Part shown: piece after piece, positions 1-48,130 of the stretch
Layout of the letters: each line of letters starts with the position of its first letter
Numbering within the stretch: the first letter of the stretch is position 1
Source: Clostridiales bacterium
GTDB lineage: Bacteria > Bacillota > Clostridia > Oscillospirales > Oscillospiraceae
NCBI GenBank assembly: GCA_022787565.1
Contig: JALFVN010000052.1
Span: 1 to 48,130, forward strand
Direction: 5' to 3'
DNA length: 48,130 bases
Program-made: the position numbers and the translations under genes
The notes under the pieces: model-generated
Database searches by the model: none
What the model was told of the DNA's origin: nothing
The model's input: only the letters and a program-made list of their open reading frames with translations

Positions 1-308
1 ATAAACTTCAGTTTATCGAGAGCTTTTATTTCTGAGAGTATTGAGATTTAAGGGTGTGCACCGTTTAATAATAGCTCAAACTTTATAACGAAAGGTTGGC
101 AGGGTGTGCATTTGGTATCAAAATAGGTCTTTACTTTCAAAAAAGAACCACCTGAACAGGTGGTTCTTTTTTGGTATAAGGGAGACTTGAATCATGTCCG
201 CTCAGCCCGGTGGGTTGTGGTTGTATTCTGCTTTTCAATAAAGCCATTACGGCAGTAACAATTCCAAAGCGTTTAATCCCAGAATCGCTGAAGGACAAGG
301 CGCGCTTC
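1..308. other. Gene-poor left edge of the window
   Basis: No convincing gene is visible here. Frame 1 is open from the window edge to a TAA at 49-51 and frame 3 to a TGA at 31-33, so the tail of an upstream gene could lie here, but neither peptide is recognisable. A 10-bp direct repeat (AGGGTGTGCA) occurs at 51-60 and 101-110. An intrinsic terminator follows at 139-172. The stretch 173-308 shows no gene or clear site. Confidence 0.5.
139..172. terminator. Bidirectional intrinsic terminator
   Basis: A 15-bp perfect stem (AAAAAAGAACCACCT / AGGTGGTTCTTTTTT) with a GAAC loop. The stem ends in A6 on one side and T6 on the other, so it can work in both directions. It probably closes the gene that lies upstream of the window. 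Confidence 0.85.
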
Positions 309-337
309 TTGCAAAACAGGCCGAATCATTCTATACT
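309..337 (+). promoter_or_regulatory. Sigma-A promoter of the glutaredoxin-like gene
   Basis: TTGCAA at 309-314 and TATACT at 332-337 are separated by 17 bp. The start codon at 371 lies 33 bp downstream of the -10 box and is preceded by GAGGAGG at about 360-366. Confidence 0.7.
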
Positions 338-370
338 GTAGGGGAAGAATACAATAACGAGGAGGAAAAC

Positions 371-652
371 ATGAAAGAGATAGAACTGTTTTACCTGACC
401 CATTGTCCCTACTGCATCAAAGCCAGAAAGGCCGTGGAAGAACTGACGGAGGAAGATCCCGCTTTCGCCGGGCTGAATATCCGTTGGATCGAGGAGAGCC
501 GGGAGCCGGCGCTTGCAGGAAGCCGGGATTATTACTATGTCCCTTCCCTTTTCTGTGAAGGGAAAAAGCTGTATGAGGCAAGTCCCGCCGACGACTACAA
601 CGCCATCAAGGATAATATACGCTCGGCCTTTGCCGCCGCGCTGGAGGCATAA
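371..652 (+). CDS. Glutaredoxin-like thiol oxidoreductase
   Basis: A 93-residue protein with a single thioredoxin fold. It opens with a beta strand followed by the redox motif CPYC at residues 12-15, the classical dithiol glutaredoxin active site. The length matches small bacterial glutaredoxins. Family members reduce protein disulfides or mixed disulfides; in Clostridia, which often lack glutathione, the physiological reductant is uncertain. The gene has its own promoter (309-337), a strong GAGGAGG ribosome site and its own terminator (661-690), so it is monocistronic. The downstream hydrolase gene runs towards it on the other strand. The assignment to the glutaredoxin fold is firm; the substrate is unknown. 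Confidence 0.85.
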   Translation: MKEIELFYLTHCPYCIKARKAVEELTEEDPAFAGLNIRWIEESREPALAGSRDYYYVPSLFCEGKKLYEASPADDYNAIKDNIRSAFAAALEA

Positions 653-660
653 GAACCAAG

Positions 661-690
661 ACAGCCCGGACATTTCTGTCCGGGCTGTTT
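661..690 (+). terminator. Intrinsic terminator after the glutaredoxin gene
   Basis: A perfect 12-bp GC-rich stem (ACAGCCCGGACA / TGTCCGGGCTGT) with a TTTC loop and a short T run. It starts 8 bp after the glutaredoxin stop codon and may also serve the convergent hydrolase gene. Confidence 0.8.
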
Positions 691-719
691 CATGCTTTCT
701 ATTCGCTTTTTCGGGCCGC

Positions 720-2756
720 TCAGCGGTACACGACCATGGTGTTGGCGATGGTCATGGTGGTCATCAGCAGCGCGTTCAGGAAGGCCGGGGTCCAGATGTT
801 GCCGGTCTTCTTATACAGGTTGCGGGAGATGATGGCCGCAACGGACAGGGTGGGAACCATGGCCACCAGCATGATGCCGGAGAGGGCAGAGCCGGCCCAG
901 ACCGCCACGCCGGAGGCAAACAGGCTGATATACTGCACGGCCAGCCAGAGGATGGGGCCGCCTGCGTTCAGCACGATAGCCACCAGATAGCCCTTGGCCC
1001 CCTGCAGCTTCTCCGTGTTGGTATTCACGGTGATACTGGCAGTGGAGACAATGTAGAACAGCAGGAAGGTGGGCAGGTAGCGCAGGATGGCGGGCAGGAT
1101 ATCCGCATCAAAGGTCTTGAAGGCAAAGGTCCAGATGCGGAAGTCTGCCTTGAACAGAGCGTCCATCAAAAACAGCACGGCGTAGGCCACGACCACCGTG
1201 ACCACTGCGGTGCACAGGCCGGCAAGAATGGTCATGGGCTTGAATACCAGGCCGTAGGTCTCAAATCCGGCACCTTCTTTTGCCTTAAAGGCCACATAGA
1301 CAGCGCTGAAGATCACAAGGCTCATCATGGCGCAGCCGATGGTCCAGTAGGCAATGCTGTTGACGCCGACGGCAGTCCAGACGGCATTGTTGCTGTACAT
1401 GGGGACCTTTGCCACCACGGCCAGCAGCGCGCCGCTGACCAGCAGGAAACAGGCACCCACGGTGAGCTTTGCTCCCTTTTTCTTTACCAGGCTGAAAACG
1501 CAAACGGCAAGACCGGCGACGGCAGCCACGAGGCCCGCATAGAACAGGATACTGACGGAGGCGCTGCCTGCGCCGTCGTCCATCAAAGGTGCGAAGAACA
1601 GGGCTGGGAGCAGAACGGCGACCGTCAGGATCAGGCAGATTGCCGCCTTTTTCCCGCCGGTGAGGGAGGGCTGCACCGCCAGCTGGCCGCTCTTGGCCTT
1701 GTTGAAGAAGGGCAGTTCAATGATCACGGAGGCCAGAGCGATAACGAGCATCACGAAGCCCACCAGCGCCACGCACTCAAAGGCCTCCTTCCACTGCCAG
1801 AGCTGGCTGGTGGGGGCAATGTCCTTGAGCCCCTCACTGTAGGGGGCAAAGGCTTCGGTGTAGAATGCGACCGCGTAGGCCGTGGTCTCAGCGGAGAAGT
1901 GGTTCCAGGGATGGGTCTGGGCCGGTTCATAGACGATACGGCGGCCACCGTCAGAGGTCTCGTACCAGGTGTTGACCTGGGCAGGCTCGCTCTGCTGCAG
2001 GAAGGTCATGCCGTCAGGCGTGGAGACAAAGTCCTTATGGCGCACAGTGCCGCCCTGCACATTGGGATCATTGAAGAAGAACTCGTCGTACTGCGCGGCG
2101 ACCTTGCCCAGAATACGTCCGCCGCCCAGAGCGTCCGACGTGGCAGCGTCAATGCCTAAAAGGCTGGTGTACATGAAGTCAGAGCCTTCAGTCAGGCTTG
2201 CGTAGATCTTACGCACGCCGGTCTCGGCGTACTGCGTCTCGTCCATGGCCAGGGCCATAGTGCTGGAGAAGCCGCCCATGGAGTGGCCGGTAACACCGAT
2301 GATGCCGTTGCCATTCTCGTCCTTCAGGACATAGGGCTGCTCATACATATACTGTACAGCGTCATTCATGGAGTTGAACCAGAACGGCAGCCATACGCCG
2401 AAAAAGCTGCTGTCGGAGTAATTCTCCGCATTCAGGCTGGAATGGCCGTGGTCATACTGGTCAAGGGCCAGCACCACAAAGCCCCGGCGGGACAACTCAA
2501 TGGCATTGGCGTCCTGCATTTCTGCGGAGTTCAGATAGCCGTGGGTCACAATGATCGTGGGCTTGGGGTTGTCGGCGGAGGCGTCCTTCGGCATATACAG
2601 AAGTCCGCTGAGCTGACCGTGGCCCCCGTCAAAGCTGATGCGGGTGACCTTTGTTGCCCCTGCGCCGCTGTTGAACACTCCTGCCAGGATGCTGCCCAGC
2701 AGGATCAGCACCAGAGCTGCACACAGCAAAGTCCATGTGCGTTTGCTGATTTTCAT
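720..2756 (-). CDS. Membrane-anchored alpha/beta hydrolase
   Basis: A 678-residue protein with an N-terminal membrane anchor (about residues 7-27), a lumenal or extracellular alpha/beta-hydrolase domain (about 40-310) and a C-terminal block of roughly eight to ten hydrophobic segments (about 330-675). The hydrolase half shows the oxyanion-side motif THGY at 71-74 and the nucleophile elbow GHSMGG at 157-162 with Ser159; a histidine near 285 (TQTHPWNH region) could complete the triad. The domain resembles dienelactone-hydrolase or S15-peptidase-like esterases; the substrate cannot be read from sequence. GAGGAGG sits upstream of the ATG. The gene is divergent from a MarR regulator that may control it. 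Fusion of a secreted-type hydrolase to a polytopic membrane domain is common in Firmicutes hypothetical hydrolases. Confidence 0.7.
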   Translation of the reverse strand: MKISKRTWTLLCAALVLILLGSILAGVFNSGAGATKVTRISFDGGHGQLSGLLYMPKDASADNPKPTIIVTHGYLNSAEMQDANAIELSRRGFVVLALDQYDHGHSSLNAENYSDSSFFGVWLPFWFNSMNDAVQYMYEQPYVLKDENGNGIIGVTGHSMGGFSSTMALAMDETQYAETGVRKIYASLTEGSDFMYTSLLGIDAATSDALGGGRILGKVAAQYDEFFFNDPNVQGGTVRHKDFVSTPDGMTFLQQSEPAQVNTWYETSDGGRRIVYEPAQTHPWNHFSAETTAYAVAFYTEAFAPYSEGLKDIAPTSQLWQWKEAFECVALVGFVMLVIALASVIIELPFFNKAKSGQLAVQPSLTGGKKAAICLILTVAVLLPALFFAPLMDDGAGSASVSILFYAGLVAAVAGLAVCVFSLVKKKGAKLTVGACFLLVSGALLAVVAKVPMYSNNAVWTAVGVNSIAYWTIGCAMMSLVIFSAVYVAFKAKEGAGFETYGLVFKPMTILAGLCTAVVTVVVAYAVLFLMDALFKADFRIWTFAFKTFDADILPAILRYLPTFLLFYIVSTASITVNTNTEKLQGAKGYLVAIVLNAGGPILWLAVQYISLFASGVAVWAGSALSGIMLVAMVPTLSVAAIISRNLYKKTGNIWTPAFLNALLMTTMTIANTMVVYR

Positions 2757-2882
2757 CGTATTTTCCTCCTCTTTTTCTTTTGCCGCGGTATGCGGCTTTC
2801 TGTTTTGTTTCCTGTGGAAACTTTATTTTCATGATACATCAGCGTTCTGCAAAAAGCAACAAAAATTTAAATTTTCACGCTC

Positions 2883-2911
2883 TTGTCCCCTGCACGGGCT
2901 TCTGTTATACT
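2883..2911 (+). promoter_or_regulatory. Promoter of the MarR-type regulator gene
   Basis: TTGTCC (2883-2888) and TATACT (2906-2911) with a 17-bp spacer; the GTG start at 2941 follows 29 bp after the -10 box. Confidence 0.65.
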
Positions 2912-2940
2912 ATATTGTGAACGAATGCGAGGTGACAGCG

Positions 2941-3426
2941 GTGAAACTGGAATGGATGGGCGCGCACAGAGACGAAGTGGAGGCCCTGATCCACTATTGT
3001 AATATTTACGCGGCGGCGTACAGGCTGGAGCAGATGGAATTTGAGGGCGTACGCTATTCCTTCGCCCAGATTCAGGTGCTGGAATATCTGCTGGAAAACG
3101 AAGAACGGAATGAAAACATGTCCGCCATTGCCGCCCGCCTTGGCATTACGCGCAGTAATTTTACCAAAATCGTCAGCCGCCTTGTCAGCAAGGGTCTGCT
3201 GGAAAAGGAGCCCATGCCCGGCAGCCGCAAAGAGCTGAAGGTAAGGGTCAATGAGCTGGGGCAAAGGCTGTATGAGGATTATGCGCAGGAAATTCTGCGC
3301 TGGCATTTTTCCCCCATGTTTCAGTCCCTGGACAAGATCCCGGCGGAATACCGTCCATACATCTGCAGCGCCTTCTACAACGCCATGCACGGCGGCAATT
3401 GCGTGGAAAGCGCCGGGGAGCACTGA
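2941..3426 (+). CDS. MarR-family transcriptional regulator
   Basis: A 161-residue winged-helix protein. The central part (about residues 50-105) has the MarR pattern: helix, recognition helix within ITRSNFTKIVSRL, and a wing containing PGSRKEL. A GTG start at 2941 was chosen because GAGGTGA lies just upstream and the promoter's -10 box (2906-2911) leaves no room for the longer open frame that extends upstream. MarR dimers usually repress neighbouring genes and release DNA on binding a small phenolic or lipophilic ligand, or on Cys oxidation. The likely target is the divergent membrane hydrolase (720-2756), whose start is 185 bp away. The ligand is unknown. Confidence 0.85.
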   Translation: MKLEWMGAHRDEVEALIHYCNIYAAAYRLEQMEFEGVRYSFAQIQVLEYLLENEERNENMSAIAARLGITRSNFTKIVSRLVSKGLLEKEPMPGSRKELKVRVNELGQRLYEDYAQEILRWHFSPMFQSLDKIPAEYRPYICSAFYNAMHGGNCVESAGEH

Positions 3427-3747
3427 TCTTTTTTACAAGTTATTTAACATCTGTTCATTCTTTTTTAATCTGCCTGTGCTATATTAGTAACTGTAAAGGG
3501 CCGTTCCCTTTCTGATACGAAAGAAAAAGCTATGTGCGTTTCCGATGCCGCGGCCTGGGCTGCGGATAGAGCCTACGGGGACACACGCTTGGCAATAGCT
3601 TCACACTCTACACTCCAAAACCTCAACGATCACTTGGGCGCGGTTCAAAATGGCGAACTGCGCTCAAGACAATTTTATGTTGCAAAAACACACCCGGCCT
3701 CTGGTAAAAGCAGACGCCGGGTGTTATACTGTCGTTCGGTGATATTC
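3427..3747 (+). other. 321-bp gap with paired segments; possible leader or small RNA
   Basis: No coding gene is convincing; an in-frame extension of the Nudix gene through this region has no ribosome site and an unrelated composition. A -10-like TATATT lies at 3480-3485. Downstream come a small hairpin AAAGGG/CCCTTT (about 3497-3513), complementary segments AGCTAT (3529) and ATAGCT (3595), and a 9-10 bp stem ACACCCGGC / GCCGGGTGT (about 3689-3724) close to the Nudix start. There is no T-box or recognisable riboswitch core. It may be an untranslated leader or a small RNA; I see nothing decisive. Confidence 0.3.
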
Positions 3748-4212
3748 ATGAAAAATACAAGTCTGTGTTACATCCAGCGGGGCGATGAGTATCTGATGCT
3801 CCACCGGGTGAAGAAGGAAAAGGACGAGAATCGCGACAAATGGATCGGCATCGGCGGCAAGTTCGAGCCGGGCGAAAGCCCGGAGGAATGTATGCTCCGG
3901 GAGGCCCTTGAAGAGACCGGCCTGACCTTAAGCCGCTGGCAATACCGGGGCATCGTCACTTTCGTGTCCGACGAGTGGGGCACAGAGTACATGCACCTGT
4001 TCACCGCCGATGAATTTCACGGGCAGTTAAAGGACTGCGACGAGGGCGAGCTGGCCTGGATCAAAAAGGCCGAGCTGCTGCGCCTGACCATGTGGGAGGG
4101 CGACAGGATCTTTCTTCGCCTGCTGGACAGCGGCGAGCCCTTCTTCTCCCTGAAGCTGTGCTATCAGGGGGAAAAGCTGGTTGGCGCCGCCTTAAACGGC
4201 AAAAGTCTCTGA
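3748..4212 (+). CDS. Nudix hydrolase (MutT / 8-oxo-dGTP diphosphatase-like)
   Basis: A 154-residue protein carrying a complete Nudix box, G-x5-E-x7-R-E-x2-E-E-x-G, at residues 37-59 (from GKFEPGE to REALEETG). The box binds the divalent metals used to hydrolyse nucleoside diphosphates linked to another group. Overall length and the flanking W-I-G-I-G-G strand resemble the 8-oxo-dGTP/oxidised nucleotide clean-up group, but substrate choice within Nudix enzymes is not predictable from the box. ATG at 3748 was chosen because the conserved fold begins immediately afterwards; its ribosome site (GGTGAT) is weak. Its end overlaps the convergent thioesterase gene by 21 bp. Confidence 0.85.
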   Translation: MKNTSLCYIQRGDEYLMLHRVKKEKDENRDKWIGIGGKFEPGESPEECMLREALEETGLTLSRWQYRGIVTFVSDEWGTEYMHLFTADEFHGQLKDCDEGELAWIKKAELLRLTMWEGDRIFLRLLDSGEPFFSLKLCYQGEKLVGAALNGKSL

Positions 4213-4884
4213 TATCCGGAAACAGGTCCGCCCCTCCATGCTGCCCTCGAAAAAGCAGCTTTCGCCCTGGGCCACAGCCCGGACGGCGGCGTGTCTGCCG
4301 GGGAGGATCTCATGCTCATAGTCCACCGCGATAGCCCGCAGTTCCCTGCCCCGGTATTCCTCCGGCAGCATGGGCTCCACCGCGTCCAGATAGGCGGCGT
4401 TGTTCATGTGGCCGTTGCAGTCGATCTGGTCTGCTGAGGGCGTAAGCTCATATTCCCTGCCCCCCTCCGGCACACTGACCTTACGCTGGGGCTGAACCCG
4501 CCCCTCTTCTTCCCCCGCGACGGCAATGCCCCGGCTTTCGCCGCTGATCAGGCTGCGGCTGCCCATGTCCATGATGACCCAGGTACTCAGGCCGCTGACG
4601 ATCACTTCCCCGGCGGCGTCTTTGATCTCATAGCTGCGGGGGTAAATGGCCAGCCTGCTCTTTCCGGGCCAGGTGCTGATCTGGATCTCCTCGCCGGGCT
4701 GAGGCATACGACGGATGTCGATTCTCAGCTTGACCAGTACCCAGGTGCAGTTTTTCTCCGTCAGGACGTCCATACCGCCGCCCCGCCGGTCTGCGTCGTC
4801 CCCGGCAATGTCCTGCATAATGCGCAGAAGCTGGGAGGCGTGACCTCCCTGTTCATAAAAAAGCTTTCTTTTCAATCTTTCCAT
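4192..4884 (-). CDS. Acyl-ACP thioesterase
   Basis: A 230-residue protein with two tandem hot-dog folds, the architecture of the FatA/FatB-like bacterial acyl-ACP thioesterases. The N-terminal half has the FYEQGGHASQLLRIMQD segment typical of the family, and the C-terminal half has D-x-N-G-H-M-N-N (about residues 153-161), the motif holding the catalytic Asp, Asn and His. It releases free fatty acids from acyl carrier protein in the cytoplasm. ATG at 4884 is supported by a perfect AGGAGG eight bases upstream. It diverges from the permease gene with only 25 bp between start codons, so its promoter must lie inside the permease gene or the two share a compact control region. Tail overlaps the Nudix gene. 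Confidence 0.85.
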   Translation of the reverse strand: MERLKRKLFYEQGGHASQLLRIMQDIAGDDADRRGGGMDVLTEKNCTWVLVKLRIDIRRMPQPGEEIQISTWPGKSRLAIYPRSYEIKDAAGEVIVSGLSTWVIMDMGSRSLISGESRGIAVAGEEEGRVQPQRKVSVPEGGREYELTPSADQIDCNGHMNNAAYLDAVEPMLPEEYRGRELRAIAVDYEHEILPGRHAAVRAVAQGESCFFEGSMEGRTCFRISETFAV

Positions 4885-4909
4885 TTTGTCCTCCTGAGGG
4901 TGTTGTCTT

Positions 4910-6019
4910 ATGTCCCATGTAAAAGATTTTCTGAAGCGGGAGGCCGTGCTGTGCATCGCCTTTCTTGCCGCTGTGATCAGCTGTTTCTTTGTTCCCCCCG
5001 ACGGGGCTTATCTAAAATATATTGACCTGCGCACACTGGCGCTGCTCTATTGTCTGATGGTGGTGGTGGCGGGTCTGCGCAAGGCCGGCAGCTTCACCGC
5101 ACTGGCCCATTTTCTCTGCGAACGGGCCGGAAACCTGCGGCTCATGTCGGCAGTGCTGGTGGCGCTGTGCTTTTTCTCCTCCATGCTGATCACCAACGAT
5201 GTGGCGCTGCTGACCTTTGTGCCCTTCGCCGTGGTGGTGCTGGGCATGGCAAAGCGGGAAAAAGAGCTGGTCTGGGTGGTTGTGCTCCAGGCGGTGGCCG
5301 CCAATCTGGGCAGTATGCTGACGCCTGTGGGCAACCCTCAGAATCTCTATCTCTATTCCCGCTACGGCATGGGCGGAGTGGATTTTTTCTCCGCCACCGC
5401 GCCTGTATGGGGCCTGTCCCTGCTGCTGGTGATGGGCAGCTGTCTACTGATCAAAAAGGAGCCGGTCAGCGTGTTCCTGGGCGAAAAGCCCATCCTGCTG
5501 CGGAAATTGCTCCTGTTTTATGCCGCCATGTTCCTGCTGTGCCTGCTGGTGGTGTTCCGCCTGATCCGCTGGCCGGTAATGCTGGCACTGGTTCTGCTAC
5601 TGGTGGGCCTGTTTGACCGCCGCACCCTGCTGAAAGCCGATTTTCTCCTGCTGCTCACCTTTGTGTGCTTTTTCATCTTTGCGGGGAATCTGGCTCGGAT
5701 CGATGCGGTTGACCGGCTGCTGCGGCAAATACTGACCGGCCGGGAGCTGTTCGTGGGCGCTCTGTGCAGCCAGGTGATCAGCAACGTTCCCGCTGCCCTG
5801 CTGCTCTCCGGCTTCACGGAAAACGCCAGAGCCCTTCTGCTGGGGGTGAATATCGGCGGCCTGGGCACGCCGGTCGCCAGTCTTGCCAGTCTGATCGCCC
5901 TGAAGCTGTATTCCCATGCCGAAAGAGCGGAGCCCGGCGCCTTTCTCCGGCGCTTCAGTCTGCTCAATTTCCTGCTGCTGGCCGTTCTTTTGGCTTTTGG
6001 GTATATTTTGTTATTATAA
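4910..6019 (+). CDS. SLC13/ArsB-type anion permease
   Basis: A 369-residue, almost wholly hydrophobic protein with about ten membrane segments. Motifs typical of the citrate-transporter/ArsB (ion transporter) superfamily are visible: TNDVALLTFVP (about residues 91-101), G-N-P-Q-N-L (about 139-144) and the second-repeat S-N-V-P-A (about 291-295), which form the paired re-entrant loops of the transport site. It should move a carboxylate or oxyanion across the inner membrane, driven by Na+ or H+. Start ATG at 4910 has GAGGG upstream. The last codons and the TAA stop lie inside the left end of the palindromic element at 6012-6267, so the native C-terminus may have been altered by its insertion. 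Substrate unknown. Confidence 0.75.
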   Translation: MSHVKDFLKREAVLCIAFLAAVISCFFVPPDGAYLKYIDLRTLALLYCLMVVVAGLRKAGSFTALAHFLCERAGNLRLMSAVLVALCFFSSMLITNDVALLTFVPFAVVVLGMAKREKELVWVVVLQAVAANLGSMLTPVGNPQNLYLYSRYGMGGVDFFSATAPVWGLSLLLVMGSCLLIKKEPVSVFLGEKPILLRKLLLFYAAMFLLCLLVVFRLIRWPVMLALVLLLVGLFDRRTLLKADFLLLLTFVCFFIFAGNLARIDAVDRLLRQILTGRELFVGALCSQVISNVPAALLLSGFTENARALLLGVNIGGLGTPVASLASLIALKLYSHAERAEPGAFLRRFSLLNFLLLAVLLAFGYILLL

Positions 6020-6267
6020 TGACTGCTGAACAAACCGCAAAACGGTTTATTCGCGCGGCTTATGCCGCGAAATTCCATAAAACGGCTCTTATAACCGGTT
6101 TTATGGAATTCAGCCATTGTTACACTTGGTGTGGCGTACCACGCCAAGGAAAGGTGCAAGGGTTTTGTGCAAAACAGCGCAAAACCCTTGCACTTGAACA
6201 AAGCCTGTTGGCCTTGAAAGCCGTTGCTTTCAAGGCCAACGGGCTTTGTTCAGTACGCATTATAATA
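6012..6267. repeat. 256-bp palindromic element: six hairpins inside terminal inverted repeats
   Basis: The ends, 6012-6034 and 6245-6267, are inverted repeats matching at 20 of 23 positions. Between or overlapping them lie stems at 6032-6048 (6 bp), about 6054-6069 (6 bp), 6071-6110 (13 bp plus bulge), 6125-6148 (10 bp, CGTA loop), 6154-6193 (17 bp, one G-U) and 6195-6252 (27 bp with one G-U, CGTT loop). The last stem shares its 3' arm with the right terminal repeat, so two foldings compete. There is no reading frame of note. It may be a non-autonomous transposon (MITE-like), a repetitive extragenic palindrome cluster or a structured RNA. The left end supplies the stop codon of the permease gene. 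Confidence 0.85.
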
Positions 6268-6460
6268 GCATATCCCCTGCGGAAAAAATATGCTTTGAAT
6301 GTAAATTTTTAAAGCAAGGCCCCATTGTCTCTTTCCTCCGGCCAGATCGCTTTGTTTGTTTTTTGCCAAAAATACAAAACGGTGATCATTATGCCCCTGA
6401 CCTTTGATTTTCCCGGCGATGTTCCGCAGTATACACAGCAGAGAAACCGGATCGATAAAA

Positions 6461-6497
6461 AATTCCCGGGAGAATCCATTGTTCTCCCAGGAATTTA
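6461..6497 (-). terminator. Intrinsic terminator of the YcxB-like gene
   Basis: A 14-bp stem with one mismatch (AATTCCCGGGAGAA / TTCTCCCAGGAATT, loop TCCATTGT-like) followed on the minus strand by a T6 run. It begins 10 bp past the stop codon of the minus-strand gene at 6507. The rest of the gap (6268-6460) shows no gene or site. Confidence 0.85.
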
Positions 6498-6506
6498 TCT
6501 TTTTAC

Positions 6507-7622
6507 TCAGCGGCCGTGGTTTTGCCCGGCTATGCTGTCCAGCTGAAGATACAGCCGGGATGCGGCGTTTGCGTTTTCCTCCGTAATGGGAACGGTAACG
6601 GAAGTGCCGTCCTTCAGGTAGACAAAAACCCATTTTTTATGTTTTTCAACGGCGCATACCGCCGTCAGACGGATCGCGTTAAAAAACGTGTCGCCGCTGT
6701 AGTACAGGGCGTCCTCTGTCAGATCTACTGCGCAGTCTATCTCCTCCAGCCCGCCGAAAAGGGAGCGGCCGTTTTTCGCTGCGATAAGTCTGACCAGCGG
6801 GGTAAAGGTGATGATAAAGGGATAACAGAGCAGAAAGCACACCAACAGTGCAAAGACGGTAAAGGCGTTGGAAGCAAAGCTGCCGGCAAAAACATGGTAG
6901 AGCAAAAAGGCGGTGCCGGCAATCTTTGCCACTGTACTCAGGTTCCAGGCCGCCCGGGTCAGGTAAGCCCTGCGGGCACAGCGCACCGTATCGTTTTGAA
7001 AGCTCTTCCGGTCATAATGGAAGGTGACGGAGCATTCCGGTGCTTCCGGCCGCCGGCCCTTATTTTTGGCATACCCGGCGCGGATGCTGCTCTCCCGGGA
7101 GCTGTGCAGCTGCTCCAGAAAGCGCTGCTTTTCCTCCTCTCCGGAAAAGGCAGACAGCGGGATGAGCAGCTGATGGGCGGTGTTTTCCTTCTTCATTTCC
7201 AGCAGAAGCATCCGGCCAAGCTCCTCGGCCTTGACAAAATAGGCGCAGTCATAGCTCAGGCGGCTTTTCCCGCAGCGCAGCTCAAGGGAGTCATCCTTCA
7301 GCTTTAATAACTGGCGGCTCCAGAAGTCCGCGGATATACGTCCGGCGGCCTTGTCCCTTGCAAGGCGGTGACGCGCCCTGCGGGGGATACAGAGCTGATA
7401 GAGAAGCTGGCTCAGAGCGATCAGGCCCGACATTGCCAGCACGGCCCAGACAAGGCTGCCGCTGATATAGCCGGTAGCCACACTCCAAAGGGCAAAGCCA
7501 AACTGCACCACCGTCATCAGCAGCAGCGTGATGATCCCCACCGGGCTTTTCCTGCGCTTTTTCAGCAAAAGCTCCAGCAACTGCAAATATTCTTCCTCAG
7601 TGATGCAAAAGCTCAGCTCCAT
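6507..7622 (-). CDS. Membrane protein with two YcxB-like units
   Basis: A 371-residue protein of internal two-fold organisation. Each half has a charged N-terminal start (MELSFCITEEEYLQLL at 1-16; CSVTFHYDRKSFQND near 200-214), two membrane segments (about 28-70 and 225-275) and a beta-rich soluble tail (about 95-160 and 290-365) that ends in an isoleucine/valine-rich strand, as in the YcxB-like/DUF-type bacterial membrane proteins. The family has no assigned biochemical role. It stands alone between its own terminator and the fumarase operon. ATG at 7622 has AAGGGAAAGGAAC upstream. The duplication call rests on visual similarity of layout, not an alignment. Confidence 0.55.
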   Translation of the reverse strand: MELSFCITEEEYLQLLELLLKKRRKSPVGIITLLLMTVVQFGFALWSVATGYISGSLVWAVLAMSGLIALSQLLYQLCIPRRARHRLARDKAAGRISADFWSRQLLKLKDDSLELRCGKSRLSYDCAYFVKAEELGRMLLLEMKKENTAHQLLIPLSAFSGEEEKQRFLEQLHSSRESSIRAGYAKNKGRRPEAPECSVTFHYDRKSFQNDTVRCARRAYLTRAAWNLSTVAKIAGTAFLLYHVFAGSFASNAFTVFALLVCFLLCYPFIITFTPLVRLIAAKNGRSLFGGLEEIDCAVDLTEDALYYSGDTFFNAIRLTAVCAVEKHKKWVFVYLKDGTSVTVPITEENANAASRLYLQLDSIAGQNHGR

Positions 7623-7637
7623 AGCCGTTCCTTTCCC

Positions 7638-8258
7638 TCAGGTTTTGATCCCCAGCTTCTGATAGATCTCTTTCCGGTTCTTCTCGGCGTTTTCACCGAT
7701 ATCCTTGTAGATGCTGTGGCCGTGGGCGTCCATGGACACGAACATGGGCCCGTAGTTTTTCACGCGCAGCTTGAGCATGTTATCGGCCCAGCTGGTGTGG
7801 CTCTCCGGCCAGTATTCCTTTTCCAGACACTCCACCTTTTCCGTGTAGATGGCGGAGCAGCCTCCTACCAGCGCCAGATACACACAGCCGCAGTCCTCCA
7901 TAGCGTCCAGGGTATGCTGATCCATACCGCCCTTGCCCATCACGGCGCGGATGCCGGTTTTACGGATAAAATCCCCGGTCAGACCGTTGAATTTGGAGCT
8001 TGTCGTGGTTCCGATGGCGCGGAAATCATAGCTTCCGTCTTCCCGACGGCGGAATATGGTGCCGGTATGATACATAATACCACCTTCCAGCTCCATTGGC
8101 AACGCTTCACCGGCGTCGACCATGTCCATGATCCGGGTAAAATGATCGGCGTACATCATGGTGTAAAGATCCCCCGTGATATATACCACATCGTCGATCT
8201 CCAGCGCTTCAATGTCCTCTTTTTTCAGAGGCGTAGTCAAATATACGGTTTTCGGCAT
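7638..8258 (-). CDS. Class I fumarate hydratase, beta subunit (Fe-S hydro-lyase beta domain)
   Basis: A 206-residue protein equivalent to the C-terminal domain of class I fumarases and to the beta subunit of L(+)-tartrate dehydratase. Typical segments are VYITGDLYTMMYADHF, GIMYHTGTIFRR, GTTTSSKFNGLT and AVMGKGGMD, which shape the substrate pocket. With the alpha subunit it interconverts fumarate and malate (or acts on a related hydroxy-diacid) using a [4Fe-4S] cluster. The stop of the alpha gene lies 13 bp upstream, and GAGGTGA precedes its ATG. Oxygen lability fits the anaerobic setting. Fumarase and tartrate dehydratase cannot be separated by eye. Confidence 0.9.
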   Translation of the reverse strand: MPKTVYLTTPLKKEDIEALEIDDVVYITGDLYTMMYADHFTRIMDMVDAGEALPMELEGGIMYHTGTIFRRREDGSYDFRAIGTTTSSKFNGLTGDFIRKTGIRAVMGKGGMDQHTLDAMEDCGCVYLALVGGCSAIYTEKVECLEKEYWPESHTSWADNMLKLRVKNYGPMFVSMDAHGHSIYKDIGENAEKNRKEIYQKLGIKT

Positions 8259-8271
8259 GATCTCACCTCAC

Positions 8272-9156
8272 TCAGCACGGGATCTGTTCCACGCGACCGT
8301 CGGCATAAACGCGGCACTTCGCCTTGCGTCCGGGCCAGCAGTTCACATTTACCGCCACAGGCAGCCATGGCTTATGGGAACCGGAGGTCTCAATATTGAC
8401 GCCGATCACCGTGGTATCGCCGCCTACACCCATAGGTCCAATCTGGCTCATGTTCAGCGCATCCTTCAGCTCCTGTTCCAGCCGGGCCAGGTCAGGGCGG
8501 GGATTCGGCCGGTCAATCGGACGGGCGGAAGCCACCGTGGCCAGGCGGGCCACTTCTTCCAGCGGACCGCCGATCCCCACGCCCACGATCAGGGGCGGGC
8601 AGGGATTGGAGCCTGCACGCAGGACGGAATCCACCACAAATTTTTTCACACCCTCAACGCCGGCTGAAGGAGGAAGGAAGGCGAGCGTACCCCAGAAGCC
8701 GGAGCCTGCGCCCTTGGGCATGGCCATGATCTCCATATAATCCAGCCCCTCCTCCAGTTCGATATGCAGCAGGGGGACATTGACGCCGGTGTTGTCGCAG
8801 CGGTCCTCTCTGGTCAGTGGATCCACCACCATGGGCCTCATGGGGAACTCCCCCATGGTAAGCTCATGCAGGGCCTCGTCAAAAGCATCCCGGAGACTGC
8901 CGTAGTAGGGAAAGCCCAGGGAAGTGCGGATAAAAAAGGTAGGCACGCCGGTATCCTGGCAGATCACCGTATGGTTGCGGGTAGCCGTCAGGGCGTTTTC
9001 AATGAGGATATCCAGGTATTGTTTTGCCCGAACGCCGGTTTCCGCAGCGCGGGCGGCCTGCAGCGCATTGATCACATCAGGCTGTATCTCCGTAAGAGAA
9101 CGAATCCAAACCGCTTTTATGGCTTCTTTCAGTTGTTCTTTGGAAAGCTCGTTCAT
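8272..9156 (-). CDS. Class I fumarate hydratase, alpha subunit (Fe-S hydro-lyase alpha domain)
   Basis: A 294-residue protein with the Fe-S hydro-lyase alpha signature. Three separated cysteines lie in the expected segments: ICQDTGVPTF (about residues 64-73), DRCDNTGVNVP (about 112-122) and NPCPPLIVGVGIGG (about 190-203); these ligate the [4Fe-4S] cluster whose free iron binds substrate. It forms the first half of the two-subunit fumarase/tartrate dehydratase encoded with 7638-8258. AAGGAGC lies upstream of the ATG. The gene follows the TctCBA transporter genes on the same strand, separated by the hairpin at 9194-9233, so it is probably read partly from the transporter promoter. The pairing suggests that the imported acid enters or leaves metabolism through fumarate/malate. 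Confidence 0.9.
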   Translation of the reverse strand: MNELSKEQLKEAIKAVWIRSLTEIQPDVINALQAARAAETGVRAKQYLDILIENALTATRNHTVICQDTGVPTFFIRTSLGFPYYGSLRDAFDEALHELTMGEFPMRPMVVDPLTREDRCDNTGVNVPLLHIELEEGLDYMEIMAMPKGAGSGFWGTLAFLPPSAGVEGVKKFVVDSVLRAGSNPCPPLIVGVGIGGPLEEVARLATVASARPIDRPNPRPDLARLEQELKDALNMSQIGPMGVGGDTTVIGVNIETSGSHKPWLPVAVNVNCWPGRKAKCRVYADGRVEQIPC

Positions 9157-9193
9157 AACAAGCTCCTTTCATTAAAAGCAATCTTATTGTACT

Positions 9194-9233
9194 AAGAAAA
9201 CAGTGAAAAAACAATGTTTTTCACTGTTTTCTT
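9194..9233 (-). terminator. Stem-loop between tctA and the fumarase genes
   Basis: A 17-bp perfect stem (arms 9194-9210 and 9217-9233, loop ACAATG) with A/T-rich outer ends. It starts about 18 bp past the tctA stop and leaves 38 bp before the fumarase alpha start. It may be a leaky terminator or an mRNA-stabilising structure. There is no long T run beyond the stem. Confidence 0.6.
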
Positions 9234-9250
9234 AAAGGTTAACAAGCTGT

Positions 9251-10744
9251 TCAGCAATCAGTGGGTCTGGCTTTACGCTCTCTGTTTTTCTTTGTTGGCA
9301 GCGTATCGCGCAAGGCCACAAACAGGATGGAGGCCAGAGCGATGAGCAGGAACACAAGACAGATCGGCTTCTGTACGAAAATGCTGTAGCTGCCGTTGGA
9401 GATGACCATGGCGCGGCGGAAGTTCGTCTCGATAGTTGCGCCGAGAATAATGCCCAGCAGAGCCGGCGCGGCAGGAATTCCGCCAAGAGTAAACAGGAAG
9501 CCCACAATACCCATGACCAGGGCCGTCTGCATATCGAAGACCTTGTTGCCGGAGGCAAAGGAGCCGATGAAGCAAAGCAGCATGACGCTGGGCAGGAGGA
9601 TGTCGTTGGGAATCTTGATTACGTGCATGAACAGGCGTGTGCCGGCAAGGCCCAGAATGATCATCAGCACGTTGCAGATCAGCAGCATGGAGTAAATACC
9701 GGTGACGACCTCCGGGCTGTTCTGGAACAGCAGAGGGCCGGGCGTCAGCCCCTGGATGGTCAATGCGCCCATGAGCACGGCCGTAATGGTGTCGCCGGGG
9801 ATACCGAGAGTCAGCAGGGGAACCAGCGCGCCGCCGGTAACGCCGTTGTTGGCAGTTTCTGCGGCAAACAGGCCCTCGTAAGCGCCGGTACCGAACTTTT
9901 CAGGATTTTTGGAGGCGCGGCGGGCCTCATTGTAAGCAAGAAAGGCCGCGATACCGCCGCCTGTGGCGGGGACAATGCCAACGAACGTGCCGATCAGGGC
10001 GGAACGAATCATATTGGGGATGTTGTGGACAATTTCTTTTGCGGGAACAAGCTTGGTGGAGACCTCGGTGGACTCCATATCCACATGCTTTACCGAATCC
10101 ACTGCCTTGTTGATGACCTCTGTCAGCGCAAAGAGACCGATCAGAGCAGAGACGGTCTGGATGCCGCCCAGCATGGACTTGGTATAGGCGAAACGGCTCA
10201 TTCCGCCGATCTGGTCCACACCGACAGTGCTGATCATCAGGCCAAAGCAGCAGCTGAAAATGCCTTTGGAAATGCTCTTGGCGCAGAAACTGGCAACCAT
10301 GCTCAGTCCGAAAACGCCAATGGCAAAATACTCTGCGGGGCCGAAAGCAAGGGCAACCTTGGCGATCTGACCGGCCAGACAGATGAGAACCACATTGGAG
10401 AAGAGGCCGCCGAAGCCGGAAGCAATACAGGCTGTGGAAAGGGCCTCAGACGCACGGCCGGAACGGGCCAGAGGATAGCCGTCAAGCACCGTGGCAACGG
10501 CCTGGGGAGTACCGGGGGTACGGATCAGAATGGCAGCGATGGAGCCGCCGTAAGTACCGCCGACATAGATGCCCAACAGCAGCGCGAAGGAGGGAATAGG
10601 CTCCATACTGAAGGTTATGGGCAAAAGCAGCGCAACGCCCATGGTAGGAGTCAGGCCGGGCAGCGCGCCGATGACGATACCGGCGCCCACGCCTAACAGA
10701 CAGATCAGAATATTGGAAAATGTGAGGATAGAAGAGAAATCCAT
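9251..10744 (-). CDS. Tripartite tricarboxylate transporter, large permease TctA
   Basis: A 497-residue integral membrane protein with about 12 segments. It carries the TctA hallmark G-A-L-P-G-L-T-P (about residues 25-32) and, in the second half, the matching G-I-V-P-A-T-G-G-G-I-A segment with the LLTLGIPGD loop. TctA is the transport channel of secondary, cation-driven tricarboxylate/dicarboxylate uptake systems that use an extracytoplasmic binding protein. The start at 10744 was chosen because GGGAGG lies just upstream; an in-frame upstream start would overlap tctB more. It is the last gene of tctC-tctB-tctA. Substrates of the family include citrate, tartrate, aconitate and aromatic acids, so the cargo cannot be named. 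Confidence 0.92.
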   Translation of the reverse strand: MDFSSILTFSNILICLLGVGAGIVIGALPGLTPTMGVALLLPITFSMEPIPSFALLLGIYVGGTYGGSIAAILIRTPGTPQAVATVLDGYPLARSGRASEALSTACIASGFGGLFSNVVLICLAGQIAKVALAFGPAEYFAIGVFGLSMVASFCAKSISKGIFSCCFGLMISTVGVDQIGGMSRFAYTKSMLGGIQTVSALIGLFALTEVINKAVDSVKHVDMESTEVSTKLVPAKEIVHNIPNMIRSALIGTFVGIVPATGGGIAAFLAYNEARRASKNPEKFGTGAYEGLFAAETANNGVTGGALVPLLTLGIPGDTITAVLMGALTIQGLTPGPLLFQNSPEVVTGIYSMLLICNVLMIILGLAGTRLFMHVIKIPNDILLPSVMLLCFIGSFASGNKVFDMQTALVMGIVGFLFTLGGIPAAPALLGIILGATIETNFRRAMVISNGSYSIFVQKPICLVFLLIALASILFVALRDTLPTKKNRERKARPTDC

Positions 10745-10763
10745 ACTTTGTCTGCCTCCCTTC

Positions 10764-11276
10764 TCAGAACAGATCAACTACATACTGCAGCACGCCCATG
10801 GGCAGATTGGTCTGCAGCAGATAGTAGAAAGCCAGATACAGCGCCACAGGCAGGACGATGCTCATGATGACCATCAGTACCCATCTGCGGTTTCCGAAAA
10901 TGACCATCAGGGCAAAGTAGGCCAGGATGGACGAGAGAATATAGCCCAGGGGCTTGAAAAGGAGAAGATAGGCCAGGCAGTCCAGAATGGTCAGGAGTCC
11001 GCGAAGATAGCCTTTTTTCTCCTGTGCAGTCAAAGGATCACGGACATCAGGCTTGACAATGGCTTCGATCAGCATGATAAGCGACATGATGATTGCCAGA
11101 ACAGATACGATAGTGGGGAAAAAAGAGGCAGAGACCAGCATATAGCTGGCAGTCAGGTTGGGATAGGTCCTGGATGCAACAAGGCAGAGGACGGAGAAGA
11201 TCAGACAGGGTATCGCCGTCAGAATCCCTTTATTGATGCGCATGCCCTTTTTTTCTTCTGAGGTTTTTTCAGGCAT
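10764..11276 (-). CDS. Tripartite tricarboxylate transporter, small subunit TctB
   Basis: A 170-residue protein with four hydrophobic segments, as expected for TctB (about 140-170 residues). It has no catalytic motif; it associates with TctA in the membrane and is needed for uptake. The gene ends 19 bp before the tctA start. Between it and the tctC stop lies a 14-bp stem-loop (11301-11335), a layout that often lets the binding-protein transcript exceed that of the membrane subunits. Assignment depends on size, topology and position between tctC and tctA, since TctB sequences are weakly conserved. Confidence 0.85.
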   Translation of the reverse strand: MPEKTSEEKKGMRINKGILTAIPCLIFSVLCLVASRTYPNLTASYMLVSASFFPTIVSVLAIIMSLIMLIEAIVKPDVRDPLTAQEKKGYLRGLLTILDCLAYLLLFKPLGYILSSILAYFALMVIFGNRRWVLMVIMSIVLPVALYLAFYYLLQTNLPMGVLQYVVDLF

Positions 11277-11300
11277 AATCTTTTTCCTTTCTGTAAAGGT

Positions 11301-11335
11301 GCAGCCCGAAGCCGCTGCAAACGGCTTCGGGCTGC
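11301..11335 (-). promoter_or_regulatory. Stem-loop in the tctC-tctB gap
   Basis: A perfect 14-bp GC-rich stem (GCAGCCCGAAGCCG / CGGCTTCGGGCTGC, 7-nt loop). It has no T run of more than two or three bases, so it is more likely an mRNA 3'-end protector or attenuator than a full terminator. It would favour a high ratio of binding protein to permease. Confidence 0.65.
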
Positions 11336-11381
11336 GAATTGCAGATTCAGTATAAAGCCGTACGGGGACGAATCAGGTGAA

Positions 11382-12431
11382 TCACTCGGTCAGTGCGCCG
11401 CCGGCGATCAGAGCGCCTTTGATCACATCCCAGTAGCCCTGAATGGTTGCCTGGCAAGTCTCAAAGTCTTCGAAAGCGATCTGGATGCCCAGGTCGTACA
11501 GGCTCTGTGCAACTGCCTCGTCGGCGAGGCACTCGCTGATGGCGTCAGAGAGGATCTGTGCAACTGCGGGATCGGTGTCCTGGCCTGCCCAGATGCCGTA
11601 CCAGGTGTTGTAGGGATCCACGTTGTAGTCGACCATGGAGGGAGCATCCTCACCGGCAAAGGCGGAAGGAGCGGAGACAGCCAGCAGGGTCATGTCGCCG
11701 GACTGCAGGTACTGAGCAGCGCCGGAGTAGGGAACGCAGAGGGCGTCAACATGGCCGCCCAGAACCTCGGTGATGGAGGTTGCGGTACCGTCGGTGGGAA
11801 CGTTGGTGATCTGGATGCCCAGCTCGTTGGCGACGTTCAGCACTGCCAGGTGTGCGGAGGTGAACTGGCCGGGAACAGCATAGGTCAGCTCGCCGGGGTG
11901 TTCCTTAGCATAGGCGATGAAGTCATCCATGGTCTGGATTCCCTTGCTGTTGTTGCTGGCAACGCAGAGAGCAACTGCGGAGATACCGACAATGCAGACG
12001 GGAGTGCCGGCCTCGTCAAGACCATAGGTGGTGTTGCCCATCAGGACCTGAGTAATGGGAGAACCCGGCTGGTCGAACATCAGGGTGTAGCCGTCGTTGC
12101 CGCGGGAGAGCATCTCGGTGCGGCCAACAACGCCGCTGCCGCCGGTAACATTTTCAACCACAACGCTGACGCCCAGCTTCTCGGACAGAGCATCTGCCAG
12201 AACGCGTGCAGCCAGGTCGGTATCGCCGCCGGCACCGTAGCCGACGATGATGGTGATGTTCTTCTTGGGCCAATCCAGCTTGGGAGCTTCAGACTCTTCA
12301 GCGGGAGCTGCGGACTCTGCGGGGGCTGCGGACTCTGCGGGAGCTGCGGACTCTGCGGGGGCGCTGTTTCCACATGCGGCCAGAGCGAAGATCATGCACA
12401 TGCAGAGAATAACTGCCAAAATCTTTTTCAT
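11382..12431 (-). CDS. Tripartite tricarboxylate transporter, binding lipoprotein TctC
   Basis: A 349-residue secreted protein of the TctC/Bug family. The N-terminus (MKKILAVILCMCMIFALAACG) is a lipoprotein signal with lipobox A-A-C at about residue 20, so the mature protein is anchored outside the membrane. A low-complexity linker of Ala-Pro-Glu-Ser repeats (about residues 24-46) leads to the two-lobed binding domain, which begins at KNITIIVGYGAGGDTDLAAR, the usual Bug opening; GGSGVVGR follows. It captures a carboxylate and delivers it to TctAB. ATG at 12431 was chosen because it begins the signal peptide and has AAAGG upstream. It is the first gene of the operon, behind the GATAT-type operator region. 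Confidence 0.92.
   Translation of the reverse strand: MKKILAVILCMCMIFALAACGNSAPAESAAPAESAAPAESAAPAEESEAPKLDWPKKNITIIVGYGAGGDTDLAARVLADALSEKLGVSVVVENVTGGSGVVGRTEMLSRGNDGYTLMFDQPGSPITQVLMGNTTYGLDEAGTPVCIVGISAVALCVASNNSKGIQTMDDFIAYAKEHPGELTYAVPGQFTSAHLAVLNVANELGIQITNVPTDGTATSITEVLGGHVDALCVPYSGAAQYLQSGDMTLLAVSAPSAFAGEDAPSMVDYNVDPYNTWYGIWAGQDTDPAVAQILSDAISECLADEAVAQSLYDLGIQIAFEDFETCQATIQGYWDVIKGALIAGGALTE
12292..12366 (-). repeat. 18-bp tandem repeat in the tctC linker
   Basis: About three and a half copies of an 18-bp unit (GACTCTGCGGGRGCTGCG on the plus strand) with a 21-bp divergent first copy. It encodes the Ala-Ala-Pro-Ala-Glu-Ser spacer between the lipid anchor and the binding domain. Copy number is likely to vary between strains by slippage, in steps of six residues and without breaking the frame. 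Confidence 0.8.
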
Positions 12432-12551
12432 TTCTTTTTTTCCTTTCTTTTTTTGATTTTGTTCATGGGCAGCCGGGATTATTCCGGACAGCCAAACCAA
12501 TCTGATAAAATTAAAACATATTTTTGTATGTTGTATCAATTAGTTATATTT

Positions 12552-12596
12552 GATATGAAATATCGAATTACTTGATATTTTATATCGTTCAATATC
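12552..12596 (-). promoter_or_regulatory. Tandem GATAT/ATATC operators upstream of tctC
   Basis: Two copies of GATAT-N3-ATATC lie at 12552-12564 and 12574-12586, their starts 22 bp (two helical turns) apart, followed by another ATATC at 12592-12596. They sit 120-165 bp upstream of the tctC start, in an AT-rich gap that also holds a TTGATA hexamer on the minus strand near 12537. The same half-sites occur at the other LysR-controlled starts (21141-21176 and 25843-25864). Confidence 0.55.
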
Positions 12597-14057
12597 TTAC
12601 AGTTTCATGGACCCTGTGTTCAGGAACCGTTCATGCCAGGACAGAGCTTTGCTGAGCACATGGGGCGTATGTCCGCCGGCAGTACGGCAGGCCTCTTCAA
12701 AGTACTCGCGCAGCATGGGACGGTAGTCCGGGTGAGCGCAGTTTTCAATAATGGCCTCAGCGCGCTGGCGGGGCGTTTTCCAGCGGAGGTCAGCAACGCC
12801 ATACTCCGTCACAATCACGTCCACATCGTGCTCCGTATGGTCCACATGGCTGACCATCGGCACGATGCAGGAAATGTCTCCGTTTTTGGCAAGCGAGCCG
12901 GTGGAGAAGATGGTAAGCCCCGCATTGCGGGCAAAATCTCCGCTTCCCCCGATGCCGTTCATGATCTTGCTGCCCATAACATGGGTGGAGTTCACGTTGC
13001 CGTAGATATCCACCTCGATGGGCGTATTCATGGAGATCAGCTGCAGGCGGCGCACGACCTCCGGGTTGTTGGCGATCTCCTGGGGACGGATAACAATGCG
13101 CTCACGGTAATAATCAATATTGCCGTACAGCTCCTCCTGCATCTCCCTGGAGAGGGAGAGAGCAGTGGTGGAAGCCTGAGCAATCACGCCGTCTCTGACC
13201 AGCTTCAGCGCGCTGTCCTGCATAACCTCGGTATACATGCTCAGGCCGCGGAAATCCCTTCCCAGGCCGCTGAGCACCGCGTTGGCCACATTGCCCACGC
13301 CGGATTGGATGGGACGCAGGTTTTGGGGCTGTCTTCCCGCCTCCACTTCCGCCTTCAGAAAGCCCACAATGTTTTCCGAGATCTGTACGGAGATATCGTC
13401 CGGTTCCTTGAAGTGGGGATAGCTGCCGCTGTCGCCCGTCAGGACAATGGCGGCAATTTTATCCGCCCTGCAGGGAATGTAAGGCAGCCCGATCCTGTCG
13501 GATGCACTGCGGATAGGGATCACATCGTCACCCACGGTGAAGATATCGTGCATACCGTAAAGTGCGTCGGGAAGATCCTGGTTCAGTTCAAGAATCACCC
13601 TGTCGGCCATGCGGACAAAACTGTCCGTAGCGCCTACGGAGGCTGTGGGAATAATGCCGTCTTCGGTCAGCGCGGAGCATTCCACGATGGCCCAGTCCAG
13701 CCTGGGCCCCACACCTCTGTTGACCATCATGGGAAGATGGCTCAGGTGGAAATCCTCATAACCTACCTGTCCGGCGTTGATGGCATTGCGCAGCGCCTTG
13801 TCGCTTTGATAGGGCGCGCGGAAAGCCACCAAACCTGCACGGGTCAGTTCCCCGTCCAGCTCATCGCCCACGGAAGCGCCGGTAAGTACCGTCAGCTTGT
13901 CTGCCCGGCCAAGTCCGGCAATGGCCTTGGGGACCTGGGTGGGATAGCCCACCAGCGTAAAGCCGGAAAAGCCAATGCAGCTTCCCGGCTGCACAAGAGC
14001 AGCTGCCTCCTCGGCAGTCATAATGTGTTTTCTTAGTATATCAGGTATGTACTTCAT
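12597..14057 (-). CDS. CoA transferase of the acetyl-CoA hydrolase/transferase family
   Basis: A 486-residue protein matching the Cat1/AarC-type family (about 480-510 residues) that swaps CoA between acids such as succinate, acetate, butyrate or 4-hydroxybutyrate. Visible landmarks are GSCIGFSGFT near the N-terminus (about 27-36), the glycine-rich QSGVGNVANAVLSGL segment (about 254-268), and the C-terminal IVTEYGVADLRWKTPRQRA (about 428-446), characteristic of the family. The catalytic glutamate was not mapped. ATG at 14057 follows GGTGAT; an in-frame TTG six bases upstream is the alternative. It lies 6 bp after the transporter gene at 14064 and is the last gene of the long minus-strand catabolic operon. 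Confidence 0.88.
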   Translation of the reverse strand: MKYIPDILRKHIMTAEEAAALVQPGSCIGFSGFTLVGYPTQVPKAIAGLGRADKLTVLTGASVGDELDGELTRAGLVAFRAPYQSDKALRNAINAGQVGYEDFHLSHLPMMVNRGVGPRLDWAIVECSALTEDGIIPTASVGATDSFVRMADRVILELNQDLPDALYGMHDIFTVGDDVIPIRSASDRIGLPYIPCRADKIAAIVLTGDSGSYPHFKEPDDISVQISENIVGFLKAEVEAGRQPQNLRPIQSGVGNVANAVLSGLGRDFRGLSMYTEVMQDSALKLVRDGVIAQASTTALSLSREMQEELYGNIDYYRERIVIRPQEIANNPEVVRRLQLISMNTPIEVDIYGNVNSTHVMGSKIMNGIGGSGDFARNAGLTIFSTGSLAKNGDISCIVPMVSHVDHTEHDVDVIVTEYGVADLRWKTPRQRAEAIIENCAHPDYRPMLREYFEEACRTAGGHTPHVLSKALSWHERFLNTGSMKL

Positions 14058-14063
14058 AAGCAA

Positions 14064-15227
14064 TCACCAAAGCAGTGCCATAAATTGGGAACCCAGTACC
14101 ACGCAGATCAGGGCAAAGGGGTAAGTGGCTGCGTAAGAGGCCGCCACATCCTCCGAACCGCAGAGGCTGATCAGCGCGCCCAGAGCCGGTGTAGAGGTCA
14201 TGCCGCCGCAAACGGAGCCCAGAGTGGTAAGGGTATCCAGTCGGATCAGTTTGGCCAGCAGGCAGGCCAGGATCATGGGGATCATGGTGACAAGGATGCC
14301 CAGAAGGAAAAGCTTTACGCCCTGTGCCATCAGCACCTCCAGGAAGCCGGCGCCGGCCTCGGTTCCCGCGCCCAGCAGGAACAGACACAGACCCAGTTCG
14401 CGCATCACCTTCATGGTGGAGGACGGCGCCGTAAGAGAAACCCTGCCGATGTGGCCGAAATGGCCCACGATCAGTCCCACAAACAGCGGGCCGCCCGCCG
14501 TTCCCAGCGAGAAGCTCATGCCGCCGGGCAGGGGAATATTGACCATGCCCAGCAGGATGCCGAATACTACTGTAAAAGCCAGGGGAAGCAGGCCAAAGGG
14601 TTCCAGACTAAGGTAGTGGTCAGGCTTGTCCTCGCCCTCCTCAGCGTTGCCGATTTCCGCACCGTGCAGACTCTCATGCAGCTGCTTTGTGGCCTCGGGC
14701 ACATTGCAGTGAACAATTTTGGGAAAAAGCTGAACAAAGAGCACCACGCCCACAACGCCGAAGGGGTAGGCAATTCCGTATCCAACAGACGCCAGCGAAG
14801 CGGTCTCCACGCCGCGGGCTGCCAGTACGGAGCTGGTAGCTTCCGTTGCTGCGGCCAGGCCGGGCGTAGAGGTCAGTGCGCCGGTAAAGATACCGATGGC
14901 CAGGTCAAAGCTCACATTCATCAGCTTCCCTGCAGCAACGGTGATCAGCGAGCCGCTGACAACGATCACAACGCCCAGGAGCAGGAAAGCATAGACTTTC
15001 TTTTTAAAATTGCGGAAAAAAACAGGCCCGGCGATCATACCGACCGAACCCACAAAGATGGCCAGTCCGAAATTTTTTACAATTGCGGGAATGGTCACGC
15101 CGAAGTGTCCGAACACAAGGGCCACAAGCAGGATGCCCGAGGTGCCCAGAGAAAGGCCTTTGATGGATACGGATCCCAGCAGATAGCCGAGTAAAACGAT
15201 CAGAAAAATTGCCAGAAAACTATTCAT
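14064..15227 (-). CDS. AspT/YidE-YbjL-type membrane exchanger
   Basis: A 387-residue membrane protein with about ten segments in two repeats. Each repeat has the ALTSTPGLAA / GMTSTPALGA type motif (about residues 117-126 and 345-354) seen in the aspartate:alanine exchanger family and its YidE/YbjL relatives. It is shorter than canonical AspT (about 540-560 residues) because it lacks the central cytoplasmic TrkA-C domains; only a short charged stretch (about 178-200) separates the halves. It probably exchanges a carboxylate substrate for a product of the pathway. GGGAGG-type ribosome site before ATG. Neighbours are the HpaI-type aldolase upstream and the CoA transferase 6 bp downstream. Confidence 0.75.
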   Translation of the reverse strand: MNSFLAIFLIVLLGYLLGSVSIKGLSLGTSGILLVALVFGHFGVTIPAIVKNFGLAIFVGSVGMIAGPVFFRNFKKKVYAFLLLGVVIVVSGSLITVAAGKLMNVSFDLAIGIFTGALTSTPGLAAATEATSSVLAARGVETASLASVGYGIAYPFGVVGVVLFVQLFPKIVHCNVPEATKQLHESLHGAEIGNAEEGEDKPDHYLSLEPFGLLPLAFTVVFGILLGMVNIPLPGGMSFSLGTAGGPLFVGLIVGHFGHIGRVSLTAPSSTMKVMRELGLCLFLLGAGTEAGAGFLEVLMAQGVKLFLLGILVTMIPMILACLLAKLIRLDTLTTLGSVCGGMTSTPALGALISLCGSEDVAASYAATYPFALICVVLGSQFMALLW

Positions 15228-15256
15228 GTGGGAGGAACCTCTCTTGTTATTAAGTT

Positions 15257-15284
15257 CGTGCCGCCTTTTTTATCGGGCGGCACG
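15257..15284 (-). promoter_or_regulatory. Stem-loop in the aldolase-exchanger gap
   Basis: A 9-bp GC-rich stem (CGTGCCGCC / GGCGGCACG) with a 10-nt loop in the 68-bp gap between the aldolase stop and the exchanger start. It lacks a 3' T run on the minus strand outside the loop; likely an mRNA-processing or attenuation structure within the operon. Confidence 0.5.
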
Positions 15285-15295
15285 TCAAATCAGGC

Positions 15296-16081
15296 TCAAT
15301 TGTTACGATAGGGTTCGAATTGTGCAACGGTGGATTTCAGGCTCTTGGCAAAGAGACCGGCGTCTGAACTGTACAGAATGTAGCGTGCACCGCTCTGGAT
15401 ATACATCTCCATATCTGCCGGGCCGCCCACGGCAATTCCGCCGGCCTTGCCGTACTTTTCTGCCGTCTGGATGACTCGCTGGGCGATCTCCACCACTCTG
15501 GGATCCTTGGATTTTCCGGGAATGCCCAGAGACTGGCTCATATCCGCAGGGCCTACAAAGACCACGTCGATCTGAGGGATCTGGCAGATCTCCTCAACGG
15601 CGTCTGCCATCTCCTTGTTTTCAATGTGGACAACAACAAGGCTCTTCTCGTTGGCTGCCTCCACATAGGGCTTCGCCGCCTCGTTCCAGAATCCGAACAT
15701 GGCATTGCGGGTGCCGCGGGAAAGGCCGCGGGTACCCAGCGGGAAATACTTGGCGGAGGCTGCGCTCTCGCGGAACTGCTCCACGCTGGTCATGTTGGGG
15801 ATCTGCACACCCACGGCGCCGCTGTCCAGCGCGTGGAAAATGTGCTCCTCAGAGGCTGAGGGCACGCGCACGATGGTGGAAAGATCCACATTCTCGGCGG
15901 TGCGGATAATGTTTTCAACGCTCTCATAGCCGATGGGAGAATGCTCGCAGTCCGCCACGATAAAGTCAAAGCCGGCCCAGCCCAGCATCTCCAGGGCGAT
16001 GGGACTGTTCATTTTATAGAAGGTGCCGAAAACCGTCTCATGGTTTTTCAGCCGCTCCTTCAATGATCTGCTTACAGCCAT
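15296..16081 (-). CDS. HpaI/HpcH-type class II aldolase
   Basis: A 261-residue TIM-barrel enzyme of the HpcH/HpaI family, whose members cleave 4-hydroxy-2-oxo acids (for example 2,4-dihydroxyhept-2-ene-1,7-dioate or 2-keto-3-deoxy sugar acids) to pyruvate and an aldehyde. Key segments: D-C-E-H-S-P at 44-49 with the catalytic base His47, VRVP at 71-74, the metal ligand Glu154 in HIENKE, and the second ligand Asp180 in VGPADMS. ATG at 16081 is placed 8 bases from GGAAGGAG; a TTG six bases upstream would crowd that site. It is 24 bp downstream of the cupin gene. Its presence implies that the pathway forms a hydroxy-oxo acid that is split by retro-aldol cleavage. Confidence 0.88.
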   Translation of the reverse strand: MAVSRSLKERLKNHETVFGTFYKMNSPIALEMLGWAGFDFIVADCEHSPIGYESVENIIRTAENVDLSTIVRVPSASEEHIFHALDSGAVGVQIPNMTSVEQFRESAASAKYFPLGTRGLSRGTRNAMFGFWNEAAKPYVEAANEKSLVVVHIENKEMADAVEEICQIPQIDVVFVGPADMSQSLGIPGKSKDPRVVEIAQRVIQTAEKYGKAGGIAVGGPADMEMYIQSGARYILYSSDAGLFAKSLKSTVAQFEPYRNN

Positions 16082-16105
16082 AAACAAACTCCTTCCGGAC
16101 TGTCC

Positions 16106-16495
16106 TCAGCGGACTTCCACGCTCTCCTGGCGGTCAGCAGTGCGCTTGGGGATGAACAGGTCCATGTTGTAAACGGGCTTGTCATAGGGGTTCTCGATCC
16201 AGTGCATTGCGTTGGAGGGAATGGTCATGAAGCAGGCAGCGCCGTTCTCGTTGGCGATGTCGGCGTCAAAGGTGTATACGTTCTCAACACCGTCTTCGAC
16301 GATGTGGAAGTCGCACTTGCCCTTTACGATGATCACAGTCTGCTCATAGTCATGGGCATGGGGGCCGGGAACATGGCCGGGCTGAATAACGCCCATGCTG
16401 ATGGTGCAGTGCTGGCTGCCCTGATATACCTTGCGCTTTACAGTGGGTTTGGGATTGAACCAATCGCATTTTCCCCAATCAAGATGTTTCGCCAT
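16106..16495 (-). CDS. Small cupin-domain protein
   Basis: A 129-residue single-domain cupin. Motif 1 is seen as P-G-P-H-A-H-D-Y-E (about residues 43-51; His46, His48 and Glu51 are likely metal ligands) with Gly59 closing it, and motif 2 follows near PSNAMHWIENPYD (about 96-108; His102). Such proteins act as isomerases, dioxygenases, decarboxylases or sugar-acid binding proteins; an anaerobe makes an isomerase or lyase role more likely than a dioxygenase. The gene is between the DUF6282-like and aldolase genes, so a step on the same catabolic intermediate is a fair inference. It has GGAG just before the ATG. Confidence 0.8.
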   Translation of the reverse strand: MAKHLDWGKCDWFNPKPTVKRKVYQGSQHCTISMGVIQPGHVPGPHAHDYEQTVIIVKGKCDFHIVEDGVENVYTFDADIANENGAACFMTIPSNAMHWIENPYDKPVYNMDLFIPKRTADRQESVEVR

Positions 16496-16576
16496 TTTCG
16501 TAATCTCCTTTACACATAAAAATTTTTTATTGATTTATATAGAGCGCGCCGGAATACCGGCACGCGTCTGCCGGAT

Positions 16577-17464
16577 TTATTGCTCCTCCAGGCCGATGAG
16601 CCAGGCGGGGTTTTTGTGCATCATGGTATACATCTGCTCGTCCGTAGCGCCGCAAAGCTGCTGCACGGCCTCGGCAAACTTCTGCAGACCTTCAGTGGGG
16701 GGCATGTAAGCGGCCTGTCCCATGTCGGAGTCGATCACAAGCTTCCCGCAGCCAATGCGGTCAAAAAGCTCCTTCACAATGTCCATCTCCAGATGATGGG
16801 GCGCAGGCTCCACCGCGTTGAACACCACCGCGTTCAGCTCAATGAAGGCTCCCTGCCCGGCCCAGCGAACCATGTCGTCAACGCTGGCTCCGATATGGAA
16901 GAAGGGGTGATTGACCAGGATTTTCTTTATCCCCAGGGCAACAGCCTTGTCGATCAGCTTGTTGATCTCCGCAACACTGCCATGACCGGTTCCCAGGGTC
17001 ACCTCGGGGTGATACTCGGCCAGATACTCCAGCACCTCAAGCACCTCGGGCTTCAACTCGCCGTTCTCGTCCAGATAGTAGATGGGCTTTTCGGGAATCT
17101 TCATCTTGCCCGCTCCGACGAAGCCTTTCTTATGGCTCTCAATGTGGTTAAGGGCGGAAACCGTAGGCATAAACACGATCTTTGCCCCCATGGCGCAGGC
17201 TGCGTCCACGGCGTAGACGTTAATTCCACCCACGGAGTTATTCAGCACGATGCAGCCATATGCGCTGCACTTTCCCGCTCCCAGGAATTTTGTCACCATA
17301 TCCGTACCCATCACGGTGGGGAAATAGTGATCCTTGGAGACGAAAGCCTGATAGCCGTAGGATATACCGTCCATCAGCATATCGCCCGCGTCAACCCTGC
17401 GCTTGGCAACGGAAGGGCCGGCATGCACGTGGATATCTACAGTACCTTTCATATCAAAGCTCAT
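16577..17464 (-). CDS. DUF6282-like metal-dependent-hydrolase fold protein (first copy)
   Basis: A 295-residue protein starting with the strand DIHVHAGPS (Asp10, His12, His14), the H-x-H metal motif of amidohydrolase/PHP-like TIM barrels. Later histidines in SKDHYFPT (about 45), GTGHGS (about 171) and NHPFFHIG (about 191-198), and Asp in VIDSDMGQ, could complete a metal centre. The family is, as far as I recognise it, DUF6282, with no established reaction. A second, similar protein is encoded at 25944-26846. Membership of the catabolic operon suggests hydrolysis or decarboxylation of a pathway intermediate, for example opening of a lactone or ring. GAAGGAG precedes the ATG; an 81-bp gap to the cupin gene shows no clear terminator. 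Confidence 0.65.
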   Translation of the reverse strand: MSFDMKGTVDIHVHAGPSVAKRRVDAGDMLMDGISYGYQAFVSKDHYFPTVMGTDMVTKFLGAGKCSAYGCIVLNNSVGGINVYAVDAACAMGAKIVFMPTVSALNHIESHKKGFVGAGKMKIPEKPIYYLDENGELKPEVLEVLEYLAEYHPEVTLGTGHGSVAEINKLIDKAVALGIKKILVNHPFFHIGASVDDMVRWAGQGAFIELNAVVFNAVEPAPHHLEMDIVKELFDRIGCGKLVIDSDMGQAAYMPPTEGLQKFAEAVQQLCGATDEQMYTMMHKNPAWLIGLEEQ

Positions 17465-17494
17465 AATACCTTCTCCTTTATCTTCTGGTTTTGC

Positions 17495-18700
17495 TTACAA
17501 AGTCTCGATCACGGTGGCCATGCCCATGCCGCCGGCTACGCACAGCGTTGCAAGGCCCAGATTCAGTCCGCGTTTGCGCATCTCGTGCAGCAGCGTGACA
17601 ATGATACGGCTGCCGGAGGAGCCAATGGGATGACCCAGGGCGATGGCGCCGCCGTTAACGTTGATGATGTCCATTCTGTCTTCCAGATCGAGTCCTCTGA
17701 TGCAGGCGATGGACTGGGAAGCAAAAGCCTCGTTCAGCTCAATGAGCTGAATGTCGGACAGGCTGAGCCCGGTCTGAGCCAGCACGCGCTGGGTAGCGCT
17801 GATGGGGCCGAGGCCCATGTATCTGGGATCCACACCGGCGTTGGAAATACCGCGGATGCGGGCCAGAGGCTTCAGGCCCATGGCCTGGGCCTGCTCAAGG
17901 CGCATCAGCAGCATGGCGGAGGCGCCGTCGTTTCTGCCGGAGGCATTGCCGGCCGTAACGCTGCCGCCTGCCTTAAACGCGGGCTTCAGTGCGGCCAGAG
18001 CCTCCAGGGAGGTCTCCCGGGGGAACTCGTCCGTATCAAAAATCAGGTCGGGCTTTTTCTTGCCCTGGGGTACAGAAAGCGGAACGATCTCATCCTGGAA
18101 GCGGCCCTCTGCAATGGCCTTTGCCGCCTTCTGCTGAGACAGAAGGGCAAACTTGTCCTGGTCCTCGCGGCTGATCTCGTACTTCTCTGCGATATTCTCC
18201 GCCGTCATGCCCATGTTGAAGCGGCCGTACATATCCTCAGGCTGGGAGCAGAACTGGGCCTCGGTGAGAGAGTCCTTGAATTCCGTGGTGCCTGCCTTCA
18301 GGCCCCAACGGGCGTTGGAAACATAATAGTGGGCGTTGGTCATGCTCTCCACGCCGCCCACCAGGGCGATCTTGCTCTGTCCGGCCAGAATGGCGTTCAT
18401 GCCGTCTCTGGTGGCCAGCATGCCGGAAGCGCAGGCACACATGACCGTATTGCCGGGAACAGTCTCGGGGACGCCGGCTTTCAGTGCGGCGAAACGGGCG
18501 ATGTTGGAAAAGTCGGAGGTCTGGCGGCACTGGCCGAAGTCCACCTCGTCTATCACTGCGGGATCAATGCCGGAGCGCTCAACAGCTGCCTTCATCACGG
18601 CCACGGCCAGATCCGCCGCGGTCAGGGGCTTCAGGGTGCCGCCGAACTTGCCCACTGCTGTGCGGCAGGCTTCCACAATTACAATATCACTGTTATTCAT
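17495..18700 (-). CDS. Thiolase (acetyl-CoA C-acetyltransferase type)
   Basis: A 401-residue thiolase of normal length. The nucleophilic cysteine is Cys90 in C-A-S-G, with the general-base pair His357 (G-H-P-I-G-S-S-G) and Cys387 in C-V-A-G-G-M-G. It either condenses two acetyl-CoA to acetoacetyl-CoA or cleaves a 3-oxoacyl-CoA with CoA. In this operon, downstream of an AtoDA-like CoA transferase, cleavage of an activated 3-oxo acid is as plausible as butyrate synthesis. ATG at 18700 was chosen because AAGGTGG lies 11 bases upstream; an in-frame GTG at 18715 overlaps that site. The gene is 44 bp behind the CoA-transferase B gene. Confidence 0.93.
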   Translation of the reverse strand: MNNSDIVIVEACRTAVGKFGGTLKPLTAADLAVAVMKAAVERSGIDPAVIDEVDFGQCRQTSDFSNIARFAALKAGVPETVPGNTVMCACASGMLATRDGMNAILAGQSKIALVGGVESMTNAHYYVSNARWGLKAGTTEFKDSLTEAQFCSQPEDMYGRFNMGMTAENIAEKYEISREDQDKFALLSQQKAAKAIAEGRFQDEIVPLSVPQGKKKPDLIFDTDEFPRETSLEALAALKPAFKAGGSVTAGNASGRNDGASAMLLMRLEQAQAMGLKPLARIRGISNAGVDPRYMGLGPISATQRVLAQTGLSLSDIQLIELNEAFASQSIACIRGLDLEDRMDIINVNGGAIALGHPIGSSGSRIIVTLLHEMRKRGLNLGLATLCVAGGMGMATVIETL

Positions 18701-18744
18701 TGAAATGTAAACCACCTTTTATGAACAATCTGAAAATACTTATA

Positions 18745-19419
18745 TTAATTGACCATTTCACACAGGTCGTCTGCAACAGCAAAGGGAATGTCGGTTATGG
18801 CGGCCAGTTCCTCCAATGTAAGCTCCGGAGCCAGCTTATGCAGCACCAGCTTCCCGGACTCAAAGAAGAACACGGCGTACTCAGTCACCACCACGCTGAC
18901 GGTCCCCTTGGAGGTTACAGGCAGAGAGCACTTTTTCACCAGCTTGGTGCCGGTTTTGCTCATGTGAGTCATGGCGATGATCACTCTTTCCGCGCCGCTG
19001 ACCAGATCCATAGCGCCGCCCACGCCCAGCTGCTTTCCGCCGGGGATGATCCAGTTTGCCACGTCCGCGTTTTCGTCCACCTCAAATGCGCCCAGAACCG
19101 TTGCGTTGATATGTCCGCCGCGGATCAGACCGAAAGCCGTTGCGCTGTCGCAGTAGCTGCAGCCGTCCTGCTCGGTAATGGGCTGGCGGCCGGCGTTGAT
19201 CAGGTCGGGGTGGATCTCGTCGCCAACAGCCACATGGCCCGCGCCCAGAATACCGTTCTCTGCCAGAACATATACGTCCTTGCGCTGCAGATAGTCGCCT
19301 ACCTGCGTGGGGATGCCTACGCCAAGGTTGATCACCGAATAGCTGGGGTCGGCATCAATAAGGGCAGCCACATTTTTGGCTATCCTTGCCTGTTTTTCTT
19401 CCTTTGTCATTTCTTTCAT
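18745..19419 (-). CDS. 3-oxoacid CoA transferase, subunit B
   Basis: A 224-residue subunit B of a family I CoA transferase (AtoA/ScoB/CtfB type). The N-terminal third has NLGVGIPTQVGDYL and the active-site segment L-A-E-N-G-I-L-G (residues 52-59), where Glu54 forms the acyl-glutamyl thioester. The subunit transfers CoA between, for example, acetyl-CoA or succinyl-CoA and a 3-oxo acid such as acetoacetate. Start and stop overlap the subunit A gene by 4 bp (ATGA), indicating translational coupling. Substrate specificity cannot be read. It feeds the thiolase encoded next. Confidence 0.93.
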   Translation of the reverse strand: MKEMTKEEKQARIAKNVAALIDADPSYSVINLGVGIPTQVGDYLQRKDVYVLAENGILGAGHVAVGDEIHPDLINAGRQPITEQDGCSYCDSATAFGLIRGGHINATVLGAFEVDENADVANWIIPGGKQLGVGGAMDLVSGAERVIIAMTHMSKTGTKLVKKCSLPVTSKGTVSVVVTEYAVFFFESGKLVLHKLAPELTLEELAAITDIPFAVADDLCEMVN

Positions 19420-20072
19420 TTGCTGCCTCTTTTCACAATCGCATTGACGAAAATATGGGGCGTAATAATGCTTTCCGGATCCAGGGTACCTGCCTCCACG
19501 ATCTCGTCCACTTCCACAATGGTGTAGGTTGCCGCCATGGCCATTACCGGGTTAAAGTTTCTTGCCGTTTTGCTGTAGACCAGGTTGCCCAGCGTATCCG
19601 CCTTGCTGGCGCGGATCAGGGCGACATCGGCATGAATCGCCTCTTCCAGGACATACTTCTTCCCGTTAAACTCCCGGACTTCCTTGCCTTTCTCCAGCTC
19701 GGTGCCGACGGAGGCCGGTGTGTAGTAGGCCGGGATACCCATTCCTGCCGCCCGCATGGATTCAGCCAGGGTCCCCTGAGGCACCAGAGTGACACTGATC
19801 TCTCCGCGGTTGTATGCTTCGATTGCTTCGGGGTTCCAGTTGTAATAGCTTCCGATCAGGCTTTTGACCTGTCCGTTGGTTTGCAGCTTGCCGAGACCCT
19901 GGTTGGGAGAGCCCAGATCGTTGGAAATGATGGTCAGGCCCTTTTTGCCGGAGGCCACCAGCTCGTCGACCAGCATGTCCGGGCAGCCGCGCAGCCCGAA
20001 GCCGCCTATCATGATCCTGTCTCCATCGTGGATCTGCGAGATCGCTTCCGCTGCTGTGAGCAATTTATTCAT
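19416..20072 (-). CDS. 3-oxoacid CoA transferase, subunit A
   Basis: A 218-residue subunit A with the CoA-binding loop G-G-F-G-L-R-G at 23-29 (usually GGFGLCG) and the downstream INPGGL-like region replaced by typical AtoD strands. It pairs with the overlapping subunit B gene. Start ATG at 20072 was chosen because AAGGAGAAG lies just upstream; the in-frame ATG at 20087 sits within or before that site. This is the first gene of the long minus-strand operon running to 12597, and is divergent from LysR regulator 1 with a 148-bp shared control region. Confidence 0.92.
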   Translation of the reverse strand: MNKLLTAAEAISQIHDGDRIMIGGFGLRGCPDMLVDELVASGKKGLTIISNDLGSPNQGLGKLQTNGQVKSLIGSYYNWNPEAIEAYNRGEISVTLVPQGTLAESMRAAGMGIPAYYTPASVGTELEKGKEVREFNGKKYVLEEAIHADVALIRASKADTLGNLVYSKTARNFNPVMAMAATYTIVEVDEIVEAGTLDPESIITPHIFVNAIVKRGSK

Positions 20073-20138
20073 TTTCTTCTCCTTCATCGCGAAAAAATTA
20101 TCATACTGTGCATATATGGTACCATTCTTTTTTTACCA

Positions 20139-20167
20139 TTGACAAACCGATTTTTTAGCTTTAAATT
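20139..20167 (+). promoter_or_regulatory. Promoter of LysR regulator 1
   Basis: TTGACA at 20139-20144 and TAAATT at 20162-20167 with a 17-bp spacer. TATCGATA (20167-20174) overlaps the -10 box and could be an autoregulatory half-site pair. GGAGGT at 20211-20216 precedes the ATG at 20221. Confidence 0.65.
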
Positions 20168-20220
20168 ATCGATATATTTCATAACTGTTTTTCCCGACAT
20201 TTTATGCTTTGGAGGTGCCT

Positions 20221-21141
20221 ATGAATATTGAATCCATACAGAGTTTCATCAGCATTGTTCAGCTGCAGACCATCTCCGCAGCGGCCAATTCCCTCTTTGT
20301 TTCCCAGTCTACCATCAGCCACAGAATTCAGGTCATGGAGCAGGAGCTTGGCGTGACGCTGTTTGAGCGGCAGCGGGGCTTTAAACGGATGGTGCTGACA
20401 GACGAGGGCAGCAAGTTTTACCCCCTGGCTATGCAGTGGCTGGAGCTGGACTCCCGTATGCATGAACTGCGCTCCGATACTTCCATCGGCAAAGTGCGCA
20501 TCGGCAGCATGGACAGCATCAATCAATACCTGCTCCCTGCCCTGATTGCCCGCATCCGCAATGAAAATCCAAATCTTCAGCTTGAATTTGTCTCTTACCA
20601 CTCCCAGGAGATCTACTCCCGTATCAATGCCCAGTTGGTCGACGTAGGCTTTGCTTTTTATCCCATCCGCTATGACATCATCGCCACACCGGTTTTTTCC
20701 GAACCTATGTATATGGTCAGCCCGCCGGGGAGCATCTACCCCGAGGGAAGCATCCACCCCTCCTCTCTTTTAAAAAGGGATCAGATCTTTTTCACCTGGA
20801 ACGACGAAATCGAGCGTTGGAACAACGAATGGTGGGATGAACATGAGGCGCCCTATGTGCGGGTGGACTCCTGCGGTCTGCTGACCACCTTTCTGACCGA
20901 TCCCAGACGCTGGACCATCTGCCCCGCCTCAGTGGCCTCCAGCCTGCGGGCTCTTTACAATGCTGAGATCCACCCCTTCCAGGTCGAGCCTCCCCACCGC
21001 ATCACCTATATGCTCTATCGGAAATACCCCCGGGGTGTCAAGCAGCCGCTGGCAGTCAGTACCTTTATTGACGCCTTCACGGAGCAGGTCAGCAAACACC
21101 CCTGGCGCTACCAGGGGAAGGTGAAAAAAGACGGGGAGTAA
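20221..21141 (+). CDS. LysR-family regulator 1
   Basis: A 306-residue LysR-type regulator: N-terminal winged helix (about residues 3-62, recognition region around SQSTISHRIQVME) and a two-lobed effector domain (about 85-295). It is strikingly similar to LysR regulator 2 (24906-25805); both share the NQYLL and FHSQEIY / YHSQEIY blocks in the effector domain, so they probably bind the same or related ligands. Typical LysR proteins bind T-N11-A inverted repeats next to a divergent operon and activate it on ligand binding. It lies divergent to the CoA-transferase operon and upstream of the enoate-reductase-like gene. ATG at 20221 follows GGAGGT; a TTG upstream has no ribosome site. Confidence 0.92.
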   Translation: MNIESIQSFISIVQLQTISAAANSLFVSQSTISHRIQVMEQELGVTLFERQRGFKRMVLTDEGSKFYPLAMQWLELDSRMHELRSDTSIGKVRIGSMDSINQYLLPALIARIRNENPNLQLEFVSYHSQEIYSRINAQLVDVGFAFYPIRYDIIATPVFSEPMYMVSPPGSIYPEGSIHPSSLLKRDQIFFTWNDEIERWNNEWWDEHEAPYVRVDSCGLLTTFLTDPRRWTICPASVASSLRALYNAEIHPFQVEPPHRITYMLYRKYPRGVKQPLAVSTFIDAFTEQVSKHPWRYQGKVKKDGE

Positions 21142-21208
21142 TATCAAGTCCTTCGATATTTTCTCTCAAAAATATCAATTTGCAGCGCATATTTTGTTAT
21201 GTTATAGT
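21141..21208 (+). promoter_or_regulatory. Operator and promoter of the enoate-reductase-like gene
   Basis: TTGCAG (21180-21185) and TATAGT (21203-21208) are 17 bp apart. Just upstream is GATAT (21155-21159), a 12-bp spacer and ATATC (21172-21176), with another ATATC at 21141-21145. The same GATAT-N12-ATATC spacing is found at 25843-25864. The site ends 3 bp from the -35 box, a common place for a LysR activator. Confidence 0.65.
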
Positions 21209-21267
21209 AGAAGCAACAAGGCCCTCTTTTTTATATGATGGCACGAATCAAAAAGGAGAGAAAAATA

Positions 21268-23286
21268 TTGAATACTGCACTCGACCACAAATATGATCCC
21301 TTGTTTGAGCCGTTTAAGATCCGCGATCTGGAGATTCCCAACAGGATCGTCCTTTGCGCAATGGGCGGCACCGCTCCTATTATAGACAACAAATTCAACG
21401 CAAACTCTGTGAAGTTCTTCATGAACTGCGCCAAAAACGGCGTCGGCCTGATCATCCCCGGTCTTTCCATTCTCACCGACAAATGGGGCCGTCCCGGCTG
21501 GCTGGACGAGGCAGTGGATGTATTCCGCGGCCCGCTGAAGGATTTCATGACCCAGCTCCACGAGGAGACCAACACCAAGTTTATTCTCCAGCTCGGCGCC
21601 GGCATGGGCCGGGGACTGCGGGCAAATTTCGGCGTTACCCTTCCTTATTTCAATTATGAGCGCGCAATGGTGGCGCCCAGCGACGGCATGCCCAACGTGT
21701 TCGCCCCGGAAATGAAGCACCGCGCCCTGACCAAGGACGAGATCCACAAGCTGGTGGACGTAATGATCAACAGCGCCGTTCTGGCCAAAGAGGCCGGCTG
21801 CGACGGCGTGGAGATCCACGCCATCCACGAAGGCTACCTCCTGGACCAGTTCTCCATCTCCAACTACAACCACCGCACCGATGAGTACGGCGGCTCTCTG
21901 GAGAACCGTCTGCGCATTTCCACCGATATGATCAAGGGCATCAAGCAGGCCTGCGGAGAAGACTATCCCGTTCTCATGCGTTACAGTGTGGCCAGCAAGA
22001 CTGCCGGCTTTAACAAGAGCGTCCTTCCCGGCCAGGACTATGTGGAATGGGGACGCAGCCTGGAAGAGAGCATCTCCGTTGTCCGTATTCTGGAGGAAGC
22101 CGGCATCGACGGTCTTGACACCGACAACGGCACCTACGACTCCTGGCACTGGGCCCATCCTCCCACATATATGCCCGACGCCTGCAACCTGCCCGAGGCC
22201 GCATACATCAAGAATTTCTGCCATGTTCCCGTTTTCGTTTCCGGCAAGATGGGCGATCCCGATATCGCTCTCAAGGCAGTGGCCAGCGGCGCTGTGGACG
22301 CGGTTGCCATGGCACGCCCCATGCTCACTGACCCGGAATGGGCCGTCAAGGTACGCGAAGGCCGCGTTGACGATATCCGTCCCTGCATCGGCTGCCACAA
22401 CGGCTGCTTTGGCCGTCTGACCCGTGGTCTGAACGTCTCCTGCGCCCTCAACCCCAGCAGCCTTCAGGAGGACAAGTATGTGATCAAGCCCGCCGAGACC
22501 AAGAAGAAGGTCATTGTGGTCGGCGGCGGCGTAGGCGGCATGGAAGCTGCAAGACTCTGTGCCCTTCGCGGCTTTGAGGTCGATCTGTACGAGGCCTCCG
22601 ATCACCTGGGCGGTGCCTTCCGTGCAGCTGCCTCTCCCGATTTCAAGAAAGACGACAAGAAGCTGCTGGCCTGGTACGCAAAGCAGCTGAAGGATCTGAA
22701 CATCCCCGTACATATGAACACACCGGTTGACGAAGAGCTTGTCCGCAGGGAAAAGGCCGACGTTGTCATCGTGGCAACCGGCGCAGTAAAGAAACGTATT
22801 CCCATCCCCGGATTTGACCGTGATACCGTGTGCGACGCAAAGGAGTACCTGCTGGAGAACCGGAAGCTGGGCGACGATGTTGTTGTCGTCGGCGGCGGTC
22901 TGACTGGCTGCGAAGTGGCCAACGAGATTGCAGAGCACGGGAAGAAAGTCTCTCTTGTTGAGATGCAGAATGATATTCTCCAGGTCGTGGATCTGTGCCC
23001 GGTCAACGCCAACATGCTGCGCGATATGCTGGCATTCAATAAAGTGGATGTATATTGCAGCGCCGCGCTTCAGGAGATTGGCGATGGCTATGTCAAGCTC
23101 CGTCAGAACGGCGAAGAAAAGACCATCAAGGCCGACAATGTGGTCATGGCCGCAGGCTACAACCCCACCCCCCTGTCTCTGAATATTCCCGGTGTGGAAG
23201 TCTATGAGACCGGCGACTGTGTGAATATCGCCAATCTGCTGGCCGCAGTCTGGGGCGCGAACGACATCGTTCTGAATAAGCTTTGA
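21268..23286 (+). CDS. Old-yellow-enzyme/2,4-dienoyl-CoA reductase-like Fe-S flavoenzyme
   Basis: A 672-residue protein with the layout of 2,4-dienoyl-CoA reductase, BaiCD/BaiH and FldZ-type enoate reductases: an FMN-binding TIM barrel (about 1-365), a [4Fe-4S] site C-I-G-C-H-N-G-C (Cys373, Cys376, Cys380) with a further Cys in SCALNP, and a C-terminal FAD/NAD(P)H domain with GGGVGG (about 419-424) and a second dinucleotide loop VVGGGLTG. It reduces an activated C=C bond using NADH. The start is most likely TTG at 21268, eight bases from AAGGAGAG; an upstream ATG at 21235 has no ribosome site. It is preceded by a promoter with a LysR-like operator. The substrate, an enoate or its CoA ester, is unknown. 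Confidence 0.85.
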   Translation: MNTALDHKYDPLFEPFKIRDLEIPNRIVLCAMGGTAPIIDNKFNANSVKFFMNCAKNGVGLIIPGLSILTDKWGRPGWLDEAVDVFRGPLKDFMTQLHEETNTKFILQLGAGMGRGLRANFGVTLPYFNYERAMVAPSDGMPNVFAPEMKHRALTKDEIHKLVDVMINSAVLAKEAGCDGVEIHAIHEGYLLDQFSISNYNHRTDEYGGSLENRLRISTDMIKGIKQACGEDYPVLMRYSVASKTAGFNKSVLPGQDYVEWGRSLEESISVVRILEEAGIDGLDTDNGTYDSWHWAHPPTYMPDACNLPEAAYIKNFCHVPVFVSGKMGDPDIALKAVASGAVDAVAMARPMLTDPEWAVKVREGRVDDIRPCIGCHNGCFGRLTRGLNVSCALNPSSLQEDKYVIKPAETKKKVIVVGGGVGGMEAARLCALRGFEVDLYEASDHLGGAFRAAASPDFKKDDKKLLAWYAKQLKDLNIPVHMNTPVDEELVRREKADVVIVATGAVKKRIPIPGFDRDTVCDAKEYLLENRKLGDDVVVVGGGLTGCEVANEIAEHGKKVSLVEMQNDILQVVDLCPVNANMLRDMLAFNKVDVYCSAALQEIGDGYVKLRQNGEEKTIKADNVVMAAGYNPTPLSLNIPGVEVYETGDCVNIANLLAAVWGANDIVLNKL

Positions 23287-23326
23287 TCAAGTACAAGTCA
23301 TTTTGTTCCTCTCCTCTATCATAAAA

Positions 23327-23360
23327 TTACGCCGCAGAAGCTTCGGCTTCTGCGGCGTAA
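23327..23360. terminator. Bidirectional terminator between the flavoenzyme and MATE genes
   Basis: A perfect 15-bp stem (TTACGCCGCAGAAGC / GCTTCTGCGGCGTAA) with a TTCG tetraloop. The convergent genes end 40 bp and 16 bp away. A/T stretches lie on both sides, better on the minus strand. Confidence 0.85.
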
Positions 23361-23376
23361 GACTTTATTCAGGAGA

Positions 23377-24747
23377 TCAGCTTTGATTTTCTTCCTGGGA
23401 CATCCGGCGGTACAGGGTGAAGTACATGGTGGTGTAGCAGATGGTACTGGATACCATGTCAGCCACAGGCTCCGTCCAGAAAATGCCCGATGCGCCCAGA
23501 CCGAACAGGCGGGGCAGCAGGAAAACCAGGGGAACAACAATGATCACCTTGCGCAGCAGGGAAAAGAAAACCGCATGTCTGGATTTTCCCAGAGCAACAA
23601 AGGTATATTGCCCGACCATTTGCAGCGCTTTCACCACAAAAGCGGCAAAAAAGATCCTGATATGGGGGATACAAACTGCCAGAAGCTCCTGCCTGTCGGT
23701 GAAAAGATGGGCAAAAAAGCCCGGGAAAAGCATGAGCACCACCCAGCAGGCAGCGGCATAGCCCAGACCCACGAAGGTGGAAAAGCGTATCCCTGCCCGC
23801 ACACGGTCATATTTTTTCGCCCCGTAATTGTAGCCCAGCACAGGTTGGAAACCACTGGTCAGGCCGTGGAAGGTCATGAAGATCACGTCGCGTATGGAAT
23901 TGACTATGGTCATACAGCCGATGAAAACATCGCCGCCGTAAATGCGCAGCTGAATATTATACAGGATCTGTACCAGGCCCGTTGTGGCCTTCATTACAAA
24001 GCCGGACAGTCCCAGGGAAAGGATCGCTCCTGCGGTCCTTTTTTCTACCTTCATATATTTTCTTCGCAGCTTCAGCGAACTGCGCTTGCCAGTCAGAAAG
24101 GACAACACCCACGCTGCCGAGCAGAGCTGAGCAATGACCGTTGCTATTGCCGCGCCGGCGATGCCCATATTCAGCGCAAAAATGAAAATTGGGTCCAGAA
24201 CGATATTGATGGCCGCACCGATGGCAATGGTCAGCATTCCCATTTTTGCAAAGCCCTGGGCGTTGATAAAAAAGTTCATGCCGAAGCTGAGCATGGAAAA
24301 CAGCGTTCCGCAGACATAAATCTGCGCATATTCCCTGGCGAAGGGAAAGCTTGCGTCACTGGCGCCAAAGGCCCGCAGGAGCGGGTCCATGAACAGAAGA
24401 AAGATTGCGGTCAGAACCAGACCGATCAGAATAAGGAGGCTGAAGGTGCAGCCAATGATTTTTTCCGCTTTTATCTCATCCCCTTCGCCCCGGGCAATGG
24501 AGCACAGGGGGCCGCCGCCTGCGCCGCACAGGCTGGCAAAAGCGGTCGTGATCGTTACCAATGGTATTGTAATTCCCAGTCCGGTCAGCGCCATATCCCC
24601 AACCTGTGGAATATGGCCGATGTACACCCTGTCAACCACACTGTAGAGCACGTTCACCAGCTCTGCCAGCATCATGGGCAGGGCCATATGTATTATGGCA
24701 AGCCGGATATCTCCGCTGCCAAAATCGTTTTTTCTGTCTGAATTCAT
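23377..24747 (-). CDS. MATE-family multidrug/organic cation or metabolite exporter
   Basis: A 456-residue protein with 12 membrane segments in two halves. The start of each half shows MATE features: L-P-M-M-L-A-E-L-V-N-V-L-Y-S-V-V-D near residues 22-38 and GFQPVLGYNYGAKKYDRV near 270-287. It exports a compound by Na+ or H+ antiport. ATG at 24747 was chosen because GGATGGGG lies 9-14 bases upstream; ATG codons at 24762 and 24798 are alternatives. It is placed among the catabolic genes on the minus strand, behind LysR regulator 2, from which it is separated by a terminator. Export of a pathway product or toxic intermediate is an inference from position only. Confidence 0.88.
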   Translation of the reverse strand: MNSDRKNDFGSGDIRLAIIHMALPMMLAELVNVLYSVVDRVYIGHIPQVGDMALTGLGITIPLVTITTAFASLCGAGGGPLCSIARGEGDEIKAEKIIGCTFSLLILIGLVLTAIFLLFMDPLLRAFGASDASFPFAREYAQIYVCGTLFSMLSFGMNFFINAQGFAKMGMLTIAIGAAINIVLDPIFIFALNMGIAGAAIATVIAQLCSAAWVLSFLTGKRSSLKLRRKYMKVEKRTAGAILSLGLSGFVMKATTGLVQILYNIQLRIYGGDVFIGCMTIVNSIRDVIFMTFHGLTSGFQPVLGYNYGAKKYDRVRAGIRFSTFVGLGYAAACWVVLMLFPGFFAHLFTDRQELLAVCIPHIRIFFAAFVVKALQMVGQYTFVALGKSRHAVFFSLLRKVIIVVPLVFLLPRLFGLGASGIFWTEPVADMVSSTICYTTMYFTLYRRMSQEENQS

Positions 24748-24778
24748 TGTAAATAACCCCATCCGAGCCTGTTTTCCC

Positions 24779-24824
24779 AAAAAAGCAGATATTTTCACGA
24801 AAAAACACAGCTATCTGCGTTTTT
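24779..24824 (-). terminator. Terminator after LysR regulator 2
   Basis: A 7-bp stem (GCAGATA at 24785-24791, TATCTGC at 24812-24818) with A/T-rich inner sequence, followed by T6 on the minus strand; a T-rich tail also exists on the plus strand. It separates the regulator from the MATE gene. Confidence 0.55.
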
Positions 24825-24905
24825 CTTTCAGTATACCATGTTTTCCCTTCAACGAATATGGATCATCTCGGTAGGAAATATCAAAATTTTTGCATAATTC
24901 CGCAC

Positions 24906-25805
24906 TTATACCGGATAACGCCAGGGATGGTCCGCAAGCAAAGCATAAAAATTGTTTTTGAAAAGCTCTATGCTCTCTTCCTGCTCGGCGTGTTTTACCC
25001 GGCGTGTGAGCATGTAGCATGTCCGGTCAGGAGGCGGATCGGTGAAGCGGTGGAGCTTCATTCCCCTCTCCTCATGCAGGCTGATGGCCACAGACATGGG
25101 ACACATGGCCCAGCTTTTTTCGCTGCACATAAAATTGATCAGCAGAGCGGAGGAGTTCACCTTGGCAAAGGGCTGCCTGAACCGTGGCCACCACTCGTCA
25201 TGCCACTGGGCCAGATTGCTGTCCCAGGAGAAAAACACTTCGTTCCCCTTATCCAGGGAGACCGGCGATATGTTTTCCTCCTCATAAACGCTGTCCTTCA
25301 GCGAAATCATGACGACCGGCTCCCGGAATACCGGCTCAGCGGACAGTTCGTTGAAATGGACCGGGAAAAAAGCAAAGCCGATATCCAGTTCCCGGGAAAC
25401 CAGGCGCCGGTAGATTTCCTGCGAGTGGAAAGAAAAACATTCCAGCGGAAGCTCCGGGTTCTTTTTCCGGATCTCTGGCAGTATTGGCCTGAGCAGATAT
25501 TGGTTTACACTGTCCAGCCCACCGATATTGAGCTTGCGGTATGGGGTAAGCTGGTTGAAGCTGCGCATACTGTCATCCAGATCCAGCCAACGCTGGGCCA
25601 GGGAGTAAAAGCGCTCTCCGTCCGTCGTCAGAGTCACTTTTTTTATGCCCTTTTTCCGGTTGAACAGACGGACGCCCAGATAGTCCTCCAGGGTTTTCAA
25701 CCGATGGCTGATCGTCGATTGGGAAGTATACATCATCTCCGCTGTCTCGGAAATGGTATGAAATTCCGAAATCATCAGAAAGGTCTCAATAAGCTCCCGC
25801 TCCAT
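24906..25805 (-). CDS. LysR-family regulator 2, paralogue of regulator 1
   Basis: A 299-residue LysR regulator with an N-terminal helix-turn-helix (about 3-60; SQSTISHRLKTLE) and an effector-binding domain (about 85-290). It repeats the signature blocks of regulator 1: S-V-N-Q-Y-L-L, F-H-S-Q-E-I-Y and DIGFAFFP. The two therefore arose by duplication and probably sense related compounds. It is divergent from the second DUF6282-like gene with a 138-bp gap that holds a GATAT-N12-ATATC site. ATG at 25805 was chosen because of GGAGGAG upstream; the longer reading frame lacks such a site. Confidence 0.92.
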   Translation of the reverse strand: MERELIETFLMISEFHTISETAEMMYTSQSTISHRLKTLEDYLGVRLFNRKKGIKKVTLTTDGERFYSLAQRWLDLDDSMRSFNQLTPYRKLNIGGLDSVNQYLLRPILPEIRKKNPELPLECFSFHSQEIYRRLVSRELDIGFAFFPVHFNELSAEPVFREPVVMISLKDSVYEEENISPVSLDKGNEVFFSWDSNLAQWHDEWWPRFRQPFAKVNSSALLINFMCSEKSWAMCPMSVAISLHEERGMKLHRFTDPPPDRTCYMLTRRVKHAEQEESIELFKNNFYALLADHPWRYPV

Positions 25806-25842
25806 AAACGCTTCTCCTCCGTAAATAAATACCAATTTCATT

Positions 25843-25896
25843 GATATATTATAGCGTTAATATCTATTTGTCAATATAATTTCTCCATGCTATAAT
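25843..25896 (+). promoter_or_regulatory. Operator and promoter of the second DUF6282-like gene
   Basis: TTGTCA (25868-25873) and TATAAT (25891-25896) with a 17-bp spacer. GATAT (25843-25847), 12 bp, ATATC (25860-25864) lies directly upstream, ending 3 bp before the -35 box, the same geometry as at 21155-21185. Confidence 0.75.
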
Positions 25897-25943
25897 ATCC
25901 GCAGAACCAAAAAAGTCAACATGCAGGATAAGGAGGAAAAACT

Positions 25944-26846
25944 ATGACACCTGCTGAAATTTTACGCGGCGCATGCGACATGCATGTACACAGCGGCCCT
26001 GCGCTTGTGGCCCGCGGTGTAGACCATGTTGAAGCGGTCCGTGCCTGTGCCGAGGCAGGCATGAGAGCCCTGGTGATCAAAGACCAGCACGTCCCCTCCG
26101 GCAACATTGCGCAGATTGTTCAAAAGTACTTTGTCAAAGAAGAGGAGAACTTCAATGTTTACGGCGGTCTGATCCTGGGAAATACCCAGGGGGGGATCAA
26201 TCCCGCTGTTGTTGAGGCTGCCATCGGTTATGACACCAAGATCATCTGGATGCCTGTGCTCTCTTCCCAGTACCATAAGGAGCGCACCGCGCTGATGAAC
26301 GCCGCGGCAACTTCTACCCTTCCCAAGCCCAAGTACCCCCTGAAATTCAACCCGCCTCAGACCATCCTTGACAGCTGCGGAAAGCTGCTGCCTGAGGTGT
26401 GCGATATTCTCCAGCTCATTGCCGACGCGGATATTGTGCTTGCTACCGGTCACCTCAATCCCAAAACCGAGATTCCTCCCCTGCTTGACGAAGCAGTCAA
26501 GCGCGGCGTAAAGAAAATCGTGATCACACACCCGGAGTTCTTTAAGGATCACAGTCTTGAGGAAATGCGGGCCTATTCCGACGCCGGCTTCTATGTGGAG
26601 CATATTCTGGCAACCATTTATTCCAAAAAGCAGACCTATGATGATCTTTACCAGCTCATTGCGGAAGGCGGCGAGCATGTGATCATCTCCAGCGATCTGG
26701 GGCAGGTAGGCCGTCCCAATCCTGTTGTTGGCCTGACCGCTTTCATCGAAGAAATGCAGAAGCGGGGCATGTCCGATGAGACGCTCCGCAGGATCATGAG
26801 TGTAAACCAGCGCAAACTCTTAAATCTTGAACCGCTTGCGGACTGA
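25944..26846 (+). CDS. DUF6282-like metal-dependent-hydrolase fold protein (second copy)
   Basis: A 300-residue protein opening with C-D-M-H-V-H-S-G-P (Asp12, His14, His16). It shares with the first copy (16577-17464) the HxH strand, a lysine-aspartate/glutamine-histidine segment (VIKDQHVPSG, about 44-53), GNTQGGINP versus NSVGGINVY, a T-G-H motif and the terminal region with ISSDLGQ versus IDSDMGQ. The second copy retains the putative metal-binding histidines (TGHLNP, THPEFF). AAGGAGG lies eight bases before ATG. It is followed after 23 bp by a D-2-hydroxyacid dehydrogenase gene and both appear to be controlled by LysR regulator 2. The reaction is not known to me. Confidence 0.65.
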   Translation: MTPAEILRGACDMHVHSGPALVARGVDHVEAVRACAEAGMRALVIKDQHVPSGNIAQIVQKYFVKEEENFNVYGGLILGNTQGGINPAVVEAAIGYDTKIIWMPVLSSQYHKERTALMNAAATSTLPKPKYPLKFNPPQTILDSCGKLLPEVCDILQLIADADIVLATGHLNPKTEIPPLLDEAVKRGVKKIVITHPEFFKDHSLEEMRAYSDAGFYVEHILATIYSKKQTYDDLYQLIAEGGEHVIISSDLGQVGRPNPVVGLTAFIEEMQKRGMSDETLRRIMSVNQRKLLNLEPLAD

Positions 26847-26869
26847 CAGGAGAAAAAGGGGATTAAAAA

Positions 26870-27859
26870 ATGAAAGAAAGAAATATTTTATATATGGACA
26901 AGGCTCCTGACGCCTATGTGGAAGTCCTGGAAAAAGTTAAGCCCGAGGGCTTTAATCTTTGGTACTGGGACAAAATGACGGAAGAGGAGCGGGAGGAAAA
27001 ACTTCCCCAGGTCCATTACACCATCAACACCACCTTCCGCATCAAACGTGAACTGATGGAGAAGGCAACAAGCCTGAGAATGATCCAGCGCACAGGCGTT
27101 GGGATCAACAACATCGACATGGACTGCGCAAATGAGCTGAACATCCCGGTGGCTATCGTTCCCCGGGGCAACGGTGTGGCTGTTGCGGAATTCGAAATCC
27201 TGCAGATGCTTGCCCTCCTGCGGAATCTGCGTGAGCTTGAAGCAGACACCAAAGCCGGACTCTGGCCCAATTTCAAATACAGAGACGTCTCCTACGAGCT
27301 TGACGGAAAAACACTGGGCTTTATCGGCTTCGGTTACATTGCCAGAGAGGTGGCCCGGCGTGCTCTTGCTTTCGGCGTAAAGGTCATTTACTTTGACCTG
27401 GTTCGGGCTCCTGAGGAAGTGGAAAAAGAATTTAACGCCACCTACATGTCCAAAGAGGACGTTTTGAGAAACTGCGACATCTTCTGCATCATGGTTCCTC
27501 TGGTGCCTGAAAACCGCAACATGATCGCCATGAACGAGCTGAAGCTCATGAAGAAGAACGCCATCATCTGCAACTGTGACAGAGGTTACCTCATCAACGA
27601 GGACGACCTTTATACTGCCCTGACCACCGGCATGATCGCAGGCGCCGCCATTGACACATGGGCCGACGAGCCTGTGGATCGGGTCATCCCCATGTTCCAG
27701 CTGAAGAATGTCATCGCAACTCCCCACGCCTCTCCCGGAACCATCGACACCTTCCGTAAGTGCGTCACGCAGGCTCTCGACAACATTGTCCGCGCGGAAA
27801 GCACCGGAGATCCCATTGATATCCGCGGTACTGCCAAAAAGCCCAGAGAAGTCGATTGA
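26870..27859 (+). CDS. D-isomer-specific 2-hydroxyacid dehydrogenase
   Basis: A 329-residue NAD(P)-dependent dehydrogenase of the D-2-hydroxyacid family (phosphoglycerate/glyoxylate/hydroxypyruvate reductase type). The nucleotide-binding loop is G-F-G-Y-I-A at 153-158 with Asp176 after strand 2, which favours NAD. The catalytic set is present: Arg238 in C-D-R-G-Y, Glu267 in D-E-P and His286 in T-P-H-A-S. It reduces a 2-oxo acid to the D-hydroxy acid or the reverse. It lies 23 bp downstream of the DUF6282-like gene and ends at a strong terminator. In a pathway with an HpaI aldolase, a 2-oxo acid or hydroxypyruvate-like compound would be a natural substrate; this is inference. Confidence 0.88.
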   Translation: MKERNILYMDKAPDAYVEVLEKVKPEGFNLWYWDKMTEEEREEKLPQVHYTINTTFRIKRELMEKATSLRMIQRTGVGINNIDMDCANELNIPVAIVPRGNGVAVAEFEILQMLALLRNLRELEADTKAGLWPNFKYRDVSYELDGKTLGFIGFGYIAREVARRALAFGVKVIYFDLVRAPEEVEKEFNATYMSKEDVLRNCDIFCIMVPLVPENRNMIAMNELKLMKKNAIICNCDRGYLINEDDLYTALTTGMIAGAAIDTWADEPVDRVIPMFQLKNVIATPHASPGTIDTFRKCVTQALDNIVRAESTGDPIDIRGTAKKPREVD

Positions 27860-27877
27860 TCTGATCGGTTTCATCAT

Positions 27878-27919
27878 AAAAAAAGAACTTCCGTCCGAAA
27901 AGACGGAAGTTCTTTTTTT
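27878..27919. terminator. Strong bidirectional terminator between the dehydrogenase and rnfB
   Basis: An 18-bp stem (A7-GAACTTCCGTC / GACGGAAGTTC-T7) around a CGAAAA loop. A7 and T7 give a U-tract on either strand. It closes both the catabolic operon on the plus strand and the rnf operon on the minus strand. Confidence 0.92.
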
Positions 27920-27935
27920 ATGAAACAGGTGAAGC

Positions 27936-28730
27936 TTAGCCGAAGTAGTTGATGATGTGGCGGGGGCAGATATCGGCACAGTGGCCGCACTGAACACACT
28001 TGGTCACGTCCACAACCGCCAGATTGTCCTTGACCACAATGGCGTCTGCCGGGCACTCGCGCTGGCACTTCATGCAGCCGATGCAGCCGAAGTCGCACAT
28101 CTTCATGACCTTTGCGCCCTTGTCCTTGTTGCCGCAGGCGGGCATGATCTTCTGGCTCTCGGGAATCAGCTGGATGATGCTCTTGGGGCAGGCGTCTGCG
28201 CAGGAGCCGCAGCCTACGCACTTGGAGCGGTCCACCTTGGCAACGCCGTCCACGATGTGGATGGCGTCAAACTGGCAGGCGCGGGTGCAGTTGCCCAGAC
28301 CGATGCAGGCGAAGGTGCAGGTCTTGTTGCTCTTGCCGCCGAAGAGCATGGCGGCGCGGCAGTCCACGGGGCCGGAGTAGTTGAAGCGCATCTCCGCATG
28401 GCCGGTAGTGCCGGAGCAGGGCACGAAAGCCACCATCTTCTCGGCAGCACCGGCAGAAACGCCCATGATCTCGGCAATCTTAGCAGCAGCCTCAGCGCCG
28501 CCGGCTACACAGCGGTTGGTGGGCGCTTCGCCCTTGGCCACAGCGGCGGCATAGCCGTCACAGCCGGGATAGCCGCAGCCGCCGCAGTTTGCGCCGGCCA
28601 GGCACTCTCTGACGGCCTCCTGACGGGGGTCAACTTCCACATGGAAGATCTTGGCCGCGAAGGCCAGGATCGCGCCGAACAGAGCGCCCAGAGCGCCCAG
28701 AACGGCAACGGAGAGAAGTATTGTTTTCAT
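27936..28730 (-). CDS. Rnf complex subunit RnfB (ferredoxin-docking Fe-S protein)
   Basis: A 264-residue protein with an N-terminal membrane helix (about 1-27), the Rnf-type cluster C-x2-C-x4-C at Cys49, Cys52 and Cys57 with Cys74, and a C-terminal string of ferredoxin-type CxxCxxC motifs (CIGLGNC, CVGCGSC, CIGCMKC, CVQCGHC). It takes electrons from reduced ferredoxin and passes them into the complex, which pumps Na+ or H+ and reduces NAD+. Last gene of the order C-D-G-E-A-B, the common clostridial order. It ends 17 bp from the strong terminator at 27878-27919. Confidence 0.96.
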   Translation of the reverse strand: MKTILLSVAVLGALGALFGAILAFAAKIFHVEVDPRQEAVRECLAGANCGGCGYPGCDGYAAAVAKGEAPTNRCVAGGAEAAAKIAEIMGVSAGAAEKMVAFVPCSGTTGHAEMRFNYSGPVDCRAAMLFGGKSNKTCTFACIGLGNCTRACQFDAIHIVDGVAKVDRSKCVGCGSCADACPKSIIQLIPESQKIMPACGNKDKGAKVMKMCDFGCIGCMKCQRECPADAIVVKDNLAVVDVTKCVQCGHCADICPRHIINYFG

Positions 28731-28745
28731 ATCAGTACGCCCTCC

Positions 28746-29330
28746 TTAGAAAATCTTCATGCCGCTGAAGCCCATAAAAGCCAGGGCCAGCAGGCCGGCA
28801 GAGACCAGACAAATGGGGAAGCCCTCAAAGCACTCAGGGTACTCGGAGAAGTCCACACGTTCACGCACGCTGGCAAACAGAACGATAGCCAGCATAAAGC
28901 CCAGGCCGCCGGTGATGCCGTAAACCACGGACTCGATGAAGTTGTAGTGGTTCTGCACGTTCAGCAGCACCACGCCCAGAACGGCGCAGTTGGTGGTGAT
29001 CAGGGGCAGATAAATGCCCAGTGCGGAGTACAGGGAGGGAATCATCTTTTTCAGGAACATCTCCACAAACTGAACCAGAGAGGCAATGACCAGAATAAAG
29101 GCCAGCGTCTCCAGGAAGTCAAGGCCCAGAGGGATGAGAATGTAGGTGTCGATGACCCAGCAGATGGCAGAGGCAAGTCCCATGACAAACACAACAGCCA
29201 GGCCCATGCCGGTTGCAGTCTCCACCTTGGAGGAGCAGCCCAGGAAGGGACAGCAGCCAAGGAACTGGGAGAAGATAAAGTTATTGACCAGGATCGCGCC
29301 AAGGGAGATGGAAATGATGTTGGTAAGCAT
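28746..29330 (-). CDS. Rnf complex subunit RnfA
   Basis: A 194-residue membrane protein with six segments; it contains the conserved C-P-F-L-G-C segment (about residues 26-31) and the matching T-N-C-A motif (about 115-118), whose cysteines in RnfA/RnfE ligate a [2Fe-2S] cluster in the membrane. It forms the central ion-translocating pair with RnfE. The start overlaps the rnfE stop (TAATG), so the two are translationally coupled. Confidence 0.95.
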   Translation of the reverse strand: MLTNIISISLGAILVNNFIFSQFLGCCPFLGCSSKVETATGMGLAVVFVMGLASAICWVIDTYILIPLGLDFLETLAFILVIASLVQFVEMFLKKMIPSLYSALGIYLPLITTNCAVLGVVLLNVQNHYNFIESVVYGITGGLGFMLAIVLFASVRERVDFSEYPECFEGFPICLVSAGLLALAFMGFSGMKIF

Positions 29331-30022
29331 TATTCTTCACCCTCCTTTACAGCTTTTGCCGCCGCTTCTTTTTTCTTGGCGGATTTTTTGAGCATGTACT
29401 GCATCAGGGCGATGAGCAGGCCCAAGGTAATAAAGCCGCCGAAGGGCAGGAGCATAATGGTGGCGCCGTAGTCGGCGGAGAAGAGCTCAATACCGCCGCC
29501 GGTACCGTCCATGGTGATCTTAAAGCCGTTGGCAACGTCAATCAGGCCGGTGCCGAACTTGCCGCTGCCCACCAGCTCACGGAATACACACATGATGATC
29601 AGCACTACGGTGTAGCCCAGCCCCTGGAAGATGCCGTCGAAGAAGGAGGCACCGATGGGGTTCTTCTGGCAGAAAGCCTCGGCACGGCCGATGATGATGC
29701 AGTTGACAACGATCAGAGGGATAAACACGCCCAGCGCCTCGCTGAGAGCGGGTATATAGGCCTTCAGCAGCAGGTCAACAATGGTGACAAAGCCTGCGAT
29801 AATGACAACGAAGATGGCCAGACGGATCTCGTTGGGGATGATCTTACGGATGGCGGAGACCACCACGTTGCAGCAGGTAAGGATGATGAGAACGGACAGA
29901 CCCATGCCGACGCCGTTGAAGAGCGTGGTGGTAATGGCCATGGTGGCGCACATACCGATCAGCTGCACCAGAACGGGGTTGTTGGTAATGAGGCCTTCCT
30001 TGAACTGTTTTTTGATATTCAT
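29330..30022 (-). CDS. Rnf complex subunit RnfE
   Basis: A 230-residue membrane protein, inverted homologue of RnfA. Conserved features are NPVLVQLIGMC (about 15-25), TCCNVVVSA (about 54-62) and VNCIIIGRAEAF (about 107-118), the last two carrying the cluster cysteines. A charged Lys/Glu-rich tail follows the final segment. It is translated from a GGAGG site 15 bp after rnfG and overlaps rnfA. Confidence 0.95.
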   Translation of the reverse strand: MNIKKQFKEGLITNNPVLVQLIGMCATMAITTTLFNGVGMGLSVLIILTCCNVVVSAIRKIIPNEIRLAIFVVIIAGFVTIVDLLLKAYIPALSEALGVFIPLIVVNCIIIGRAEAFCQKNPIGASFFDGIFQGLGYTVVLIIMCVFRELVGSGKFGTGLIDVANGFKITMDGTGGGIELFSADYGATIMLLPFGGFITLGLLIALMQYMLKKSAKKKEAAAKAVKEGEE

Positions 30023-30036
30023 TCAGCGTTTCCTCC

Positions 30037-30579
30037 TTAGCCCAAAGATTCGACGACGCTGATGGCATTGGCGGCAGCCTCAGCCACGGAGCGGGAGGTG
30101 ATGGTGGCGCCGGTGAGGGCATCGATGGTGCCGCCAGCCTTGGTGATGGCCATGTTCTTATCCTGGCCAACAAACTGGGCACGCCAAGTTACGCCGACAT
30201 CAGAGGTGCTGGCCGCGTTGGCGCCCAGACCGGAGGTCTCAGCGTGGGAGATGATGGAGATACCCGTGCATTTATAATCGTTATCCACGCCCACCACCAT
30301 GGTGATGTTGCCCTGGGCGCCGGAGAAACTGGTCTTGACCACATAGCCCTCGCCGCCGGTGGCCTTGCTGATGCTGTCAATATTGGAATAGGCGCTCAGA
30401 TCAAGTTCCAGTTCCTCGTAGCCTTCGGAGGGCAGCACCGCAGCATAGGCTTTTGCAGTCTTAATTTGTTTCTGTTCTTCGATGCGGTCCTTGGTGACCT
30501 CATTGACCACGCCCAGAACGCCGGCAACAATGGCAGAAATCAGGAAAAGGATCAGGGTAAGCTTCAGTATCTTTTTCAT
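30037..30579 (-). CDS. Rnf complex subunit RnfG (covalent-flavin protein)
   Basis: A 180-residue protein with one N-terminal membrane anchor (about 5-25) and an extracytoplasmic FMN-binding domain. The flavinylation motif is T-G-A-T at 156-159, where Thr159 should carry FMN through a phosphodiester bond. It passes electrons on the outer face of the membrane. Its start overlaps the rnfD stop by 4 bp. No dedicated flavin transferase (ApbE) gene is seen in the window. Confidence 0.95.
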   Translation of the reverse strand: MKKILKLTLILFLISAIVAGVLGVVNEVTKDRIEEQKQIKTAKAYAAVLPSEGYEELELDLSAYSNIDSISKATGGEGYVVKTSFSGAQGNITMVVGVDNDYKCTGISIISHAETSGLGANAASTSDVGVTWRAQFVGQDKNMAITKAGGTIDALTGATITSRSVAEAAANAISVVESLG

Positions 30580-31616
30580 TTCGCCGCCTCCTTTGCCGCT
30601 TTCTTTGCCGCTTTCTCGGCCTTGATGTCTTCCTTGCTGACACCGAACTGGTGGCGGTGGAAGGCCTTGTCAATGGCCCAGGAGCAGAGGTTCATGATGA
30701 GGATGGCATAGGACACGCCCTCGGGGAAGCCGCCGAAATAGCGGATCAGCACGGTCAGCGCGCCGCAGCCTGCGCCGAACAGCAGCTGGCCGTTGAGAGT
30801 AACGGGGCTGGTGGCGTAGTCGGTGGCCATGAAGATGGCGCCCAGCATCAGGCCGCCGGAGAGGACGTTATAGAGCATCCAGTCCACACGGCCGTAGCCC
30901 TGATAGCCAAAGATCAGGCAGAGGACAGCCACGGTGCCCACAAAAGACACGGGGATGCGCCAGGAGATGACCTTGCGGGCAATCAGGTACACACCACCGA
31001 TGATCAGCGCAAGGGCGCTGATCTCGCCGATGCAGCCGGGTACCTTGCCGATAAGCAGGTCCACAAAGCTGTAATACTCGGGCATAGCGCCGCTGTCGTA
31101 CAGGAAAGCCAGCGGGGTCGCCATGGTTGCCGCGTCGACACTGCCCTTAAGGGCCCGGGGCACCAGGTACTCGCCGCTCATGATGGCCGCGTAGGAGGCC
31201 AGCAGGAAGGCGCGGCCTGCCAGGGCGGGGTTCAAAAAGTTCTTGCCGATGCCGCCGTAGAGCTGCTTTACCACCACGATGGCAAAGAAAGTGCCGATGA
31301 CGGGCAGCCACCAGGGTGCGTTGGGAGGCAGGACCAGGGCCAGCAGCATACCGGTGACGCAGGCGGACAGGTCGCCGATGGTGCTGTGCTTTTTCAGAAG
31401 CTTGCGGTAGCCCCACTCGAAGAACACGGCAGAGGCCACGGAAACAGCGATGACCAGCAGGGGGTATGCGCCGAACTGCCATACCGCCACAGCAACGGCG
31501 GGGAGCAGAGCGATCATCACGTCCAGCATGATGCGGCGGGTGTCGGTATTGGTCCTGACCTGCGGCTGGTACGCTACGTCAAGAACGATTCTTTCTTTTT
31601 TATCGTTATTGCTCAT
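30576..31616 (-). CDS. Rnf complex subunit RnfD
   Basis: A 346-residue membrane protein with about nine or ten segments, homologous to NqrB. The region that carries the covalent FMN reads D-A-A-T-M-A-T-P-L (161-169); Thr167 is at the place of the flavinylated threonine, but the usual S/T-G-A-T-P-L is changed to M-A-T-P-L. The C-terminus is an Ala/Lys-rich tail. Four-base overlaps with rnfC and rnfG show tight coupling. Confidence 0.93.
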   Translation of the reverse strand: MSNNDKKERIVLDVAYQPQVRTNTDTRRIMLDVMIALLPAVAVAVWQFGAYPLLVIAVSVASAVFFEWGYRKLLKKHSTIGDLSACVTGMLLALVLPPNAPWWLPVIGTFFAIVVVKQLYGGIGKNFLNPALAGRAFLLASYAAIMSGEYLVPRALKGSVDAATMATPLAFLYDSGAMPEYYSFVDLLIGKVPGCIGEISALALIIGGVYLIARKVISWRIPVSFVGTVAVLCLIFGYQGYGRVDWMLYNVLSGGLMLGAIFMATDYATSPVTLNGQLLFGAGCGALTVLIRYFGGFPEGVSYAILIMNLCSWAIDKAFHRHQFGVSKEDIKAEKAAKKAAKEAAK

Positions 31617-32977
31617 TGCTTTGCCTCCTTTGCTGCGGCTGCGGCGGCTTCAGCCTCGGCCTTTGCCTTTTCTTTCATTTGCTTGGCCTGGAACATCAGC
31701 TTTGCGGTCTTGAATGCGTGGGTCAGAGGCATTCTGGCGGGGCAGTTGAACGCGCAGCTGCCGCACTCGAAGCAGTCGGTGATATGGTATTTCGCCATGT
31801 TCTCAAAGTCGCCCTTGCTGTAGTACATGTACATGAACACGGGCTCCAGATTCATGGGGCACACGGTGATGCACTTGCCGCAGCGGATGCAGGTGGGGTT
31901 CTCCACATGCTTATCCTCTTCCTCGGTGAAGAACAGGACGCCGGAGGTACCCTTGATGTTGGGCGCGTCAAAGCTGGTGGCGCAGATGCCCATCATGGGT
32001 CCGCCCAGAACGATCTTGCGGGGCGTCTTGACAAAGCCGCCGCACTGCTCGGCCAGATAGCCGAAGGGGGTACCCACGCGGGTCAGACCGTTGACGGGAG
32101 CCTTCAGCGCGCTGCCGGCCACGGTGACGATACGCTCGATGACGGGCTTGCCCTCGTAGCAGGCCTGGTAGATGGCGTAGCAGGTACGGGTGCTGACCAC
32201 GTTGCAGCCCACGCCGGAGGGAATACCGCCGGGCTTGACCTCGCGGCCGGTAACGGCGTTGACCTGCATCTTCTCAGCGCCCTGGGGATACTTGACCTCT
32301 TCGGGGACGATCTCGATGCCGTACTTTTCGGGGTGGAGAGAGTTGAGCAGATCGATGGCGTCCTGCTTGTTCTTCTCGATGCCGTAGTAGGCCTTGTCAA
32401 CGCAGCTTGCGATGCGCACAAGCTCAATGCCCTTGAGAAGCTGCTCAGGGTAGTTGAGCATGGTCAGGTGGTCGCCGTTCAGATAGGGCTCGCACTCGGC
32501 GCCGTTGATAATGAGCTTATCCACCTTGCCGATACCGCCGCGGATCTTGAAGGCCGTGGGGAACATTGCGCCGCCCATGCCGACCACGCCGGCCTCGCGG
32601 ATACGCTCCAGAATGGCCTCGGAGTCCTTCAGCTGCTCTTCCGTAAGGGGCGCCAGGTCCTCGCATGGGGTGTCCTGATAGTCGTTTTCGATAACGACGG
32701 ACATGATCATATCTCCCAGGGGGTGGGGTCTGGGCTCTACAGCCACCACCTTGCCGGAAACGGAGGCATGAACCGGAGCAGAAACCGGCGCAGGGTTATC
32801 ACCGATCTTCTGACCCATTTTTACATAGTCGCCGACCTGAACAACAGGCTTGCAGGGAGCGCCTATGTGCTGTGTCAAGGGGATGATTACCTGAGGCGGC
32901 GGTGTAATTACAGAAATGGGAATTTCCGGTGCTTTCATGTAATTGGGGTGTACGCCGCCTTTGAAAGTATGGGACAT
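31613..32977 (-). CDS. Rnf complex subunit RnfC (NADH-side subunit)
   Basis: A 454-residue cytoplasmic subunit. It has the N-terminal barrel-sandwich domain (from FKGGVHP), a nucleotide/flavin-binding middle region with GVVGMGGAMFPTAFK (about 130-144) and INGAECEPYL, an SLBB-type domain, and two [4Fe-4S] motifs near 363-373 and 402-412 (CIRCGKC, CFECGSC). A Lys/Ala-rich tail, typical of RnfC, ends the protein. ATG at 32977 was chosen for GAGGTGAAG upstream and because homology begins there. It is the first gene of the operon and sits behind a promoter region with two palindromes. Confidence 0.95.
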   Translation of the reverse strand: MSHTFKGGVHPNYMKAPEIPISVITPPPQVIIPLTQHIGAPCKPVVQVGDYVKMGQKIGDNPAPVSAPVHASVSGKVVAVEPRPHPLGDMIMSVVIENDYQDTPCEDLAPLTEEQLKDSEAILERIREAGVVGMGGAMFPTAFKIRGGIGKVDKLIINGAECEPYLNGDHLTMLNYPEQLLKGIELVRIASCVDKAYYGIEKNKQDAIDLLNSLHPEKYGIEIVPEEVKYPQGAEKMQVNAVTGREVKPGGIPSGVGCNVVSTRTCYAIYQACYEGKPVIERIVTVAGSALKAPVNGLTRVGTPFGYLAEQCGGFVKTPRKIVLGGPMMGICATSFDAPNIKGTSGVLFFTEEEDKHVENPTCIRCGKCITVCPMNLEPVFMYMYYSKGDFENMAKYHITDCFECGSCAFNCPARMPLTHAFKTAKLMFQAKQMKEKAKAEAEAAAAAAKEAKQ

Positions 32978-33008
32978 AAGCTTCACCTCGTCTTTTTTTG
33001 CAAAGATA

Positions 33009-33043
33009 ATAATAGCACATCCGGTCACAAATTGTCTACAATT
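33009..33043 (-). promoter_or_regulatory. Probable rnf promoter with inverted repeats
   Basis: On the minus strand TAGACA (33033-33038) and TATTAT (33009-33014) are 18 bp apart, 31 bp before the rnfC start codon. The -35 region is covered by the inverted repeat AATTGT-CT-ACAATT (33030-33043), and TTGTGA, resembling one half of a Rex box, lies in the spacer. Further upstream TTGTCA-A-TGACAA (33101-33113) is another palindrome beside TTGACA. Confidence 0.5.
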
Positions 33044-33235
33044 AATGGCTGGAAAACCGGCTTTTTGAAAAGATAAGTTATTAACGAGCATGTCAATTGC
33101 TTGTCAATGACAAAATATTTAACTTTTTTTGTAAAATTTTTATTCTCCGAATTTTTCCTCCGGCATTTTTGTGCGTATAACATTTTTTTAACGTTTTGAA
33201 CCTTTTTCTTTCTGCTGAATTGTATGTGGCAGGGC

Positions 33236-33277
33236 ACAAAAAAATATCCATCGGAACGCGGATGGCGTTCCGATGGA
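33236..33277 (-). terminator. Terminator of the flavodiiron gene
   Basis: A 12-bp stem (CCATCGGAACGC / GCGTTCCGATGG, loop GGATG) with a T7 run on the minus strand, starting 12 bp after the stop of the gene at 33289. Confidence 0.88.
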
Positions 33278-33288
33278 AAGAACGTTTC

Positions 33289-35286
33289 TTATTGCTCTGC
33301 CGGTTCAAAGTCTTCCCGGCCATGGTGGCACAGGGGGCAGACATAATCCTCGGGCAGCTCGCCCTCGCAGGGCTCGAAGTGGCCGCAGATGGTGCAGATA
33401 TAGCCCTTCCGCTTGTTGACAACGGCGGGGACCACATGCTCGAAATCGTCCTTGCCGTGCTTGCACAGAGGGCAGACGAAATCCTCAGGCAGCTCGCTGC
33501 CCTCGTGGAAGTAGCCGCAGACCTTGCAGACATAGCCCTCCCCTCTCTCGGGAGCGGGGTTCTTTTTGGGCTTGATGTGGGCATGATAGTAAGCGTAGGT
33601 GCAGGAGGGTGCGGAGGACAGGACCCTGGCCTCCACCACGTTTGCGATGTACAGCATCTGGGTCTCCACGTCCTTTACGTCGATGACCTCGCAGGAGAGG
33701 ACGGCGTTGGTGAATTCCGGGATATAGCGGATGCCATTGGACATGCGCTCCGTATAGCTCACATCCGCGAACTTGTCCACATCCCGCCCGCTCTGAAAGC
33801 CAAAGCGCTGGAAGAGCTTATAGGGAGCATCCTGGGTGAGAATGGAGATGTTGAACTTTCCGGCTTTGGCCACCATATCGCAGGTGTTGTTTTTCTTGAT
33901 GACGGAGATGGTGATCTTCTTCGGGTCGCAGGAGGCCACCTGCCCGGCGGTGTTGATGATGCAGCCGTAGTCTTTGCCGTCCACCCGGGTGGTAAGCACC
34001 TCAACGCCGTAGGAGAAGCGCCTGAACACATCGTTGTCCACATCCAGCGCGGCGGGAGCGGCGCTCTCCTGCGCAGGTGCTGCGGCGGGGCAGATATCAG
34101 CGGCGATGGCGTCGGCCAGGGTGTCCAGCTCTTCCAGCTGGTTTTCGGCCAGGGCAGAGCGGATGGTAACATTCTCCCCGATAAACTCCGTGTTTTTCAG
34201 GCCGGAGAGCGCCTCCCGCATCAGCTTGCCGCTGGTGGGCGCCCAGCTGCCGTTCTCCATAATGGCGATCCTGCGGCCCTGGAGGTTGTGGTTGGCGATG
34301 TCGTGGAGCAAATTCTCCATGGTAACAAACACGCCGGCGTTATAGGTGGTGGCCGCAAAGACCAGGTGGCTGCAGCGGAAGGCGTCGGAGACGATATAGC
34401 TTGCGGGGGTGACGGAAGTGTCGTACATGCGCACCTTCACTCCCCTTTCCACCAGCTTGGCGGCAAGGATGTTGGCGGCGTTTTCCGTATGTCCGTAAAC
34501 GGAAGCATAGGCGATCATCACGCTCTTCTCCTCGGGAGTATAGCTGCTCCAGAGCAGGTATTTCTCCAGAAAATCGCCGAAATGCTTGCGCCACACCGGG
34601 CCGTGGAGGGGGCAGACATAGGCGATATCCAGTCCGGCCGCCTTTTTCAGCACTGCCTGGACCTGGGGCCCGTATTTGCCCACAATGTTGGTATAGTAGC
34701 GCCGGGCCTCGTCCAGCTGCTCGCCCATAAAATCGCTCTCGTCGGCAAAGAGCCGTCCGTTCAGGGCGCCGAAGGTGCCGAAAGCGTCGGCGGAAAAGAG
34801 GATCCTGTCGGTCTTGTCATAGGTCATCATAACCTCGGGCCAGTGGACCATGGGGGCATTGACGAAGGTCAGCTCATGCCTGCCCAGGGAAAGACTGTCC
34901 CCTTCCTTCACCACGTGCAGCCGTTCGCTGAGATCCAGAGTGAAAAACTGGGCCAGCATGGTCTTGATCTTGGCGTTGCAGATGATCTTTGCCTCCGGGT
35001 AGCGCAGTGCGATGGATTCGATGGTAGCGGCATGGTCCGGCTCCATGTGGGAGATCAGGAGATAATCCAGTCTCCGCCCGCCCAGCGCATGGGCCACATT
35101 TTCCTGAAAGACTCCGCCTACGGCCTTGTCCACCGTGTCAAACAAAACCGTTTTCTCGTCCAGCATCAGATAAGAGTTATAGGAAACGCCGTCAGGCACG
35201 CCGTAAACACCCTCAAAGCAGGCAAGCCGTCTGTCATCGGCGCCGACCCAGATCAGATCGTCCAGAACCTTTCTTGTGCAGTACAT
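33289..35286 (-). CDS. Multidomain flavodiiron protein with flavin reductase and two rubredoxin domains
   Basis: A 665-residue fusion. Order: metallo-beta-lactamase diiron domain (about 1-250; H80-x-E82-x-D84-H85 motif and the ligand loop CPLHGP), flavodoxin FMN domain (about 253-400; SVYGHTENAA), flavin-reductase domain (about 420-565), then two rubredoxins (Cys587, 590, 605, 608 and Cys631, 634, 650, 653). The diiron site reduces O2 to water or NO to N2O; the added reductase and rubredoxins supply electrons from NAD(P)H within one polypeptide. It is larger than core FDPs of about 400 residues. A GGAGGAAC ribosome site precedes ATG. It is divergent from a Crp/Fnr regulator and lies beside the rnf operon, so it likely protects the oxygen-sensitive enzymes encoded nearby. 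Confidence 0.93.
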   Translation of the reverse strand: MYCTRKVLDDLIWVGADDRRLACFEGVYGVPDGVSYNSYLMLDEKTVLFDTVDKAVGGVFQENVAHALGGRRLDYLLISHMEPDHAATIESIALRYPEAKIICNAKIKTMLAQFFTLDLSERLHVVKEGDSLSLGRHELTFVNAPMVHWPEVMMTYDKTDRILFSADAFGTFGALNGRLFADESDFMGEQLDEARRYYTNIVGKYGPQVQAVLKKAAGLDIAYVCPLHGPVWRKHFGDFLEKYLLWSSYTPEEKSVMIAYASVYGHTENAANILAAKLVERGVKVRMYDTSVTPASYIVSDAFRCSHLVFAATTYNAGVFVTMENLLHDIANHNLQGRRIAIMENGSWAPTSGKLMREALSGLKNTEFIGENVTIRSALAENQLEELDTLADAIAADICPAAAPAQESAAPAALDVDNDVFRRFSYGVEVLTTRVDGKDYGCIINTAGQVASCDPKKITISVIKKNNTCDMVAKAGKFNISILTQDAPYKLFQRFGFQSGRDVDKFADVSYTERMSNGIRYIPEFTNAVLSCEVIDVKDVETQMLYIANVVEARVLSSAPSCTYAYYHAHIKPKKNPAPERGEGYVCKVCGYFHEGSELPEDFVCPLCKHGKDDFEHVVPAVVNKRKGYICTICGHFEPCEGELPEDYVCPLCHHGREDFEPAEQ

Positions 35287-35415
35287 TCATGTTCCTCCCT
35301 AAATAGATTGATGATAAAAATATAACCCATTTATTTCTTTTTCCCTGTAGCGCTTGCAACACTTATATGATATAATTAACGTATATACTGATAATATAAA
35401 AAGTGGTGTGAAAAA

Positions 35416-36063
35416 ATGGAAAACGCAGAGCTTTTTCAGGGCATTGACAAGCGCGGTATTGAGGCAATCATGAACTGCTTCAAGCCCGAGACGCTCAGCT
35501 TCAAAAAGGGCGAGACCATTATCGTATACTCCTCGGAGCTGGAACATCTTTGCGTTCTGCTCAGCGGGCGGGCGCACCTGTATTGTATGGACAGTGAGGG
35601 AGAATACACCCTTCTGGAAAACTACGGGCCGGACGACATTTTTGGCGAGGTCTTTGCCATGCCTTACGGCGCTCTGGGCTATGCAGTGGAGGCAGACTGC
35701 GACTGCACGGTGATGTTCATCCGCTTTTCCTGTATTTACGGCCGCTGTCCCAGGGCCTGCCAGCACCACACCAGACTGACGCGGAACTTATTCGGGCTTT
35801 CCGCCCGCAAAGCCCAGACACTGGCAGTTCGCATCAGTATGATCAGCAAAAAATCCCTGCGGAAAAAGCTGATGGCTTATTTTGAGTACCTCAGCGAGGA
35901 GGCCGGCAGCCTCTGCTTTGAAACCCCCATGTCACTGTCCCAGCTTTCCAGCTACCTCTGCGTGGACAGGACGGGGATGATGCGCGAGCTGAAAAACATG
36001 TGCGCCGACGGTCTGATCCGCCGCCAGGGAAGAAAAATAACACTATTGAAAAAGGGAGGATAA
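35416..36063 (+). CDS. Crp/Fnr-family regulator with a cysteine cluster
   Basis: A 215-residue protein: N-terminal cyclic-nucleotide-type beta barrel (about 10-115), dimerisation helix (about 120-150) and a C-terminal winged helix (about 165-215; SLSQLSSYLCVDRTGMMREL). Between barrel and helix lie Cys95, 97, 106, 111 and 115, with C-x4-C-x3-C in the last three, suggesting an Fe-S or redox/haem sensor rather than cAMP binding. It is divergent from the flavodiiron gene (gap 129 bp) and is a good candidate to sense O2 or NO and control it. ATG at 35416 follows AAGTGGTGTG. The small gene at 36068 follows in the same operon. Confidence 0.85.
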   Translation: MENAELFQGIDKRGIEAIMNCFKPETLSFKKGETIIVYSSELEHLCVLLSGRAHLYCMDSEGEYTLLENYGPDDIFGEVFAMPYGALGYAVEADCDCTVMFIRFSCIYGRCPRACQHHTRLTRNLFGLSARKAQTLAVRISMISKKSLRKKLMAYFEYLSEEAGSLCFETPMSLSQLSSYLCVDRTGMMRELKNMCADGLIRRQGRKITLLKKGG

Positions 36064-36067
36064 AAAA

Positions 36068-36430
36068 ATGGCAGACAAAAAATTTGCAGGTGTAAATGGC
36101 ACTGTGAACAGCGCCGAAGTAGCCGAGGACTTCGCCGCCGCACAGCAGTTTGATAAAGTAAAGGTCGGTAAGCTGGGCGTGTATTTCAAGGAAGGCTTCC
36201 GCATCAGGTATCTCTCCTACCAGGATTTTGACCGGGTGTTCATCCGCGTCAACGAGGTCGACGGAAAGCTCTGCTGCGGCAAGTCCACGTTCCAGTATTT
36301 CCGTCTGGTGTTCGTGCGCAGCGGCAAGGAATTTACCGACGTGATCAGTGAAGACGAAAAAGCCATGGACGATGCACTGGCTCAGATCAAGGCCGCCTGC
36401 CCGGAGATGGCCATCGGCTTTGTAAAATAA
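36068..36430 (+). CDS. Small conserved-looking protein of unknown function
   Basis: A 120-residue acidic/basic mixed protein without signal peptide, membrane segment or cysteine motif beyond a lone Cys-Cys pair near residue 70. It has alternating charged helices and a central beta-rich part (KVGKLGVYFKEGFRIRYLS, about 32-50). I do not recognise the family. It begins 4 bp after the Crp/Fnr stop with AAGGGAGG directly upstream, so it is co-expressed with that regulator and may belong to its oxygen-response output. It ends at a terminator (36431-36457). Confidence 0.7.
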   Translation: MADKKFAGVNGTVNSAEVAEDFAAAQQFDKVKVGKLGVYFKEGFRIRYLSYQDFDRVFIRVNEVDGKLCCGKSTFQYFRLVFVRSGKEFTDVISEDEKAMDDALAQIKAACPEMAIGFVK

Positions 36431-36457
36431 AAGGGGAAAAAGCGAAAATTTCCCCTT
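36431..36457 (+). terminator. Terminator after the small operon
   Basis: A 9-bp stem (AAGGGGAAA / TTTCCCCTT) directly after the stop codon. Its right arm runs straight into the TTGACA of the tRNA promoter. Confidence 0.7.
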
Positions 36458-36484
36458 GACATTTGGTTTCAAGTCTGGTAATAT
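36456..36484 (+). promoter_or_regulatory. Strong promoter of the tRNA-Ala region
   Basis: A consensus TTGACA (36456-36461), a 17-bp spacer and TAATAT (36479-36484). It is the best sigma-A promoter in the window. It lies upstream of the truncated tRNA copy (36586-36607) and of the intact gene (36710), which it would read after about 220 nt of leader. Confidence 0.85.
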
Positions 36485-36513
36485 ACTCCTTGCTCACGGG
36501 GCAGTGCTCCGGT

Positions 36514-36785
<272 letters not shown>

Positions 36786-36935
36786 AAAAGCTCACTGAGT
36801 ATTCTTTTTTATATAGCTTGCTTCTACTAAGAAGCAGGTTTTTCTGTTTCTTGGACACTTCTTCTATTGCAAATTATATCTTAAAGCCAAAACTAAAAAC
36901 AACGACATTTACAATACTGCCACTTTCTCCTTTCA

Positions 36936-36961
36936 AGGGCCATTCCGTGAGGAATGGTCCT
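36936..36961 (+). terminator. Terminator of the tRNA-Ala transcript
   Basis: An 11-bp stem AGGGCCATTCC / GGAATGGTCCT with loop GTGA, one G-U, followed by a T-rich stretch. A diverged copy is at 42375-42400. Confidence 0.8.
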
Positions 36962-37273
36962 TTTATTATTTCATGGCAGAAATACGTTTCACCGTGAGAC
37001 GCATTTTGACTTGCCAACTTGAATAATTAGATTTTATGCTTCTTTCATATATAGCAAAAAGCACAAACGCCGTTTCCTTTGCTGCTTGTGGAATATCTGA
37101 GCTTTCTATCACTAGAATTATCGAGACAATTCACACATAACACGTACAATGCTGATTTACTTTCTTGTTCTTGTATGATACAATTATAATGTTGAAATAT
37201 TAGATATATTATCTATTTTGTATGCATAATCTCGAATATCCTTAAATTGAATCAGTATAAAGGTGTATAACAT
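36962..37273 (+). promoter_or_regulatory. 312-bp AT-rich upstream region of the methyltransferase operon
   Basis: No gene is visible. A good -10 box TATAAT lies at 37185-37190, but only weak -35 candidates exist (TTTCTT at 37161-37166, 18-bp spacer). TTGAAATATTAGATATATTATCTATTT (split: TTGAAATATTAG and ATATATTATCTATTT) forms an AT-rich imperfect palindrome at about 37192-37219, a possible operator. AAGGTG precedes the ATG at 37274. The first 50 bp belong to the direct repeat shared with 42246-42468. Confidence 0.4.
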
Positions 37274-38125
37274 ATGAATTCGTTTCTAAAGTGGCCTGGT
37301 GGAAAACGATGGTTTGTAGGAAAGTATGGTTGCATTTTCCCCTCAGAGTATAATTGCTATATAGAGCCTTTTTTAGGTAGTGCATCTGTCTTTTTTTTTC
37401 TACGACCGCAACGAGCTATATTATCTGATACCAATGAGGAACTAATTAATTTATATATTGTAATGAGGGATCATCCACAAGTACTCGCAACACTTATGGA
37501 AAAACATGAGCAGGAACACTGTAAGGAGTATTATTATCGTACCCGAAGTTTAAAAACGGGAGATCTAACTGAACGTGCTGCCAGATTTCTATACTTAAAC
37601 CGTACATGCTATAACGGAATGTATAGGGTTAACCAAAAAGGAGAATTTAATGTTCCTATTGGCACAAAAACAAAGTGTGCCAACGATGTGGCTTGTTTTG
37701 AAGAATACTCCTCTCTATTACAAAATGCTAGTTTATTCTCCCGCGATTTTGAGGAATCTATTTCACAAGCACAGCACGGCGATTTGTTGTTCATCGATCC
37801 TCCGTATGCGGTTGCAAGCAAGCATGGACCATTTATTAACTATAATGACAAGTTGTTTTCATGGGATGACCAGAAACGATTACTGAAATCTCTATGTGAA
37901 GCAAAACGTCGGGGCGCATATATTATAGCAACAAACTCAAGTAATTCCCAGTTGAATGAAATGTATTTAGAGAATGATTTCTTTACACGAACGGTATGTC
38001 GCCGCTGTGTAATGGCAGCAGATCCCGCCAAACGCACCTCCACTGAAGAGTTACTTATAACATCGTATGATATTACTAAAGATTTAGAAGGTGATGTAAT
38101 TGGTCAAAATCGCATTATTGAGTGA
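37274..38125 (+). CDS. D12-class DNA adenine methyltransferase (Dam/DpnII-like)
   Basis: A 283-residue N6-adenine methyltransferase of the D12/Dam class. The AdoMet-binding start F-L-K-W-P-G-G-K is at 4-11, motif I E-P-F-L-G-S-A-S-V-F at 31-40, and catalytic motif IV D-P-P-Y at 175-178. Order and length match M.DpnII and Dam, whose target is GATC, but the specificity region cannot be read with certainty. No restriction enzyme gene of known type lies next to it. It is the first gene of a four-gene series and its 3' end overlaps the next gene by 26 bp. Likely roles are self-marking of host DNA for a defence system or an orphan methylase. Confidence 0.92.
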   Translation: MNSFLKWPGGKRWFVGKYGCIFPSEYNCYIEPFLGSASVFFFLRPQRAILSDTNEELINLYIVMRDHPQVLATLMEKHEQEHCKEYYYRTRSLKTGDLTERAARFLYLNRTCYNGMYRVNQKGEFNVPIGTKTKCANDVACFEEYSSLLQNASLFSRDFEESISQAQHGDLLFIDPPYAVASKHGPFINYNDKLFSWDDQKRLLKSLCEAKRRGAYIIATNSSNSQLNEMYLENDFFTRTVCRRCVMAADPAKRTSTEELLITSYDITKDLEGDVIGQNRIIE

Positions 38126-39361
38126 TATCCATTTTGGAAAGGATTCACGATGCTCTGATTTTGCAATCCCGGGACAGCAAATTGCTGATGATGTTATTGG
38201 CGGGAATTCATTATATGGTGGACTTGAGTCTAAGTTATTAGAGTACAAACCAGACTATATTCTATGCACGGGAGACTTAACCTCCTCCGGAAAACCGCTA
38301 GAATTTAAGTATTGCCTTGAGAAACTGTATGGCTTAGCCGACAAGGTTTCTGTCCCTAAACAAAATATTATTTATTGTATTGGAAATCATGATGTGGATT
38401 GGGCGCTTATTGCACATTCTTCAAAGCCAGACGAATACGAGAAATTGAATCGAGATTTCGATAGTGATGAGTCTGCTTTTCTTAATAATTATTATGGTAG
38501 CATTACACACTCATGGTTGCAGCACACGCAATACATCACCAATGTAGATCCATATCTTAATTTATTTTCTTCGGTCGGCCCAATTCCAATGACAGGTCTT
38601 ATCGAGCGGGATGATCTTGTAATATTTGTCTTAAATTCTGGCTTTCTCTGTTCATCCAAGCAAGAATAATTCATGGTAAAATTTCTACCACGCAACTTGA
38701 GTGGCTGGAATCTGAACTGCAAAAGCAGACCAGCATAAACAAATGGAAGATAATTATTCTGCACCACCATCCATTTGCCTACGAATATCCTATAGTTTAC
38801 CCCGAGTACAGTACTTTGGAGGAAGGACCCCAGTTACAGCGTTTATGCGGTCAATATGGTGTTAATTTAGTTGTTCATGGACATTATCACTTTCCTATAG
38901 CAAAAACAAGGCGTGAGAGTGGTTGGAACAACCCGGTAACATTCATAAGTTCTGGCAGTCTTTCCGTAAATCAAGAAGGAAGATTGAACGGTAGCATCCC
39001 TAACACTTTTCATTACATTCAGCTTGAAGAATACCCTAATCTTATAAAACTCATTACTTACGAATACTCTTTAGGAAGTGGATGGCGCAAGGTGTCTTCG
39101 AATCGAGAAACACTTCCTCTGGATCATGAAATGTTTTTTGGTGAGCTAGCAGTCGATGATAGTGAGGCAAAAGAGGTCATTAAAAACTTCCCTGTAAACA
39201 CTGCTATTGCATATAAAGATATCGATCCAAGACTTAAATATATAGCGCCGAGCCACCTCAACAAGTTATTAATCGAAGTCCACGGGCTTGATCTTTCGGG
39301 TAGTTTCCCCGGAAGCATTAAGATCCACAGCAGCGGAAAGGAGGAGCAATCGGATGAATAA
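38100..39361 (+). pseudogene. Metallophosphoesterase, split by a -1 frameshift
   Basis: A calcineurin-like phosphoesterase of about 419 residues when the frames are joined. The first frame (38100-38669) has D-I-H at 9-11, G-D-L-T-S-S-G at 58-64 and G-N-H-D at 95-98. It then stops at TAA 38667-38669. The other motifs continue in the -1 frame: L-H-H-H-P-F near 38758 and G-H-Y-H at about 38879-38890, and the frame runs on to TAA at 39359-39361. The switch must fall between about 38640 and 38665; no standard slippery heptamer is present there, so a one-base deletion or sequencing error is likelier than programmed frameshifting. The enzyme would hydrolyse a phosphodiester (nuclease or cyclic nucleotide). 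It overlaps the methyltransferase by 26 bp and the ATPase by 8 bp. Confidence 0.85.
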
Positions 39362-41180
39362 GAAGAATGAACGTTATGCCGATAAACTTTTTAGAACAAC
39401 ATACCAAAATCCATTTAGTGATATTCAAGCGAGAACGTTCTCAGATATAAAAATATCGTCTGAATTTGTTCCAACATCATTGTTTTGGACGCTGTTTAAT
39501 GACCAACACGAGGTAGTTATAGGAACACGTGGTAGCGGAAAAACAATACTAATGCGTATGATGCGCTATTCAATGCTAAAGAGCATCCATCACAAAAAAG
39601 CAAGGGAATTAGTGGCGGAAAAGAAATTTTTTGCTCTTTATGTTCCAATGAGATATGAGTTTATAGAAAGCATTTCTTCGCCAAAGCTTTCGACAGAACA
39701 ACAAGATGCATGGTTTTGTTTTGCCGTAAATTGTTTAATTGCTGACTCATTAATTGTCGAGCTTAAATCATTGCTTTCGGATTATCCCGTTGACGAACAA
39801 CTCGAATTAGAGTTCAAACTCACCCGGAAAATGAGTCATATGTGGGGAATTGACAATTACCTGTCCAAAGCTGATTTAAATGAATTGAGAACGGCAGTCC
39901 GTAAAATATATAATATGCATTCCCCCAAACAACCTCTACCAGAATCAGTACCACCAGTTTTCTTAAGTTCCCTGTGTTCCGCTCTGGCAGCAGTCAATAT
40001 TGAAATATCTAACATCCTACATTTCAGCACACAACCCACTTGGATTATTTGTGTTGATGAAGCGGAATTTTTAAGGCCAAATCAAATGAACTGTATCAGC
40101 AAAGTTATGCGGTCTGAGTCACAGCACATCGCAATAAAAATCGCTGATCTTCCCTATTATCATGATATGAGCTGCCCTCAAGGGCGAAAAATACACGCTA
40201 CTGTTGGAAATGACTATAAGTTAACTCTCGTAAAGATAAGCGAAAAAGAGTTTATCACCCTTACCAACATGCTCTGTAGGACTAGACTTCAACCATACTA
40301 TGGCGAAAAAGAGCAAATCACGTTAGAGACATTTGTTGGTTCTGTTGGGAATGATGATTATCTGGATTATTTCAAAGCTGAATTTCCAAAAGCATCTTCC
40401 GAACTTGATATTCGAAACGGTATACTAAGTACAATTTCCGAAGACCGTAGAAAAACAGCGTCTCGTACAACTGATGAAAAGGTTTTGTCACAGAGTATAT
40501 TTAAGAAATTAGCGCCAATATACTACTTACGCGAAATGTACAAACGCGCCCAGAGGGGCAACTCAAAACCCGGCTGGTTTGCCGGAGCAAAGATGATACG
40601 AAGAATTTCAAATGGTAATCCCCGGCTATTTCTCCGTATCATGGATGCGCTCTTCTACAAAGCACAGTCATCAAAACTTACCCCTAAAATCCAGAGTGAA
40701 ACCTTACATGATTTCTCCGCTAAATATTGTAGTGAAACCGAGTCATTAGAAGATTGCGGGCCGGAAGTTGCTATAAAATTGAAAATCATTGCAGAGAAAA
40801 TCAAAGCTACTACCCATAACGATGAACTGAAAGAATCTGGGACTACGTTTCGCTTTTTAGACTCTGAATTTGAAAAGCAGAGAAAGTGGACTGAAATTGC
40901 AATTGCAAATTCCAGACTTTTCGTTGATGAGATATCATTACTTAACGGGTTAACAAGCAACTCTGTATTTGAGCTTTCAAATGTCTATGCGACATATTAC
41001 TGGCTTCCCATGAGACGCAATAGTAATTGCCCGAGAATTTCTATTTCTGAAAGCAATGAAGAAAAACCATATTCTTATACCATTACAAAGCCAAAGCCAA
41101 AGTCAAAGCAAAAGGAAAAGTCAGAGTTGTCTGGGCAAATGAAACTTTTTGATGAAGAGGGTAATGCAAATGACCATTAA
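39354..41180 (+). CDS. ORC/CDC6-like AAA ATPase
   Basis: A 608-residue P-loop ATPase. Walker A is G-T-R-G-S-G-K-T at 57-64, Walker B I-I-C-V-D-E with Asp235-Glu236, and a sensor-2-like S-N-G-N-P-R at about 419-424, the arrangement of ORC/CDC6 or STAND-like AAA proteins. The C-terminus (about 590-608) has a Lys-rich linker then MKLFDEEG. The long insert between Walker A and B (about 65-225) is alpha-helical and unrecognised. ATG at 39354 was chosen for the perfect GGAGGAG upstream. It overlaps both neighbours (8 and 11 bp). In defence operons such ATPases act as sensors or motors for an effector enzyme; the phosphoesterase is the obvious partner here. Confidence 0.85.
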   Translation: MNKKNERYADKLFRTTYQNPFSDIQARTFSDIKISSEFVPTSLFWTLFNDQHEVVIGTRGSGKTILMRMMRYSMLKSIHHKKARELVAEKKFFALYVPMRYEFIESISSPKLSTEQQDAWFCFAVNCLIADSLIVELKSLLSDYPVDEQLELEFKLTRKMSHMWGIDNYLSKADLNELRTAVRKIYNMHSPKQPLPESVPPVFLSSLCSALAAVNIEISNILHFSTQPTWIICVDEAEFLRPNQMNCISKVMRSESQHIAIKIADLPYYHDMSCPQGRKIHATVGNDYKLTLVKISEKEFITLTNMLCRTRLQPYYGEKEQITLETFVGSVGNDDYLDYFKAEFPKASSELDIRNGILSTISEDRRKTASRTTDEKVLSQSIFKKLAPIYYLREMYKRAQRGNSKPGWFAGAKMIRRISNGNPRLFLRIMDALFYKAQSSKLTPKIQSETLHDFSAKYCSETESLEDCGPEVAIKLKIIAEKIKATTHNDELKESGTTFRFLDSEFEKQRKWTEIAIANSRLFVDEISLLNGLTSNSVFELSNVYATYYWLPMRRNSNCPRISISESNEEKPYSYTITKPKPKSKQKEKSELSGQMKLFDEEGNANDH

Positions 41181-42132
41181 CAACTTCAGCACATACCAAT
41201 ACGCTGATCTTTCCGAAAACGATATATTAGTATGTGCGTTGGGATATGAATGCAGGTCATATTATCTGCTAGAAAAGAACTTAGCAACACGTAATAGCTC
41301 TAATACTTTGATCATCAATTTCGATGATTTACAAAAAGAGTGTTTGCCTAATAGCCTGTTATGCGAAATTGATGCCCTCGCACTCAAAACCGAAATCTGT
41401 TCATATTCTCAAGGCGAGAAATTTCAAGACAATGTGATAGCATTCCTCAACGAAGTAGTAGAAAGTGAAACGATTAGAAAGATCTATATTGATTATTCAG
41501 CTATGCCCCGTAATTGGTATTGTGCTCTACCCGGAAGAATCGAAAATGAAATACATAATAGGTGTTTAGATCTGGTTTTTCTTTATGTTGCTGGTATATA
41601 CCCAGAAAAGTATGAAAGTTATCCAACAGCAGGAATAGACCGTCTAAAGCTGTTTTCTGGAGGAGCTTTACCTAGAATTGATTCCGAACGAACACATTTA
41701 ATTGCATTAAGCTATGATACAAGAAGAACACAAAGCCTATTAAGCATGCTTGAGCCAGAATTTTTAATTGTGTGCTATGCCTATGATACGCCCGAAAAGA
41801 AAGCTGAAATTGAGGATGTTAACAGCGATATTATAAGGAGAGCCTCCGCTTCAGTTGCGCTTCCTATAAATGATTTTGTCTATATCTTGCAAAAAATGAA
41901 TGAAATCATTATAGAGCAAACTCGTGAGGGACAAATCATTATCATACCCGATGGCCCGAAACCACTCATTTTTGCGATGTCCCTTTCTTCTGTTCTTGCT
42001 GATATTGATGATGATATAACATGCTTACACATTAATAGAAACGAGCTCTTGGCTGATAACAAAGTCAAGGTATTAGCCCGTGAAAATGAAATATATGGCG
42101 TGAAAATTTTAATTGATAATATTGGCAACTAA
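41170..42132 (+). CDS. Unrecognised 320-residue alpha/beta protein
   Basis: I do not recognise the family. The protein seems to consist of two Rossmann-like halves. Conspicuous segments are A-L-G-Y-E-C-R-S (23-30), I-D-Y-S-A-M-P-R (107-114), GGALPR (about 164-169), LIALSYDTRRTQS and I-I-P-D-G-P-K-P-L (about 256-264). The last recalls the G-G-T-K loop of CARF-type nucleotide sensors, though this is only a resemblance. No signal peptide, membrane segment or nuclease motif is evident. Start ATG at 41170 has AAGAGG nine bases upstream; an ATG at 41164 is possible. It overlaps the ATPase gene by 11 bp and is the last gene of the operon, so it acts with it, perhaps as sensor or effector. Confidence 0.8.
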   Translation: MTINNFSTYQYADLSENDILVCALGYECRSYYLLEKNLATRNSSNTLIINFDDLQKECLPNSLLCEIDALALKTEICSYSQGEKFQDNVIAFLNEVVESETIRKIYIDYSAMPRNWYCALPGRIENEIHNRCLDLVFLYVAGIYPEKYESYPTAGIDRLKLFSGGALPRIDSERTHLIALSYDTRRTQSLLSMLEPEFLIVCYAYDTPEKKAEIEDVNSDIIRRASASVALPINDFVYILQKMNEIIIEQTREGQIIIIPDGPKPLIFAMSLSSVLADIDDDITCLHINRNELLADNKVKVLARENEIYGVKILIDNIGN

Positions 42133-42186
42133 TCCCATGTATTGAAGCGCTCTTCCGGTTTTACTAGAGTGGTATGTAACCTCTTC

Positions 42187-42468
42187 GCTCGGGAGAGCGT
42201 TTGAATGGCATTCAAGAGGTCAGAAGTTTGAGCCTCCTTATCTCCTATGAAAAGCTCACCAAGTATTTTTTATATAGCTTGCTCTCAATATGGAGCCGTT
42301 TTTTTAACGGACACTTCTCCTAGATAAAAATCAAAATTTCAAATTACAGAGGCGATTCTGCTGCTTTCACTATCAGGGTCATTCCGTGAGGAATGGCCCT
42401 TTTTCCTTTTAGAGAGCGCTTTGCTGTGAAATAGGTTTCACGGTGAAACGCATTTTTTATTGCCCATT
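42187..42468 (+). repeat. Direct repeat of the tRNA-Ala 3' half and its flank
   Basis: 42191-42223 matches the tRNA (36727-36759) with a single change over 33 bases, and the match continues, weaker, through the acceptor end to 42245. The T-arm is diverged and CCA is lost (TATG instead), so it is not a tRNA gene. The following sequence parallels 36786-37014: AAAAGCTCAC, ATATAGCTTGCT, GGACACTTCT, the CATTCCGTGAGGAATGG hairpin and the GTTTCACxGTGAxACGCATTTT stretch. It marks a junction between the island and the DNA to its right. Confidence 0.85.
42375..42400 (+). terminator. Hairpin in the second repeat copy
   Basis: An 11-bp stem AGGGTCATTCC / GGAATGGCCCT with loop GTGA and one G-U, followed by TTTTT. 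It is homologous to the tRNA terminator at 36936-36961 and could stop transcription leaving the four-gene operon. Confidence 0.75.
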
Positions 42469-42483
42469 TTACCGTGAGAGGAG

Positions 42484-42759
42484 GTGATACAAATATATTT
42501 TACGAAAAAAGAACACAGGGCGTTTGAGCGGCTGATGAAGGGCAAGCCGGGGTTTGACCATTATGACAGCAAGGTTCCTGGGGCGGATGAGGACTGCCGG
42601 ACCTGCCGGTCATACCGGCCCGGATGGAAGGACCGCTTCTGTGAATATCAGGAGTGCCCCTTTGCGCCCGGACGCAGTACCGCGAGAGCGAGCCCTGAAG
42701 GACGCGAGACGAAGGAAAACAAACAATCCCCGGTAAAACAAAAGAAGGAGGTCAAATGA
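42484..42759 (+). CDS. Small Cys-rich protein of ICE type
   Basis: A protein of about 88-91 residues. The N-terminus (YFTKKEHRAFERLMKG) resembles short proteins found at the start of clostridial conjugative elements. The middle has a possible zinc or Fe-S site: C-R-T-C, C-E-Y-Q-E-C with spacing C-x2-C-x12-C-x5-C (about residues 37-58). The tail is basic. The start is uncertain: a perfect AGGAGGTGA (42480-42488) overlaps the GTG at 42484, so initiation may be at a non-standard ATA codon (42493) 4 bp downstream. The stop overlaps the next start (ATGA). Function unknown; the Cys set suggests nucleic-acid or metal binding. Confidence 0.65.
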   Translation: MIQIYFTKKEHRAFERLMKGKPGFDHYDSKVPGADEDCRTCRSYRPGWKDRFCEYQECPFAPGRSTARASPEGRETKENKQSPVKQKKEVK

Positions 42760-44360
42760 CAACGCATAAAACCTGTGGACGCAGGCGGCTGACGGTGCTG
42801 CTCTGCGTTCTTTTGCTGTTCTGTACCGCGCTTGCGCCGCCCGCCTTTGCCGCGGGCGTTACCGTCTCTACCAAGTCGTCCACAGCATACTTTCAGACCT
42901 ACGCGAGCACCAGCACCTGGGTAGATATCGGCACACCCCAGCATGTGATCAATGAGACGGGAAAGGTGGCCTACTGTCTGCAAACATCATTGAACAGCCC
43001 CAGCAACTCCGGCTATTCCTCCGCAAACTGGAGCGACTTCTATGACCAGACCACCTTGACCGGCCTGCGCGCCATTCTGGAACACGGCTACCCGGCCTCA
43101 AACGGCGGCTTTACCGACAATCAGGCCCGTTATGCCACCGCCAACGCCATCCGCTTCTGGCTTGCCGAGAGAGGCTGTGAGGGGGTTCCCTCATGGATGA
43201 ATTACTCCGCCTACAGCTATATCTTCCGGGCAAAATCCGGCTATGAGGATCTGTTCAACTGGTGTATCGCCCTGCTTACCCTTGCCCGGAATCAGACCGT
43301 CTATACCCACAGCCTGTCTCTTTCCAGCTCCACAGTCACACTGACCCAGAACGGAGACACATTCACCGGCTCAGTCAATGTCTACCTGAACAACTGCAAC
43401 GGCGGCTTTGAGGTCAGCGGCAGCATCCCCAGCGGAATGAACGTACAGAAAAGCGGCAGCACAATCACGATCTCCGCGCCCCTGTCCCTTGCGGGGAAAA
43501 GCTATGAGTTCACCGTGAAGGGACTGGACAACCGCAGCGAGGCAAGTCTCTTGTTCTTCTCTCCGGACAATGCCAACGAACAGCGCGTTGTGGCCTATAC
43601 GCTGGACATCAACAGCGAGGTGACCTCCGCAAAGTTCAAGGTCGTTATCCCGGAGGCCGAAAATCCCACCGGCAGCCTGTCCATCCTGAAAATCGACGCG
43701 GATACCGGAGAGCCGCTGCAGGGCGTCAGCTTCCTCCTGTTTAATGAGGCAGGCTCCAATATCGCCTTCGGCAAAACCGACGCGGACGGGCGCATCTCTT
43801 TCAACGATCTGGCTCTTGGCAGCTACAGTTATCAGGAGAGCAGCGCCCTGCCTGGCTATGTGCTGGAGGACAGTATGCACCCCTTCACCCTGACGGAAAA
43901 CGGGCAGGTCGTTGCTGTGACACACCAGAACAAAAAACGCACGGCCTCCATACAGGTGAAGAAGCAGGACGCTTACGGAGATCCCCTCGCCGGTGCAGTC
44001 TTTGAACTGGAGGCATCCACCGACGGCGGAAACAGCTATACCGTTATCGGGACCTATGAGACCGGCGCAGACGGACTTGCCAAGTTCTCCGAACTACAGC
44101 CGGGAGATACGATCTACCGCCTGACGGAAATTCAGGCCCCGCCCGGCCATAGCTTGCAGGCCGGGACGATCTTTAGCGGAATATTGCCGGAAAACGGTGA
44201 ATACGACCTGAGCTTCACCGTCTGTGACTGCGCCATCCCGGCTCTGCCCTTTACCGGCAGCCGCTTCAATTTCACACCCTTTATTCCGCTCATGCTCTGC
44301 ATGGGCTTTTTTGTTACCCAAAATCTGAAAAGGAGAAAACAACATGAAGAAAATCCATAG
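42756..44360 (+). CDS. LPFTG-anchored adhesin with thioester-like and CnaB domains
   Basis: A 534-residue surface protein. Residues 1-33 are a signal peptide (cleavage near AFA-AG). A thioester-domain-like region (about 40-190) has the Y-C-L-Q cysteine (Cys74), but at the place where the family has a T-Q pair the text reads Y-A-T-A-N-A-I-R-F-W, so the isopeptide-type thioester may not form. A beta-sandwich region follows, then two CnaB/SpaA repeats (about 306-393 and 397-500) and the sortase signal L-P-F-T-G at 497-501, a membrane helix and a KRRK tail. It is probably the tip or adhesive subunit of a pilus. ATG at 42756 follows AAGGAGG and overlaps the previous stop. Confidence 0.85.
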   Translation: MTTHKTCGRRRLTVLLCVLLLFCTALAPPAFAAGVTVSTKSSTAYFQTYASTSTWVDIGTPQHVINETGKVAYCLQTSLNSPSNSGYSSANWSDFYDQTTLTGLRAILEHGYPASNGGFTDNQARYATANAIRFWLAERGCEGVPSWMNYSAYSYIFRAKSGYEDLFNWCIALLTLARNQTVYTHSLSLSSSTVTLTQNGDTFTGSVNVYLNNCNGGFEVSGSIPSGMNVQKSGSTITISAPLSLAGKSYEFTVKGLDNRSEASLLFFSPDNANEQRVVAYTLDINSEVTSAKFKVVIPEAENPTGSLSILKIDADTGEPLQGVSFLLFNEAGSNIAFGKTDADGRISFNDLALGSYSYQESSALPGYVLEDSMHPFTLTENGQVVAVTHQNKKRTASIQVKKQDAYGDPLAGAVFELEASTDGGNSYTVIGTYETGADGLAKFSELQPGDTIYRLTEIQAPPGHSLQAGTIFSGILPENGEYDLSFTVCDCAIPALPFTGSRFNFTPFIPLMLCMGFFVTQNLKRRKQHEENP

Positions 44361-46206
44361 AGCCTTAGCCCTCATCATGGCTATCGCGGTCATCTGCTGC
44401 CTGCCCATACAGGCCAGCGCGGCAAATGAAGCCGCAGCGGTTATCGACTACAGCAAAACCGCCGCTCTTTCCCTGTATAAATACGATCTGACCAGCGCGG
44501 AGGCAGACGGTGCCTGGGACACCGATGCCTATGTTTCCACCGGGATATACGACCAGAGCGTAAACGACGCCATGAGCAGCTACGCGGTTCAGGGCGTGGA
44601 GTTTATGTTCCTTCGCGTTGCGGATATCAGCCTGTATAACGGCGACGAAAACGGCGGGCATAAGGTCATTACACTGTACGGCTTTACAGACACCACATTT
44701 CTCACTGCAATCGGACTTGGTACTGCCGACGCTCATCATGCGGAAAATGGTGTCTCCTACTTTACTTCCGACGCGCTGAATACCGCTCTTGCTGCGGCCC
44801 TCAGCAACAATGCAACCAGCGTGAAAAACAGCCTTGAAAGCTTTGCAAAGTCCAGCGGAACCGCAATGCCCGTCACCGATGAGTACGGCCACAGCCAGGT
44901 CTCCGGCCTTGCACTGGGTCTGTACCTGGTGGTGGAGACAAGAGTGCCCGAGAACATCACCTCTACCTGCAATCCCTTCCTTGTCTCTCTGCCCATGACC
45001 ACCATTGACGGAAATGCCTGGAACTATGATGTGACCGTATACCCCAAGAACAGAAGCGGTATGCCCACACTGGAAAAGACCGTCCGTGAAGCCAAAGCCG
45101 ACACCGGCAAGAACAACGGTCTCACCAATGACATCACCGACGGTTATGCCGCCAGCGCCAGCGCTTCCGCTGGGGATGTGGTGGACTACCAGATCATCTC
45201 CACGCTGCCCACCATTACCTCTCAGGCGTCTTTTCTGAACCAGTATACCTTTGTGGATCAGCTGTCCAAAGGCATCACCTACAACAAGAATGATGTAAAG
45301 ATCGAGTTCTTCGAGGACGCAGCCTGCACGGAGCCGATGGCAGCATGGGATGAAGCCTGCGGGAAATTTGCGGTCAGCTATTCCGAACTGTCCACGGGAC
45401 AGAAGATGACCATCGCCATGACGGAGACAGGGCTTGCGGAGATCAACGACAGTGAAGCAGTCTATGGCACTGACAGCCTGAACCGGGGGTATTCCGACTG
45501 CACCCTGCGCATCACCTATTCCTGCACCCTCAATTCTGACGCCAAACTGGTATACGGCGACAGCGGCAACCCCAACGCCGTAACCCTCACCTGGAGCCGC
45601 ACCAACATTGAGTATACCGACACCCTTTACAGCGACGCCCATGTTTACAGCTACGGGATCGACATGACCAAGAAGTTCTCTGACGGCGCGGGGAGCTTTG
45701 AAAACGTCAAGTTCATTCTCCGCAACGACACTGACGGCTACCATGTGACCGCAAAGCTGCTTGACGGCGTCTACTATGTGACCGGACATGCGGCGGCTGA
45801 GAGCCAGGCCACAGTGTTTGTCCCCGGTTCGGACGGCAAGGTCATCCTGCGGGGCCTTGAGGATGATACCTACGTCGCCACAGAGCTGGAGACGGACGAG
45901 GGCTATAACCTGCTCAAGAGCAGCATCACCGTGGTGATCTCCGCCGTTGAGGGCGAAGCCTGCCCCGACTGCCACCGGCCTTTGCTCACCGCCTCTGCCA
46001 CGGTCAACGACAAAGCAGTGGAGATGAAGGAGGATAACGGCTCTGTTCACGCGGCAGTACCCTTTACCGTCATCAATACCAAGGGCTTTGAGCTGCCCAA
46101 GACCGGCTCCTACGGGACCTGGATGTTTACCGTCTGCGGCGTTCTTGCCATGGGCGCGGCGGCATTTATCCTCTTTAAGCTCAGCCGGAAGAAAAAGTCC
46201 ATGTAA
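44344..46206 (+). CDS. Major pilin (SpaA-type backbone, isopeptide-forming)
   Basis: A 620-residue precursor. It has a signal peptide (1-27), an N-terminal D1-like domain, and the pilin motif Y-P-K-N at 233-236, whose Lys235 is the nucleophile joined to the next subunit by the pilus sortase. A long D2 domain (about 245-450) and a CnaB-like C-terminal domain with an E-box (A-T-E-L-E-T near 512-517) follow. The anchor is L-P-K-T-G at 584-588, a membrane helix and a basic tail. These make it the polymerised shaft subunit of a sortase-assembled pilus. The start overlaps the adhesin gene by 17 bp, so the two are coupled. Confidence 0.88.
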   Translation: MKKIHRALALIMAIAVICCLPIQASAANEAAAVIDYSKTAALSLYKYDLTSAEADGAWDTDAYVSTGIYDQSVNDAMSSYAVQGVEFMFLRVADISLYNGDENGGHKVITLYGFTDTTFLTAIGLGTADAHHAENGVSYFTSDALNTALAAALSNNATSVKNSLESFAKSSGTAMPVTDEYGHSQVSGLALGLYLVVETRVPENITSTCNPFLVSLPMTTIDGNAWNYDVTVYPKNRSGMPTLEKTVREAKADTGKNNGLTNDITDGYAASASASAGDVVDYQIISTLPTITSQASFLNQYTFVDQLSKGITYNKNDVKIEFFEDAACTEPMAAWDEACGKFAVSYSELSTGQKMTIAMTETGLAEINDSEAVYGTDSLNRGYSDCTLRITYSCTLNSDAKLVYGDSGNPNAVTLTWSRTNIEYTDTLYSDAHVYSYGIDMTKKFSDGAGSFENVKFILRNDTDGYHVTAKLLDGVYYVTGHAAAESQATVFVPGSDGKVILRGLEDDTYVATELETDEGYNLLKSSITVVISAVEGEACPDCHRPLLTASATVNDKAVEMKEDNGSVHAAVPFTVINTKGFELPKTGSYGTWMFTVCGVLAMGAAAFILFKLSRKKKSM

Positions 46207-46215
46207 ATAATTTAA

Positions 46216-46242
46216 GGGGGAGGCGAAAAGCCTCCCTCTTTT
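46216..46242 (+). terminator. Partial terminator between the pilin and sortase genes
   Basis: A 7- to 9-bp stem (GGGAGGC / GCCTCCC, G-U extended) with a GAAAA loop followed by CTTTT. It lies 10 bp after the pilin stop and 12 bp before the sortase start. It would lower sortase expression relative to pilin, as often seen in pilus loci. Confidence 0.75.
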
Positions 46243-46253
46243 GGGGTAATAAC

Positions 46254-47099
46254 ATGAAGAACAACAGAAAGGCTGTTTTGGCCGCGGTAATCCTTTTTTT
46301 CCTTGCCCTGGGGATCACAGCCTATCCCGTGGTGAGCAACTTCCTCTATGACAGGCACAGGAGTCTGGTAGAGACAGCATATTTTGAGGCCATGGAGCAG
46401 CTGGATGATAAAACCATCCGGAAAGCAAAGCGGGAGGCTGAGGAATATAACGCGCTGCTGTCCAAAGGCATAAGTGAGAGCCGCAGCGACAGTGAAATGA
46501 GCATATATAACGATATTCTGAATGTTAACGGCGATGGAGTCATGGCCTACATCGAGATACCGGCCATCGACATTAATCTGCCCATTTCCCATGGTACGGA
46601 GGCAAAAACATTGGAAAACCATGTGGGACATGTTGTCGGAAGCTCCCTTCCTGTCGGCGGAGAGAGTACACACGCGGTCATCTCCGGTCACAGCGGTATG
46701 GCAGGGCAGCGGATGTTTACCGACCTGCATGAACTGAAAGCCGGGGACATGGTTTATATCCATGTGCTGGATGAGGTGCTGGCCTATGAGGTTGACGAAG
46801 TGAACACGGTCCTGCCCGGTGATACCTCGCTGCTGGGCATAGAGCCGGGAAAAGACTGTCTTACCCTGATTACCTGTACTCCCGTCGGCGTGAACACCCA
46901 CAGGCTGCTGGTACATTGCAGCCGTGTGCCCTATGCGCAGGAAGAAGAACAGGCTGATGAGGAGGCAGTGCCGGAAACGTCCACATGGCAACGGCAATAT
47001 TTTACGGGAATCGGCTGCGGAGCGGCGGCTCTTCTGCTTGCCTTTATCTGCTACGGGCTGTTTTCAATCTGGAGGCGAAAGCATGGCAAGGGGCCTTGA
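46254..47099 (+). CDS. Class C-like sortase (pilus polymerase)
   Basis: A 281-residue sortase: N-terminal membrane helix (about 6-28), catalytic barrel (about 90-230) and a C-terminal helix (about 244-264) with basic end, a layout typical of class C pilin-polymerising enzymes. The catalytic triad is His146 (S-G-H-S-G), Cys208 in T-L-I-T-C-T-P and Arg217 (N-T-H-R-L-L). It should join Y-P-K-N lysines of the shaft pilin to the threonine of L-P-x-T-G. GGGG lies upstream of the ATG. It follows the pilin after a hairpin and overlaps the second sortase by 17 bp. Confidence 0.9.
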   Translation: MKNNRKAVLAAVILFFLALGITAYPVVSNFLYDRHRSLVETAYFEAMEQLDDKTIRKAKREAEEYNALLSKGISESRSDSEMSIYNDILNVNGDGVMAYIEIPAIDINLPISHGTEAKTLENHVGHVVGSSLPVGGESTHAVISGHSGMAGQRMFTDLHELKAGDMVYIHVLDEVLAYEVDEVNTVLPGDTSLLGIEPGKDCLTLITCTPVGVNTHRLLVHCSRVPYAQEEEQADEEAVPETSTWQRQYFTGIGCGAAALLLAFICYGLFSIWRRKHGKGP

Positions 47100-47793
47100 A
47101 ATTTGTGCGGCAGTGCTGTTGTTCTTTGCCGGATTGCTTGTTCTGCTATACCCGGTTATGAACGGCGCAAGGCTGGAGAACGCTTCGCAGGAAGCGGCGG
47201 AGAGCTTCATCGACGCCTTTGTCGTCCCGGTTGAGCGCCCGGAGGAAACGCCCAGACCCTACGGTGAGCTGTACGCCGCAATGGAGGAGTACAACGAAAG
47301 GATCAATGTGGAAAAGCAGCGCGGACTTTCTGATCCCTGGGCCTATGAGGCGGCGGGGATAGATTTGAGTTCATACGGGCTTGAAGACGGCATAATAGCG
47401 GTTTTGTCCGTCCCGGCCATGGAGCTTGAAATGCCGGTATATCTGGGCGCAAGCTATGAAAACATGGCGCTGGGAGCCGCCGTGCTGGGCCAGACCAGCT
47501 TGCCTATCGGCGGGAGCAACACCAACTGTGTCATTGCCGGGCACCGGGGCTGGAACGGTGCGGCGTATTTTCTGAACATAGACAAGCTCCGGGTGGGCGA
47601 CGAGCTGAGTATCACCAACCTTTGGGAGACGCTGGATTATACCGTGTCTGAAATACGCGTCATTGAGCCCAACGACATTGACCAGATCCTTATTCAGGAG
47701 GGCCGCGAGTTGCTGACCCTGATGAGCTGCCACCCCTATGCCAGCGGGGGCAGATACCGTTACTTAGTTTTTTGTGAAAGGAAAACGACATGA
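47083..47793 (+). CDS. Second sortase
   Basis: A 236-residue sortase with an N-terminal helix (about 5-25) and no C-terminal one. His154 (A-G-H-R-G), Cys216 (L-T-L-M-S-C-H-P) and Arg226 (GGRYRYL) form the triad. The pattern M-S-C-H-P differs from the class C T-C-T-P, so it may be the housekeeping-type enzyme that anchors the finished pilus or the adhesin to peptidoglycan. ATG at 47083 has GGAGG eight bases upstream; the open frame extends further upstream without a ribosome site. It overlaps the first sortase by 17 bp and the next gene by 4 bp. Confidence 0.88.
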   Translation: MARGLEICAAVLLFFAGLLVLLYPVMNGARLENASQEAAESFIDAFVVPVERPEETPRPYGELYAAMEEYNERINVEKQRGLSDPWAYEAAGIDLSSYGLEDGIIAVLSVPAMELEMPVYLGASYENMALGAAVLGQTSLPIGGSNTNCVIAGHRGWNGAAYFLNIDKLRVGDELSITNLWETLDYTVSEIRVIEPNDIDQILIQEGRELLTLMSCHPYASGGRYRYLVFCERKTT

Positions 47794-48130
47794 ACTACAA
47801 CTATTTCTATGGCTCTCAGGCCGAAAGCTATTCTTTTATCCGCGTCCCCCGCCTGCTTATGACGGGCGAGGAGTTTAAGGGGCTGTCCACGGACGCAAAG
47901 CTGCTCTATGCGCTGCTGCTTGACCGCATGGGCCTGTCCATGCGAAACGGCTGGCTGGATGAGGAGGGCCGGGTATATATCTATTACACCGTCGATGAAA
48001 TCCAGGAGGACCTGAACTGCGGTCACGGCAAAGCCTGTAAGCTGCTGGCGGAGTTGGATACGGTCAAAGGGATCGGCCTGATCGAGCGGAAAAAGCAGGG
48101 GCAGGGTAAGCCCACCAAAATCTATGTCAA
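47790..48130 (+). CDS. RepA-N-like replication initiator, N-terminal part
   Basis: The first 113 residues of a protein cut by the window edge. The visible part is a winged-helix N-terminus (SFIRVPRLLM; STDAKLLYALLLDRM; VYIYYTVDEIQEDLN) typical of RepA-N replication initiators on Firmicutes plasmids and ICEs. Such proteins start replication of the excised circle. ATG overlaps the sortase stop (ATGA), and the gene follows directly, which is an unusual coupling of surface-protein and replication genes. Confidence 0.8.
   Translation, partial: MNYNYFYGSQAESYSFIRVPRLLMTGEEFKGLSTDAKLLYALLLDRMGLSMRNGWLDEEGRVYIYYTVDEIQEDLNCGHGKACKLLAELDTVKGIGLIERKKQGQGKPTKIYV

Follow-up and report, generated by a model that had tools for sequence, protein, structure and literature searches.

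The window analysed here is a 48,130-nucleotide stretch of a Clostridiales genome, and an island within it carries four co-directional genes, encoding a D12-class adenine methyltransferase, a metallophosphoesterase (MPE), an ORC/CDC6-like ATPase and a tandem CARF protein. On balance, these genes are best read as a damaged copy of a mobile defence system that comprises four genes and is widespread, in which a Dam-type methyltransferase would supply the self mark while the ATPase, the MPE and the CARF protein would together provide the effector. The more general claim, that the genes form a defence system whose self mark is a methyl group, can be made with good confidence. The sequence basis for this reading comprises the conserved operon, active sites that are intact in relatives, the CARF fold and the replacement of the operon methyltransferase by host Dam.

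The four genes lie on the forward strand and overlap by 26, 8 and 11 bp, as the preliminary description had it; its coordinates hold, with a TTG at 38100 as the MPE start, and profile matches confirm the families it gave for the first three proteins (D12 methyltransferase, calcineurin-type phosphoesterase and AAA ATPase). The methyltransferase (37274..38125) matches PF02086 (2.9e-48) and scores 227 bits against TIGR00571, for which the cut-off is 114.85, and with its DPPY motif it falls within the Dam/DpnII family; its nearest solved relatives are the DpnII methyltransferase (PDB 2dpm, 1.8e-47) and then Escherichia coli Dam. A housekeeping Dam was considered as its identity and rejected: the gene is the sole TIGR00571 match in the genome and stands inside the island. 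The MPE gene (38100..39361) matches PF00149 in its first piece (3.3e-9). The ATPase (39354..41180, inside an open reading frame at 39288-41180) matches PF24389 (2.4e-82) and has in its tail the motif QMKLF (41136..41150), which motif enrichment marks as resembling a beta-clamp-binding motif. The fourth gene (41170..42132, inside an open reading frame at 41149-42132) does encode a 320-residue protein, as described earlier, but the label ‘unknown’ falls away: it is a tandem CARF protein, as judged from its match over residues 13-317 to the PADLOC CARF6 model PDLC01921 (1.7e-74), an AlphaFold2 model and fold matches, with a SAVED-like fold also matched. The CARF6 label reportedly stems from the 2020 CARF classification. 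The protein may bind a cyclic oligonucleotide. No effector domain was found on the CARF protein, and single-sequence searches of the PDB with the window CARF protein or ATPase gave no match.

The MPE had been taken for one open gene, and this does not hold in the window. Translations show a stop in its first frame at 38667-38669, with the second half continuing in another frame to 39361; the frame shift is placed between 38612 and 38669. Frameshifting as the norm for this gene is ruled out by the relatives, where the MPE is a single open reading frame of 369-480 amino acids in all 46 genomic relatives among the matches listed. Provided that the frame break does not stem from the assembly, the window copy of the operon is probably inactive because its MPE is broken. 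The nearest relative, in Lachnospiraceae bacterium 10-1, is 51% identical in the methyltransferase, 42% in the ATPase, 37% in the CARF protein and 34% and 31% in the two MPE pieces.

The island of ∼5 kb directly follows a forward-strand tRNA-Ala (GGC) gene (36710..36785, ARAGORN), which is its probable integration site. The tRNA 3′ part and the bases after it form the left att-like repeat (36727..36807), which is 83% alike to a right copy of 81 nt with a degenerate tRNA-Ala 3′ part (42191..42271), both read on the forward strand. Further repeats of 42, 39 and 29 nt occur at nearly equal spacing to this pair, and the att-like repeat alignment overall spans 299 columns at 69% identity. The GC content is 0.355-0.398 in the 1-kb bins of 37001-42000 and 0.472-0.619 in the remaining bins of the window; with the imperfect direct repeats, this bears out the earlier description of an AT-rich island between att-like repeats. 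No integrase-like gene was seen by eye among the island’s open reading frames of at least 80 amino acids. Within 36526-36807, a partial copy of the tRNA 5′ part and its upstream stretch (repeats D2 and D6) lies upstream of the tRNA-Ala gene, exact fragments of the same tRNA-Ala occur in many genomes of the genus, and the site looks like a repeated integration site. To the right of the island, a pair of long surface-protein-like genes occupies 42756-46206; this flank is itself variable, since a DNA match to it is found in 16 of 41 genus genomes. Across the window, GATC is over-represented rather than avoided (260 sites against 202 in shuffles, with none of 100 shuffles as high).

The spread of the system was followed by an ATPase-only alignment scan of 84,980 species genomes, which gave at least 46 loci; profiles of the other three proteins were then run on the open reading frames of these loci, so that the linkage is established for ATPases near the seeds and not for all of PF24389. 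Among the matches listed, the MPE gene is directly upstream of the ATPase in 46/46 loci and the CARF gene directly downstream in 44/46, the remaining two being loci where the contig ends in or just past the ATPase frame. A Dam-type gene adjoins this trio in 36 of the 46, upstream in 33 and after the CARF gene in three, two of these on the opposite strand. Gene junctions, computed from longest-frame starts, are overlapping or at most 20 bp in 36/36, 49/50 and 48/48 cases (median −4 bp). The hosts listed belong to at least seven phyla: Pseudomonadota (24), Bacteroidota (9), Actinomycetota (8, counting the Rhodococcus locus L032, which the tree labels Cyanobacteriota), Planctomycetota (2) and one each of Bacillota, Gemmatimonadota and Acidobacteriota. 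Plasmids of Cupriavidus, Sinorhizobium (two records) and Methylobacterium carry all four genes in the same order, and a Pseudoalteromonas plasmid carries the last three. The recurrence of the operon order is beyond chance, as the same order is found in the loci of relatives. Of the outcomes named beforehand as speaking against a new system, neither was seen: the homologues do not lie scattered among unrelated neighbours, and the set matched no named system or housekeeping function.

The catalytic motifs are equally constant. The MPE metal-binding positions D9, H11, D59, N96, H97, D98, H210, H248 and H250 are each kept in 50/50 alignment rows, as are the GxRGxGKT (Walker A) and DExE (Walker B) motifs of the ATPase, and DPPY is present in 40/40 operon methyltransferases. 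The alignments and the ATPase tree leave out L001, L002 (own genome) and L005 (a near copy of L004), and the tree also lacks L040, whose ATPase is cut; the ATPase frame of L051 ends early (493 amino acids), with the contig end ∼100 bases further on.

The system is nevertheless sparse: PDLC01921 found the window’s own genome alone, 1/394 genomes of the order and 1/398 of the phylum, as one model of a CARF6 subfamily that could miss divergent members. Neighbours beyond the operon were examined for 14 loci and five plasmid records. In L020 (1-4215) and L044 (4813-8798), the trio is flanked by TniQ and type I-F cas genes, with Csy3 in both and a Csy2-like gene in L020; these settings resemble type I-F CRISPR-associated transposons, a likeness of TniQ and cas genes only. 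A tyrosine integrase adjoins the trio in L010 and lies ∼2.4 kb off in L023. The earlier idea of a self-marking methyltransferase on a mobile, defence-like set of several genes is supported. The window CARF and ATPase proteins had no match in phages and viral contigs, alignment A3 had none in viral contigs, the window CARF protein had none in plasmids, and the Serratia trio was not found in 20,395 E. coli records.

Single loci have additional neighbours. L013 has a second MPE-like frame of 290 amino acids directly after the CARF gene (10789-11658), and in L006 the opposite strand past the operon encodes a CHAT-domain protein and a further metallophosphoesterase (10472-13944). In L007, a 614-residue protein without a Pfam or NCBIfam match is encoded directly upstream of the MPE (3886-5730), and its C-terminal part resembles, by eye, a PD-(D/E)xK nuclease. 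The contig of L030 is binned as Nitrosomonadales with an ATPase nearly identical to that of the Alteromonadaceae locus L023, and is probably mis-binned.

An indication of what the trio depends on comes from the loci that lack a Dam-type gene beside it, 10 of the 46 among the matches listed. Seven of these 10 genomes encode Dam elsewhere (294-313 bits), namely Serratia, three Pseudoalteromonas, an Alteromonadaceae, Aliivibrio and Vibrio, whereas a second Dam over the cut-off is present in only 3/36 listed genomes with an operon Dam (L016, L029 and L040; Fisher 2e-4). Within the Gammaproteobacteria listed, the split is 7/7 against 0/7 (Fisher 6e-4), where one genome with an operon Dam, L028, has another hit of 110.7 bits, just under the cut-off of 114.85. 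L018 and L027 have another D12-class methyltransferase adjacent in place of the Dam-type enzyme, and the last Dam-less locus, L030, on a 4.6-kb contig of a 1.3-Mb metagenome-assembled genome and a near copy of L023, is not judgeable. The trio therefore recurs with Dam-type enzymes, with other D12 enzymes and without a methyltransferase of its own. On the ATPase tree, the Dam label needs five changes; three of five independent pairs are informative, all as predicted but not enough to reach significance (p 0.25), in a pair test that excludes L030, the plasmids and the window. The pattern points to an operon methyltransferase that is replaceable by host Dam, and because of the split of 7/10 against 3/36, the trio seems to rely for its self mark on a host genome methylated at adenine in the Dam manner.

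It is fairly probable that GATC is this mark for most members. Four Dam positions are relevant here, which we take to have roles in GATC specificity: operon enzymes have arginine at position 124 in 40/40 and proline at 134 in 38/40, lysine 9 is replaced by arginine in 34/40 and most lack tyrosine 138. Some members may use a mark other than GATC, because the D12 enzyme of L018 and L027 is of a different type.

What the MPE does bears on the best-surviving alternative. The earlier proposal took the MPE for a nuclease or nucleotide-degrading effector; by profile and by fold, cyclic-nucleotide phosphodiesterases and SMPDL3A are closer to it than Mre11/SbcD is. In the profile search, Lmo2642 (1.5e-20) and Rv0805 score best among solved structures, ahead of SbcD and Mre11. 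The folds closest to the model of the L008 MPE (pLDDT 77.8) are those of YydD-YydB (chain B of a model), Lmo2642, GpdQ, Rv0805 and SMPDL3B/3A, and Mre11 comes at rank 27. The NCBIfam model DS9_1 (NF053862) matches the same protein at 1.6e-25 (89.9 bits, far below the cut-off of 420). Support for a nucleotide-degrading role is no weaker than that for a nuclease role; the choice between DNA nuclease and nucleotide hydrolase is about even, and the MPE could cut DNA. These relatives, together with the CARF fold, also suit a model in which the MPE is a cyclic-nucleotide phosphodiesterase controlling the CARF ligand, the ATPase passes the signal on and methylation has only an indirect part. This is unlikely: the operon has no cyclase, SMODS cyclases occur in just 5/47 genomes (with a weak one in the window’s own), and the tie to Dam methylation would be left unexplained.

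The ATPase tail invites a second alternative. The tails are variable and many, including that of the window, end in Q-x-x-L-F, a pattern like that of the bacterial beta-clamp-binding motif. A strict form of the pattern was derived from three rows; with these left out, it occurs within the last 25 residues of 16/45 ATPases (shuffle mean 1.3, maximum 7). Elsewhere in the ATPases, it occurs in 31/682 stretches of 40 residues, and among the final 40 residues of the partners in 2/51 MPE, 0/49 CARF and 0/40 methyltransferase frames. A loose form, picked after the tails were seen, fits 36/48 tails and leaves 12/48 without even that. L030 and L051 are excluded from the counts out of 45 and 48. Tethering of the ATPase to the sliding clamp is given an even chance. 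The clamp-like motif, the ORC/CDC6-like ATPase and the Dam link would all fit a Dam-linked replication or repair unit for housekeeping or element maintenance, like mismatch repair with its Dam, MutL, MutH and clamp. Such a role is quite improbable in view of the sparse distribution by one CARF model, the plasmid settings, the positions beside integrases or TniQ and type I-F cas genes, and the presence of a CARF sensor.

The CARF and SAVED-like folds could also suggest an ancillary module activated by the cyclic oligonucleotides of type III CRISPR or CBASS, a reading that is dismissed as highly improbable on the paucity of SMODS and on the Cas10 models TIGR02577, with 0/47 genomes matched, and TIGR02578, with 0/47 over the cut-off and weak short matches in six (the 46 hosts among the matches listed and the window’s own genome). 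These models exceed their cut-offs in 1/14 and 3/14 control genomes, respectively, so that a divergent Cas10 could be missed. PF22335 was tried as a Cas10 probe and set aside: it matched 18/47 genomes, nine over the cut-off, with a best score of 36.5 bits and mostly part-length matches, and an E. coli control matched too, so the hits were read as cross-matches, presumably to GGDEF proteins, and the TIGR models were used instead. Because neither model exceeds its cut-off in any of the 47 genomes, the type III CRISPR link is rejected and the CARF protein here is not taken as a type III ancillary.

In the preferred reading, a defence system with a Dam-type self mark, the Dam-family methyltransferase would mark host DNA as self, most likely at GATC, and the ATPase, MPE and tandem-CARF protein would form one effector unit. 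The ATPase would survey replicating DNA, perhaps held on the sliding clamp by its QxxLF tail, and DNA without the mark would trigger the unit. A nucleotide ligand on the CARF protein may gate or sustain it, and the MPE would do the damage, by DNA cutting or nucleotide hydrolysis. The most specific version, in which a clamp-tethered ATPase looks for the Dam mark on DNA under replication, makes use of host Dam where one is present and is CARF-gated without Cas10 or a CD-NTase, is offered tentatively. A CARF sensor working without either enzyme would imply an as-yet unrecognised nucleotide signal.

The system looks unnamed, judged by PADLOC 2.0, Pfam, NCBIfam and a literature search. No matching model in these libraries names the four-gene set, in agreement with the earlier failure to match it to a named system; the set is absent from the literature search results, and the 2020 CARF classification may already note the neighbourhood. 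It is of a known kind, a multi-gene ATP-dependent system sparing methylated DNA, as in BREX and restriction-modification, with a composition new to the libraries used. The parts of BREX and BREX-related systems include a methyltransferase, an ORC/CDC6-like ATPase and a phosphoesterase. The likeness lies in an operon combining an adenine methyltransferase with the other two, according to the available excerpt of PMC12839542. The present set differs in its Dam-type methyltransferase, a calcineurin-type MPE for PglZ, a PF24389 ATPase and a CARF protein. A PglZ-type Pfam match was seen in none of its proteins, the phosphoesterase being PF00149. The methyltransferase resembles type II restriction-modification of the DpnII/Dam kind, being nearest to that of DpnII and then E. 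coli Dam, but an ATPase-containing unit of three proteins takes the place of the restriction endonuclease, and no restriction endonuclease match was found among the four proteins with PADLOC, Pfam or NCBIfam. Can1, Csm6 and Cam1 of type III CRISPR share the CARF fold, and Can1 also has two CARF domains per chain; unlike them, the CARF protein of this set has no effector domain found and no Cas10 over the cut-off in the 47 genomes. CARF_STK_AAA in PADLOC combines CARF with an AAA+ ATPase that has a P-loop arginine, and differs in having a kinase for the MPE and one fused protein, with no Dam noted in the excerpt available (PMC4012209); the Sinorhizobium ATPase matches its model at 1.6e-4. DS-8 and DS-9 also use a SMPDL3A-like metallophosphatase in defence, with other partners, a NACHT domain in DS-8 and a HAD phosphatase in DS-9; as far as the excerpt of that paper goes, the phosphatase residues are required for defence, including those of DS-9 (PMC13092281).

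If the preferred reading is true, bacteria share a widespread, conserved defence system that reads a common epigenetic mark and in which the task of a dedicated methylase seems to be taken over by a housekeeping enzyme. A trio from Vibrio, Pseudoalteromonas or Serratia would then be tolerated solely in dam+ E. coli. A role of CARF outside CRISPR becomes directly testable, and the system may join immunity to the replication clamp.
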